The notes under the pieces were generated by a model, which saw only the letters and a list, made by a program, of their open reading frames with translations, was not told where the DNA came from and searched no databases. The translations under genes and the position numbers were made by a program. A stretch of DNA of 64,000 nucleotides from Zygnema cylindricum (taxonomy: Eukaryota; Streptophyta; Zygnematophyceae; Zygnematales; Zygnemataceae), in contig JBBHKE010001487.1 in assembly GCA_037447655.1 (NCBI GenBank), positions 53,371 to 117,370 of the forward strand, written 5' to 3'. Below, in pieces: positions 1 through 64,000 of this stretch (position 1 is the first letter of the stretch; each line of letters starts with the position of its first letter).

Positions 1-161
1 TCTCTCTTTGTCGTGGCGGATCCTTAATATTTAGATAGTGTGTGCAGTATTGCCAAAGTTTTTCTTTTTATTAATAGGGGTTTTGCGTGCTTGAGACGTA
101 AGCGTTAGAAATAGTGTAGTACATAGTGCTTTGTATCATACTGTAAATTAATTGGCTTCAT
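1..161. repeat. Direct repeat DR1, copy 1
   Basis: These 161 bases recur at 4157-4317 with no difference that I can find by eye. The homology may extend left beyond the window start, because this copy begins at base 1. On the right the two copies diverge immediately after base 161. The copies are 4156 bp apart in the same orientation. This could be a pair of LTR ends, a segmental duplication, or an assembly artefact; no coding capacity is visible. Confidence 0.9.
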
Positions 162-739
162 GTAACAGCAATAGCGGATCGAACTTGTTTATAAAGGGGT
201 ATTTAGGTGTTATGATTATAGAGTACTAAATTTGGTAGACGCCCGCAAAAGAATCACGCTATTTGGAGTTATATTTTAAAAGTTATAGCGATGGGTGTAT
301 TTAGGTGACAGCGTGGGGTCTAAATAACAAGTGGGTATCATTGAAACGGGTTAAGGGTCAAATTAGTACCGAAATTACGCGCGTACGTTTCATAAAGTTC
401 TAATGAAACGTTTAGTATGCACGGTACTTCGTTTCGTACAAATTTTGGTACGAAACGTCACTTTCACTTAAGGGAATTTCGTAGGAAGTTTCGCGTGCGA
501 AATTTGTTATGCACGATCGTGCGAAGTCGCGTTTCGTTTGGCGCGCAATTTTGCACGTAAATGTTACGTAGTGAAACGTAACGTTTGATTGGTTAGTAAA
601 GCGCTAAGTAGTTAGTAAGAGATTTCGCACGTTTTTGCATTGGTCAGTCTGAGTCTTTGCTGATCAATGATTGGCCCAGGTAAAAGCCTGTTAAAACGGA
701 GCGTTGACTCTGGCCTGGCGAGTCCAGGGCGATGATGGA
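162..739. other. Intergenic, rich in CGAAACG-type words
   Basis: No gene is seen. From about 370 to 600 the words CGAAAC/GTTTCG recur many times, with one perfect 12-bp palindrome, GCACGATCGTGC, at 511-522. The same word style occurs near the start of the solo-LTR family at 39829-41141, so this may be a diverged relative of that LTR, but I could not align it convincingly. Confidence 0.4.
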
Positions 740-1377
740 ACCACATAAGCTGTGATCCGATATTGAATATTCTTAAGATTTTTACCACTGACAAAGTTTA
801 CATCAAATCTTCACTTGCGTACTTGCGTACCATGTACCTGCTTACGAAATCATCATACGAAAGAAGGTTGTTATACTTTTGCAAACGTCAGTCTTCTACG
901 CCAGCTCATTTTTTAAGGTTCCTGTTTTCGAACGTAACGAAAGTCTTATGACAGAAATAGTGTGGCAACAAAAGATACCAAAAAAAAGAGTGACGAGGGA
1001 GAGTTACGAAATTACATTTTTATTTTTGGTTGTATTTTCGAAAGCGCGTGTCATGTGCAAATTTTGCCGATTTTCGTTGGTTGTCCATCGTGACATGTAG
1101 CTTAATCGTCCAGCGTGTCGCGATTAATTTTTTTTTGCAGCACCTCAACGAGGTATGTTGGCAGTTATGTTGGCAGCTACAGGGAAAGATGAAGCGAACG
1201 CCTCACGGATGAATATCCGACGGTCAGTGTTACCTCCCAAACCTTCGGAGAGTATTGGCAAGATTCTCTGTAATGCTGTTTCGCATATGAAGACAAAATA
1301 AGCGGTACGGTTTGGTACGGATAGTCGCGGATTTCTGTAAACTACCCCACTTTTCGACTAATGGAACTTGACACTTA
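735..1377 (-). mobile_element. Dispersed repeat T, copy 1 (partial)
   Basis: This segment aligns by eye with 19600-20207 and 27560-28120. It begins at the ATCCGATATTGAATAT region and ends at a terminal-looking motif (CCCCACTTTTCG then ATGGAAC). Read on the minus strand, the left edge still encodes a few residues of the T protein (conserved NIQYRI-like stretch), but the rest of that coding region is absent here. The terminal motif reappears in the opposite orientation at 1970 and 22385, which suggests terminal inverted repeats of a DNA transposon. Confidence 0.55.
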
Positions 1378-1969
1378 GTTGAGAATTTAGGTTCTTGTTT
1401 GTCAATCAAGTAGAAAATAAAGCCTTTAAGGGGGAAATGAAATTTTAAACATTTTGTACCTTCCATTGTTTCTTTTAGACATTCGTGTCTTCACTAGTGA
1501 TAAAAAAAATTCAAATCAAGATATATCTCGAAGATCCTCTTATGTTAAAAGTAAAATATCTAGGCAAGAATACTAAAATTAAAAGAGATCGTCAAGAATT
1601 GAATAGATTTGTCAGCAACACGGGTGAAAAAACTTTAGCAGTCACACTTGCGTATCTGTTGTTTTTTTGAAAGAAATCATAAAAGGCAATGATATGCATA
1701 TCATCTAAAATGTTTGTGTAATTTAGTACGGTTAAAATTTATCTGTAATCTGTCTCAGTACTCTCTAAGTAGTAGATAGTAAATATCTTTCGCTCGACCG
1801 ACCAATAACTGCCATATAAACCAATAAAAAAATGTTAAAGCGCCGCAGTCCACGTGCATACGTGCGCCGTACAAAACACATTGGCGCGCGAAACTATGCA
1901 CGCTACGCGTAATAAGACACAATGTTGCCGATACTACACGGCGCTCACAGAACGTGCACTAAAAACGAG
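1378..1969. other. AT-rich stretch, nothing recognised
   Basis: Only short open frames occur on either strand. I see no repeat shared with the rest of the window and no RNA gene. Confidence 0.4.
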
Positions 1970-2190
1970 TTAGGGTGAACCTCCATCAGGCAAAAAGTGA
2001 GGTTCATTACTGGAAAAAATACATTTCCGTACAAGTCCAGCTCATTTTCGTACATGGCCGTACTGTTTTTTTTTATATATTTAAAACATGATGACTGGAG
2101 ATTCGTCAAGATTCTCCAAACTTTTGCGTGACAACGTCGATCGTTCGATTATGTGTTTTCGAACCAATCGGTCACTTTATCCAGTGTCTA
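1970..2190 (+). mobile_element. Repeat T terminal fragment (inverted end)
   Basis: The motif TTAGGGTGAACCTCCATCAG followed by AAAAAGTGAGG is the reverse complement of the end motif found at about 1350-1377, 20175-20207 and 28080-28120. It continues with sequence related to 22385-22560 (the shared stretch includes AAGATTCTCCAAACTTTT). This is therefore the opposite end of the same family. The rest of the element is missing. Confidence 0.5.
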
Positions 2191-2740
2191 GGTACACCGT
2201 GAATCGTTATTAGCCTTATGTACTCTATATCGGCACCCCCTAATTTTGACATTGACGCTAATTACAGTTCTTGTAAATTAGTGTTAATGGTCATACCGTA
2301 TTTATTTCATGAATAGTGTCATGTACGGAATGTGTTTATTCGTACAACACTGTGTTTCGTTGCCAAAAATCGTACGGAAATTGTAGTTAACTTATGTCGG
2401 TTGCATACAGAACTGCGCTTAGAATAAACGTGGAGTCGAGTTTGCGACACACGCGTTCGCATACATTCAGACGTTCGTTGTTGTGGGTGGCAATGTGAAC
2501 AGATAACATGTGAATATGCGAAAAATTGTATATGTTACGTAAACGTTCTGCCGCAGACTTACACATGTTGGGCAGTCAGGGAACGTTAAGTTTATTACGT
2601 TGCCGTTTTAATTCTATTTGATATCCTTCGAACTTAATAGAGTACATAATTACTCTATTACAGGGTCAAACAGAAACATAACGGTAATACCAAACTTGTA
2701 AACGAAAGAGACGCTTATTAGAAGTAAGTTTGACTCGAAA
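2191..2740. mobile_element. Possible decayed MITE end plus unassigned DNA
   Basis: The start (ACACCGTGAATCGTTATTAGC, allowing substitutions) resembles the terminal inverted repeat of the intact MITE at 15794-16332. No matching right end is visible, so this is at best a one-ended relic. The remainder holds no gene. Confidence 0.3.
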
Positions 2741-3214
2741 ATGGGTTATGTTTCACAAAACGATAACACATTAGAGTCACAATGTGTACATATTAGAGTA
2801 AAGTTACAAAATTTAGGATGGAAAAAATGCGGCGAATTGAAAACTAGAAAATATAACAAACAAACGGCAAATGCGGACAAAACACAAAAAATAGATTTTT
2901 GTTTTGACCAATCCCATCCACATCCTCGTCGCTTGGTGGGTGACGTTTGAATCTCGCGGAGCCATTTTCACAAAACGTCGCCATTTTTTGGGCAAGATGC
3001 TGATATTCGTTCCGCCGTCTCTCGTAGGCTTGCGACACCTAATACGCCATACATTATTTTAAGGGTTTATAGCAGTATGAGGGATGGCATAACATGGTGA
3101 AACAACATGGAAGTGCGCCTCATTATCGTCGCTTCATCTTTTATGAGGTATGAACAAAAGCATGGGTAAATGCGCGGCTCTATCCGTTTTTTCAATCCGC
3201 ATTGTCAATCTCCT
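2741..3214. other. Unassigned AT-rich stretch
   Basis: Short open frames of 60-70 codons overlap on both strands without any recognisable motif. Nothing else is seen. Confidence 0.35.
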
Positions 3215-3990
3215 TCATTCTTTCCCATACCCTTTCCCTACTATTCTCTCTCACTCTTCTTCCCACTCTCTTTCTCTCCCTCATTTTGTCCCATACCCTT
3301 TCCCTACTCTTCTCTCTCACTCTCTTCTTCCCACTTTCTCTCTCTCCCTCATCCCGTGTCCCTCTCTGCCTATCTCTCAATCCCTCTCTAGTAAATTTGC
3401 CCTACTCCCCTCTTACGTATTTGCGCTATCCCTAATCCTCTCTCTTCCCCTTAAATCCGCCTTCCTTCTTTTTCATCCTTGTTATTCACTTGAACGCACC
3501 CTCTACCTCTCTCTCCCTCACTCTTTTCCACTTTCTCTTCCTCACTCTCTCGATCTTCCCTATCCACTCTCTCTCCCACTCTCTAATCCAACCTCATCCA
3601 CATCCCTCTTGTCTTTTCTCTCCGCCACTGTCCCTTGTCCATCCTCTCACACTCTTTTTCCTCTCATTATTGCTCGCCATCCTGCTATCTCACTCTCTCA
3701 ACCTTTCATTCAACCTTTTCCTTCCCTTCTCTCTCTCTTTTCCCACTTGAATTTCTCACACTCCCTCGTCCACACTTTATCCTCCCTCCCCCCCCCCACC
3801 TTCTTGTTCTCCCTATCCATTAGCCTCCTGTCCTCACTCTCTCGCTATATCTCTATCTCCCTTATTGCTCTCTCCGAATACGTCATTCTCATTTCCTCAC
3901 TTTCTGTCCCTCCTTCTTTTCATTATTTTTGTCGAACTCATATACCCCCCATCATTCATTTTCCCTTTCTTTCTCTTTTGTATCCGATAC
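3215..3990 (+). repeat. Pyrimidine-rich low-complexity tract
   Basis: About 775 bases of almost pure C/T on the plus strand (CTCTCTCCCTCA-type words). Near 3223 and 3289 a unit of about 66 bp starting TCCCATACCC is duplicated in tandem with few changes. The long open frame across this tract (Ser/Leu/Pro/Phe only) is a composition artefact. Such tracts can form triplex DNA; whether this one does is unknown. Confidence 0.8.
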
Positions 3991-4156
3991 TCTAATCGAC
4001 GATCGACTTCTTCATCTGGTGTTCACCATCCAACGGTCGTTGTATTAATCCGTGCCCTACGGCAACATATGATCGTCAAAAAGAATAAATTATCATCTTC
4101 AAGGTGTTGGAGCGGATGACATCGTTTGGAGGAAACCGTGAAGAACTTTGCAACTA

Positions 4157-4317
4157 TCTCTCTTTGTCGTGGCGGATCCTTAATATTTAGATAGTGTGTG
4201 CAGTATTGCCAAAGTTTTTCTTTTTATTAATAGGGGTTTTGCGTGCTTGAGACGTAAGCGTTAGAAATAGTGTAGTACATAGTGCTTTGTATCATACTGT
4301 AAATTAATTGGCTTCAT
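4157..4317. repeat. Direct repeat DR1, copy 2
   Basis: Apparently identical to bases 1-161. The left flank ends GCAACTA and the right flank begins TGCACC. The two copies enclose about 4 kb of mixed repeats. Confidence 0.9.
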
Positions 4318-4756
4318 TGCACCTTTTTTTTAATATGACGTTGTAAATGGATATCACCGTGAAATATAAAAATTTGGTATTTTTTATTCCATTATTGTTA
4401 ATCAATGACTTTATTTGTGTCAACTTATTTTACATTTTCTATTCGTTGTGGCTTTTTTCATTTGGTATCATGTTGTCTCAATGTATGTTTCATATTGAAA
4501 TATACTAAGTGTTCTCGGTATTTTTTCCCTTGTGTATCATCTGTGTATGTTGACGATATTACTTTATTTATCTTACTGCTCACCGCGTAGCTTGGTCGTG
4601 TAGTGCTTTTCCTACATGGAAGAATCTGATTTTTTCATTCACTCCAATTTTTCCTCAATTCAGCTAAGTCAAAAATGCTATTTTTTTGCAAAATATCAAC
4701 ATTCTTATTTGTTGATAGCTCACAATATTTTCCACCTATTATACAAACTTACTATT
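4318..4756. other. T-rich intergenic stretch
   Basis: No gene, repeat or motif recognised. Confidence 0.35.
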
Positions 4757-5666
4757 TAAGAACCAGCGACGAGCCAACCTCGCCGCTGTAAGGCCATGTG
4801 ATGCGACAGACTCATCATTACATTGACCGCAAACAAAAAATGCAGTCTCTTTGCTTTGTCGGAGATAACGACGAAGCAGTCTCACCGTTGGATTTCCATT
4901 CAGCGACGAGGCAGCCTCGCAGCTGAATGGGCAACCATTGAATATTGTGGAAGCGTTGCTTAAGAAAGTTACAACGAGGCAAATTTGTTGTTAGATGACT
5001 AACCATCTACGAAGCATATGTTGGATTGGCACGTGAAGCCGGTCCAATACGGGGTAGAATATGGAAATATCCATACTCGAGCCGCCCGTAATAAATGGGT
5101 ACGGACCCGCCAGTCTCAACATCGAGCTGGTGGCACAGTGGTAGTGCGTTCGCAGCTGAAGTGAAAGGTCCCATGGCCAGCTCAATTTTCCCAAGTGTGG
5201 GACATGCCGAATCCCGGATTTCTAGGAAATCTAATAGCATACTCGTCGCTATATTTTTTATCATTTACAAGGCAGCAAAGTCGATAAATCCAGACCACAC
5301 GCAAACACCATTTCCATACATCACCTTAACTACATCTCGAGTAAAACACACTTGGATACTTACAAATGCATCAAATTCCACATTATACAAAATACAAAAC
5401 GTGTAAGCATGGGAAAAAAAGAAATTGTATTATCCTATATAAAATCATAAACACATATAAAATATGGTTTGCCCTATAAAGTGAAGTGCTGATACACTTC
5501 ATAAACTGCCTACATTAAGCTGCCACCAGTATCAATACCATTGTTATTCTATAATTAAACTACCAAGCCCAAACTAAGATTTAAAAACAAAAAAAACACA
5601 ATATGTAATTATCTAAAATCTTTAAAACTGGGTGCCGTTCATGCCTCCCTCGCTGAAAATGCTGTC

Positions 5667-7517
5667 TTATTGACTGTCAAAATCTTGAATATTTTGGAGG
5701 AATTCTCTTGCCCTTGGGCAAGGAGGTTCCACTACCTCGCCGTCAAAGTGGTTGCTGTGCTTGGTGATTATTGCTTGTAGTTGTTGTGTGAGCATGCCTT
5801 CTTCCCATTGTCTGTCACGTAAGGACAACCCACATTGAATCATTGCCTTCCTCGCATAACTCATCCCGTTTTTGTCTCTCATCGCATTAACCTCTCGGAT
5901 AGAGTCCCTTGCCAATTTTTAAAAAAGGGCCTTACCGGGTCCAACCAATTTTCCAGACCATCCACAACTCAAAGGTTTAGCCCATTGCTCGGTTTCAATT
6001 CCTCTCGCCTTCCAACTATCCATAGCGAGTTCATACGTCCTTGATTTTAGAAATGACGAAGGAGTTGGCCAGTTGAACCAGATGCGTTGCATTGGGATGG
6101 AAGAAATATAAAACGGTGTTTTTTGCCGTTAGAACTCGATCCAACTCATCCGACATGTTGTGACCTCCACAATTGTCTTAGAACATAATTTTTTATCGTC
6201 CTTCTCGGTCCCCTTGATAAGACCTCCCCTCTTCAAACCATTGCGGGAACACCGTTTTCTCATGCTAACCCTTCGGACCGGTCTGGTAACAAACATATGA
6301 AAAGGTTTTTAATGGACAAAAAAAGGAAATAATTAACACCTTATATTGCATAAATAAGTTTGTACTAACGGGAAAGTAAGCTACGTATACAATAGGTATC
6401 TTGTAATAGGAGGCATTATTTACGATGAGAAGAGTGAGATAATTAGAGAAATAAAAAGTCAGAATTTAAAGTGGGAGAGAGAGGGATATAAAGAGGGAAG
6501 GTAGATATACATAGATATAAATAAGTATTAGAAATAGTGATAGAGAAGACTGAGACCTTCATGAAAGACATAAAAAAACATTAAAAATAGAGTCAATAAA
6601 TTAGAGTAGGGGAAAAAAATACACCTGGGACGGTGTGGTAAGCCTTGTATTGGGTAATTTCTGCCACGATTTGCAAAAATTATTATCGGGCTCTCGATCC
6701 GTGCGTTCACCCCTACTTTAATTCGTACCATGAGAGTCATCGATTCACCTCCTCCGGTGACGTCGCTGTATTTCACCACATCATCCCCTCCAAACCTCAA
6801 TGTCTTCCCGTTATCGGTGTTAACGATCACATGTGTTTCATCCATGTTTTCCACTAAATCTTCATTGAAAATTCCTGATATTCACCAGACATCAAACCAT
6901 AACAAAAAAAAAATCGTAGTTTGTTAGTATATGTCATTAGGTAGGAAATAAAGCGAAAACAAAAGACTTTACAAATAAAGGAAAGAATTTTAAAACAGTT
7001 TCAAATCAATAGTGGTATAAAGTAAACGAATGCTCACCGGATTGAAAACCTCATTTTAGTACGCCCATGTGAAAGGCTACGGTCCGCTCGATGTAGTCTT
7101 CTTTTTCGGGACTACATTGCAATTTTCCCTTTTGGGCACGCACAACGATGTTGTGTTTTTCCTGACACCTTTGCACCTACCTTCTATTGATTATTTGATG
7201 TATTTCGGACCCATCGTTATTGAACCATTCCGGGCCGTTGTCTTTTCTCCTTCGTCTTATTATGTCCCTTACGATGTCTCTGAGAATTGTAGTGGACATC
7301 TTCATACCCGCCTTTTTAAACCGTTGGAAAATCTCAAGTAACTCTTCATGTATAATCGTGACCCACTCGGCTTCCTTCCTTCCTCGTCCCGGCAATGCCT
7401 TGGTAACCACCACAGATCTCGTCCCAAAACTCGAAGAAGAGAATGTCCGTGTTGTCTGTGGTATCCCATCAAGCAGGGACCTATTTTCTACCCACCTTCG
7501 CTTGGCCTTTTGATACC
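5667..7517 (-). pseudogene. Pogo/Tigger-like DDE transposase, copy 1 (decayed)
   Basis: Three exons can be traced by comparison with copy 2: 7517-7038 (480 bp), 6874-6625 (250 bp) and about 6297-5667. Introns have GT donors and pyrimidine-AG acceptors. Exon 1 carries the N-terminal helical region (ending near the EKHNIVVRAQKGKLQ stretch). Exon 2 carries ENMDETH and YPIQGLPHR. Exon 3 carries DNCGGHN and FFHPNATHLVQ, typical of the DDE_1 (pogo/CENP-B-like) catalytic core, and a C-terminal YARKAMIQCGLSLRDRQWE segment. Damage: TGG to TAG and CGA to TGA in exon 1; an acceptor changed from CAG to CAT before exon 3; stops after GPKG, inside and after GR-KIMF, and after GKALF. An upstream exon encoding the true start is not identified. 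Family assignment is by motif and is fairly secure. Confidence 0.75.
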
Positions 7518-7629
7518 CTATACACAAAAAATAAAGAAAGAAAGAAAAAGTAAATTTCAGTGTGTGTATCACTTAATTAATCGTAATGTTATGCAGACTA
7601 CCAATTAAAAGTGACACTTAAAAGAAACA

Positions 7630-7830
7630 GGAAATATTCAGCGACGATGTGTTTTCGTCGCAGATTTAGCGACGAACGACTCTCGTTGTTAGTTCAGCGA
7701 CGGGACATTTTTTCTTCGTAAACACTGATGATATGTAGTCGTTTGCCAACCACCGATGAGACATTGTCGAAGTTCATCAATAAACTAGCGACGACAGTGC
7801 CTTGTCGCTGAACCGTCAATGAGGAATATA
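7630..7830. repeat. GCGACGA subterminal-type repeats, copy 1
   Basis: A cluster of TTCAGCGACGA, TCGTCGC and TTGTCGCTGAA words in both orientations lies upstream of the transposase. Similar clusters occur near 4766-4930 and 9570-10110. Short repeated words at transposon ends are often transposase-binding sites; that role is inferred here. This cluster sits between the two genes rather than at an end, which is unusual. Confidence 0.5.
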
Positions 7831-8043
7831 AAACCTAATATCAACATCAACAAGACCAATGAAAGAGTTAAAAAAAAAATTTACATACGGAATGTGAGGA
7901 AAGGGGAGAGGGAGATGAAATTCATACAGATAGGGACAAAGGATAAACAAGCAAAACAATGTGCACTCAATGTTGGTTGAGAGAGCAATCGGGATACTTC
8001 TCCATCAAATGAAAGGCATAAATATGACCTTCATCATCTCCCA

Positions 8044-9400
8044 TCAACGTCGCCTAACTCTTGCAATCTCTAGGGTCAAGTTTTTAATCAAGCGACGAAC
8101 CTCTATCATGGCTACTTCTTGAGCCACCATCATGTGATTGAGATGATCAACTTCATTACTCAATTGTTCTATTTCCGCTGGTGAAGGGGGCTCATTGATA
8201 GGTGGGACCGTCGGAATTTCCCAAAAATATGTACGTCTCACTTGTACATTTCGAAAGTGTTGTACAACCGCACTTCGGGCATCTAGAAATTCGTTTAGAT
8301 CTGGAGTAGGAATTGCACGACGAAAAATAGTGAATGATCGTGGGTCCCAAGGGTGATAATGGCGCATTAATTCTGGCACATCAATTTCGAATCCGTTCAC
8401 TCGACGGACAATCCATGTGAAACGGTCATCATTAAGTTGAAAATGCCTAATGTATGGGAAATTAGATGCATGGTTGTAAGATGCGATATACAACCATGTT
8501 GTGTGGGCTGGGACATCCGGAGAGATGTCGAGGATTTTTGGGACGGAGGTCAACCACCGGTCGATGGGCCAAGACTCCCCGTAACGCCAATAATTCGGCT
8601 AATCCTTGACCAGGATGGTAATGGGCCGCCGTTGGTCGGAAGCCATCCATGGCCTCATCTCTGACGGGAGGCGGAAAAAATCAGTCGCGTTTTCCTCTGG
8701 GACGGGAACTTCATGGTCGAGTGGAGTTTGAGCCGGTTGTACTGCCATGAGATCTCTTTCACGGTTTGGCAAAAGAAGAAAACCCACGACCTCGTCTTTG
8801 TCAACATACTCTTCCTCCATGCGTCTTTCCGAGCTCTCTAAAGATTGGTCGTCTGAGGTTGTGGGGTCGTCGTCGTATTTTGTCACTGGAATATCTTACG
8901 GTTGGGTTTTTTCCGTCACATCCTCCTCTTCCAAAGGCTCATCCCCATCCTCTATAGACTCGTCCGTCTCGGTTCCTCAGGGGTCATAATCTTCATCGAC
9001 TTCCTTACCCCTTTCTACTTTCCAGACAACTACTTCCTTCGCTCCAACCCTTTCATCGTGTAACCCCCCCTCCGACACACTTCGCGTAACTACCATGTCT
9101 ATCCCCGTTCTTTCCCTTCCCACCTCTTCGGATTCCTTCGTCTTGTCTAATTGAACATCCGATTCCTCCACCTTCCTCTATACAAGCTCTATTCCAACCC
9201 TTTCCCTTCCACCCTCCTCCATTGCCACCCTATTCCTTGATACGTCGTCAGTTGCCTCCCTCTCTCTTACTACGACCTCCGCTCTCGGTATTTCCTGCCC
9301 AGTCGCCTTTACCACATCCCGTACACTAAGAGACTCCTCCCTTTCTCTATTTAAATCCTCCCTTCATTCTACCATTTTCTCCCGCCTCCTCAGCCAACCT
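8044..9400 (-). pseudogene. Second gene of the pogo-like element, copy 1 (broken)
   Basis: Unrecognised protein. Reading on the minus strand, an acidic Glu/Asp/Ser-rich N-terminal part (about 9400-8890) leads to a conserved globular part (8553-8044) with PKILDISPDVPAHTTWLYIA, RHYHPWDPRSF and PTPDLNEFLDARSAV. It ends in a short heptad-like helix (IEQLSNEVDHLNHMMVAQE) and a basic tail, VRRR, before the stop. Copy 2 carries the same protein at 14520-13133 with mostly conservative differences, supporting real coding. Copy 1 is interrupted by stops near 8977 and 8886 and a shift near 8599-8553. It might be an accessory DNA-binding or gag-like factor; no family was recognised. Confidence 0.6.
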
Positions 9401-9569
9401 TTGCCTTTCTTGCGCCTCCGCTATTTCCCTTGCCCTAACCAGTTAAGCGCCTTCCTCACGTTCTCTTTCTACACCCTCCCCTACCACTATCTCCCTTTCT
9501 TATAACTGCCTCCCTTTCCCTCACTAAGTTCTCCCCTTTTGGTATATCACCCCCCACCTCGGTTTTCGT

Positions 9570-10110
9570 CAGTTGTGGATGATATCGTCGCTGAATGGCA
9601 GAGCGCGGTCGTTTGAATGGTCGTCGGCCGCCCTCTATGGAGAATAAAACCAGATGCGTACTCGGAAACTAAGCAGTCATACAATTGAGATATACAAAAA
9701 TAAGGCAAAACACACACTTTTACCCTAATATCTGTGATCTAGCCGCCTTCCACTATTTTGTGAGTGTTAGACTAAATAACCGTTGTCCCTTGCGACTCAT
9801 GAAGCGACGTTCAAGCGACAACACAATGTTGTCGACCGTTCAAATGTATTCGAGTTTCCCAACTGTGAATCGACTAAACACCGTCGTCGCTCGCTAATTT
9901 CATTCGAGAATACCTGCGTTGGAGTTAGTGAACTGATGTCGTCGCTGGTTCAGTCGAAACGACGAACCACTATCGTCCGTCATTCGCACTTTCGATCTAA
10001 CGAGGTGTCCTCATCCACTCACTAAATTCCTCGTACCCATCATTGAAGCGACGACATGATGTTGTCGCCTACAGCATGATAAGGCACTGTCATCGATCGT
10101 TCACCGACCC
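9570..10110. repeat. GCGACGA/TCGTCGC repeat cluster, copy 1 right side
   Basis: Dense words such as ATCGTCGCTGAATGG, AAGCGACGTTCAAGCGACAA, GTCGTCGCTCGC and AAGCGACGACATGATG lie beyond the second gene. The cluster repeats at 14655-15185 in copy 2 with only scattered substitutions. It probably marks the subterminal region of the element. Confidence 0.55.
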
Positions 10111-10154
10111 AAAAAGGAAATCGTATGACATGTGGAAGAGAAGACAAATAAATA

Positions 10155-10823
10155 TGAAACTCTGAGACCTCCATAAGTCCTCAGAGTGGACAGCTTCCAA
10201 GAAGCCTCTAGGATAATCCTGACCCCTTTGTGTTTAAGCAAAAATAACTGCTACCCTGGCAGACAAAAACTCTGATCAACTTCACCCCTGTGAAGACAAG
10301 ACTCCCCTGAGTCGATAGCAAAAAGAATCTCTGAATTTGCTCCCCTGAGCAGTAAGTTATGGAGGGTCAAAGTTGCCCTTTTGTACAGAAGCTCTTTGGG
10401 AGAGGGGGTCCTATCTTCTAATTTTTCTAAGTCCTATCTCTCTCACAGACTCTATCTACTGATGTACAGAACCAATCAGAATTGAGTTCCGTACGTAAAA
10501 GTACAGCTGCCGGTGTACTTTATGTACGGACATTGTACGACATGGCCAAAATGTCGACACATGTCAAATCCGGATTCGGTGATATAATCTCCGGAGATTC
10601 CACAATCCAACGGAATTTCGCCACGCGTCATCCGATGTGGCGATGGCCACAAACCGCCGAAATCTTCCTCCGCGATCTCGGCGCTAATCCCGGCCGTCCG
10701 ATTAAATTCGGCTTTAATCGTAGCCGTAATAAATACATGCGCGGTATTTGTTTCATTTACGAAACAAATGCGCGGTACTGATTTTTGTCCGTACCGTAAG
10801 TCGTACATTATATATTACTGGAT
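10155..10823 (-). mobile_element. Copia-type LTR (family D), truncated by assembly gap
   Basis: Minus-strand copy of the LTR at 28183-29231. On the plus strand it starts TGAAACTCTGAGACC, the complement of the LTR 3' end, and runs about 670 bp of an expected 1.05 kb before the N gap. It lies in pogo copy 1 exactly where copy 2 reads AAATAGCAACC, so the left flank AAATA (10150-10154) is the likely left target duplication. The other side is lost in the gap. It could be a solo LTR or the edge of a full element. Confidence 0.8.
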
Positions 10824-10833
10824 NNNNNNNNNN
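10824..10833. other. Assembly gap (10 N)
   Basis: Ten N, a placeholder size. To its left is an incomplete LTR; to its right the middle of the transposase 3' exon begins. At least several hundred bases are missing, so tandem adjacency of the two pogo copies is unproven. Confidence 0.98.
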
Positions 10834-12604
10834 GGTGCTTGGTGATTATTGCTTGTAGTTGTTGTGTGAGCATGCCTTCTTCCCATTGTCTGTCACGTAA
10901 GGACAACCCACATTGAATCATTGCCTTCCTCGCATAACTCATCCCGTTTTTGTCTCTCATCGCATTAACCTCTCGGATAGAGTCCCTTGCCAATTTTTAA
11001 AAAAGGGCCTTACCGGGTCCAACCAATTTTCCAGACCATCCACAACTCAAAGGTTTAGCCCATTGCTCGGTTTCAATTCCTCTCGCCTTTCAACTGTCCA
11101 TAGCGAGTCTATACGTCCTTGATTCTAGAAATGACGAAGGAGTCGGACGGTTGAACAAGATGCGTTGCATTGGGATGGAAGAAATATAAAACGGTGTTTT
11201 TTGCCGTTAGATTTCGATCCAACTCATCCGACATGTTGTGACCTCCACAATTGTCTAGGAACATAATTTTTTGTCGTCCTTTCCGGTCCCCTTGATAAGA
11301 CCTCCCCTCTTCAAACCATTGTGGGAACATCGTTTTATCATTCTAACCCTTCGAACCGGTCCGGTAACAAACATCTGAAAAGATATGCAATGGACAAAAA
11401 AAGGAAATAATTAACACCTTATATTGCATAAATAAGTTTGCCCTAACGGGAAAGTAAGCTACGTATACAATAGGTAGCTTGTAATAGGAGGCATTATTTA
11501 AGATGAGAAGATTGAGATAATTAGAGAAATAAAAAGTCGTACTTTTGAAGTGGGAGAGAGAGGGAGGAAGTATGAGAGGGAGAGGTAGAGATATATAGAT
11601 ATAAATAGAGACATAAATAGATAGATAGAGACAGATAGTGAGACCTTCATGAAAGACATAAAAAAACATTAAAAATAGAGTCAATAGATTAGAGTAGGGG
11701 AAAAAAACACACCTGGGACGGTGTGGTAAGCCTTGTATCGGGTAATTTCTGCCACGACTTGCAAAAATTATTATCCGGCTCTCGATCCGTGCGTTCACCC
11801 CTCCTGTAATTCGTACCATGAGAGTCATCAATTCACCTCCTCCGGTGACGTCGCTATATTTCACCACATCATCCCCTCAAAACCCTAAGGTATTCCCGTT
11901 ATCGGTGTTAACGATCATATGTGTTTCATCCATGTTTTCCAACAAATCTTCATTGAAAATTCCTGATATGCACGAGACATCAAACCATAACAAAAAAAAA
12001 TCGTAGTTTGTTAGTATATGTCATTAGGTAGAAAATAAAGCGAAAACAAAATACTTTACAAATAAAGGAAAGAATTTTAAAACAATTTCAAATCAATAGT
12101 GGTATAAAGTAAATGAATGCTCACCGGATTGAAAACCTCGTTTAAGTACGCCCATGTGAAAGGTTACGGTCCGCTCGATATAGTCCTCTTTTTCATGACT
12201 ACATTGCAATCTTCCCTTTTGGGCACGCACAACGATGTTGTGTTTTTCTTGACACCTTTGCACCCACCCTTTATTGATTATTTGATGTATTTTGGACCCA
12301 TCGTTATTGAACCATTCCGGGCCGTTGTCTTTTCTCCTTCGTCTTATTATGTCCCTTGCAATGTCTTTGAGAATTGTAGAGGACATCTTCATACCCGCCT
12401 TTTTAAACTGTTGGAAAATCTCAAGTAACTCTTCATGTATAATAGTGACCCACTCGGCTTCCTTCCTTCCTCGTCCCGGCAATACCTTCGTTACTGCCAC
12501 AGATCTCGTCCCAAAACTCGAAGAAAAGAATGTCTGTGTTGTCTGTGGCATCCCTTTAAGCAGGGACCTCTTTTCTACCCACCATCGCTTGGCCTTTTGA
12601 TACC
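10834..12604 (-). pseudogene. Pogo/Tigger-like DDE transposase, copy 2 (decayed)
   Basis: Exons are 12604-12125 (480 bp, open throughout), 11962-11713 (250 bp) and 11374 to the gap at 10834. Donors are GTGAGC and GTGTGT, and acceptors are TATAG and TTTTCAG. Motifs include EKHNIVVRAQKG, ENMDETH, YPIQGLPHR, FLDNCGGHN, FFHPNATHLVQPSDSFVI and SYARKAMIQCGLSL. Exon 2 has a nonsense codon where copy 1 reads GGDD (near 11881). Exon 3 has TAG after GSKG and TAA after GKALF, both shared with copy 1, plus a stop after IKDV. The shared stops show that both copies descend from an already defective element. Confidence 0.75.
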
Positions 12605-12724
12605 CTATACACAAAAAATAAAGAAAGAAAGAAAAAGTAAATTTCACTGTGTGTGACACTTAATTAATTAATAGTAATGTTATGCAGACTACCAATTAAA
12701 AGTGACACTAAAAATAAACAAGAA

Positions 12725-12910
12725 ATATTCAGCGACGATGTATTTTTGTCGCAAATTCAGCGACAACCGACTCTCGTCGTTAGTTCAACGACGAGACATT
12801 TTTTCTTCATAAACGCTGATGACATGTAGTCGTCTGCCGACCACCGATGAGACATTGTCGAAGTTCATCAATAAACTAGAGACGACACTGTCTCGTCGCT
12901 CAACTGACAA
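12725..12910. repeat. GCGACGA-type repeats between the two genes, copy 2
   Basis: Equivalent to 7630-7830, with TTCAGCGACGATG, TTCAGCGACAACC and TCTCGTCGCTC words in both orientations. Confidence 0.5.
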
Positions 12911-13132
12911 TGAGGAATATAAAACCTAATATCAGCATCAGGAAGACCAATGTAAAAGTTAAAAAAAAATTACATACGTATTGTGAGGAAAGGGGAGAGG
13001 GAGATGAAATTCATACAGATACGGACAAAGGATAAACAACCAAAACAATGTGCACGCAATGTTGGCTGAGAGAGCAATCGAGATACCTCTCCACCGAATG
13101 AAAGGCATGAATATGACCTTCATCATCTCCCA

Positions 13133-14520
13133 TCAACGTCGCCTAACTCCTACAATCTCTAGAGTCAAGTTATTAATCAAGCGACGAACCTCTATCATGG
13201 CTATTTCTTGAGCCACCATCTTGTGATTGAGATGATCAACTTCATTCCTCAATTGTTCTATTTGCGGTGGTGGAGGGGGCTCATTGACAGGTGGGACCCT
13301 CGGAATTTCCCAAAGATATGTACGCCTCACTTGTACATTTCGGAAGCGTTGTAAAACCGCACTTCGGGCATCTAGAAATTCGTTTAGATTTGGAGTAGGA
13401 ATTGTACGATGAAGAATACTGAATGATCGTGGGTCCCAAGGGTGATAATGGCGCATTAATTCTGGCACGTCAATTTTGAATCCGTTCACTTGACGGACAA
13501 TCCATATGAAACGGTCATCATTAGGCAGAAAATGCCTAATGTATGGGAAATTAGATGCATGGTTGTAAGATGCGATGTACAACCATGTTGGGTGGGCGAG
13601 GACATCCGAAGAGATGTCGAGGATTTTTGGGACAGAGTTCAACCACCGATCGATGGGCCGAAGCTCCCCGTAACGCCAATAATTTTGGTTAATCCTCGAC
13701 CGGGATGTAATGGGCCGCCGTTGGTCGGAAGCCATCCATGGCCTCATCTTCGACGGGAGGCGGAAAAAACCAGTCGGGTTTTTCCTCTTGGACGGGAACT
13801 TCATGGTCGAGTGGAATTTGAGCCGGTTGTACCGCCACGAGATCTCTTTCACGGTTTGGTAAAGGAGGAAAACCCACGACCTTTTTTTTGTCGACATACT
13901 CTTCCTCCATGCGTCTTTCCGAGCTCTCCCAAGATTGGTCGTCGGAGGTTGTGGGGTTGTCGTCGTATTTTGTCACTGGAATATCCTACGGTTGGGTTTC
14001 TTTCGGCACATCCTCCTCTTCTAGAGGCTCATCCCCATCCTCTATAGACTCGTCCGTGTCGGTTCCCGAGGGGTCATAATCTTCATCGACTTCCTTACCC
14101 CCTTCTACTTCCCGGACGGCTACTTCTTCCGCTCCAACCCCATCATCCTGTAACTCCCCGTCCGACACACTTCGCGTAACTACCATGTCTGTCCCCGTCC
14201 TTTCCCTTCCCACCTCTTCCGATTCCTCCATCTCGTCTAATTCAACATCTGATTCCTCCACCTCCATTCCAACCCTTTCCCTTCCACCCTCCTCAATTGC
14301 CACCCTATTCCCTAATACGTCGTCAATTGCCTCCCTCTCTCTTACTACGACCTCCGCTCTCGGTATTTCTTGCCGAGTCGCCTTTACCACACCCCCTACA
14401 CTAAGAGACTCCTCCCTTTCTCTATTTAAATCTCCCCTTGGCATTCTACCCCTTTCTCTCGCCTCCTCAGCCAACCTTTGCCTTTCTTCCGCCTCCGCTA
14501 TTGCCCTCGCCCTAACCAGT
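13133..14520 (-). pseudogene. Second gene of the pogo-like element, copy 2
   Basis: Better preserved copy of the unrecognised protein. The frame opens at about 14520 (first ATG at 14444; a spliced upstream start is possible). Residues 1 to about 170 are acidic and low-complexity (runs such as EEEDVPKE). After a stop near 13986 the frame continues with TKYDDNPTTSDDQSWESSER and EVDHEV-like text, shifts near 13690-13735, then runs open to 13133 through KILDISSDVLAHPTWLYIA, FPYIRHF, MRHYHPWDPRSF, LNEFLDARSAVLQRFRNVQV and a C-terminal coiled-coil-like helix (IEQLRNEVDHLNHKMVAQE). It lies upstream of the transposase on the same strand with a repeat cluster between them. No family was recognised; an accessory transposition protein is one possibility. 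Confidence 0.55.
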
Positions 14521-14654
14521 TAAGCGCCCTTCCTCACGTTCTCTTTCTACACCCTCCCCTACCACTATCTCCCTTTCTTATAACTGCCTCCCTTTCCCTC
14601 ACTAAGTTCTCCCCTTTTGGTATATCACCCCCCACCTCGGTTTTCGTCAGTTGT

Positions 14655-15185
14655 GGATGATATCGTCGCTGAATGGCAGAGCGCGGTCGTTTGAATGGTC
14701 GTCGGCCGCCCTCTATGGAGAATAAAACCAGATGCGTACTCGGAAACTAAGCAGTCATACAATTGAGATATACAAAAATAAGGCAAAACACACACTTTTA
14801 CCCTAATATCTGTGATCTAGCCGCCTTCCACTATTTTGTGAGTGTTAGACTAAATAACCGTTGTCCCTTGCGACTCATGAAGCGACGTTCAAGCGACAAC
14901 ACAATGTTGTCGACCGTTCAAATGTATTCGAGTTTCCCAACTGTGAATCGACTAAACACCGTCGTCGCTCGCTAATTTCATTCGAGAATACCAGCGTTGG
15001 AGGTACTGAACTGATGTCGTCGCTGGTTCAGTCGAAACGACGAACCACTATCGTCCGTCATTCGCACTTTCAATCTAACGAGGTGTCCTCATCCATTCAC
15101 TAAATTCGTCGTACCCATCATTGCAGCGACGACATGATGTGGTCGCCTACAGCATGATATGGCATTGTCGTCGATCGTTCACAAA
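14655..15185. repeat. GCGACGA/TCGTCGC repeat cluster, copy 2 right side
   Basis: Matches 9570-10110 almost base for base, with occasional substitutions. Includes ATCGTCGCTGAATGG, AAGCGACAACACAATG and AGCGACGACATGATG. Confidence 0.55.
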
Positions 15186-15322
15186 CCCAATAAAGAAATC
15201 GTAGGACATGTGGAAGAGAAGACAAATAAATAGCAACCACAATGCATACCAACCGACAACTGAAAAAAACACGCACTGATGTGGAGGGATGGAGTGTTTA
15301 TGAGGTAGATTGAGATGGAAAG

Positions 15323-16936
15323 TGTTGTCCATAGCCATTTTCAGCCATGGATTTCCCCTCGGAAGCACCACAGACTACCCCAAAACAGCCTACTTTGATT
15401 TCACTCAGAATTCTACAGAATTACCAAACCAAGCTGAAACTACACAAACAGATAGTTTCTAGGCCACTCAGTATCCCCACCAAATTTCATATAAATATAC
15501 CAACCAGAATTGCCACATCACCCAGTCAAAGTTGCAGAAAAACAGCCTGCCAGAACTTTGATAAATCTGACCAACTTCACAATAAAGCCCCAAGAAAACC
15601 ATAGGCACAATAGGTCTGCAAATTTGCCAAAATATTTCCAATACAAGGAGGAACACGCATGCAAAATTTCAGATAATTCTGCCTATACATGTGAGAGAAA
15701 TTCTCAGTTAAAAATTACCAAAAAAGGAGCAAAACAGTTTTTGTCCAAAAGTTCCTTAGTCTAAAAATGACTAAGTCCTACAAATATACACTACACCGCC
15801 AATCGTTATTAGCGTTGTGTACGCTAATTCCGTCCCGCTTTTTTTTTTTTTTATTCTCCATTAGTGTAGTTCATTCTATTTTTTTCTTTATTCTATTTAG
15901 GGTTATTTTCAGTACGTTGTCTCTTAAATAGAGTTGTGTACGGTCAGTGTCTGACCGTACATAAATGTACCTTTTTAAGTTAAAAAGTACAATAAATTAG
16001 TTTTAGTAACCGCGGACGCATGAGAATGTGCGTTCTAAAAAGTGAAAAAAACCAGGTCGTAAAAAATCCCGCTCGCACATATTCGTCCGACAGCCGCGTT
16101 TCGACCGTGTGAATGTACGATTTTTGTACGATTTGTCAGATTTTGTACGGAGACCTATATTAGTGTAAGCATGTTTGCGACCGACATTTTTTTTTCAAAT
16201 ATCCAAATTACCATAACCAAACAATTAGAATGTATGATTTTTTCTAAATTTTTCAAATTCTTAAATAGCGTACACCACGGTAATTATTCTTATATGCTAA
16301 AAAAACTTACACGCTAATAACGATTGGCGGTGTACAGCTTACTACTTACTGTACGGAGGCATACCAGCCGTACGTAATCAATCATCTACCTCAATTAATG
16401 TAAGTGTACTTGAGTTCTAAACTAATAATTAATTCACAAGACAAAACATTGCTAAATATTTACAAGTTTTACGAATTCAGTCAAACGAATCTGGACCGTC
16501 CAAAATAAATATCATGTGATGGACGCGATTTCGCGTCCCTCACCAAACTGACGGCGCCGCCGTCCGTAGCTCTTCTTCGGCACCCTTGATGTCGTGAAGC
16601 ATAATCACCAAAATCCACTAAGCGAAATGACATCACTCCATCCAAATTAGTCCGTACCGGCGGCGTACTTCTTCAAAACCATTCCAGATCGGATCGCTTC
16701 GCGATCCGCCTTACATTTGACTTACATATTCCGTACTTCTTCATTTACTTGTTCACGCCACCCACTTAGTTCCGTATATCCCAAAAACAATTAGTACCAT
16801 TACTCCCCAAAATCCACAAATCAATTCGAACCTCCACAGTAAATCAAGATAGCATTAGAGTAGCGTATTGTACCCACGAAACATTATATATGCACGAAAC
16901 GACACGCACGCACGAAACTAACTTTTCAAACCAACA
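15323..16936 (-). mobile_element. Solo LTR (family A), minus orientation, with nested MITE
   Basis: Begins TGTTGTCCATAGCC and ends CTTTTCAAACCAACA, so it has TG...CA ends. It is flanked by the 5-bp target duplication GAAAG (15318-15322 and 16937-16941). It aligns in reverse with the LTR at 39829-41141. Without the MITE it would be about 1.07 kb. Two palindromes occur: GGACGCGA-TT-TCGCGTCC at 16521-16538 and CGGATCGC-TTC-GCGATCCG at 16690-16708. No internal retroelement genes flank it, which is why I call it solo. Confidence 0.85.
15794..16332. mobile_element. MITE, 539 bp, TA target duplication
   Basis: Perfect 22-bp terminal inverted repeats (CACCGCCAATCG...TAGCGT) lie at 15794-15815 and 16311-16332, flanked by TA on both sides (15792-15793 and 16333-16334). 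It has no coding capacity. The paralogous LTR at 39829-41141 lacks it (empty site around 40650-40690), which confirms insertion. TA duplication and the short non-coding body fit a Stowaway/Tc1-mariner-type MITE; a pogo-type driver is possible. One-ended relatives may lie near 2191 and 18600-18922. Confidence 0.88.
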
Positions 16937-16941
16937 GAAAG

Positions 16942-18942
16942 GCTGCGGTACAACATAATAATATACAAAAACTAAAGAGGCAGTCGACAAAAAAATTAAC
17001 AACACACATTGTAAAACAAAGGCGTTATGGAAATAGTAACAAAAATAAAAATATGCAATGAAAGCGTTTAATAGAAGGGATAAGGTATGACTAAAATAAC
17101 GTAATTGTACTGTACACTCCGGTAAAATGTTCCAGAAACTTCTTCATGGTCCTGGGGATGAGTTTACTCGACCCGTTCATTTCGCAGTCTTTCAACCTCT
17201 AGTTTATAACTCGCATTCGAGTTGCCTTAGTCGACACGTGTTGAATTTTCCTATAGGCAATTCGTCCTCTCGCATTGGCCGAGGAAGGAAAAAACCCTTC
17301 CACAATGGCCGCCGGGTTAACTGAGGTTTCCACTTCCGGCTCACTCTCTTCCTCATTCGGGAATGCGTTTTCGTCGTTGTTCCTCTCATCTTCTTCATCG
17401 TGTTCAAACTGAGTGTTTTGGGAACTATTGATGCTAGTGCCAGGGTTGGCACCCCAAATTCTAGTGACTGTCCACATACTTTCAAGCCCTTAATATCACT
17501 TAATATGTAAGAAGAAGAAGCAACCGAAAATAAAGACAATAGCAACCTAAGCGAATGAGGACAAGGAGTTGGTAGTGTCGTTGTCGTATTACCGGATACA
17601 TATATATAATATACGTGATGCAAGTGAAAGTGAATTTGAGCGGTAAAAACCGAGGGAATTGCCATTGTGCTCGTTTTCATTCAAATTTCAAATTTTAAAC
17701 TTTTGTTTGGCTTTCAGTGTTCTAAATATTTAAAACGTCGAGAATAAAAACGGGAACATATAATAGTTGGTTCAATTTGGCTGAATATTTCAAAACTTAT
17801 CTCGACCACGAAATTGTAGATAGCGCCATGGAAATACCTCTAGCTTACAGGTTGTACGACAAAAAGTTGATGGGAAGAAATGTGGGCGTCGTAACCACGA
17901 CAAACGGTTTTCTCAACTTCATCTATGATTGGTGGCCAACTTTAGAAATACGTGGATATTAAACAGGCCACGTGTTTTCGCCAACAACAAATAATACTCT
18001 TCTAACGACGGCTGATCAGCTTTCGTGGGCGTATTACCCCTAATTATTATTAGCATTTATCCTAATAACTGGTTTGTTCTCCGTTTTACCTTTGATTAGA
18101 ATTAACACTGATCCTAATAAGTGGTTTGTTTTGCGTTTGGTTTGACTAAACGCATCCTTATTATAATTAAGTGCCTATATTACAATGTATGAATTCTAAT
18201 AAAGCAACCCAACGGGCACCTTATTAAAGTTAAGGGTCCATATTTAACATGAAACAACGCTCGCTTTACCCGCGAGCGACAAGGAAATTAAAAAAAAAAC
18301 ATTGATTTCAATGTAAGTTTTGTGAAACGAAATGTAAAAACGGAATACCAGTCGTTGTAGTTTTGTTCATTATGCAATACGAAACTGAACTGAAAAAACG
18401 TGTTAAAGTTGTACGGTTACGTAGCGTTAAATGGTAAGTGCGTTTTACAACCCGAAACATGGAATCGACATTATCCTGTGACAGTGTACGTTTTGTCATA
18501 TGTTGTCCTCGCACCTCTTTTAGTGTAAAAATATTCATAGCGTGTGAAAAAAACATTTATTACAATTATCAATAAATTTGAGTGAAAGGACAAAAACCCG
18601 TACGTTTCGACGACTTTTACTCGTACCTATTTTAGTGTATAATTATGAACGGTGTATTAATTGTTAACCCGGGAACCCAAATTATAATTATGGATTTATT
18701 ACACTAGAAGGACCCGACGTGGTATGGATTGTCAGATTTTGTACTTCGACCTATTTTAACGTATATGTAATGACGCCAGATCGTGTATACCTAAATCAAC
18801 GTTATGGAGAAATTACAATTAAACATTTTTTTAAAAATGGGTTTCATACATAAATTAGTATTAATAACACTAAATAATTGTTGACAATAATATTTTCTAA
18901 ACGCTAATAACGATTGACGGAATAGTCTCCTTAGGGAGGAGA
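16942..18942. other. Unassigned region with ORF remnants and a MITE relic
   Basis: Minus-strand open frames at 17199-17680 overlap in two frames. One is acidic (FEHDEEDERNNDENAFPNEE); the other holds Leu/Arg/Glu-rich text near its end. This suggests a frameshifted coding fragment, possibly the continuation of the pogo-like element or an unrelated gene. A plus-strand frame at 17777-17962 has no recognised motif. From about 18600 to 18922 the sequence resembles the right half of the MITE at 15794-16332, including a right terminal repeat ACGCTAATAACGATT then GACGG. Nothing else is supported. Confidence 0.35.
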
Positions 18943-20260
18943 CTAGCTAGACACTAGACGTGTAAAATTCTAACGCGTGGAATTGTCACGTGTGATCCAA
19001 GATGTAAACCTTACATGTGGCATTCGCCACGCGCCTTCGGACATATGACACGCGCCTTCGAATAGGCGGGAATCAAATCCTAAGGAAAACAACGAGAAAA
19101 TATTTGTCGAAGAATGTGTTGTGACGCCTCTTCCACCATCCGTTCACATCCTAAATTTGTGGCGCCACGACGAAACAGGAACGACAAAACAACAGTAAAT
19201 AGGACAAAATACGAACGTACAAATTGTACATTCACGTAATTTAATTCTGCGGCTGGCTGTACGGATACAAAATCAGATATTGTTCTTTTGGAATCTTTGA
19301 CATGCTCACCGTCAGAACATGAACCTACGTGCATCCAGTCGAAAGAAAGCATATACGCGATAGATTCCATTGCTGACACGACCTAAATGGAGAAGTGAAC
19401 GAAGTATTACTGCCAGTAAACGTATTCGTACAATTACTGTCAACGCCTGGTGGAGAAGAGGCCTTAGGGTGAAGTTCCATCAGACATTTTTGTAATCCTA
19501 CTGCCAACTCTACAGACCGAGTTGATTGAGTCGATGTTCCATCACGTAGAGTTTGTAATCCACGTGTTCTAAATTGACATGCAGCCTCACAAGCTACGAT
19601 CCGATATTGAATATCTTTTAGATTTTTAGCACCGACAAACTTAACTTTAAATCTTCATTTTCCTACCATATACCTGTGTACGAAGTATTCATACGACATA
19701 ACTTTTATACTTTATGCAGACGCCAGTCTTTACACCAACTCATTTTTTAGGGTTTTTGTTTTCGAACATAACAAAAAGTCCTTTTAGAGAAATAGTGTGA
19801 AGAACAAAAGTTACCTGAAATAGCGAGACGAAGGAATGTTACGAAATTACATTTTTATTTTCGGTTGTATTTTTGAAAGCGCGTGTCATGTGCAAATTTC
19901 ATCAATTTTCGTTGGTTTTCCATTTTGACACGTAGCTTAATCGTCCAACATGTCACGGTTTATTTTTTCTGTATCCGCCAACCCACCTCCTTGAGGTACG
20001 TTGAGAGTTACAGATAAAAGAGAAGCGAATGCCTCGCGGATGAACATTCGACAGTCAGTATTACCTCCCAAACCATCGGACGTTATCGACAAGATTCTCT
20101 GTAATGTTGTTTTTTCAATAAAAACAAAATAAGCGATACGGTTTAGTACAGATAGTCGCGGATTTCTGTAAACTACCCCACTTTTCGTCTGATGGAACGT
20201 CACCCTTAGACGCACTAAATCACCTAAACAACACTGACGAAATTACAACACAGCTAACAA
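18943..20260 (-). mobile_element. Dispersed repeat T, copy 2
   Basis: Collinear with copy 3 (26920-28182) from CTAGACACTAGAC at the left to AAAATGAAATC at the right. It includes a minus-strand coding region and the terminal-looking motif ACCCCACTTTTCGTCTGATGG near 20190. The shared unit extends about 50 bp past that motif, so true element ends are unresolved. Confidence 0.65.
19080..19655 (-). pseudogene. Repeat T protein, copy 2 (frameshifted)
   Basis: Minus-strand coding region in two overlapping frames: 19507-19325 and upstream, then 19379-19080. It carries the same text as copy 3 with substitutions (MELHPKASSPPGVDSN, VQPAAELNYVNVQFV, SYFVLFTVVLSFLFRRGA). A frameshift lies near 19380. No family was recognised. 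The C-terminal hydrophobic stretch of about 17 residues could be a membrane segment. Confidence 0.5.
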
Positions 20261-20670
20261 AAATGAAATCAATCAGATGTAACAAACAGTCTTACACAAC
20301 GTTAACTGACCACAACTGGAACCAAACTAAATAAGACGTCACCGTGATGTATATTAAACGACAGTTAATCACAACGCGAGCTAAACAAAATATCAATTCG
20401 GCAAGCCAACGATTCTCCCAATATTCCAACAGTTTGTAATAGAATTTATCACTAATCGGTTGGTATCCAAATCGACCGTTTTACTTAGGTGTGCAATTCG
20501 CATGAGAGTTTGGAGCTTCAAAGGAATGAATAAACCGTACAGTTGTACGGTAATACTCGTAAATCTATCGCAAATAGTTATCGGTACCAGTGTTATCGAT
20601 AAACAACGACGGTTTTCTATCGATGATAACATTGGTGTCGATATATCGTGCCAATAAATTGATTATCAAT
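20261..20670. other. Unassigned 410 bp
   Basis: Short overlapping frames only; nothing recognised. Confidence 0.35.
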
Positions 20671-21432
20671 TGAGATTTGTGTATTTTCTAGGTTTGTATC
20701 AGGATAGGAAAAAGGCAGAGACAGTCTGCCTCTAACTCCCTTCTCTAAGCCCCCACACTTATTGTAGTCACTAAAGGCTAGATAAGGAGATATAGCCATG
20801 GCTGCCTAGGTCCTCTAGAGAAGAGAGGGGGTAAATTAGGTAGATTTACCAAAAAAGTACTTGACGGACCCAAGAATTTATCCTGGTACCTAGCGTCTGT
20901 CAAATCACCCGTAGCCGCTAGCTTTGTCCTTTAAGTCTAGGACTAATGCTGATACATGTAGGGTTTGATGTTTATTTAAACAGTTACACGTAGTGATTTC
21001 CATTTAACTAAGTTAACGGAATATAGAACATAAAATCAGTTGTACCTTAAGTACCGGAGAAAACAAATAGTACGGACATTTGTTTCGACGGTCCAGATAA
21101 AAAAGGGCAATTAGAATCGACGGCCGTGGTGCGAGTCGAGATTCCAGAATGGCCGCCTTGGCGTTTTCTGGCGCCGCCACTCCAGATGACACGTGGAAAT
21201 GCGCTGGAGGATTGCGGAATCTCTGGAGCGCAAGATAACAAGTTTGGATGTGACATTTGTCACCTGTATGGTCTTGTCGAAGAGTTGCCGTTCAGAAAGT
21301 ACTCCGGCGCCTGTCATTTTATGTATGGTACAATCTTGTGATTGACATCGTACTTCAGTAGAAGGGGTTTAGAGAGGGACTAGGACTTATAATATTTCTG
21401 GTAGGTAGGTGACTCTCCCAGAGAGCACCTTG

Positions 21433-21438
21433 TATAAA
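21433..21438 (+). promoter_or_regulatory. LTR TATA box
   Basis: TATAAA within TTGTATAAATGGC, matched by TATAAAA at 24760 in the partner LTR and TATAAAT at 32287 in a third LTR family. Position conservation supports a Pol II core promoter. Confidence 0.55.
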
Positions 21439-21459
21439 TGGCAAACTTTGGCCAGCCAT

Positions 21460-21599
21460 AACAATCAACTCAGTTTACCAATTTCAGTGATTCTTAGTGC
21501 TGCAGACTCAAGGGATATTAGGCTACACTAACAATCAACTCAGTTTACCAATTTCAGTGATTCTTAGTGCTGCGGACTCAAGGGATATTAGGCTACACT
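21460..21599. repeat. 70-bp tandem duplication inside the LTR
   Basis: Two consecutive 70-bp units starting AACAATCAACTCAG (21460 and 21530) differ by about one base. The partner LTR at 23994-25131 has only one such unit, so this arose after insertion. Confidence 0.85.
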
Positions 21600-21956
21600 G
21601 GGGTGTAGTCGGTCAGAGCTTTTGCCTGCCTAACGGGCTGTATTTCTAAGGGAAAGTCAAAGTGGGTGAATGTGACCAAATCTCATATTCTAACTTTGCA
21701 TTTTGTGGTGGAACTGAGCACACAGAAAGTCTTATTTCACAGGGGTGAATTTGTAATGGGGTTTTGATTGTCAAGGGGTCAATCATTTGGGTTTATATAA
21801 ACTTGGAGTCGGCACTATCTCGATTAGCTTCCTTTGGACATGCGAATTCTGTGTGGCAAAGGAGCCCATAGAATTTCACTTAGGCTATTCGTTTTTGTTT
21901 GCATTCACCTTGTATGGTTTTCTTCGCAGCGGTCACAATGTTCTAGTGTCATTTTA

Positions 21957-21977
21957 CGCAAATTTCAAAAATTTGCG
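21957..21977. other. Hairpin CGCAAATTT-CAA-AAATTTGCG
   Basis: Perfect 9-bp inverted repeat with a 3-base loop just inside the 5' LTR. Role unknown. Confidence 0.5.
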
Positions 21978-22384
21978 AACGTGAAAAATCTGCGAAGTCA
22001 TGTCGCATGGCGACCGGACAGGAGTTGTTTGCGCAGAGGCATGTTGTAGAGCTAGAGCTACAAGGTTGTACATTAACAATGTCACGCAATGACATGCAAC
22101 ATACCAAATCGTTTCAAATATTACGATGCATCTTGCGACGCTTCAAAAAGTTTTAAAAAATTAAGGTGCGGCAAAGACAGATTGTACACGGTGATACCCG
22201 TCACGGGTATTGTAAACGTATACAATCGTCACAAACTTAAGTAACAATTTCGAGTAAACACATAAAGACATCTGAAATCTGGATCCGCGAAATCCGCGCT
22301 AAAATACAAAGTAACTTCGCTAAGTTACAACTACATGGGGTCGTACCCTTAATCACGAGCGGCCAAAAAATACATAATAGACTA

Positions 22385-22695
22385 AGGGTAGCCTTACACC
22401 AGGCGAAAAGTGGGGTTGTGTACTGGAGGAAGTACCTTTCCGTACTAAACCGTACTATTTTTTTATTTTTTTTTACAAAAGATGTTTACCAAAAATTCGT
22501 TAAGATTCTCCAAACTTTTTGGCAAAAACTTCCACTGTCTGTTTGTGAATTTTCGACGCAAAGGCCCCTTCTATCCAATACCTTGCGAGTCTCCTCTGAG
22601 TGTCCTCAAAAGGACATTTTGCGTTTACTCGACGCGTGTATTGGTCCACTTGTAAAAGATAAAGTCGATCCACGACGGACGTCAAGTTATAAACT
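22385..22695 (+). mobile_element. Repeat T terminal fragment inside the gutted element
   Basis: Begins AAGGGTAGCCTTACACCAGG then CGAAAAGTGGGG, the inverted end motif of repeat T. It continues with sequence related to 1970-2190 (AAGATTCTCCAAACTTTTT). Confidence 0.5.
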
Positions 22696-22700
22696 TACAT

Positions 22701-23090
22701 GTGTTGTTTTTGAAGATTTAGTTTCGTGCGTATGTGAAATTTGATGCGCACGCGACGTTTCGTGCGTATATGTTTTACATGATGTACTTTGGATTTTTGA
22801 ACAGTTTGCGGTTCGGGGGAATTAAATGTACGAGTAAAATTAATGGAGTAATTGAGTGGCGCGAAATGTGAGAGGAAATGGACGGTGGATCGCGAAGCGA
22901 TCCGACGTGAGATAATCGACGAAGATAAAATGGTACGTCGCACGTAAAGTACATAATGCGACACGTGGGATATATAAAAAGGACGCCGCCGGTACATAGA
23001 ATCTTTTTGGGGACAGGTGTACTTATTTTTTGCAGGCGCATTTATGACGAGGAACAAAATTGCGGTACGGACAATTTCGGATGGTTTGAC
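22701..23090 (+). mobile_element. LTR family A fragment
   Basis: Starts TGTTGTTTTTGAAG and aligns with 39829 to about 40200 (TTTCGTGCGTA, CGCACGCGACGTTTCG). It has the family palindrome GGATCGC-GAA-GCGATCC (22887-22903) and a TATA-like TATATAAA at 22971-22978. It is truncated on the right where copia-derived sequence takes over. Confidence 0.6.
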
Positions 23091-23470
23091 GAGGTTACTA
23101 AGAAGTTGGTATGTAAATGAGGAGGAAGAAGGGGAAGAGGAGAAAGTGGATGAAGAAATTTTAGAGCTTCTTCACATCGGTAGAATGGAGAAGAGAGAAA
23201 AGTACACAAAAATTTCACAAAAGCAACAGTGTGCTTTTGGAGGTATAAAGGAAGTAAAGGGAAGGGAGATACTTGAGACAGTTAGAAATAATGAGGTTAA
23301 TTTTATAAATATGTGAGAAACAGAAAACTGGTCGGATAGGGAGACTTCAATGGATTCAAAGGAAATGGGAGAAGTAAAACTAGAGGGGGTTTTAAAGGAT
23401 AGGGGAGAAGATAAATATTTAATGAAAGGTTTAGGGGAGGAGAAATATTTATTGGGAATAGAATCAGAAA
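23091..23470 (+). other. Purine-rich degenerate copia interior
   Basis: Glu/Lys-rich open frames (plus strand) that probably derive from the variable linker of a copia polyprotein, judged by position before the RNase H remnant. No catalytic motif is visible. Confidence 0.35.
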
Positions 23471-23980
23471 GTGAGTGGAAAGAATTCCATGGGAGAAAGT
23501 GAGAAAAGCTCAGAAAATGGGGTGAATATCATGGATAAAAATATAAGTACAGAAGATGTAGATTTTAGGAGGGACTTAGTGGGGACTCTTGATTTAAAGA
23601 TAAATTTGGGGGGTAATGGTTTTGACATCACTAATGGGAGTGATGTCATCTATGAAGGTGTGCTTGTAAAAAGGTTAGCACCTGAGTGTGTGGTGAAGAT
23701 TGGAGATGGGGCTAGCTATTTGAATTGCAAGAGGGAAATCAGTTTTTGTGTGGATGGAAAAGAGATGAGGTGGATAAAATCTTTGCTTCGATTTATGAAA
23801 AGTGGAATGCTAAATAAAATGTGTGATCAGCAAGATAGAATGTTTATTTCAGCTCATCCAAAAGACCTTTTGAAATATGAGGATATTTCTTTAAAGTTTT
23901 ATGAAAGGAAAAGAAAAAGAAAGAAAAGGGGGGAGCGGGTGGTTGTTTTTATTTTAGGAGTTAAAAAGAAAATAGACTAG
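23471..23980 (+). pseudogene. Degenerate copia RNase H / 3' pol end
   Basis: A 169-codon open frame that aligns along its length with the C-terminus of the copia pol at 54019-55533. LGGNGFDITNGSDV corresponds to LGGENTDITTWSDS, KIGDGASYLNCK to YVGDGACYWSSK, and KEMRWIKSLL to KELMWVKSLL. It ends VKKKID, then a stop and the polypurine tract AAAATAAGGGGA, as in the intact relative. The segment holding the catalytic Glu is deleted and the C-terminus is Lys/Arg-rich, so it is not a functional RNase H. The open frame may be chance survival in a decayed element. Confidence 0.6.
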
Positions 23981-23993
23981 AAAATAAGGGGAT

Positions 23994-25131
23994 TGTTGAT
24001 ATTTGTGTATTTTCTAGGTGTTTATTAGGATAGGAAAAAGGCATAGGTAGTCTGCCTCTAACTCCCTTCTCCAAGCCCCCACACTTGTTGTAGTCACTTA
24101 AGGCTGGATAAGGAGATAGAGCCATGGATGCCTAGGTCCTCTAGAGAAGACAAGGGGTAAATTAGGTAGATTTACCAAAAATTGACTTGATGGACCCAAG
24201 AATTGATCCGGGTACCTATTGTCTGTCAAATAACTTGTAGCCGTTAGCTTTGTTCGTTAAGTCTAGGACAAATGCTGATACGTGTGGGGTTTGATGTTTA
24301 TTTACACAGTTTCACGTAGAGATTTCCATTTAACTAGGTTAACGGAATATAAAACATAGAATCAGTTGTACTTTAAGTACCAGACAAAACAAATAGTACG
24401 GACATTTGTTTCAACGGTCCAGATAAAAAAGGTCAATTTGAATCGACGGTTGTGGTGTGAGCCGAGATTCTGGAATGGCCGCCTTGGCGTTTTCTCGCGC
24501 CGCCATTTTGGATGACACGTGGAAATGCGCTGGAGGATTGCAGAATCTCCGGGACGCGAGACGATAAGTCCAAATGTGACAAATGTCACATTATGGCGAT
24601 GTCGTACAAGGATCGTACAGAAATTACTCCGGCACCTATACTTTCTTGTACGCTACAGTCATATGATTCGTTCGTACCCCGATACTAGGGGGCTTATAGA
24701 GGGGTTCTAGGACTTCGAATATTTTGGTAGGTCGCCACCTCTCTCCTAGAGAGCATTTGTATAAAAGGCAAACTCTGGCAAGCCATGAATATCAATTTAC
24801 TTGACCATTTTCAGTGATTCTTTTTGCTGCGGATGCAAGGGAGTCCAGGCTACACAGGGGTGTAGTCGGACAAAGTGTTTGCCTTATAGGGTGGCTGCAT
24901 TTCTAAGGGAAAGTGAAAGTGGGGAATGTTATCCAAAATTCATATTCCAACTTTGCATTCTGTGATGGAACTGAGCACAGAGAAAGTCTTATTTCACAGG
25001 GGTGAAGCTATAATGGGGTTCTGATAGTCAAGGGGTCAATCATTTGGGTTTATATATACTTAGAGTCGGCACTATTTAGATTAACTTCTTTTGACCTGCG
25101 AATTCTGTGTGGCAAGAGAGCCCATATTACA
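23994..25131 (+). mobile_element. 3' LTR (family E)
   Basis: Follows the polypurine tract directly, begins TGTTGATATTTGTG, and ends near CCCATATTACA. Contains the AGCCATGG palindrome, a TATA box (24760-24766), and a minus-sense tRNA-like segment (about 24196-24272) with a T5 run downstream on that strand (complement of 24177-24181). Confidence 0.75.
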
Positions 25132-25956
25132 GGTTCGCCAAGCCAAAAAAATGTACATATCGATTATCAACCAAACCTTGCCGATACAGAACACTACTAA
25201 TCCGACATTTTTTTTTTCAAAATCTGAACACCTGGAATCCGACCGAGTTATCGCACGCTCTTAAATTGTTACCCTGTACCCGATACGTGTTTATGAAAAA
25301 AAAAATGACAAAATCTCGATTTCTCGCAATTACCTGTACTTGACCGTACCCTATCATGTGGCAAGTGCGTGAATATTTTCTTACTCGTTGTTGAATTTAT
25401 ACTTTAACTAAAATTAGATCTCGAGGTGGTTTTGGTTAAAGTTTCGAGATGAGTTACCCGTGCTTTTTGGTTGTAAAGAGAAAGACGTGATTTTGGTTAA
25501 TGTTTTAAGATGAGTTGGAATATAATGCATTTCGGTCGAAAAGAGGAAGACACCCAACTTGAGTACAAAAGCCAATACTGAATTACATTCAAAATTTCAA
25601 GACGACGTTGTATTAAAGTGATTACAAATTTATCATAAAACGAAAAAAAATCTCGATGCAAATTAAATTTCGGAGGAAAATGATAGGGAAAAACAGATAA
25701 TTTAACACATGGGCACACCCCCGTAGTCTACATTTAAATGGTTCTACTTTATATGGTCTACTACCGCCAAAATCTTTGAGCGAAGCGACTCACGCTCACA
25801 CGTGTCCCGGTATGCTTTTAGTGCTTGAGTTGGTAGGACATGGCAAGAGGTAGTAATACTATCAAATAGGTTTTTGGAGGAAATAGGAGAGTGAATAAGT
25901 TAGGCGACATTGTAATTTTGTTTTTTTTTTTAATATGAATTTTGTTTCGGTAAAAT
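25132..25956. other. Unassigned AT-rich stretch
   Basis: Short frames only; nothing recognised before the gap. Confidence 0.35.
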
Positions 25957-25966
25957 NNNNNNNNNN
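25957..25966. other. Assembly gap (10 N)
   Basis: Ten N placeholder between AT-rich DNA and a minus-strand LTR. Confidence 0.98.
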
Positions 25967-26919
25967 CACATGCTGTCACATTTGACTAACCGAGGCATGT
26001 AGTTTTCTATCTCAAACACTCTCTCTATCCTGAATCTTTTTAATCCTCTATCCTGGAAGAGAGGGTCTCTCGAAAATATGTTTTCCAGTTGAAACTGGGA
26101 GGTATTGATTGACGAGTTCCCTCGTTTAAGTCGGGAGAGAAGGTCCTATCTCCTAATTTTTCTAAGTCCTATCTCTCTCACAAACTCTATCTTTTGATGT
26201 ACGGAGCCAATCAGTTTACACTGTCGTACACAAAAGTACAGCTGCCGGTGTACTTTCTGTACGGACATTGTACGACATGGCCTAAATGTCGACACATGTC
26301 ATATCCGGATTCGCTGCCGTAATCTCTGGAGATACCACGATCTAATGTAATTTCGCCACGTGTCATCCGATATGGCGATGACCACAAACCACCGAAATCC
26401 TCTTCCGCGATCTCGGCGTTAATTCCCGCCGTCCGATTAAATTCACATTAAATCGTAGCTGTAATAAATAAATGCGCGGTATTCGTTTCTTATCCGTACC
26501 GTAATCCGTACTTTTACAATACTGGATCTATGTCTCCCGTAAAACTGTTTCAGTTAAATGGACTATCCTACGTGTTAATGTTTAACTAATTATCAAACCC
26601 TATAATACGTAACAATATGTCTAGACTTAACGGTTAAGGCTACCGGCTAAAAGCTGCTTACTGTCCGGCAAGTACCAGGATCAAATCCCGGGGTAAACAC
26701 ATATTCTTTTAGTAAATAACCCAACGGTAAATAAACTAGTATATATATTTCCCGTAAACCTCTGGATAGCCTAGGTGTCCATGGCTCTAGCTTCCTCTCC
26801 AACTTCTCAGTGACTGCGACAAGTTTGAGAGTTGGAGAGAGAAGTTAGAGGTAGACTGCCTCGGCTTCTTTCTATATTTAGATCTATAAAATATTTTAAA
26901 CAGACCATTAATTTCTACA
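25967..26919 (-). mobile_element. Copia-type LTR (family D), minus strand, 3' part unclear
   Basis: From about 26130 it matches the complement of 28183-29231. It ends ATTAATTTCTACA at 26919, the complement of the LTR 5' end. It contains the plus-strand tRNA-like segment (26619-26700). The part nearest the gap is diverged or different. It sits directly against the left edge of repeat T copy 3. Confidence 0.7.
26619..26710 (+). other. tRNA-like segment in LTR (Pol III-type boxes)
   Basis: A D-arm-like hairpin (CTTA-ACGGT-TAAG) and a T-arm/B-box-like GGATCAAATCC (26678-26688) are spaced roughly as in a tRNA. A TTTT run follows at 26707. The anticodon arm is not standard, so I do not call a functional tRNA. 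Counterparts occur antisense in all other copia-type LTRs of the window. Confidence 0.45.
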
Positions 26920-28182
26920 CTAGACACTAGACTTGTAAAATTCTAACGCGTGGAATTGTCACGTATGATCCAAGATGTAAACATTACATGTGGCATTCGC
27001 CACGCACCTTCGGACATATGCCACGCGCCTTCAGACAAGCGAGAATCAAATCCTAAAGAAAACAACAAGAAAATCTTTGTCGAAGAATGTGCCGTGACGC
27101 CTCCTCCACCATCTGTTGACATCTTGAATTTGCGGCTCCACGTCGAAATAGGAACGACAAAACAACAATAAATAGGACAAAATACGAATGTACAAATTGT
27201 ACATTCACGTAATTTAATTCTGCGGCTGGCTGTACGGATACAAAATCAGATATTGTGCTTTTGGAATCTTTAACTTGATCACTGTTAGAACATGAAACTA
27301 CGTGCATCCAGTCGAAAGAAAGCACGAAAGCAATAGATTCCTTGCTAACACGACGTGGTTGAGAAGTGAACGAAATATTGCTGCCAGTAAACGTATTCGT
27401 ACAACTAATGTCGACGTCTGATGGAGAAGAGGCCTTGGGGTGAAGTTCCATCATACGTTTCTGTGATCGTACCGCCAACTCTACAAACCGGGTTGATTGA
27501 GTCGATGTTCCATCACGTAGAGTCTGTAATCCACGTGTTCTAAATTGACAGGCAGCCACGCAAGCTACAATCCGATATTGAATATCTTTTAGATTTTTAG
27601 CACCGACAAACTTAACTTCAAATCTTCACTTTCCAGTTCATTTTTTAGGGTTTCAGTTTATGAGCATAACGAAAAATCCTTTCAGAGAAATAGTGTGACA
27701 AACAAAAGTTACCTGAAATAGCGTGACGAAGGAATGATACGAAATTACATTTGTATTTTCGGTTGTATTTTTGAAAGCGCGTGTCATGTGCAAATTTCGT
27801 CAATTTTCGTTGGTTTTCTATCATGACACGTAGCGTAATCAACAGCATGTCATGACTTTTTTTTTTGTATCTGCCAACTCACCTCCTAGAGGTACGTCTC
27901 CTTGAGGCACGTTGACAGTTACAGAGAAAAAAAAAGCGAATGCCTCGCGGATGAACATTTGACTGTCAGTATTACCTCCCAAGCCATCGGAGGGTATCGA
28001 CAAGATTATATGTAATGTTGTTTTTTGTATAAAAACAAAATAAGCGGTACGTTTTAGTACGGATAGTCGCGGATTTCTCTAAACTACCCCACTTTTCGTC
28101 TGATGGAAGGTCACCCTTACACGCACTAAAATCACCTAAACAACACTGACGAAATTACAACAGTGTTAACAAAAATGAAATC
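26920..28182 (-). mobile_element. Dispersed repeat T, copy 3
   Basis: Collinear with 18943-20260. The left edge abuts an LTR end at 26919 and the right edge abuts another LTR start at 28183, so both borders are truncations by family D LTRs or their insertion points. Confidence 0.7.
27053..27613 (-). CDS. Repeat T protein, copy 3 (unknown family)
   Basis: Best copy of the protein: open on the minus strand from about 27613 (FVGAKNLKDIQYRIVAC) to the stop at 27053. The lack of a clear start codon suggests a spliced exon. Text conserved with copy 2 includes RTRGLQTLRDGTSTQSTRF, MELHPKASS, CTNTFTGSN, LSFDWMHV, SDFVSVQPAAELNYVNVQF and RRGAANSRC. A hydrophobic segment, SYFVLFIVVLSFLF, near the C-terminus could span a membrane. 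Conservation between copies in the protein frame argues for real coding. I recognise no domain. It may be part of a DNA transposon, given the inverted end motif nearby. Confidence 0.5.
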   Translation of the reverse strand, partial: KFVGAKNLKDIQYRIVACVAACQFRTRGLQTLRDGTSTQSTRFVELAVRSQKRMMELHPKASSPSDVDISCTNTFTGSNISFTSQPRRVSKESIAFVLSFDWMHVVSCSNSDQVKDSKSTISDFVSVQPAAELNYVNVQFVHSYFVLFIVVLSFLFRRGAANSRCQQMVEEASRHILRQRFSCCFL

Positions 28183-29231
28183 TGTAGAAACTAATGGTTT
28201 TATTAGTATTTTCTAGGTCTGAAAAGAAATATAGAAGTCGAGGCAGTCTATCTCTAACTTCTCTTTCCAACTCTCAAACTTGTCGCAATCACTGAGAAAT
28301 TGGAGAGGAAGCTAGAGCCATGGCTACCTTGGCTATCCTGAGGTTTACGGGAATTTTATATATAGGGTTTATTTATTTAATTAAAAGACATGTGCCGACG
28401 GCAGGTTTTGATCCTTATACCTTCCGGACGGCAGATAGGATATAGCCGGTAGCCTTAGCCGTTAAGTCTAGCAGTAATGTTACGTAGCATATAGTTTGAT
28501 ATTTATTTAAATATGTATACGTGCGATAAACCATTTAACTGTAATGAATTACGGGATACATAGATCCAGTAATATATAATGTACGACTTACGATACGGAC
28601 AAAAATCAGTACCGCGCATTTGTTTCGTAAATGAAACAAATACCGCGCATGTATTTATTACGGCTACGATTAAAGCCGAATTTAATCGGACGGCCGGGAT
28701 TAGCGCCGAGATCGCGGAGGAAGATTTCGGCGGTTTGTGGCCATCGCCACATCGGATGACGCGTGGCGAAATTCCGTTGGATTGTGGAATCTCCGGAGAT
28801 TATGGCACCGAATCCGGATTTGACATGTGTCGACATTTTGGCCATGTCGTACAATGTCCGTACATAAAGTACACCGGCAGCTGTACTTTTGCGTACGAAA
28901 CTCAATTCTGATTGGTTCCGTACATCAGTAGATAGAGTCTGTGAGAGAGATAGGACTTAGAAAAATTAGAAGATAGGACCCCCTCTCCCAGAGAGCTTCT
29001 GTACAAAAGGTCAACTTTGACCCTCCATAACTTACTGTTCAGGGGAGCAAATTCAGAGATTTTTTTTGCTATCGACTCAGGGGAGTCTTGCCTTCACACG
29101 GGTGAAGTTTGTCAGAGTTTTTGTCTGCCAAGGTGGCAGTTATTTTTGCTTAAACACAAAGGGGTCAGGATTATCCTAGAGGCTTCTTGGAAGTGTCCAC
29201 TCTGAGGACTTATGGAGGTCTCAGAGTTTCA
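28183..29231 (+). mobile_element. Copia-type LTR (family D), complete
   Basis: 1049 bp, TGTAGAAACTAATGG to GAGTTTCA; the same family as the 3' LTR at 55547-56593 (1047 bp). Features: the AGCCATGGCT palindrome, a tRNA-like minus-sense segment (about 28396-28480) with T4 downstream on that strand, and a 9-bp hairpin ATTTGTTTC/GAAACAAAT at 28618-28641. The flanks (AAATC left, GTATG right) do not match and belong to different repeats (T copy 3 and the methyltransferase element). This is therefore one end of a larger insertion or a rearrangement rather than a simple solo LTR. Confidence 0.85.
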
Positions 29232-29288
29232 GTATGTCATCTTCTAGGTCAATGGACATTCTCTAGGTGGTGTGTCGACCTAGATCTT

Positions 29289-29780
29289 TCATGGAGTAAG
29301 CGAATGGTCTTTGTGTTGGTTTATGACTTTGTCTAATTGTTCGTGTTCTGGTTCCGTTAGTCTCATCCCGAATTTCCACGTTGGTTTTTCAGGTGCGTTG
29401 ATGGTAATGGCTTCTATTGCCTGTGCAAATGCTAGCTGCTCATCCGCGACTAAAGACTGTCCCAGCTCATACTCAACTGGGGGTTGATGCAAACAATTGA
29501 CTGCATGATGCCAATTTCTAGATGGAAATGCAGCCATCCAGTGTGAGACTGCGTGTACTAGTATCGAAGATCTAGCCGCTGTGTATGCTGGGATGGACCA
29601 ACTCATGTGACTAGGTTTCGAGAAATCGTAAATAGTGTGATTTGTGTTAGACTTGGCGGAAGGAGGAAAAAGAGAGAGCTGAAAAGTTGTACCCCGGAGA
29701 GAGGGTGAGGATTTATAAGCAGTGTGTTTGAATGGTGCACCCCCCCCCTAGCCGATTGAGACGGATGATTCTGTGCGTAT
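29289..29780 (-). pseudogene. Linker and start of RT region of the methyltransferase retroelement
   Basis: Open on the minus strand from the C9 run (29740-29748) to the stop at 29289, in a different frame from the methyltransferase; an indel in the G9 run would join them. The end carries PTWKFGMRLTEPEHEQLDKV followed by INQHKDH. This resembles the acidic lead-in (PEQ...LL..YKDVF-type) found just upstream of gypsy-class reverse transcriptases. The RT itself is cut off near 29280 where the LTR-bounded junction lies. The RT assignment is inferred from position and weak similarity. Confidence 0.45.
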
Positions 29781-30922
29781 CGACCGGCTGCAAACCCTAT
29801 GCCCAAGACAAATGACAGGGACTGAGGATCCACAAAACGACCAAGTAAGGTGCAGCGCTGCCGCTCAGTGAGTCCTGGGGCAGCGGTAGTGTCTAGAATG
29901 AAATGGAGGAGGAGTTCCCTCTCTGCAGCAGTAGGTTCTTCTAGACTGCCTGTATGAGTGTTCTGAAGCATAGCCCGTCCGTTATGTGAATATGCATGGG
30001 AGTGTGGATATGCGACTAGTGTAGAAAGTGCACGTAACGGCCGGCCAAGGATGTTAAGAAAAAATGCAGGAGGATAGTCTGTCTGGACACATGTCTGAAC
30101 CATATGAAATGGAAGAAGTGCGTCATGGATGAAAAGTTTAGGCGGTCGAACACTGAGGTTAGCTTCTCGGAGCCGGCCTATGTCCACCAAATTAGTCCAC
30201 TTGGAACGACCCTGGTGGGCCAACAACCCATGGCGTGCGGCATTAATTATTAGTGGCGGTCCAATTAATGATTCGATACGTTTGTAGTCTGCGAGAACTG
30301 TGGGTCGGGGGTCATTATGAGCTGCGACGTTTTCTATGACGTATCCAAAGGGAATGTTTAGTGACTGAAAGAAATCGATAAGATGTAATACCTTAAAGAA
30401 CAGTTTAGTGCGCGGATCCGCCAGACCTAAACCCTTCCCGACTCTAGACATACCTTGACATTCCCAACCTGCGAAAAGGAGGTCGATTGGTTCTAACTCC
30501 GCCAAATGATGATTACCTATCAGACGGATAACCTGTGGTAAAGCTGAATCCATGCTGTGAAAAGCAGACTGCGGTAAGAGGTGAGGGTATTGTTCATGTA
30601 AGATTTGACAGTGATGTAACTGAGCGAGTCTAGCCAAAGGGTCAATATCTACAGAATAATATTGCTTAATTAGCATACCGTTCCTAAGGTAAGAGAGAAG
30701 GGTGGTACCTATACCTGCAAAAAAGTCTAAGATAACGAGACCGTTCGGGTTAGGTTGTAAGCTGACTGGTTTCCATTTAATGGGGGGAAACCCCGAAGGA
30801 TCCATGGCAATAGCGGGTGGATCAGGAATACTGGGTAAAGGAATCGTTATAGGGAACTTATAGAATCTCTCAAAATCTGCCGAGTCAATAATAAAACATG
30901 GGGTGCCAAATAACTCCGGCAT
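29603..30922 (-). CDS. Cytosine-5 DNA methyltransferase domain inside a retroelement
   Basis: 439-codon uninterrupted frame. It would transfer a methyl group from S-adenosylmethionine to carbon 5 of cytosine in DNA. Motif I DFFAGIGTTLL is at residues 66-76, a motif II-like SVDIDPLARLAQ at 90-101, and the motif IV/catalytic loop FAGWECQGMSR at 150-160 with Cys155 (the usual Pro before Cys is Glu). Motif VI YVIENVA is at 194-200 and a motif VIII-like QGRSKWTN at 237-244. The last 55 or so residues after a G9 run are probably out of frame. It lies downstream of gag and protease and upstream of an RT-like lead-in on the same strand, so it is part of a retroelement polyprotein, not a host gene. 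Methyltransferase capture by retrotransposons is known in some algae and dinoflagellates. Activity is untested. Confidence 0.85.
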   Translation of the reverse strand: MPELFGTPCFIIDSADFERFYKFPITIPLPSIPDPPAIAMDPSGFPPIKWKPVSLQPNPNGLVILDFFAGIGTTLLSYLRNGMLIKQYYSVDIDPLARLAQLHHCQILHEQYPHLLPQSAFHSMDSALPQVIRLIGNHHLAELEPIDLLFAGWECQGMSRVGKGLGLADPRTKLFFKVLHLIDFFQSLNIPFGYVIENVAAHNDPRPTVLADYKRIESLIGPPLIINAARHGLLAHQGRSKWTNLVDIGRLREANLSVRPPKLFIHDALLPFHMVQTCVQTDYPPAFFLNILGRPLRALSTLVAYPHSHAYSHNGRAMLQNTHTGSLEEPTAAERELLLHFILDTTAAPGLTERQRCTLLGRFVDPQSLSFVLGIGFAAGRYAQNHPSQSARGGVHHSNTLLINPHPLSGVQLFSSLFFLLPPSLTQITLFTISRNLVT

Positions 30923-30967
30923 CTGGTAAGATTTCTTCCGCTGTTAAATATTTAAGAATATCAGCAC

Positions 30968-31440
30968 CTATGCCAACTGCAGCATAGGCTGGCAAGACAA
31001 ACGCCGACTGAGCCGTGGTAGGCATGGGTTCCGGGCCGAGATAAGAGGTAAGCAAACTTTGCGGTTTGGAAAATTGTTTGGTCTGTACAAAAATGTTTGA
31101 TCATGTATATCAACCCCCCCCCCTAATCGGAAAATGACGTCTTGGTCGACCAAGCACTCATAATCACTACACTTGGTGACCAAGGCGTGAGCGTATATTT
31201 CTGCGAAATCGGATTCCGATTGACAATGAAACTGAAAACAGAGTGGTTCCTTTGTCATACCTAAAACTGGTTCTGTGGTTCCTGCGGAAGTCAACAAACG
31301 CGTGGTAGTGGGTTGTAACGTATCTGCAGTAAGACCTAATTTCTTGGCAAAATGTGATTCGAGAATAATGGGTTTTGCCCCTGTGTCCATGAGAGGTAAA
31401 GCTGGGCTATCCCATTAACTGTGAACACACCTAACTTGTT
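30968..31440 (-). pseudogene. Retropepsin-like aspartic protease of the methyltransferase element
   Basis: The frame opens with LPLMDTGAKPIILESHFAKK, the DTGA active-site motif of retroviral-type aspartic proteases. Just upstream FTVNGIAQL is read in another frame, so a one-base shift separates them (near 31405). Downstream, a G10 run (31114-31123 complement) is read as LGGGVDIHDQ. After about 31070 the better coding text (LGPEPMPTTAQSAFVLPAYA) is in yet another frame, running to EEILP just before the methyltransferase. The protease is thus broken by at least three shifts. It would have processed the polyprotein. Confidence 0.65.
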
Positions 31441-31716
31441 ATCCAGAAAACTGATATGTGGAGTAAGACTGGAACGCTCTTCGAGGGTAATTGCTTAAAG
31501 AGATAGGGTACTCTTGAAATCAATAGATTTAGGGGAGGTATTTTTTAACTCTTAATTAAAATAAAAAGGAAAAGAAAAGCAGAGGCAGCTTGCCTCCACC
31601 TTCTCTCTCTGACCCCCATACTTGTTGTAGTCACTGAATGAGAGAGAGGGCGGTGGAGCCATGGCTGCCTTAGCTCCATAGGCAGGGCTTAAGAGTGATC
31701 TAAGTCACTCTCAACC

Positions 31717-31815
31717 AAAAAGGTTGAATCCGGCATGACTCGAACCTCCGACCGGTAGGGCGAGGCATAGCCGTCAACCCTTACCAGTCTGTCGTAGTAG
31801 TCCGTTAGGATACAT
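31717..31815 (-). other. tRNA-like segment antisense in LTR family G
   Basis: On the minus strand a possible A box (CCTAACGGACTACTAC) is followed about 45 bases later by a textbook B box, GGTTCGAGTC (complement of 31738-31747). A T5 run (complement of 31717-31721) lies about 16 bases beyond. The stems are imperfect. This is the clearest of six such segments in the window. Confidence 0.5.
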
Positions 31816-32286
31816 AAGGTTCGATAGCTATTTAAACAATAGATAGACGACTAATCCGATTAACGGAATTACAAATAGGATACATAGAAGCTAGTTGGGA
31901 AATTAAGTGCGCGCGAAACAAATGTAATGGACATTTGTTTTGAACGGCTGGGAATGAAAGTCGACTTAGATCCGACGGGTCACATCATCGCGGAGATCCT
32001 GGAATGGCCGCTTTGGCGGTTTACGGATGTAACATAACCTGGCGACACTTGGCAATATGTCATTGGGAAGTCAGAATCCCGGGGAGCGTGAGGACAAATG
32101 CGAAGGAGACAGGCGTCCACTCCATGGGCTTATCGTACACAGGCCGTACAAAAAGTACATCGGCCATGGTACTTTTTTGTACTATACAATCTTCTGATTG
32201 GTCCCGTACTTCAGTAGATAGGGGTTGTGAGAGGGTTTAGGACTTAGTGGATTGAGGAGGTAGCCGCCTCTCTCCTAACAAGCTTG

Positions 32287-32293
32287 TATAAAT
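32287..32293 (+). promoter_or_regulatory. LTR TATA box (family G)
   Basis: TATAAAT at the position equivalent to the TATA boxes of family E LTRs. Confidence 0.5.
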
Positions 32294-32488
32294 ATTGGCA
32301 TCTTTGCCACTGGATAATTAATCGCCTGGTAAGGCGTTTTCAGGGATTCCTTTTGCTGTGGACTCAGCAGTCAGGTTATCTATTTATCTGCTAGGGTAGC
32401 AGTTGCTCTTGTTGAAAGTGGGTTAGTCAAAAACTACCTAGAGGCTTCCTCATTCTTGGTTGAAATAGAGGACAGAGAATTGCAGGTA

Positions 32489-33310
32489 CTATGATGGTTT
32501 TGAAGCGCTTGTAATGCATGTGTAGATTTCGTTAGATTTGAGGATTTAGCTTCAATATTCAGTTCGGGGAGCATAGTGGACAGTATTGCTTACTGTTCTT
32601 TGACCTTATAGGCATCTTGTATACTCCTTTGTAGAATGGTTAAGGCCTCCGCGGTGATGTTAGAGGCTGTTTTCGGGATAAGGGCTTTAGATTCTCTAGC
32701 GAAAGATAATGGTATATGAGTGTTAATGGATTTAGACTCACGATTATGATCGGGATTCCCTTTGAAAAGAGCTGCCCGCTGTTGGACGGTTGATTCTCTG
32801 AGAGATTGCCTGGCAAAAGAGGGCATATGGAATACCGTCCGAGCCATTCCAGTTAATTACGGTTTGACCTGTGCCATAAGCGCGGCAAACTGCTCCTTCT
32901 TCATGGCCGCCATGGTTGCCTGCATCTCTGCTCTATCTTGGTCCCTCATGCTGATTTGGGGGACGTGTCATTCTCTCCCCCTTTTGGTGGATTGACCAAT
33001 TAAGTTGAGCGAGCAGGTATACCGATGTTTTTAATTTGATTTTGATAACTGAAATCTGGATTTTTAATATGACATCGCTGTACGTCATGACCTGTTTGAT
33101 TGCACTGAGTACACATGGCTGCCTTGTCTGGACAGCTGCGTGCGTCGTGACCACTGTGATAGCACGGAAACATATACGCCCTCCAGGCGTCGTCAGTAAA
33201 GATCCCATGGCGGGGACCCTTCGAGGTCTTGGGTTGAGCCATGGGTTGCGCGGGTTAGGATCCTGGCTAGGATTTGGATTTGGGTAATCTTTAGGTGAAG
33301 GTTTTGGCCG
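32489..33310 (-). pseudogene. Gag C-terminal part with zinc knuckle
   Basis: Minus strand. A proline/arginine-rich spacer leads to a CX2CX4HX4C zinc knuckle (CTQCNQTGHDVQRC, about 33115-33075). It is preceded by a second, damaged knuckle, FPCYHSGHDARSC, whose first Cys is missing. Downstream, 32847-32590 encodes RESTVQQRAALFKGNPDHNR and ITAEALTILQRSIQDAYKV, then one stop and a further open stretch up to the LTR insertion at 32484. It would bind the element RNA. Several frameshifts are present. Confidence 0.6.
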
Positions 33311-33314
33311 CTTG

Positions 33315-33447
33315 TGTAGTAACTAATGGTTTTATTAGTATTTTCTAGGTCTGAAAAGAAATATAGAAGTCGAGGCAGTCTATCTCTAACTTCTCTCTCC
33401 AACTCTCAAACTTGTCGCAGTCACTGAGAAATTGGAGAGGAAGCTAG
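33315..33447 (+). mobile_element. 133-bp fragment of LTR family D within gag
   Basis: Nearly identical to the first 130 or so bases of the LTR at 28183 (TGTAG...ACTAATGG to GGAGAGGAAGCTAG). It stops exactly at the end of an internal inverted repeat, just before AGCCATGG. No target duplication was found (GCTTG left, TCGAG right). The low divergence suggests a recent origin. Confidence 0.8.
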
Positions 33448-34241
33448 TCGAGATTGTGTGGGAAACTGACCCTCAAATTTTTGTACTGCCTTAGCCTTTG
33501 ACATGAGATCTGATAGGGCCTCACGCAAAGTTTCCATACGTGACCGCAATGCCGGGGTTGTTTCACCAGGTCTGCGTTCGAAATTCAGTAATTCTTTGAC
33601 TTGGTCAGGATTATACATCCAATACTCGTCCTGTAATAAATCGAAAATTAACGAGACTGGATCTCTTAGAGGGACTAGCATTTCAGGTCTAGCCGGAATT
33701 GCAGCCCTAGGCGCCACTGCAAATTGATGAGGAACCTCACGTATTTCAGGTGAAACCTCGTTGCATGCAGAGTCATACACTGCCGGGACAGCGGGTTGGA
33801 AAGGAATATCGAGGCTGCCAATTTTGGCCAAAGCTCCGGAATAAGCGGGTGTTATTTTGGTCATAGCACAAATTTCCTCGTATTTCCGTGTATAAAGGAT
33901 AGGGCAGATCCTCTGAGGTATCTCTCTAGCAAAGAAAAAACGACCCGCAGATCGTAACGGTCTTGATACTGAAACGCAAGGTCACGCTTTTCGGTATTGA
34001 AAAGCATGCGAAAGTGGGACAAAGACATGGTGTCCTTGAGACCAGAAAAACAAAAATGATGTTTACCATTTCCGGTGTCCATGGACGAGGCCATGTCCAC
34101 GCTGAAAGGACTGTGATTAGTGTTTATGGTATGGCCCACTGAGAAAATTGATAGCGATAAATCTAAACCCTGTATGTCAAGCGAGTCGGTGTCCGAATCT
34201 TCCCCCGAATTGTGGGTGAAAGATGAAGAAACAGACGACAT
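33448..34241 (-). pseudogene. Gag capsid-like region of the methyltransferase element
   Basis: Two minus-strand frames, 34241-33861 and 33864-33448, overlap by 4 bp (stop/ATG). The first begins MSSVSSSFTHNSGEDSDTDS and includes CFSGLKDTMSLSHFRMLF and YLRGSALSFIHGN. The second includes LLQDEYWMYNPDQVKELLNF and ALRSRMETLREALSDL. The layout (folded helical region, then zinc knuckle, then protease) identifies gag, although the sequence is not close to families I know. The region is cut at 33447 by an LTR fragment. Confidence 0.6.
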
Positions 34242-34261
34242 AGACCTATGGAGAGAAGAAA

Positions 34262-34632
34262 GAGGAGATCTCGACTGACTGGATGATCCTAAAAATGGAG
34301 ACTAAACTGCTAAGTTTGGAAAAGATATCGGAGGGGAGCTGGCCGTAATCAATTCTCTGGGCGGCCCCCGGTAAGCACTTGAGCTTTTGGTGGTACCAAC
34401 CGGGAACTGTAAATTATTCTAGTCCGTTGGCATGTAACCAGAAGATGGTCTTATCCGGATGCAACTAAATGCCGAACACACACAAAAGTATGCTAATGAC
34501 CGCAAACTAGACACACCACGCAGTTTCGTCTATCCTGTATCACCGGAGTCCGTCTACTCGTAAACTGTCTTTTTCAATCCCACTCACGTCACGCCTTGCC
34601 TAGCAAACTCATGTCACCTGTGCAAGGCCACT
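34262..34632 (-). other. Probable leader of the methyltransferase element
   Basis: Non-coding stretch upstream of gag. No clear primer-binding site was recognised. Confidence 0.35.
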
Positions 34633-34840
34633 TGCGGCCAGATATAATAAGCAGGAAACTATTCAGGGCCACCACGGCCAGATGTAATAAAACAAGAAAC
34701 TGTTCAGGGCCAACACGACCAGATGTAATAAAGTACGAAACTATTCAGGGCCGACACGACCAAATGTAATAAAGCCGGCAACTATTCAGGGCCACCACGG
34801 CTAGATGTAATAAAGCAAGAAACAGTTAATCAAGACGGAT
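34633..34840. repeat. Five tandem units of about 41 bp
   Basis: Units containing GATGTAATAAA...GAAACTATTCAGGGCC begin near 34641, 34681, 34722, 34763 and 34804. They diverge by a few bases each. They lie upstream of gag on the minus strand, so they may be in the LTR or leader of the methyltransferase element. Confidence 0.85.
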
Positions 34841-35960
34841 CAGGGTCAGATCTAGGACCATGCAACGATGATGTCATATGTGGAGGGAACATGCAGCCTT
34901 CGGCAAGATATCTAACCCTCTAAACGGGTGCGCTTGACAACCTATACGCGCCTGCACCCACAAGGATTGGTTGCTCACCTAAAGCGATAACATCCAGTAT
35001 GATACCTTAAATATTCCTCGACGATGCTCCAGTTCGAAGTTATCGTAATCACACCACCACTTAATGCCAAAGTAGTTAGTAGCGTGTTAGGGTACGCGTA
35101 TCAGCTTTAAGCAACGCTCTACCCAACTATTAAAGCAGTTATAATTTTATGTGATAATTCGTGGAAGCTAATTTATATATATTTAAATGTATATAATATA
35201 TTTTTTTCTGGGTTTTTTTTTTTAATATGGAAATTTTTTTTTGAAGTTTTTAGGTTTGCTAGGCATTCTAAATGAGTTAATCCGGTAGGTGGATAGAAAG
35301 ACAAAAACTATACTGGATTTACAGATAAAATCATCAATATCCAACTCAAAGCCCACCAAGCAACGAAACCCTAAAAATTGAGAATGACAACAAACTAGAA
35401 CAATCCAAAGAAAGCAACTAGACTGGAAAAGAAAACAAAACAACTAATCAATGCTCGAATGAAAAAGAAAAACAAATTACAGCACGGGAATATTTGCGAC
35501 AGTAGCCACTAGGCCCTGAAGTCTTGAATATTCCCTACAAGAGTCCATCTAGCAAACAGCAAGCTCTCCTTAACCGGATGAGACCTCCAAAAACAAACCG
35601 ACACTCCCAAAGTCAGAAGAAAAAGAAGATAAACGACGAAAACCACGCAACAACACTAATACACACAAGCTTCACAGTCCAGAATTCGTAGAGCGTGGTA
35701 AGTGAGACACCATCTGGAAGGAAACCTTGCAGACCGATAGATTAGGTAAGGACTTAGTACAGAAAAGAGAGATCAAGAAAGCTCAAAGACAAAGCTAGCA
35801 AGAGACTAAGGATCCGGAAAGAGAAACCCTAATCAACAAGCAACTGATACTAAATATCCCGCAGAGGAATGCTAACTTAAAACTAGAAGAGAGGTTCGAC
35901 AAATCCTGAGAATGTAGATTGCCAGAAAACGACAACTCTCCAATGTTAGATTCCCGTGCT
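34841..35960. other. Unassigned, possible LTR remnant then AC-rich DNA
   Basis: No gene. A 5' LTR of the methyltransferase element would be expected here but cannot be delimited, because its partner is missing. From 35260 to 35950 the plus strand is A-rich with no recognised motif. Confidence 0.3.
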
Positions 35961-37595
35961 GTAATTTGCAACTAATCCTACGCGGCCATATGGCCTTTAT
36001 CCTATGCTGTCGCCTATCGTACAGCTACACTAATTTTTATATGTCTCGGAGCAAGCAGCTTTCTATGTACAAACGCTGCCAGTTTCTAGAGGTGGCCGCT
36101 ATGTGGCCGCCTTGGGAAGCCTTACATCTACACCTCGAGGATGAAAACCCTCCCTACGCTACAAAAGTAATGCATGAACTTGCGAGGGTTTACGACTTGG
36201 ACATGTGTCAAGTATGTAACCGTTTGAGTCCATAAGATGTCAGGTTTGGAGTCGTTCGAATTCGCGAAATCCGATGCCGTACTGCAATCTGATTTCATGT
36301 AGGTAACATGGTACGACCTCAGTCCCGTTCGTATCTTCAACTGAACACTCAGCCACCGACCTATAATATTCATTTATACCCCAATTAGTATAAGAATCCA
36401 CTATAATACTCGCTGACGTCTTGCGGCATGACACACATTTTGTCTTTTTCACTTCACATGAGCTCCAATGTGAGAGCACATGTTTGCATTTAACTTAGCC
36501 GCAAAATTGAAATCTAATCGTGAAGCGTTCATAGAACCAAGACTCAAATTAAAAGACGATGTCATATGGATAAAGTAACTAACACGAAACTAAATAAACT
36601 TCGCACACGATAAGAAAACGCACTTGCGTAGAAATATCGATGAAACTAAATGATAAAAACGCACTTCGTCACGCGTGACCAAATCAAGCCACACTATTTA
36701 CGAATCAATATTGCGATGCGAGGAATTTAGGCGAATGTACGCAAAGTTTCATTTCATAAAGCAAAACTTTCAACTGGAATGTTTCATTAAAGCAAGTGGG
36801 ATCTATATGGTATCATAATTCTTATAAGCAATGGTCCACGCAAAAGTGGAATATACAACATTTTCACCAAAAAATTTAAACATTGGATATCTTTTGAAAT
36901 TTAAGAGGGATTGCTTAATTATTTTCAATCATCTATCATTATTGCAAATTGAGAGTTCTTCACTTTGCGAATCACCAATATGCAGCTCTAGAGTGAAGAT
37001 TTTGACTTAAATGAAAAAAAAAAAAAAAAACAACACATATAAGAATCATTCACGTCAAATGACACACTAATTTCACTCTAAAAGGTAATAAAGCAGGGTG
37101 GGAAAATTTCAGAAAAAGCAAATGGGGAAATTCAAAAAAATGCAAGAAGATTGGAGCATTTTGTTGACATTACAACTAACTAGAGAACTAAACGTTTCTA
37201 CAAACATTAAACTTTTTAATGATAACGAAAAAATTGTATAAAATACCTTAAAACATTCAATGTAAAAAAAATATTAACAAATTCGAAATTGTTTTATGAA
37301 TTCAAAAACGTAAACAAAAGCTTTTCACAACCATACTTTTCTAAATCTTTTTAAAATATCAGGTAAAAAGCCTTATACATTGAAAAAAAACTCGTGAACA
37401 ATAAAGAAACCAATAATTTTTCTAAAATGCCAATCCTCCAAAAGGGATAAATAAAAACAAAAAAACTTAACAACAACACCAAAATCAATAATAAAAAAAG
37501 TTTGATGATAGTATTTAAATTTCATCATTATATGTTTCCAATATGAAAAAAACCAACAATTTAGTGATAATTTCTATTAAATTACAAATATGCAC
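35961..37595. other. Unassigned, A-rich
   Basis: An 89-codon frame at 35966-36235 has no recognised motif. The remainder is A-rich with poly-A runs (near 37014-37030). No repeat shared with other parts of the window was seen. Confidence 0.35.
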
Positions 37596-39828
37596 CATTT
37601 CACATTGACGTTGGCATTGGCATTGGCATTGGCATTGACATTGACATTGACACCGACATTGTCATTGTCATTGCCATTGGCATTAACATTGACATTGACA
37701 TTGGCATTGGCATTGACATTGACATTGACAAAAAAATAAATATTGACATTAGCATCAACATGTATATTGACATTTGCATTGACATCAGCATTGACATTCA
37801 CATTGGTATTGACATTGACATTGACATTGGCATTGACATTGACATTGGCATAAACTTTGGCATTGACATTCACATTGATATTGACATTGACATTAACATT
37901 GGAGTGACATTTGCATTCACATTGACATTGACATTGGCATAAACATATGCATTGGCATAGATATTATCATTTACATTGGCATTGACAATGACCCTGATAT
38001 TGATATAGACATTCGCATTGTCATTTTTATTGGCATTGACATTGACATTGACATTTTCATCGGCTTTGACATTGTCATTGACATTGACATTAGCATTGGC
38101 ATTGGCATTGGCATTGACATTGGCATAGACATTTTTATTGATATTGATATTCACATTCGCATTGGCATTAACATTAGTCTTAACATTGACATTTGTATTG
38201 GCAATGACATTGGCATTGACAATGACATTGACATTGGCATGAACATTGGCATTGAAATTATCATTGACATTAATATTGACATTGACATTGGCATTGACCT
38301 TGTAAGTGACATTAAGATTGACATAGACATTGACATTGACATTAACATTGGTATAAACATTCGCATTGGGATAGACATTGATATTGACATTGACATTGGC
38401 ATTTACATTAGCATTGATATTAGCGTTGACATTGGCATTAACATTGACATTGACATTGACATTCACATAAAAACTGGCATTGGAACAGACATTGACATTG
38501 ACATTAGCATTGACATTCACATTGACATTTGCATTGGCATTCATTTTGACATTGACATTGGCATCGGCATTGACATTGGCATCGGCATTGACATTGACAT
38601 TTGCGTCGGTATTAACATTGGCCTTGACATTGATTTTTCACTGGCATTGACTTTAAAATTGACTTTGGCATTGAGATTGATATTGACCTTGATATTGGCA
38701 TAAACATTGGCAATGACATTGCCATTGATATTGACATTGACAATGGGATTGGCATTGACATTGGCATTGACATTAACATTGACATTGACATTGAAATTGG
38801 CATTGAAATTGACATTGACATTGGCATTGACATTCTCATTGGCTTTGACATTGACATTGACAATGATATTGGCATTGGCATTGATATTGACATTAACGTT
38901 GACATTGACATTGATATTAGCATTGATATTGATATTGACATTACCATTGACATTGACATTGATATTGACATTGACATTCACATTGACGATTTCATTGACA
39001 TTGACACTGTCATTGACTATGGCTTTGGCTTTGACATTGATATTGCCATTGGCATTGATATTGACATTGGCTTTGACATTAACATTAACATAAGCATAAA
39101 CATTAGCATTGGCATAGATATTCACATTGGCATAATCATAAGCAATGGCATAGACATTTACATTGGCATTAACATTTACATTGACATTGGCATTGACATT
39201 GACATTAGCATAAAAACTGGCACTGGCACAGACATTGTCATTGACATAAACATTAACATTCATATTAACATTTGCATTGACCATGACATTGACATTGGTA
39301 TTCACATTGGCATTGACATTGGCATCGGCATTGACATTGACATTGGCATTGGCATTAAAATTGGCCTTGATATTGACATTTCAATGGCATTGACATTAAA
39401 ATTGACATTGGCATTGACAAATCATTCACATTGACATTGACATATACATTGGCAATGGCATTGAAATTGACATTGACATTGACATTGGTATTAATATTGA
39501 CATTGACATTGGCATTGACATTGACTGTGACATTAACATTAAGATTGGCATTGATTTTAATATTTATATTGGCATTGACATTGGCATTAATATTGACTTT
39601 AACATTGACATTGGCATAAACATTGGCATTGGCCCAAACATTGACATTGAGATTTTTATTGACAATGACATTGAAATTGACATTGACATTGGCACCGACA
39701 TACACATTGACATTGACATTGGCATTAACATTGACATTGACATTGACATTGGCATTAACATTGGCCATGACATTGACATTTGTACTGGCATTGACATTGG
39801 CATTGACATTGTAATTGACATTGTTATT
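37596..39828 (+). repeat. Hexanucleotide array ATTG(A/G)C, left part
   Basis: About 2.2 kb of ATTGAC and ATTGGC units in plus orientation, with ATTGAT, ATTAAC, AAATTG and ATAAAC variants, interspersed without an obvious longer period. The frame is kept almost throughout, so several reading frames on both strands stay open (Ile-Asp/Ile-Gly, Leu-Thr/Leu-Ala, Asn-Val/Asn-Ala, Met-Ser/Met-Pro). These are artefacts. Confidence 0.95.
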
Positions 39829-41141
39829 TGTTTTTTTTGAAAAGTTGGTTTCGTGCGTACTCGAGATTTTGTGCGCACGCGACGTTTCGCGTTCGTACAA
39901 TATTATCGAAAGTAATGTGGTGGTTCGAATGGATTTGCGGATTGGGGGAGTAAATGTACGAGTAAAATTAAAGGGACGTGAGGTAGTAATTGAGTGGCGC
40001 GGAATGCGTTAAGAAATGGACGGCGGATCGCGACGCGATCCGATGTGAAGTTTACGAAATGTACGTCGCCGGTACGGAACATATAATTTGAACAAATGTA
40101 ATTTATATGCGACAAGCGACGTTTATGAAAAATGACATGTACTTTATTTGCCGCATTTATTGCAAAGGACGCGGCTGCGGTACGGAAATGATTTCGGTTG
40201 TACGATTATTATTTTTAACAAGTGGACGTGAATGACTAAATTCTCTTCGCGACGTCGTGGGATATTTGACGACTCGCGTGGATTTCGTTTGGATTTTTAT
40301 GACCACGTGGCGCGACATCAAGGGTGCCGAATAAGATCGACGGACGGCGGATATAGGCCGTCGATATTTTTCAAGTAGTAGAGACGCGAAATCGCGTCAA
40401 TCAGACGATGTTTATTTTGGACGTCCCGGATTGTTTGACGAAATACGAGGAGTTCCATTGAGTGACTCAGCATGACTAAGCGTACGATTTTGTAAGATTG
40501 TGTGTACTTTGTAAATATTTACAACAATGGTTTGTCTTTATGTGCATTAGTTATTAGTGTAGATTTACTCTTTTTGACATACCTCGAAGTATTCGGGTTT
40601 ATTAACATTAATTGAGGTAGCTAGTAGATCGCGTACGGCTGGTATGCCTCCGTACACTCAATAATGAGCTCGTGAATATTTGTAGGACTTAGTCATTTTT
40701 AGTCATAGGAACTTTTGGACCAAAAACTGTTTATGGTGTTTTTTGTTAATTTTTATCTGAGGATTACTCTCAGATCTGTTGGCAGAATTATCTGAAATTC
40801 TGCATGTGTGTTCGTCTTTATATTTTTATTATTGTCACAAATTTTCAGGCCTATTGTATGCCTGGTCTGTGTTTTACTTCATTGTGAAGTTAGTCTGTTT
40901 TATCAAAGTTCTGGCAGACTGTTTTTCTGCAACTTTGACTAGATAATGTGATCGCTCTGTCTATTATATTTGTCTGAAACTTTGTGAGGTTATTCCAAAT
41001 CCTAGATACTATCTGTTGATGTAGTTTCAGCTTGTTTTATTATTTTTGTAGAATTCTGTGTTGATTCAAAGTAGGCTGTTTTTGGGTAGTCTGTGGTGCT
41101 TCCGAGGGTGAATCCATGGCTAGAAATGGCTATGGACAACA
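39829..41141 (+). mobile_element. Solo LTR (family A) inserted in the hexamer array
   Basis: 1313 bp, TGTTTTTTTTGAAAAG to TATGGACAACA, flanked by the 5-bp duplication TTATT (39824-39828 and 41142-41146). Removing it restores the array text ACATTG-TTATT-GACATTG. It is the reverse-orientation relative of 15323-16936, without the MITE. Palindromes: CGGATCGC-GAC-GCGATCCG (40024-40042) and GACGCGA-AA-TCGCGTC (40383-40398). Confidence 0.9.
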
Positions 41142-43475
41142 TTATTGACATTGATATTGGCACAAACATTGGCATTGGAAGAAACATTGACATTGAAATT
41201 GACATTAACATTGACATTGACATTCACATTGGCATTGACATTGACATTGACATTCCCATTGACATTGACCTTGATATTGACATTGACATTCGCATTAGCG
41301 TTTACATTGACATTGTCATTCCCTTTGACATTGACAATGACATTGACATAGACATTGGCATTGACATTGACATTGGCATTGGGATAAACATTAACATTGA
41401 CATTGGCATTGACATTGACATTGATATACGCATTGGCATTGACATTGATATTGACATTGACATTTGCATTGGCGTGTACATTGGCATTCATTATGACATT
41501 GACATATATATTGGCATTGACATTGACATTGAGATTAACATTAAAATTGATATTAGCATTGATATTGACATTGATATGGGCATTAACATTAACATTGACA
41601 TTAACATTATCATTGGCATTAACGCTACCATTGTTATTGACATTGACATTGACATTGATAGTGATATTGACATTGATATTGGCATTGGCATAAACATTGA
41701 CATTGAGATTGACATTGGCATTGTCATTGGCATTAACATTACCATTGGTATTGACATTGTCATTGATATTGACATTGACATTGACATTATTATTGACATT
41801 GACATTGGCATTATTATTGACATTGGCATTTACATTGATATTGAAATAGACATTGACATTTGCATTAACATTGACATTAACATTAACATTGGCAACGACA
41901 TTGCCATTGGCATTGACATAAAAATTGATATAAACATCGACATTGATATTAGCATTGACATCTACATTGGCATAGGCATTGACATTCGCATTGACATTGA
42001 AATTAGCATTGATATTGGCTTTGGCATAGACATTGATATTAACATTAACATAGGTATTGACATAGACATTGGCAACGGCATTGATATTGGCATTGATCTT
42101 GAGATCGACATTGATATTGACATTGGCATTGGCATTGACATTAATATAGACATTACCATTGATATGGCATTTGGATTGACACAGAAATTGACAATGAGAA
42201 TGACAATGACAATGATATTGACATTGACATTGGCATTGACATTGACATTTAAATTGACATTGACATTGATATTCAGATTGACATTCAAATTGGCGTTTAC
42301 ATTGACATTGACATGGACAATGGTATCGAAATTGTCGTTGATATTGACATTTACCTTGCCATTGGCATTGACATTGACATTGATATTGTCATTAAATTGA
42401 CATTGGCATTACTATTGACATTGACATTGGCATTGGCACTGACATTCACATAGGCATTGACATTGACATTGATATATGCATTGACATTGACATTAATATT
42501 AACATTGAAATTGATATTAACATTTACATTCACATTGGCCTTTACATTGACATTGACAAAATAACATATGCATTGACATTGAAATTGACATATGCATTGA
42601 CATTGTCATTGATATTGACATTGACATTCACATTGGCGTTAACACTGACATTGTCATGAACATTGGCATTGACATTGACATAGATATTGATATTGGCATA
42701 GATTTTGACTTTGACATTGCCATAGAAATTGGCATTGGCATTGGCATTGGCATTGATATTAACAGATGGATTAGCAATGACATTGGCATAAACATGGACA
42801 TTGACATTGATATTGACATTGACTTGACATTGACGTTGGTATTGATATTGACATTAACATTGACATTGGAATTAACATATACATTAACATTGACATTGAC
42901 ATTATTTTTTGCGTTGACATTGACATTCAAATTGATATTGGTAATGGCATTGGCATTAAAATTGACATTGGCATTGCCATTTGCATTAAAATTGGCATTC
43001 CCATTGAAATTCACATTGGCAAAGTTAATGACATCAACATTATGATTGACATTGTTATTATATTTAACATTGCTATCGGCATTGACATTTGTATCGGTAT
43101 TTACATTCATATTGACATTGACATTGACCTTGACATTGACTTCATATTGATATTGGCATTGATATTGACATTGACATTGAAATTGACATCGACATTGATA
43201 TTGACATTGACAATGATATTGGCACCGCTATTGACATTTCTATCGGCATTGACATTGATATTAGCATTGACAATCACTTTTCATTGATATTGACATTGAC
43301 ATTGATATTGACATTGATATTGACATTGACATTGATATTGATATTGGCATTCACATTGACATTAGCATTGGCACTGGTTTTGGCATTGGTTTTGACATTA
43401 TTATTGTTTTTCACAATGACATTGGCAACGATATTGACATGTGTATCGGCATTAACATGTACATTGTCAAGCCAT
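41142..43475 (+). repeat. Hexanucleotide array ATTG(A/G)C, right part
   Basis: Continuation of the array in the same orientation and phase style. The first 1.2 kb or so is especially regular (435 codons open in the Ile-Asp frame). Toward 43475 units become more varied (CATTGGTTTTGGC, TATCGGC) and the array fades into ordinary DNA. Confidence 0.95.
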
Positions 43476-44334
43476 ATTATGTTGGTATTTTATTTTAGTT
43501 AGTTTGTATGAATATCACGTGTTGCAGCCACACTAATTACGTTTGGGGTACAAATCGTGTGTAGACGCATGTATTATTATTTACAGTGATCGAAGTGACG
43601 CCGAAAATTCCGCGACGAAATGGAGATATATATTCGCGGGAACTACGACGACCGTACTTAGATATTCGTCGCAGATTTTAAAGTCATGCGGCGGCCTTCT
43701 ATTAGGAAATTGGATGTACGATTTGGGACCGTTGGGGCTCCGATCTGATTTGTTGAAATTTAAATCGTGATCATTTGGAGGTTCATGCATTTCTATGTAT
43801 TTAGGAAACGTATTAATCCGCGGACTGTGACTTGTGTAACATAGGCATATGGTCGTGGCTGCTTATTGGCTAGGATCCAAAGTAAGTGTAAATTGTACAT
43901 TTAATACTTTCACGCTCTTGGTTAGTTGGCGTTAGTCTGAGGCCAGTACTCAGTCAAAATAGTTAGGTCTGTACTCTCATAATTTGAGAGTACATGAATT
44001 GGTCAAAGAGGACTTAGATTTTTCTGTCTTTTTCCCTTGTATTTTTCCCTAGTCAAATAGTCAATGTTTTCCTGTAAGGCATTTTCTGCCTTTAGCTTTT
44101 TAGCGCCTAATCTTTTCTCTCACTGTTATACTTTTTTGGTAAGCCCTACAATTTAATTCACTCGGTTTTGGTCGGAGTCCGCAAGGTTTCATTTCAGCAC
44201 CTCTTTTAGTTTGGATTTCTCCTACGACCGATTCTCTTAGGCTGTAACTAAATCTTATTTTATAATTGGTGAATTAGGGTTGTTTGATTTTCTGTTGGCT
44301 TTCCTGCAACTGGTTATTAGCGTGGCAGAATCCG
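43476..44334. other. Unassigned
   Basis: Overlapping short frames at 43543-43790 on both strands, without motif. The rest is T-rich non-coding sequence. Confidence 0.35.
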
Positions 44335-44605
44335 ATTATCTCGGATTCTCTACTGATTTCCATCGTTTCTTTCTTGTATTTTTCCGTTGCTAGTTTTACT
44401 TATTTGATTTTTTTGTTATTCTCTTTCTAGTGGCTTGCTGTCAAAATTGTATGAATTTTGTTATCTTGAATTGAAAACACTGTTTGCTATTTGTTGCTTT
44501 TGGTATTTTTCGGTTTTTGTATTTATTTATTCGCATTCCTAGACCTAACTCCTATAAGATATACATCCAAACCGTGGAGCTTAGTGGCTTTTATATGCTT
44601 AGTAT
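44335..44605 (+). repeat. Inverted repeat, left arm
   Basis: Reverse complement of 46632-46876 with moderate divergence (shared GATTCTCT.CTGATTTCCATC, GTATTTTTCGGTTTTTGT, CCTAACTCCT). The arms are separated by about 2 kb. They may be two copies of one element in opposite orientation. Confidence 0.75.
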
Positions 44606-45390
44606 TTCTGTACTCTCAGATTATTATTCTCCTCTCTCTTGTTGTTGAGTTTTGAAAATCAATTAAATGTTATATTTCATTTTCAATTTTTTGTTTAAAT
44701 AATAATAAAAAAAAATATTATCTTTCATTTTCAGTTTTTGTTTTTGGTTTTGTCTGTTTGAATTTCTTCCAATTTACCTTTTAGGTTCACTTTTGCTACT
44801 CTGTTGGGTGTTGACAACAAAAATTTAAAAAAAATATATAAATTATATATATACATTATTTATAATATAAAATCTATCTTTTCATTTTCCAAATTTTTTG
44901 TCACCTATTTTTGATCCGTTTTTTTGATTTTGATCCTGGATTATCTTTCTACAAGTTTTAATTTTATTTCCTCTCGAATTGTATTTTTTTTTTCAATTTT
45001 ACTTTTGAAAAAAATATATTAATTAAAAAAATATCTAAAATTTGTACATTTAAAAGACTTTTGCTTGTTTTACTTTCCAATTTATTTCTTTAGTGTTTTC
45101 CTCCTACTTTATTTCTATCCTATTTTTTTGCTGTAGATTTACATCTATATTCTCTGACAAATTTAGGGTTTTTCTACATAAATTAAGGGTTTTCTGCCAA
45201 ATTATGGTTTCTTGCAGATTTAGGATTCCTTGCAGAATAAGTGTTTTTTGCAATATTAAGGTTGCTGCAGGCCTAAGGTTTGCTGAAAACCTATGGTTTG
45301 GGCAGCCCCTTTTTCGGAATCCTAACTCACTTCAAAGGGTATTTTGCTTTCTTTTCTTTTTTCCTGTATTTTCCTTTACCTCTTCCGTAG
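44606..45390 (+). other. T-rich non-coding stretch with terminal polypyrimidine tract
   Basis: Very T-rich sequence, ending in a pyrimidine tract and CCGTAG (45345-45390) that looks like a plant-type 3' splice site. Confidence 0.4.
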
Positions 45391-45571
45391 GGTTTGGACA
45401 TCTAAGACGCAGGCCCGCACGATCCGGAGGACAATTGGAGGAGACCCCTTTGGAGGAAATTCCGGGAGCGGATTGTGAAGCGGATTCACACTTTGAAGCT
45501 CTACTAATCCTCAGCTGTAACGATCGGATGCGGTTCACCTTTGATAACCACGAGATTATTAAAGGTGTTGT
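45391..45571 (+). CDS. Candidate internal exon, unknown gene
   Basis: 181 bp with much higher GC than its surroundings, bounded by a strong acceptor (long T/C tract then TAG) and a consensus donor GTAAGT at 45572-45577. It is open in the frame encoding HLRRRPARSGGQLEETPLEE, SHFEALLILSCNDRMRF and NHEIIKGVV. The adjoining upstream open frame is T-rich and is probably intron. No domain was recognised; it could be a host gene exon or a spliced leader of a retroelement. Moderately suggestive only. Confidence 0.35.
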
Positions 45572-46294
45572 GTAAGTATTACGATGCCTTGTGGGTGCAC
45601 GAGAGTGTTAAGGTAGTTGGTTGACCGTTTAGAGGGCTCGTATGTGGATTGGGTTTCATCAAACCCAATTGTATTGAGCACTTGCATTTCCAAGCTTTTT
45701 TTGCGCGTAGTCTAGTTGTGAGTGGCCTTGCACTTTTTGTGATTGTCCGGAGTGGATTTTATTACTTAGATCTAGCCGTTGGATACCTTAGATAGTTGTT
45801 TCCGTTTGTGTCGTTGTGGATCTACACTTGTTACGGTGTTTCTCTTTTTATAGTTATCGTAAGAACTCTATTCTTGATGTAGTTGGCACAGTTCATAGCT
45901 TCGGCCCAGAAGCGTTTTCATTTCTTCTTATTTTTTAGGCATGTATATAGCAAGGGTTTTCACCATTGGACGGTGGATTTTGTTAGGCGTACTGCGGACG
46001 ATGTTGGCTTCGTATTGGCCAACATCTTAAGTAGTTTTCTTTCATATAAAGTAGGCTAGACTTAGGCTAGTTTGCTTAAGCATAGTGTAGCTCCTACTTA
46101 GGCTAATTTTGGACTTATAATATTTTAGCTTTTGGACAAGAATTTTCTCTTGGCGGCGGAGCTTCTTTCCTGCTCTCTCTCACCGATTGCCCACATGTGT
46201 TTCTTCTCTTTGCTAGCTAGCTTTACAGGGTAGAAAAAGTACGGATATTACCTCTTGCTTGTCTACCTATGCTTTTAATCAACGCGGCCCTGAG
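45572..46294. other. Unassigned
   Basis: No gene recognised on either strand. Confidence 0.35.
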
Positions 46295-46630
46295 CTAAGT
46301 CCGGAAGGTTTCCCTTAAAAGCTTGTGTTGTCTTTTGGGAGTGGTGGATTGAAATTCGCGTGGAGAGGCATTCGGATCTTGCTGCCCCTTCCTCGGGCTA
46401 CCGGACGGCTTGGGTGGTTTGTTGAAGTGTTGGTTTTCTTGCTTATATCTTGGTTGAGATGAAAGATTGTCTTTTGGCCAAAACTGAAATTTCCTTTGGT
46501 TTTTGGTAGAGATTGTTTTTTTTTTCTTTGTTGCTAGTGGAGATAACTCTTGTAGAGAATACGATAGGGACCCGAGAGCATAGTGGCTACCTGTTGGCTT
46601 AGTATTCTTGTCCAAAAGTAGAGTATAAGA
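46295..46630 (-). CDS. Possible fragment of an unknown element protein
   Basis: Open minus-strand frame of about 110 codons, rich in Lys/Pro/Gln/Ser (KPPKPSGSPRKGQQDPNAS), lying just inside the right arm of the inverted repeat. It could be a gag or LINE ORF1 N-terminus. No motif is decisive. Confidence 0.25.
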   Translation of the reverse strand, partial: SYTLLLDKNTKPTGSHYALGSLSYSLQELSPLATKKKKTISTKNQRKFQFWPKDNLSSQPRYKQENQHFNKPPKPSGSPRKGQQDPNASPREFQSTTPKRQHKLLRETFRT

Positions 46631-46631
46631 A

Positions 46632-46876
46632 TTAGTAGGCTCCACAGTTTAGATGTATTCCTTACAGGAGTTAGGTTTAGGAATTTGAATAAATAAAAAC
46701 AAAAACCGAAAAATACGGAAAGCAACAAATAGCAAACTCTAAAGAATCCAAGATAACCAAATTCATACAATTCTGATAGCAAACCACCAGAAAGAGAATA
46801 ACAATAAAAACAAGTAGGTAAAACTAGCAACAAAAGAATATACGAAAGCAATGATGGAAATCAGCAGAGAATCCCA
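46632..46876 (-). repeat. Inverted repeat, right arm
   Basis: Partner of 44335-44605. Its outer edge abuts the satellite array directly. Confidence 0.75.
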
Positions 46877-48392
46877 TTTGAGTTATAAACATGATTAAGA
46901 GTTTATTTTAAATATTTTTGTGAGCGCTAATAATATAAAGTGTTTGTTACCAATATTGTTGTTAGCGCAAACAAAAAGTTGTGTTACAAACATCGTTAGG
47001 AGATTATTTCACCTCTTTTTGTGAGCGCGAACAATAAATGTTTTTTGTTATAATTATCTTTGTTAGCCCAAACTGAAATTTGCGGTAGAAACATGGTAAA
47101 GGGTTTTTTTTAACTCTCTTTTTGTGTTTGTTAGCAATAAACTTTGTTCGTTAATATTTTTGTTGTTAACGCAAACACAAATTTGTGTTGCAAACATAGT
47201 TTAGGGTTTTTTTTTACTATTTTTGTGAGCGTCATAACAGACGTTGTTTGTTACAAGAAATAATTGTCAGCGCAAACACAAATGTGAGTTATAAACATGG
47301 TTGAGAGTTTATTTGAACTATTTTTATGAGCCTTAACAATATAAAGTATTTGTTTCCAATATTGTTGTTAACTCGAACACAAATATGTATTGTAAACATA
47401 GTTTAGGGTTTTTTTTTATTGTTATTGTGAGCGTAACAATAAACATTGTTTGTTACAAGAAATTATTGCTAGCGTAAACCCAAATTTGAGTAACAAACAT
47501 GGTTGAGAGTTTATTTGAACTTTTTTTGTGAGCGCTAACAATATAAAGTGTTTGTTACCAATATTGATGTTAGTGCAACCAAAACGTTGTGTTACAAACA
47601 TAGTTCCGAGTATATTTTACCTCTTTTTGTGAGCCCTAACAATATACGTTGTTTGTTACAATTATCTTTGTTAGCGCAAACTCAAATTTGTGATAGAAAC
47701 ATGGTTTAGGGTTATTTAACTCTCTTTGTGTGCGTCAACAATAAGCTTTGTTCGTTAATATTATTGATGTTAACGCAAACACAAATTTGTGTTGCAAATA
47801 TAGTTTCGCGGTTATTTTTACTTTTTTTGTGAGCATAGCAACAAAAGTTGTTCTTTAAAAGAAATTATTGTTAGCGCAAACACAAATTTGAGTTATAAAC
47901 ATGGTTGAGAGTTTATTTGAACTATTTTTGTGAGCGCTAACAATATTAAGTGTTTGTTACCAATATTGTTGTTAGCGCAAACAAAAAAGTTGTATTACAA
48001 ACATGGTTCAGATTTTATTTAACCTCTTTTTGAGAGTGCGAACAATAAATGTTGTTTGTTTAAAATATCTTTGTTAGCGCAAACTCAAATTTGTGATAGA
48101 AACATGGTTTAGGATTTTTTTGAACTCTCTTTTTCTGCGTTAACAATTAACTTTGTTCGTTTGTATTTTTGTTGTTAACGTTAACACAAATTTGTGGTAT
48201 AAACATAGATTAGGGTTTTTTTTTATTGTTATTGTGAGCGTAGCAATAAAAGTTGTTCGTTACAAGAAATTATTGTTAGCGCAAACTCAAATTTGAGTTA
48301 TAAACATGGTTGAGAGTTTATTTGAACTGTTTTTGTGAGCGCTAACAATATAAAGTGTTTATTACCAATATTGTTGTAAGTGCAAACACAAA
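46877..48392 (+). repeat. Satellite array, tetrameric organisation (segment 1)
   Basis: Monomers of about 101 bp (core: ACAAATTTGTGTT.TAAACATGGTT.AG.GTTTATTT...TTTTTGTGAGCG.TAACAATAAA..TTGTT, abbreviated). Four variant types alternate, giving a higher-order unit of about 405 bp: the CAAATTTGAGTTATAAACAT type recurs at 47883 and 48288. Open frames inside are spurious. Confidence 0.9.
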
Positions 48393-49329
48393 GTGTTGGC
48401 TTGAAAGCTTTATCCTCAGTACATAGAGCTGTGAGGGGAGGATTATAACTTAGAATATTTCTGGCTCTAGAAGGTTGAACTTACCTTAAATAGAGTGACT
48501 ATGAAAAGTAACTCTAGAGTGTATGGTTCGGTCACATAGACACGCGTTAGCATTTGAGAATAGCGCAGGTATTGCGGAATGACTTTGGACACATGTCGAA
48601 CATCGGGCAAGTGATATCTGCAAATCACACGGACGGAAAGCGAACCAAACATGCGGGAAATCAATTGTACTGGACAAATTCCAGACGAAGATTTTAAGCA
48701 CACGGACGCTCCTGATTCAAGTGGGGACTACGGTTAAGGAGTTGTCTTGTAAGCACTCCAGATATTGGTACGAGACGACCACAATTGGTTGGACTTATTT
48801 GCGCATTACTGACTTAGCAACAACGTTATGTGTACAGCGCCAAATTAGAAATACTTGATGAAACAGAGTTTTGTTGTGTAGCGTATTTGAAAATAGTGTT
48901 TCACTATTTAGATTTAGGGTAGTTTGCAAATTGGTTTTTGTATTCTGTCGTACTACAGTACAGTACTATTATTCAAAGTACAAACACCTGATTGGTCAGT
49001 CAGTAGTAGATACTCACCCAGTGTATTTAGTTTAGGAATTAGAATTATTCGTGTATCCAGTTTTGGGATAATGGGATTTTAAAGGCATTTTTTGGGAAAC
49101 TTACAAGTCCAATATCTTATGGTTTAATATGTCACTTATGCTCTAATTTTGGGAATTAACATCGTGTATGCTAGTCTGTGTGTGTGCCAATTCTTGGGGT
49201 AATTGGATTTGTGAGTCAGGTTTTATAGTGTGTCAAAGGTTGCTGTTTGTGAGGATTTCCTGTTAAGTATGTCTACTTGTACAACTACTGCTGCAACTCC
49301 ACCTACACCAATCGTCATAGAACAATACA
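48393..49329 (+). mobile_element. Copia 5' fragment: LTR/leader and first gag codons
   Basis: Starts TGTTGGCTTGAAAG and ends after ATGTCTACTTGTACAACTAC (49270 onward), encoding MSTCTTTAATPPTPIVIEQ, a plausible gag start. It then returns abruptly to satellite. The last 300 bp or so are homologous to the complement of 51945-52250. ACAAA flanks both sides (48388-48392 and near 49328), possibly by chance. Confidence 0.55.
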
Positions 49330-51405
49330 AATTTGTGTAACAAACATGATTCAGAGTTGTTTACCTCTTTTGTGAGCGCAACAATAAACAATGCTTGTTA
49401 CAAATATCTTTGTTAGCAAACTCAAATTTGTGATAGAAACATGGTTTAGAGTTTTTTTTAACTCTCGTTGTGTGCGTTAATAATAAACTTTGTTAGTTAG
49501 TATTTTTGTTATTAACGTAAACACAATTCTGTGTTGCAAACATAGTTTAGGATTTTTTTTCAATGTCTTTTTTAGCGTAATAATAAACGTTGTTCGTTAC
49601 AATAAATTATTGTTAGCGCAAACACAAATTTGAGTTATAAACATGGTTAAGAGTTTATTTCAACTATTTTTATGAGCGCTAACGATGTAAAGTGTTTGTT
49701 TCCAATATTGTTCTTAGCGCAAACAGGAAGTTTTGTTACAGACACGGTTTGGAGTCTATTTTACATCTTTTTATAAGCGCGATTAATAAACGTTATTTTT
49801 TACAAATATCTTTGTTAGCGAATACTTAAATTTGTGGTAGAAACATGGTTTTGTGTTTTGTTACCAATATTTTTGTTAGCACAAACACAAAGTTTTGTTA
49901 CAAACATGGTTGGTAGTTTATTTTACATCGTTTTGTGAGTGCGAACAATAAAGGTTGTTTTTTACAAATATCTTTGTTAGCGCAAGCTCAAATTTGTGAT
50001 AGAATCATGGTTTAGGGTTTTTTATGACTCTTTTTGTGTGCGTTAACAATAAACTTTGTTTGTCAATATTTTTGTTGTTAACGCAAACAAAAATTTGTGT
50101 TACAAACATAGTTGAGGGTTTTTTTTTATTGCTTTTAGGAGCCTAATAATAAACGTAATTCGTTATAAGAGATTATTGTTAGCACAAAAACAAATTTGAG
50201 TTAAAAACATGTTTGTAAGTTTATTTGAACTATTTTTGTGAGCGCTAACAAAATAAAGTCTTTGTTACCATTATTGTTGTTAGCACAAACACAAAGTTGT
50301 GTTACAAACATGGTACGGAGTTTATTTCACCTCTTTTTGTGAGCGTTGACAATTAACAATGTTTGTTACAAATATTTTTGCTAGCGCAAACTCAAATTTG
50401 TGATAGAAACATGGCTTAGGGTTTTTTATAACTCTCTTTGTGTGAGTTAACAATAAACTTTGTTCGTTGATGTTTTTCTTGTTCACGCAAACACAAATTT
50501 GTGTTGCAAACATAGTGTAGGGCTTTATTTTACTATTTTTGTGATCGTAATAATAAAAGTTGTTCGTTACAAGAATATATTGTTAGAGCATACACAAATT
50601 TGAGGTATAAACATGGTTTAGAGTTTATCTGAACTATTTTTGTGAGCGTTAACGATATAAAGTGTTTGTTACCAATATTATTGTTAGCGCAAACACAAAG
50701 TTGTGTTTTAAACACGGTTCAGATTTTATTTTACATCTTTTTGTGAGCATAAACAATAAACGTTGTTTGTTACAAATATCTTTGGTAGCGCAAACTCATA
50801 TTTTTGATAAAAATATGGTTAAGGGTTTTTCTTAACTCTCTTTGTGTCCGTTAATAATAAAATTTGTTCGTTATTATTTTTTGATGTTAACGCAAACACA
50901 AATTTGTGTTGCAAACATAGTTGAGGGTTTTTTTTATTGTTTTTGTGAGCGTAATAATAAACGTTGTTCGTTACAAGAAATTATTGTTAGCGCAAACACA
51001 AATTTGAGTTATAAACATGGTTTGGAGTTTATTTTACATCTTTTTACAAGCGCGAACAATAAACTTTGTCTTTTACAAATATCTTTGTTAGCGCAATCTC
51101 AAATTTTTGATAGATACATGTTTAGGGTTATTTTAACTCTCTTTGTGTGCGATAACTATAAACTTTGTTCGTTGATGTTTTTGTTGTTCACGCAAACACA
51201 AATATGTGTTGGAAACATAGTCTATGGTTTTATTTTACTGGTTTTGTGAGCGTAATAATAAACGTGGTTCCTTACAAGAAATTATTGTTAGCGCAAACAC
51301 AAATTTGAGTTATAAACATGGTTGAGAGTTTATTTGAATTTTTTTTGTGAGCTTTAATGATATAAAGTGTTTGTTACCAACATTGTTGTTATGGCAAACA
51401 GAAAG
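49330..51405 (+). repeat. Satellite array, tetrameric organisation (segment 2)
   Basis: Same monomers and roughly 400-bp higher-order rhythm as 46877-48392, with more irregularity. Short frames such as that at 50842-51249 are artefacts. Confidence 0.9.
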
Positions 51406-51575
51406 GAGGAGGAAGTGAAAGGGACTTAGAAGTGGAAACACGGAAAACTAAAAATAATTTGCATAAAGTAAGTAATGGAGCAAGAGAAGGAGAGAAGGAA
51501 AGTGTTCACAAACTTGGAGTAAGTAAGGAAGGTTATAATATGGGAAAAGGAAATAAAAATGCAAATATTGAGAAA
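51406..51575 (+). other. Purine-rich insertion in the satellite
   Basis: About 170 bp of non-satellite DNA, open in one frame (KTKNNLHKVSNGAREGEKES), fused at both ends to satellite. Origin unknown; possibly a retroelement linker fragment. Confidence 0.4.
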
Positions 51576-51944
51576 GAAACATGGTTTAGGGTTTTTTTGA
51601 ACTCTCTTTTTCTGCGTTAACAATTAACTTTGTTCGTTTGTATTTTTGTTGTTAACGTTAACACAAATTTGTGGTATAAACATAGATTAGGGTTTTTTTT
51701 TATTGTTATTGTGAGCGTAGCAATAAAAGTTGTTCGTTACAAGAAATTATTGTTAGCGCAAACTCAAATTTGAGTTATAAACATGGTTGAGAGTTTATTT
51801 GAACTGTTTTTGTGAGCGCTAACAATTTAAAGTGTATGTTACCAATATTGATGTTAGCGCAAACAAAACGTTGTGTTACAAACATGGTTCCGAGTTTATT
51901 TTACATCTTTTTGTGAGAGCAAACAATAAACGTTGTTTGTTAAT
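51576..51944 (+). repeat. Satellite (segment 3), near copy of 48110-48350
   Basis: Bases 51590-51830 match 48119-48358 almost perfectly, far better than neighbouring monomers match each other, which indicates a recent copy or exchange. Confidence 0.85.
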
Positions 51945-52600
51945 GTTGTTCTAGGACCACTAGAGCAGGTGGAGCATTAGTAGTAGTAGTGGAAGTAGAC
52001 ATAATCTCACTCACAGAAGCTTATCAAGAATCCTATCAAACAGCTATTTTCTACAGCTCACCAAATCCGATACAATGAACCAAACTGCTTCAAACTATAC
52101 CATAGTATAAAATATCACAAAGAATGACAACTTTTAAAGTTTTAGCTCAATTGATCCAACATACACCAAGATATGCAACTCAGAATTTTCCAAAAAACAA
52201 TCTGCAGATTATACAATCTAGAAGTCTGGATACATAAAATGTTCTACGTCCTAAGTCTTATATTCTTCACTCAGTTGTCCTACTATAGAGTGCTGTGCCC
52301 CCGATACAAGTGTTTCTAAAAGATACGTCCAAAAGAACTAAATTGCCACTAAGGTCTAAATGCTACTGATCACGCTAAAACTAATCTATCACTATACCAT
52401 CAATATTACTAAGAATCCTATACAGGTGATTTGTTCAAATACTTCTCGCCTGGCTTTAGTGACAATTGATTCGTTACATCCATCCGGCTGTTCTAGAACA
52501 TATGTTAGCGAGTCATTTAATTATTCTCTTATGAATCTTGTGCGTTGACTCGATCCATATCAACCGTAGCAGCGCAGTCCAAATCATGATCACATTCAAA
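51945..52600 (-). mobile_element. Copia leader and gag start, minus strand
   Basis: Reading leftward, a leader related to 49000-49265 leads to an ATG at about 51999 encoding MSTSTTTTNAPPALVVLEQ, then satellite. The orientation is opposite to the copia pol that follows, so the two are joined head to head by a rearrangement somewhere around 52550-52610. Confidence 0.5.
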
Positions 52601-52611
52601 TATCTGCGGTT

Positions 52612-55533
52612 TCGTAAGAGGATGTCTATTTCATTGCTGAGAAAGGTAGCCATGCGATGTTTAGGCTGATCTTAAGTAATGAAACGAAGAAACTTTATTA
52701 TGCTTGTGTTCATGATATTATGATGTGGCATAAGAGGCTTGGGCATGTGAATCTAGATAAGTTAAGAGAGATGAAAAAGATGGGAGTGGTGGAAGGGATT
52801 CAGTTCAGTGAGAGTGATGATATACGTGATTGTAGTGGATGTGCTCAAGGTAAAGCGCACAGATTACCCTTTCCTAAAACAGCCACCTATAAGGGAGAAA
52901 AAATTCTAGATCTAGTACACACAGATATTTGGGGACCGGCTAGAGTGCCCTCACCGGGGGGGAAGAGATTTATGATGACTATAACTGATGATTGGTCTCA
53001 GTATTCCCGGGTGTATTTTTTGAAAAACAAGTCAGAAGCTCAAGATTGTTTTAGACAATATAAAGCATGGAGCGAAAAACTCCATGAAACTCCAATCAAG
53101 AGAGTAAGGAGTGACAATGGTGGAGAGTATACTTCTAACCAGTTTGAGGATTTTTTGAGGGAAGATGGGGTCCAACACCAAAAGACAGTTCCAGAAAATT
53201 CGGAACAGAATGGGGTAGCTGAATGGTTAAATAGAACACTAAGTGATAGTGCTAGAAGTATGTTGTCAGATAAAAAGATAGGAAAAAGGTTTTGGGCAGA
53301 AGCAATGAACAGTGCTAATTACCTCAAAAATAGAGTTCTTACTTCAGATATAAAAGATCAAACACCTTATGAGAGATGGACAGGCCGGAAACCAGACATA
53401 TCCCACTTAAAGGTTTTCGGCAGTCAAGTATTCAGTCTAGATACAGATCGGTCTAATTGGAAGCTAGATCCTAAAGGAAAACCGGGATACTTATTAGGAT
53501 ATGATGAAGATGTTAAAGGATATAGAGTTTATGATCTAAAAAAGGAAGATATAATCTTAGTAAAACATCTAGTAGTTATGGATGAAGGAAAGTCTGTGGA
53601 TCCCTTCAAATATACGAAGTCATTAAAAATCACATTTGAGTCAGAAAATTCTGATGACTTTGAGCTTCTTGACTATCTAGGTTTTAGAGACGATGACATT
53701 CTTGCAGGTACAAATCAGACCAAGAAGGACTCGGCTGTGGAAACTCCAGTGAGAACTCTACCCGAAGCGGAAAACGTGGTGGAAATTGATTCGGAATCAA
53801 GGGATAGGGGAGAAGCCGAGTTTGTTCGAAAGAATCCACGAGAACCATCTATTCCGGCCTCAAATTTTGAGGGGGGAAGGAGAAGTAGCAAAAGACTGCA
53901 AGAAAAATAGGTTAATAACAAGGTAACTAAACTATCTCATCAAGATGAACCTCAAACTTATGGAGAGGCGAAGACTTGTCTAGAAAAAAATCAGTGGAAG
54001 ACAGCCATCAATGAGGAGATGGCCTCAATTATGGCAGCCGATACTTGGGAGCTGGTGGATTGTCCACCTAACCAAAAACCAATCGTTTGTAAGTGGGTTT
54101 TCAAATTAAAACTGAACCCAGATAACACAATCGAGCGCTACAAGGCCCGACCAGTGGCAAAGGGATTTACACAAAAGGAGGGAATTGACTACGAGGAAAC
54201 CTTTGCCCCTGTGGTCACATTTCCCTCTGTCCGCATACTTCTCAGCCTGGCAGCAGCGGAAGACATGGAAGTGCACCAGATGGACATCAAAACAACCTTT
54301 TTGCACGGAGAATTGGAAGAGGAGATCTTCATGCGACAACCCGAAGGGTTTGTGGAGGAAGGAGAGGAGAGTAAAGTATGCCGACTGATTAAATCTCTCT
54401 ATGGTTTCAAACAGGCGCCTCGACAGTGGAATAAGAAGCTTGATGAGTTTCTTACTCGTCTGGGATATATCCGGATCAGCTCAGATCACTCAATCTATGT
54501 TTTCGAAGATGAGGAAGGTTTTATATTTATTGTAATTTATGTTGATAGTTTGCTTGTTTTAAGTAAATCAATGGAAAAAATTAATAAACTGAAAACCGAT
54601 CTTAAGGGGAGATTTGAAATGAAGGATATGGGGGAAGCAAAATATATTTTGGGGATTCAAGTAGAGAGAGACCGAAAAAGAAAAATTATAAGATTGACTC
54701 AAAAGGAAGCAATAGGGAACATGCTGGAAAAATTTCAAATGGATAAAGCTAATAGTTGTACAACTCCAATGGAGTTGAAGAAGGGAAGTGAGGGGAGTGA
54801 GGAAGAAGGAGCCATAGTCTTAGACGAGGAATTATCTCCTGAAGAACAGAAGTTCATGCAGACTATTCCTTACAGACAAGTAGTGGGAAGTCTAATCTAT
54901 TTTATGAATTGTACCCGGCCGGATTTAGCTACAGCTGTAGGAGTGCTGAGTAGAAGTCTAAATGCTCCCACTAAGAGGGATTGGGAGGCAGCTAAGAGAG
55001 TCCTTAGATACTTGATAGGAACTAGGGATCTATGGTTGCATTTGGGTGGGGAGAATACTGACATCACTACTTGGAGTGATTCCAGTTATGGTGATGCTTC
55101 GATGAGGAGATGCACTTCTAGATATGTATTATATGTGGGTGATGGGGCTTGCTATTGGAGTAGCAAACAACAAAAGGTTATTGCTCAGTCCACCATGGAG
55201 GCTGAGTATATGGCCTCTTGCTCTGCTGTAAAAGAATTGATGTGGGTCAAGTCTTTGCTTGATGAGCTTGGTCATCTTAAGAGTGGTGTTCAGAAAATAT
55301 TTTGTGATAATCAGGCAGCAATTGCTATTTTTGCCAATCCTAAACATCATTTTAAAGCCAAACATATGGACATTAGACTCAGCTTTGATAGAGAGAAAGT
55401 AGAAAATAAAATAATCACTTTAGAGTACCGACCAGATAGTGAGATGGTAGCAGATATGATGACCAAACCTGTGCATTCCCCTAAGCTAATTTTCTGCAGG
55501 GAGAAGTGTGGTCTGAAATTAAAGATTGACTAG
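52612..55533 (+). pseudogene. Ty1/copia pol: integrase, RT, RNase H
   Basis: One long frame interrupted by a single TAG at 53908-53910. Order: GAG-pre-integrase HHCC zinc finger (WHKRLGHVN...CSGC), integrase DDE core (HTDIWGP, RSDNGGEY, NGVAEWLNRT), linker, RT (KWVFKLKLNPDNTIERYKAR, MDIKTTFLHGEL, active-site box YVDS), RNase H (TTWSDSSYG, EAEYMASCSAVKEL, FCDNQAAI), stop, then the polypurine tract at 55534-55546. The usual YVDD is YVDS here, so the RT should be inactive. Gag, protease and the 5' LTR are missing. The integrase-RNase H order is the copia order. Function: reverse transcription and integration of the element. Confidence 0.92.
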
Positions 55534-55546
55534 AAAATAAGGGGAG
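55534..55546 (+). promoter_or_regulatory. Polypurine tract
   Basis: AAAATAAGGGGAG directly before the 3' LTR. The degenerate relative at 23981-23993 has AAAATAAGGGGA in the same place. Primes plus-strand synthesis. Confidence 0.7.
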
Positions 55547-56593
55547 TGTAGAAATTAATGGTTTTAAAGTATTTTCTAGGTCTGAATAGAAATAAAGAAG
55601 CCGCGGCAGTCTACCTCTAACTTCTCTTTCCAACTCTCAAACTTGTCGCAGTCACTGAGAAATTGGAGAGTAAGCTAGAGCCATGGCTACCTAGGCTATC
55701 CTGAGGTTTACGGGAAATTTATATTAGTTAGGGGATTATTTACTAAAAGGTATGTGCCGGCCACGGGATTTGATCATAATACCTGCCGGCCGACAGATAG
55801 TTGATAGCCGGTAGTCTTAGCCGTTAAGTATAGAAGTAGTATTACGTATTATACAGTACGATAATTAATTAAACATTAATTCGTAGGATAAATCATTCAA
55901 CTGTAATTGTTAACAGGATACATAGATCTGGTATGTAAAAGTACGAATTGCGGTACGGATAAGAAATCAATACCGCGCATTGATTTCGTAAGCGAAACTA
56001 ATACTGCGCGTGTATTTATGACGGCTACGATCAAATGCGAGTTTAATCGGACGGCCGCAATTAGCGACGAGATCGCGGAAGAAGAATTCGGTGGTTTGTG
56101 GGCATCGCCACATCGGATGACACGTGGCGATGTTACATTGGAGCGCGGCATCTCCGAGGATTAAAGGAGCGAATCCGGACATACCACGTGTGGACATTTA
56201 GGCCATGTCGTACAGTGTCCGTACATAAAGTACACTGGCAGCTGTACTTTTGCGTACGGAACTGTAATCTGATTGGTTCCGTACATCATTAGATAGAGTC
56301 TGTGAGAGAGATAGGACTTAGAAAAATTAGAAGATAGGACCCTCTCTCCCAAAGAGCTTCTGTACAAAAGGTCAACTTTGACCCTCCATAACTTACTGCT
56401 CAGGGGAGCAAATTCAGAGATTCTTTTTGCTATCGACTCAGGGGAGTCTTGCCTTCACAGGGGTGCAGGTGGTGAGAGTTTTTGTGTGCCAGGGTGGCAG
56501 TTATTTTTTCAGAAACACAAAGGGGTCAGGATTATCCTAGAGGCTTCTTGGAAGCTGTCCACTCTGAGGACTTATGGAGGTCTCAGAGTTACA
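55547..56593 (+). mobile_element. Copia 3' LTR (family D)
   Basis: 1047 bp, TGTAGAAATTAATGG to GAGTTACA. It matches 28183-29231 along its length. Contains AGCCATGGCT, a minus-sense tRNA-like segment (about 55760-55835) with T4 downstream on that strand, and AAGTACAC...GTACTTTT hairpin-forming text. Immediately right of it gypsy coding sequence resumes mid-codon, so the copia inserted into the gypsy. The expected left copy of the duplicated CGGGT is not in the window. Confidence 0.88.
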
Positions 56594-59133
56594 CGGGTCG
56601 GGAACAGCTAACACATGGGCGGTAACCAACCGCTCTTTTAGCGTGTTAAAGGCTGCCCCTTGTGCCGCTTTCCAATCATAGGGCATGCCATTCTTGAGCA
56701 ATTCCGTGAGCGGTGCAGCGATTTTTGCGAAACCTTCGACAAAACGTCGATAATAGGAGCATAGTCCTAGAAAGCTCCGTAACTCCGTAATATTCGCCGG
56801 CTGCGGCCAATCCTTAACTGACCTTGTCTTGTTTGGATCCACTGTGATTCCGTCCCGGCTCACCACATGGCCTAAAAAATCATTTTTCTCCTTGAAGAAG
56901 TCACATTTACTTCTTTTTGCGTATAATTTATTTTCCCGAAGGACTTGGAGGACCGTCCGTAAGTGCTTCATATGCTCCTCCTTCGTTCGGCTATACACCA
57001 GTATGTCGTCTAGGAAGACGATCACAAACGCGTCCAGATATTGCCGAAAAATGGAATTCATTAAATGCATAAAGGTTGCCGGTGCGTTAGTCAACCCGAA
57101 CGGCATTACCCGAAATTGGAAATGACCGTATCGAGTTCTGAACGCCGTTTTCTCCACATCTTCCTTGGCAATTCTAATCTGGTGGTAGCCGCTCCGCAAG
57201 TCTATTTTCGAAAAATATTTAGCACCTCGAAGTCGATCCAACAATTCGTCTATCCTCGGTAGGGGGTAGGCATTCTTCACCGTTAACTTGTTCAGCGCTC
57301 GGTAATCAATACACATACGAAAACCTCCATCTTTCTTGTTCACAAAGAGAACGGGGGCTCCAAACGGTGACTTGCTTGGTTTGATTGCTACGGCTTCGAC
57401 CTACTCCGCGAGTTGCTTTTTCAGTTCGTCCAGCTCGGTGTAGCTCATCTTGTACATCCGATTAGCCGGGGGTACCGCTTCAGGAGCAAGCTCTATCCTA
57501 TGGTCTACTTCGCGCTTCGGAGGTAATCCTTCGGGGAGCTTCGGGGGAAACACATCTGCGTACTCCTCGAGAAGTTTTGTCACGACTTCCGGGGCCTCTT
57601 CAGATGTCTTTCCAATGTCGTCACTTTCTTTGGAGTCGAAGTCGAGGTCCTTCTTCTTCCATTCTTCCGAGATCTCCTCTTTCGCCTCCTCTATTGGCTG
57701 GACGACCGCCATACCAATCGTTTCCCCTTTCTTGAGTGTCCTCTTGAGCTGTAAGGCCGAAAGTAGGCGTCCCTCTTCCGCTCCGTTACCAGCCGCTCCT
57801 GCTTTTACCTCAAACTCTTCCTCACCTTTCTTCACTCTCATGGCGCCACTTCTCGAATCGATCGTCGGATTTCATTTTTGCAGCCACGGCTTCCCCAGGA
57901 TTACCTCATGGTCCCCAAGAGGTAATACATGAAGCGTGTCGTACCATCATAATTTCCCAATTCCGACGCGTAACCCCGGGGTACGATGGGTAACCGATAA
58001 GGAACTGCCGTCGGCCAATTGTACCGACTGATGATCTTTTAGTACCACAAGAGGAAGTTTCAACCTTTTTACCGTCGCCTCGTTAATGAAGTTCCCCGAT
58101 GCTCCAGAGTCCACCATGAAGTTAGCTGCACTCACTCCTATTTGACCCCGAAATATCAAAGGGTCTCCTCCTTCACCGACTAATCTCATAACGGTAAGTT
58201 TTCCCTTTGTGAGACCTTTCCGTTTTGGACACTCTCGAGCCATATGATCTGGAGAACCGCACTGGAAGCATAGGCCATTTTGCCTCCTCCGCTGGATTTC
58301 TTCGGGGGATAAGTCATAGGTCTTGGTCTTGGTAGGTTTCGTCTTTCTTCGCAAGACGTTGACCACTTCATAATCCAGATAAATTGCGCCGAGCTCCATG
58401 GGGGTTGGACCTTCGTCTCGTCGGTTTCCTCCGCTACTGCTCGACCCGTAGTGATAAGGTCTCCGGAGGATAAAGTTGACTGAATCGGTCCGCTCTGCAA
58501 ACTGGATGATTGCCGAGAGAGTAGGAGTCGTGCTTTCCCGAGCAAGCCATTGTTCCACATCTCTACGAATAGACGACTTAAACCCCTTCACGTAGCGATC
58601 CACGGCTTCATCCTTCGTCATCGTAGGTATTTGAACTTTGCACTCCAAGAACCGCTGCGTAAACTCCATCACGGAAGTTCGTTGCTTCAATACTGCGATC
58701 TTATCTCTCGCCGCCTTCACCGTGTTGACGGGCTGCCAAGTGTCGCGGAGGAGTTGAACGAAGAGCTCCCAGACGGTCGGTATTTCATCGTCCTCCACCA
58801 ATGTCCTCCACCATGCCCCGCTGCCCCTTTAAGAAGACCACCCGTGTATTGAATCTTCTCACGATCCGATAGGCTTGGAAAATTCTCGAGATAGTTCCCA
58901 ACAGAGAATAGCCATGTGTCAAGGTTCTTGTGTCTTGCAGGGTCAAACTCGTCGGGAAGCCTTAACTTCGGTCTCCAAGAGTCTCTCTCGATGCCTCCAT
59001 GAGGTCGCTCCCCTAGACGTGTCTCCAAGGCCATGACGGTGTTACTCAGCTGCGTATTCTGTAATCTCACACTTTCCCACTCCTTGAGAACTTGCGCTAA
59101 CATTTCTGTAGTGGATACGCCCTGTTCATCCAT
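56594..59133 (-). pseudogene. Ty3/gypsy gag-pol, 3' truncated
   Basis: Minus-strand polyprotein. Gag from ATG 59133 (MDEQGVSTTEMLAQVLKEW) contains capsid-like text and the zinc knuckle CFQCGSPDHMARECPKRK. The protease has FMVDSGASGNFI. RT spans roughly 57400-56750 with [32 protein letters not shown] and the active box FLDDILVYS. The start of RNase H ends at AVPDP, where the copia LTR cuts it. Damage: frameshift near 58800, frameshift near 57946, a TGA in place of Trp after KPWLQK, and TAG after LKKQLAE. Integrase and the 3' LTR are absent. Domain identity is clear. Confidence 0.92.
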
Positions 59134-59152
59134 GTTGTTGAGTCACGGTTAA

Positions 59153-59165
59153 GGCTCCGATACCA
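59153..59165 (-). promoter_or_regulatory. Primer-binding site, initiator tRNA-Met type
   Basis: Minus strand TGGTATCGGAGCC, one base after the LTR end. The common plant retrotransposon site is TGGTATCAGAGC, so this is a one-mismatch version of a site pairing with the 3' end of initiator tRNA-Met. Confidence 0.8.
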
Positions 59166-59166
59166 G

Positions 59167-59649
59167 TGTAACAGACGCAACAATACACCACAACACGTCA
59201 CAATGCACAACGGAAACACCAAGGATCTTCCCGTAGCAACAGTAGGAGCACACAGTACTAACAGACAAGGTTGCGCTTTATTGCTGGAAAGAGAGTACAA
59301 GGTTGCGCTCGCTGTATAGGTCTACTTCAGGTGCCTATTCACAAGGTCTACTCGACTATTTAAACTAACTAACTGCTAGTCATCCTAGTACTGTACAGCT
59401 GTACACGTGGACCTTCACGGTCAACCGAGATCTATTCAAAACTTCCTTCTAGAACTATACACCTCTACCTACATTCTGCGGCCTTGCTATGCTGCGCTGC
59501 TAGGCTGCTGCGCTACTAAGTTGCTACGCCGCGAAGTTGCTATGCTGCTATGCTGCGCTGGTCTGGAATCGCAGCTGCGCTGCTCTGGGCTCGCAACTAT
59601 AGCAGCCTAGCCCTAGCCACTAAGTACCCAACTCTGTAACCCTGTTACA
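59167..59649 (-). mobile_element. Gypsy 5' LTR
   Basis: 483 bp with matching inverted ends TGTAACAG...CTGTTACA. Near 59480-59575 the plus strand is rich in GCTGC/TTGCTATGCTGC words, a small imperfect repeat. To its right (AATAT) lies the coding sequence of another copia, into which this gypsy presumably inserted. Confidence 0.88.
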
Positions 59650-60292
59650 AATATCATAGTGAAGGATGAGAGAAAATAAGTAGATGTATTTAGTCAATAT
59701 AGCGATGAAAAGAAAAGTCGAACCGTTGATTATATCTTTTTAGAGGAAAATCCCATGTTTTTCAAGAATAATGTAGAAATTGTATCTACATTAGCTCAAA
59801 GTGACTTGCAATCAGCTTCTCCACCAGAAATAAGAAGTGTTATGCCCGAAAGAGTTGCAGACTCTCCTCTACCTCAAGCCGAAACTGAATCACAAGAAGA
59901 ATCACATGTATCAAGGAGGAGGACTCAACTATCTATACCAGCGATAGAATTTCCAGGTGGAGTTAGGCCAAGTGCACGACTCAGCCGAGAAAGTGCAGTC
60001 TTTGCTCACTCAACACACACAAAAGAGCCTCTAACGTTAACGTAAGCTTTTTTGACTAATGAAAGGGAACACTGGGTGGAAGTGGTTAATGAGGAAATGA
60101 AGTCCATCATGGAGGCCCAAACATGGGATCTGGTGAAACTTCCTCTTGGAAGGAAGGCTATTTGAAGTAAATGGGTGTTTAAATTAAAATTAAACCCAGA
60201 TAATACCATAGACAGGTATAAGGCTCGCTAAGTTCCTAAGGGATATAATCAAAAGGAGGGGATAGATTATAAAGAAACATTTTCACCGGTCC
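59650..60292 (+). pseudogene. Second copia pol fragment (linker to RT start)
   Basis: Plus-strand frame with three internal stops, covering the integrase-RT linker (RSVMPERVADSPLP, FPGGVRPSARLSRES) and the beginning of RT (SKWVFKLKLNPDNTIDRYKAR, QKEGIDYKETFSPV). It aligns with 53700-54210 of the first copia but is clearly a different subfamily. It ends abruptly in satellite at about 60293. Confidence 0.8.
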
Positions 60293-63200
60293 CGAAAAAT
60301 AAACGTTATTTGTTTCAAATATATTTGTTAGCGGAAACTCAAATTTGTGTTAGAAACATCTTTTATGGATTTTTTTAACTAATTTTGAGAGCAATAAGAA
60401 TATAAAGTGTTTGTTACCATTTTTGTTGTTAGCGCAAACATAAACTTGTATAATAAACATGGTTCAGAGTTTATTTTACCTCTTTTTGTGACTGCGAACA
60501 ATAAACGTTGTTTGTTACAAATATTTTTTTTTGGGCAAACTTAAATTTGTGTTAGAAATATGGTTTAGGATTTTTTTTAAATATTTTTGTGAGTGTTAAC
60601 AATATAAAGTGTTTGTTACCACAGTTGTTGTTATCCCAAACACAAACTTGTGTTTTAAACATGGTTCAGAGTTTATTTTACCTCTTTTTATGACCTCGAA
60701 TAATAAACCTTGTTTGTTACAAATATCTTTGTTAGCGCAAACTCAAATTTGTGATAAAAACATGTTTTAGGGATTTTTTTAACTATTTTTGTGAGCAATA
60801 ACAATATAAAGTGTTTGTTACCACTGTTGTTGTTAGCGCAAACATAAACTTGTGTTATAAACATGGTTTAGATTTTATTTTACCTCTTTTTCTGACTGCG
60901 AACAATAAACGTTGTTTGTTAAAAACATCTTTCTAAGTGCAAACTCAAATTTGTGTTAGAAACATGGTTTAGGGTTTTTTTTAACTATTTTTGTGAGCAA
61001 TAACAAAACAAATTGTTTGTTACCACTGTTGTTGTTAGCACCAACACAAACTTGTGTTATAAACAAGGTTCAAAGTTTATTTTACCTCTTTTTGTGACCG
61101 CGAACAATAAACGTTGTTTATTACATATACCTTTGTTAACACAAACTCAAATTTGTGTTACAAACATGGTTTAGGGTTTTTTTTAACTATTTTTGTGAGC
61201 GATAATAATATAAAGTGTTTGTTGCCAATATTGTTGTTACACAAACACAAACTTGTGTTTTAAAAATGGTTCAAAGTTTATTTTACCTCTTTTGGTGTCC
61301 GAGAACAATAAACGTTTGTTGTTACAAATATCTTTGTTAGCGTAAACTCAAATTTGTGTCAAAAACATGGTTTAGGGTTTTTTTCACTATTATTGTGAGC
61401 GATAACAATATAAAGTGTTTGTTACCAATATTGTTGTAAGCGCAAACACAAACTTATATTATAAACATGGGTAGGATTTAATTTTACCTCTTTTTGTGAC
61501 CACGATCAATAAACATTGCATGTTTCAAATATCTTTGTTAATTCAAATTCATATTTGTGTAACAAATATGGTTTATGGTTTTTTTTATTTATTTTTGTGA
61601 GCGTTAACAATGTAAAGTGTTTGATAGCACTATTGTTGTTAGCGCATACACAAACCTATGTCATAAACATGGTTGAGATTTTATTTTACCTCTTTTTGTG
61701 ACCACGAACAATAAACGTTGCTTGTTACAACTATCTTTGTTAACACAAACTCAAATTTGTGTTACAAATATGGTTTAGGGTTTTTTATTTATTTATTTTT
61801 ATGAGCGTTAACAATGTAAAGTGTTCGCGCAAACTCAAATTTGTGTTAGAAACATGGATTACGGTTTTTTTTAAATATTTTTGTGGGCGTTAACAATATA
61901 AAGTGTTTTTTACCACTATTGTTGTTATCGCAAACACAAACTTGTGTTATAAACATGGTGTGGAGTTTATTTTACCTCTTTTTGTGACCCCGAACAATAA
62001 ACATTGTTTGTTACAAATATCTTTGTTAGCGCAAACTCAAATTTGTGTTAGACACATGGTAAAGGGTTATTTTTAAATGTTTTCTAAGCGTTAACAATAT
62101 AATGTGTTTGTTATCACTTTTGTTGTAAGCACAAACTCAAAATTGTGTTAAAAACATGGTTCAGAGTTTGTTTTACCTCTTTTTGTGACCGCGAACAATA
62201 AACATTGTTTATTACAAATATCTTTGTTGGCGCAAAATAAAATTTGTGTTAGAAAAATGGTTTAGGATTTTTTTTAAATATTTTTGTGAGTGTTAACAAT
62301 ATAAAGTGTTAGTAACCACTTTTGTTGTTAGCGCAATCACAAACTTGTGTTATAAACATGGTTCGGAGTTTGTTTTACCTCTTTTTGTGACCACAAACAA
62401 TAAACGTTGTTTGTTACAAATATCTTTAATAGCGCAAACTCAAATTTGTGTTAGAAACATGGTTGAGGGTTTTTTTTTAATATTTCTGTGAGCGTTACCA
62501 ATATAAAGAGTTTGTTACCACTATTGTTGTTAGCACAAACACAAACTTGTGTTATAAACATGGTTCGGAGTTTATTTTACCTTTTTTTATGACCACGAAC
62601 AATAAACGTTATTTGTTACAAATATCTTTGTTAACGCAAACTCAAATTTTTGTTACAAACATCTTTTAGGGATTTTTTTAACTATTTTTGTGAGCAATAA
62701 CAATAAAAAGTGTTTGTTACCATTGTTGTTGTTAGCACAAACATAAACTTGTGTAATAAACATGGTTCAGAGTTTATTTTACCTCTTTTTGTGACCGCGA
62801 ACAATAAACGTCGTTTGTTACAAATATTTTTGTTAGGGCAAACTGAAATTTGTGTTAGAAATATGGTTTAGGATTTTTTTTTAAATATTTTTGTGAGTGT
62901 TAACAATATAAAGTGTTTTTTACCACTATTCTTCTTAGCCCAAACACAAACTTGTGTTATTAACATGGTTGGGAGTTTATTTTACCTCTTTTTGTAACCG
63001 CGAACACTAAACGTTGTTTGTTACAAATATCTTTGTTAGCGCAAACTCAAATTTGTGTTAGAAACATGGTTGAGAGTTTTTTTTAATATTTTTGTGAGCA
63101 ATAACAAGACAAAGTGTTTGTTACCACTATTGTTGTTAGCACAAACACAAACCTGTGTAATAAACATGGTTCGGAGTTTATTTTACTTCTTTTTGTGACC

Positions 63201-64000
63201 GCGAACAATTACGTTGTTAGTTACAAATATTTTTGTTAGCGCAAACTCAAACTTGTGATAGAAGCATGGTTTAGGGTTTTTTTAAAATATTTTTGTGAGC
63301 GATAACAATATAAAGTCTTTGTTGCCACTATAATTGTTAGCGCAAACACAAACTTGTGTTATAAACATGGTTCAATTTTATTTAACCTCTTTTTTTGTCC
63401 GGGAACAATAAGCGTTGTTTGTTACAAATATCTTTGTTAGCGCAAACTCAAATTTGTGTCAAAACATGGTTTAGGGTTTTTTTAACTATTATTGTGAGCG
63501 ATAACAATATAAAGTGTTTGTTGCCACTATTGTTGTTAGCGAAAACACAAACTTGTGTTATAAACATGGTTCAGAGTTTATTTTACCTCTTTTTGTGTCT
63601 GCGAATAATAAACGTTGTTAGTTACAAATATCTTTGCTAGCGCAAACTCAATTTTGTTGCATAAACATAGTTTAGGGTTTTTTTATATGTTTTTGTGAGC
63701 GTTAACAATATAAAGTGTTTGTTACTAATATTGTTGTTAGCGCAAACACACACTTATGTTATAAACATGGTTCAGATTTTATTTTACCTCTTTTTGTGAC
63801 CAAGAACAATAAACGTTGCATGTTACAAATATCTTTGTTAATACAAACTCATATTTGTGTTACAAATATGGTTTAGGGTTTTTTTTTTTTTTTTTTTTTT
63901 TGAGCGTTAACAATGTAAAGTGTTTGAAAGCACTATTGTTTTTAGCGCAAAAAAAAACTTGTGGTTTAAAAATGGTTCGGAGTTTTTTTTTAATCTTTTT
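60293..64000 (+). repeat. Satellite array, dimeric organisation, runs off the window
   Basis: The same family of roughly 101-bp monomers, but two types alternate strictly (one with TTTAGGGTTTTTTTT, the other with AGAGTTTATTTTACC), giving a repeat of about 202 bp. GCAAACTCAAATTTG-type starts fall at 62031, 62232, 62434, 62636, 62838, 63041, 63241 and 63442. Short frames inside are spurious. Confidence 0.93.

Follow-up and report, generated by a model that had tools for sequence, protein, structure and literature searches.

A cytosine-5 DNA methyltransferase frame lying among the remains of a retroelement, as found in 64,000 nucleotides of the Zygnema cylindricum genome (contig JBBHKE010001487.1, positions 53,371 to 117,370; the whole stretch is called the window below), raises the question of whether the enzyme belongs to the element and, if so, what kind of element this is, whether the enzyme works, and how such an element would reach new sites.

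The copy in the window (29235-36433, minus strand) is a dead, 3′-truncated member of a repeat family, here family 1, and carries frame changes and stops (Table 1). The initial annotation had read from it a gag-like region, a CX2CX4HX4C knuckle, a DTGA aspartic protease and a methyltransferase with motifs I, IV, VI and VIII, and these readings hold: the two gag-like frames, for which no meaningful Pfam match was found, align in place with an open copy, the knuckle and the protease are recognised as tabulated, and motifs I, IV, VI, VIII, IX and X of the methyltransferase align with those of other copies. The extent first proposed (29235..34260) was right about the cut at 29235, but the 5′ end lies further out, at 36433. 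Similarly, the supposed lead-in to a reverse transcriptase (RT) does align with the DNMT-RT linker of an open copy, but the RT itself is absent; the copy was cut at 29235 by other repeats. No RT or integrase of family 1 occurs within the 64-kb window, and the only RT match there belongs to a different gypsy element (56597-57430, 42%).

Table 1. Features of the family-1 copy in the window and of the repeats that interrupt it.
Feature	Position	Strand	Basis or remark
5′ terminal repeat 'A'	35491..36433	-	Starts TGTCATGCCG at 36433; matches A of C1344, C783 and C2310
Boundary of A and leader	~35491	-	End of 5′ terminal repeat
Untranslated leader	34554..35490	-	Aligned to C1344 leader
Gag-like region, split over two frames	~33448..34553	-	76-80% identical to C1344 open frame, same place
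Insert, 133 nt, repeat copy	33315..33447		Repeat also at 28183-28315, 26787-26920 and 55546-55678
CX2CX4HX4C zinc knuckle	33072..33113	-	Read directly from sequence; Pfam zf-CCHC_4 E 0.51 only
Insert of another repeat, ~0.9 kb	~31522..32439		Interrupts the copy
Aspartic protease frame, DTGA	30971..31414	-	Asp_protease_2 PF13650 E 1.7e-4, just under curated cut-off
C5-methyltransferase, DNMT3-like, 446 codons	29606..30943	-	Pfam PF00145 E 8.7e-9, above curated cut-off
Catalytic Cys codon in motif IV (WECQ) of methyltransferase	30458-30460	-	Sequence
DNMT-RT linker	29236..29735	-	Aligns in two frames with linker of C1344 open copy
Other repeats truncating the element: two inverted ~1 kb repeat copies around a third repeat	about 26133..29234		Cut the copy at 29235

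A copy that is broken by inserts and lacks an RT could also be read as a chance arrangement, in which two insertions of different origin, or a gene for a host DNMT, happen to be neighbours. The rest of the genome (352.8 Mb) speaks otherwise. Specifically, 95 enzyme matches of family 1 were scored out of 1929 candidates, and among 20 further copies, many copies of the family being broken, a protease lies upstream of the methyltransferase in all 20, an RT downstream in 17 and a CCHC knuckle nearby in 16. In C1344 (87534-94718) a single open frame of 2395 codons runs through all domains in the order CCHC (zf-CCHC, Pfam E 3.9e-4), protease, DNMT3-like C5-methyltransferase, RT, RNase H, DDE integrase and PHD finger; a 1643-codon frame in C449 repeats this order up to RNase H, with the integrase (rve) and PHD finger in the next frame. 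Chance juxtaposition and a host gene were therefore ruled out by the open frame and the co-occurrence of protease and RT, and have next to no probability left; the methyltransferase is internal to the polyprotein and its retroelement neighbours are parts of the same element, as originally proposed.

The Pol of family 1 is of Ty3/Gypsy type, with the order protease, RT, RNase H, integrase, a best PDB match of the RT to Ty3 (E 4.9e-63), and the methyltransferase inserted between protease and RT. The integrase is of the DDE type, with both rve and H2C2 matched, and no tyrosine recombinase, as would mark a DIRS element, was matched in the Pol pieces scanned. The element is thus virtually certain to be a DNMT-bearing retrotransposon with a Gypsy Pol. 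Scans that covered the entire integrase C-terminus, in C1344, C1407, C449 and C1915, showed a PHD finger in all four copies. Chromoviruses are Ty3/Gypsy elements with a chromodomain on the integrase; family 1 is like them in having a domain of the chromatin-reader type at the integrase C-terminus, and differs in that this is a PHD finger instead of a chromodomain. A second DNMT-gypsy family (family 2; 106 matches, again with many broken copies) is present in the same genome.

The methyltransferase has been kept under constraint: its dN/dS ranges from 0.08 to 0.41 (median 0.18; 10 of 21 pairs with unsaturated dS, seven copies), and the median for the RT is 0.16 (6 of 15 pairs), so that selection on the two is about equally strong. 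As to its class, which rests on the ranking of PDB matches, the window copy is closest to DNMT3B and DNMT3A (DNMT3B E 1.2e-4) and the family-2 enzyme to DNMT3A (5.8e-13, ahead of HhaI at 2.5e-5 and DRM2 at 3.9e-4). The vertebrate DNMT3A and DNMT3B are the best solved relatives of the family-1 enzyme by sequence, from which it differs in sitting within a polyprotein, in having no PWWP or ADD match seen, and in carrying a glutamate before the catalytic cysteine. Because its motif IV lacks the usual Pro-Cys, the enzyme is called DNMT3-like and not a member of DNMT3. No source outside eukaryotes is favoured by the sequences compared: none of 85 pattern matches among genome contigs was confirmed as a relative, viral contigs held one weak relative (43% over query residues 151-206), and phage enzymes matched at ~23% identity (228 records).

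The glutamate in place of proline may alter the activity of the enzyme. It is found in all 26 family-1 copies read, including subfamilies that are only 64-67% identical, while the one family-2 copy read has PCQ, the five phage enzymes read, chosen among the top matches, all retain Pro-Cys, and so does the single viral contig found. These observations, together with a weak and inconsistent trace of CpG decay (see below), would suit an enzyme that was retained as something other than a canonical DNA methyltransferase, namely as a Pol subunit that binds nucleic acid or has been put to some other use. This is rather unlikely, since the catalytic cysteine is kept in 25 of the 26 copies, Glu-Asn of motif VI in 22 and RxR of motif VIII in 15, and all three are present in each of the six elements fetched at length (C1344, C1407, C783, C2310, C449 and C1915). 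Furthermore, the conserved contact of the motif IV proline in M.HhaI is reported to be made by its carbonyl (PMC4802922), a main-chain group that glutamate also has. The family-1 enzyme is somewhat more likely than not to be a working DNA methyltransferase. RxR has been lost in the other 11 copies, among them L025 and L028, two of the seven used for dN/dS. A single-sequence structure model of the enzyme (pLDDT 34.5) was too poor for use.

A self-methylating element might be expected to leave a trace in its own copies, and the initial annotation had suggested that the element could methylate them. C>T changes are 1.7-fold higher at CG than at CH sites in the methyltransferase region, where other changes at CG are also higher (1.45-fold), and the RT region has no C>T excess at CG (0.084 v 0.085). 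The observed/expected CpG ratio lies between 0.74 and 0.93 across those family-1 stretches that were measured; the window as a whole has 0.96, and of two elements taken for comparison, a gypsy without a DNMT has 1.09 and a copia element 0.44. No consistent signal of CpG decay thus emerges from these measures, though the element may still methylate itself.

The ends of the element are arranged as A-coding-B-GC-A-B, whole in three elements (C1344, C449 and C1915); in C1407 and C2310 the 3′ B-A-B was seen and the 5′ start of A was not found, and C783 is without the second A and second B. Since the 5′ end carries A and the 3′ end B-GC-A-B, so that the two are not copies of one direct repeat, the element was kept apart from canonical LTR retrotransposons. 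It ends in TGTC/GACA and is flanked by 4-bp target duplications (TTGG and CCCT), which agree in 4/4 bases at C1344 and C1915 and in 3/4 at C449, with mismatched flanks at C783. Inspection by eye recognised no tRNA primer site after the first A. A run of G directly precedes the first B, and the A|B scar is variable and imprecise. C1407 has a deletion across the scar, which could be post-integration.

This anatomy, as seen in six elements, suggests integration from an end-joined circle, and permuted integration by such a route is plausible, if still short of likely. A DIRS-like completion of linear cDNA, with the internal B-A junction as template and no circle as the integrating form, is the alternative: A-coding-B-A-B has been called typical of DIRS elements (PMC5890265), but the rve integrase, the TGTC/GACA ends and 4-bp target duplications, the G-run abutting the first B and the imprecise scar fit it poorly, and it is held to be possible, on the doubtful side. 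For the circle, reverse transcription would yield LTRs of the form B-GC-A, their ends would be joined into a two-LTR circle, and the integrase would cut at an internal palindrome, GACA-GC-TGTC, which would leave TGTC...GACA at the termini and duplicate 4 bp of the target. In the particle, the protease would free the methyltransferase as a Pol subunit, which could methylate new cDNA or a fresh insertion, probably at CpG, and the PHD finger at the C-terminus of the integrase might read histone H3 and steer integration. On balance, the whole is best explained, with moderate confidence, by a DNMT/PHD-bearing Gypsy-Pol family whose enzyme would act in the particle and which would integrate from a two-LTR circle. 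The fullest version, in which cutting at the palindrome permutes each insertion by one LTR and a DNMT3-like writer and a PHD reader install the element's own silent chromatin at chosen sites, is unlikely to hold in all its parts.

The element is not undescribed in the strong sense once proposed. An LTR Gypsy with a Dnmt3-type domain in Pol was described in 2018 from Klebsormidium nitens (KnitGypsy-Dnmt3, de Mendoza et al., PMC5890265), and the kind is already known, since A-coding-B-A-B ends were reported for it too. Family 1, likened to it by architecture and not by sequence, is very probably of the same kind, sharing the Dnmt3-type enzyme in Pol, the end layout and purifying selection on the enzyme; it differs in the glutamate of motif IV and in the PHD finger after the integrase, the main text of PMC5890265 mentioning neither a PHD finger nor a chromodomain. 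The host genomes also differ in size, that of K. nitens being 104 Mb (PMC9915684) and the present one 352.8 Mb. In yeast, no activity was seen for the K. nitens methyltransferase in the 2018 study, a result that its authors deem inconclusive (PMC5890265). Retroelement-borne cytosine methyltransferases are likewise described from dinoflagellates (SymbioDIRS-Dnmt3, with split repeats, and SymbioLINE-Dnmt; PMC5890265), another host lineage, where they travel with tyrosine recombinase or LINE machinery, unlike the DDE integrase of family 1. Family 1 stands out by its chromatin-reading finger and altered catalytic motif; its permuted end structure is unusual, in a layout already reported.

For the genome of Z. 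cylindricum, DNMT capture by Gypsy elements has been a large and lasting success, with two families, 95 and 106 matches, and long selection on the enzyme. The permuted repeats, combined with a DDE integrase, pose the question of the route by which DNA copies of these elements arise and are integrated, and the presence of a methylation writer and a finger of the histone-reader type in one polyprotein makes it a directly testable question whether a transposon sets its own epigenetic state.

The damaged retroelement copy in the window, in which the initial annotation had reported a zinc knuckle, a DTGA protease and a C5-methyltransferase, does hold all three, and reads in order terminal repeat, leader, gag-like frames, knuckle, protease frame (DTGA), methyltransferase and linker. 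Since it carries two inserts, frame changes and stops, it is a fossil. What had been read as the lead-in to a reverse transcriptase (RT) is the linker, the segment standing before RT in other copies of this family (family 1), but RT proper is present only in those copies; neither an RT nor an integrase of family 1 was found within the window, which is the end of its contig (C1112), and the copy stops at 29235, abutting other repeats. The fragment of 18S rRNA in the fetched piece L041 has a terminal motif that is presumably streptophyte.

Features of the window and of other contigs, and termini of family-1 elements (A, B, terminal repeat segments, with lengths as aligned; 1, 2, first and second occurrence)
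Feature	Location	Strand	Details
Damaged single retroelement copy	window 29235-36433	-	
Terminal repeat, begins TGTCATGCCG	window, at 36433	-	5' start of window copy
CX2CX4HX4C knuckle	window 33072-33113	-	window copy
Methyltransferase frame, 446 codons	window copy	-	PF00145, E 8.7e-9
Repeats	window 26133-29234		a ~1 kb repeat present twice, in inverted orientation, on either side of a third repeat; 133 nt of repeat recurs at 33315-33447, within the methyltransferase element
Degenerate 6/12/18-base repeats	window 37500-40000 onward		long arrays; several frames open on both strands, with Ile-Asp or Asn-Val runs
Copia-like integrase and RT	window 52618-55530	+	by eye; two frames, one stop between
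Other gypsy element	window 56540-58828	-	CCHC, protease, RT by eye; abuts, at ~56590, the repeat by which the methyltransferase element is also cut off at 29235
Two ORFs of unknown kind	window 8047-8598, 13136-13972	-	largely common protein sequence, repeated in window
Partial 18S rRNA 3' end	L041 1545-1851 (G000:C1445)		Rfam RF01960; beside simple repeats and an N-run; possibly stray or misassembled
Family-2 copy	G000:C544:127150-129650 (L042)		
Duplicated A2 and part of B2	L016 (G000:C2310:121901-131800)		3.2 kb further on, 99% identity, other sequence between
Family-1 element	C1344		A 931 nt, B 243 nt; target duplication TTGG; A2/B2 scar AAATA+GGG
Family-1 element	C449		A 693 nt (several pieces), B 186 nt; target duplication TCAT/GCAT; A2/B2 scar TA+A
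Family-1 element	C1915		A 1475 nt, B 192 nt; target duplication CCCT; A2/B2 scar TAT+G
Family-1 element	C2310		A2/B2 scar AAAT+GGGG

With the methyltransferase frame as query, the genome (352.8 Mb, 2689 contigs) gave at least 95 scored matches (1929 candidates at first look), and 20 further copies, taken with ~3 kb on each side, have the protease in 20/20, RT in 17/20 and CCHC in 16/20. The full-length copy with an intact downstream RT that the initial annotation envisaged exists in contig C1344, where one open frame of 2395 codons spans all Pol domains in order (zf-CCHC, aspartic protease, DNA_methylase, RVT_1, RNase H, integrase H2C2 and rve, PHD finger). In C449 a 1643-codon frame covers CCHC to RNase H, arranged as in C1344, and the next frame carries rve and PHD. 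The PHD finger is found in all four copies whose integrase C-terminus was wholly scanned (C1344, C1407, C449 and C1915), while C783, the fifth piece scanned, terminates within rve. The nearest PDB relative of the RT is Ty3 (E 4.9e-63). Copying has been recent, since the enzymes of C1344 and C1407 agree in 393 of 395 codons and the two A repeats of C1344 match each other exactly along 931 nt.

The initial annotation was therefore right about the kind of element, but this kind is already known. Specifically, De Mendoza et al. 2018 (PMC5890265) report KnitGypsy-Dnmt3, an LTR Gypsy with a Dnmt3 domain within Pol that combines DIRS-like repeats with Gypsy domains and has Ka/Ks under 0.2. They also report hundreds of DNMTs in Symbiodinium retrotransposons, and yeast assays in which DIRS enzymes methylated CpG and the Gypsy enzyme was inconclusive (CpG methylation not observed). 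Retrotransposon DNMT3s of streptophytes and dinoflagellates appear again in a 2025 survey (PMC12344493). No report of a Gypsy element that combines a PHD finger and a DNMT was found in the literature searched, which is light on subscription papers.

The termini of C1344, C449 and C1915 have the layout A-coding-B-A-B, with outer ends TGTC...GACA. Internally, B joins A as GACA-GC-TGTC in these three and C1407, and as GACA-AC-TGTC in C2310; the A2/B2 scar varies among copies. C1407 lacks, across the A2/B2 joint, ~226 nt of A together with at most ~15 nt of B, although its residual 705 nt of A are 99.9% identical to C1344. C783 has no second A or B, and its mismatched flanks give no matching target duplication; at C1407 and C2310 no 5' start was found, so that target duplications are not assessable. 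A G-run directly adjoins B1 in all four copies read (C1344, C1407, C449 and C1915). Reverse transcription would make B-GC-A the redundant unit (polypurine tract to primer site), and the integrated form would be its product rotated by one LTR, as is expected if an end-joined two-LTR circle were cut at the palindrome. The main rival is a linear cDNA completed in a DIRS-like manner, which would give the repeats without a circle. From six elements, three of them complete, we tentatively infer permuted integration from an end-joined circle, a model of which no report was found in the literature searched, which covers few subscription papers.

By PDB ranking the enzyme is nearest to DNMT3: the window copy matches DNMT3B (E 1.2e-4), and the enzyme of a second family (family 2) matches DNMT3A (5.8e-13), then HhaI (2.5e-5) and DRM2 (3.9e-4). 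The conserved reading frame for which the initial annotation had proposed a test is evident from dN/dS. Among seven copies with open or nearly open frames, the methyltransferase is constrained (0.08-0.41, median 0.18, in the 10 of 21 pairs with usable dS, the other 11, involving C449 or C1915, being saturated), against an RT median of 0.16 (6 of 15 pairs from six copies, the copy L025 being left out for too little RT). With decayed copies added and saturated pairs excluded from the medians, the values are 0.19 for the methyltransferase (26 copies, 325 pairs compared) and 0.21 for RT (25 copies, 229 sufficiently long pairs).

In motif IV, Glu precedes the catalytic position in 26/26 genome copies and in the window copy, whereas Pro occupies that place in the single family-2 copy and in those phage relatives that were read; no report of this Glu-Cys motif was found in the literature searched, which holds few subscription papers and in which it was not sought in retroelements specifically. 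The catalytic Cys is kept in 25/26 copies (a stop codon in the remaining one), the motif VI Glu-Asn in 22/26 and the motif VIII RxR in 15/26, where a loss has often left Cys or His instead; the three features occur together in 6/6 elements fetched at length. In the literature, the motif IV cysteine and motif VI glutamate act jointly in catalysis (PMC4802922, PMC6709928), and the motif IV proline makes its conserved contact via the carbonyl (PMC4802922). Given the retained motifs and the nature of this contact, the family-1 enzyme is predicted to be probably active.

CpG decay as a trace of self-methylation gave no consistent signal across methyltransferase (23 copies) and RT (22 copies, two lacking RT). 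With polarity set by C449 and C1915, C>T changes in the methyltransferase stand at 0.113 in CG vs 0.068 in CH (other changes, 0.045 vs 0.031), and in RT at 0.084 vs 0.085. Most of the family-1 stretches measured have a CpG observed/expected of 0.79-0.93, and three decayed ones have 0.74-0.77, compared with 0.96 for the whole window, 1.09 for its other gypsy and 0.44 for its copia; the family-2 enzyme has 0.67.

In family 2, a DNMT with the canonical PCQ lies in the same open frame as a gypsy RT. At least 106 genome matches (104 of 1974 candidates scored) belong to it, none overlapping the 95 of family 1. Identity between the families is 35-41% for the methyltransferase and 51-55% for RT, against 38-43% for RT to another gypsy in the window, values that would fit one DNMT capture preceding the family split, as judged from one family-2 copy read into part of RT.

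The preprint on Zygnema cf. cylindricum SAG 698-1a (PMC9915684) gives 359.8 Mb, 3,587 scaffolds, 73.3% repeats and a PHD class enlarged at least 9-fold. If the genome searched here is that of the same alga, the family-1 element may, as a guess, account for part of the reported PHD expansion.
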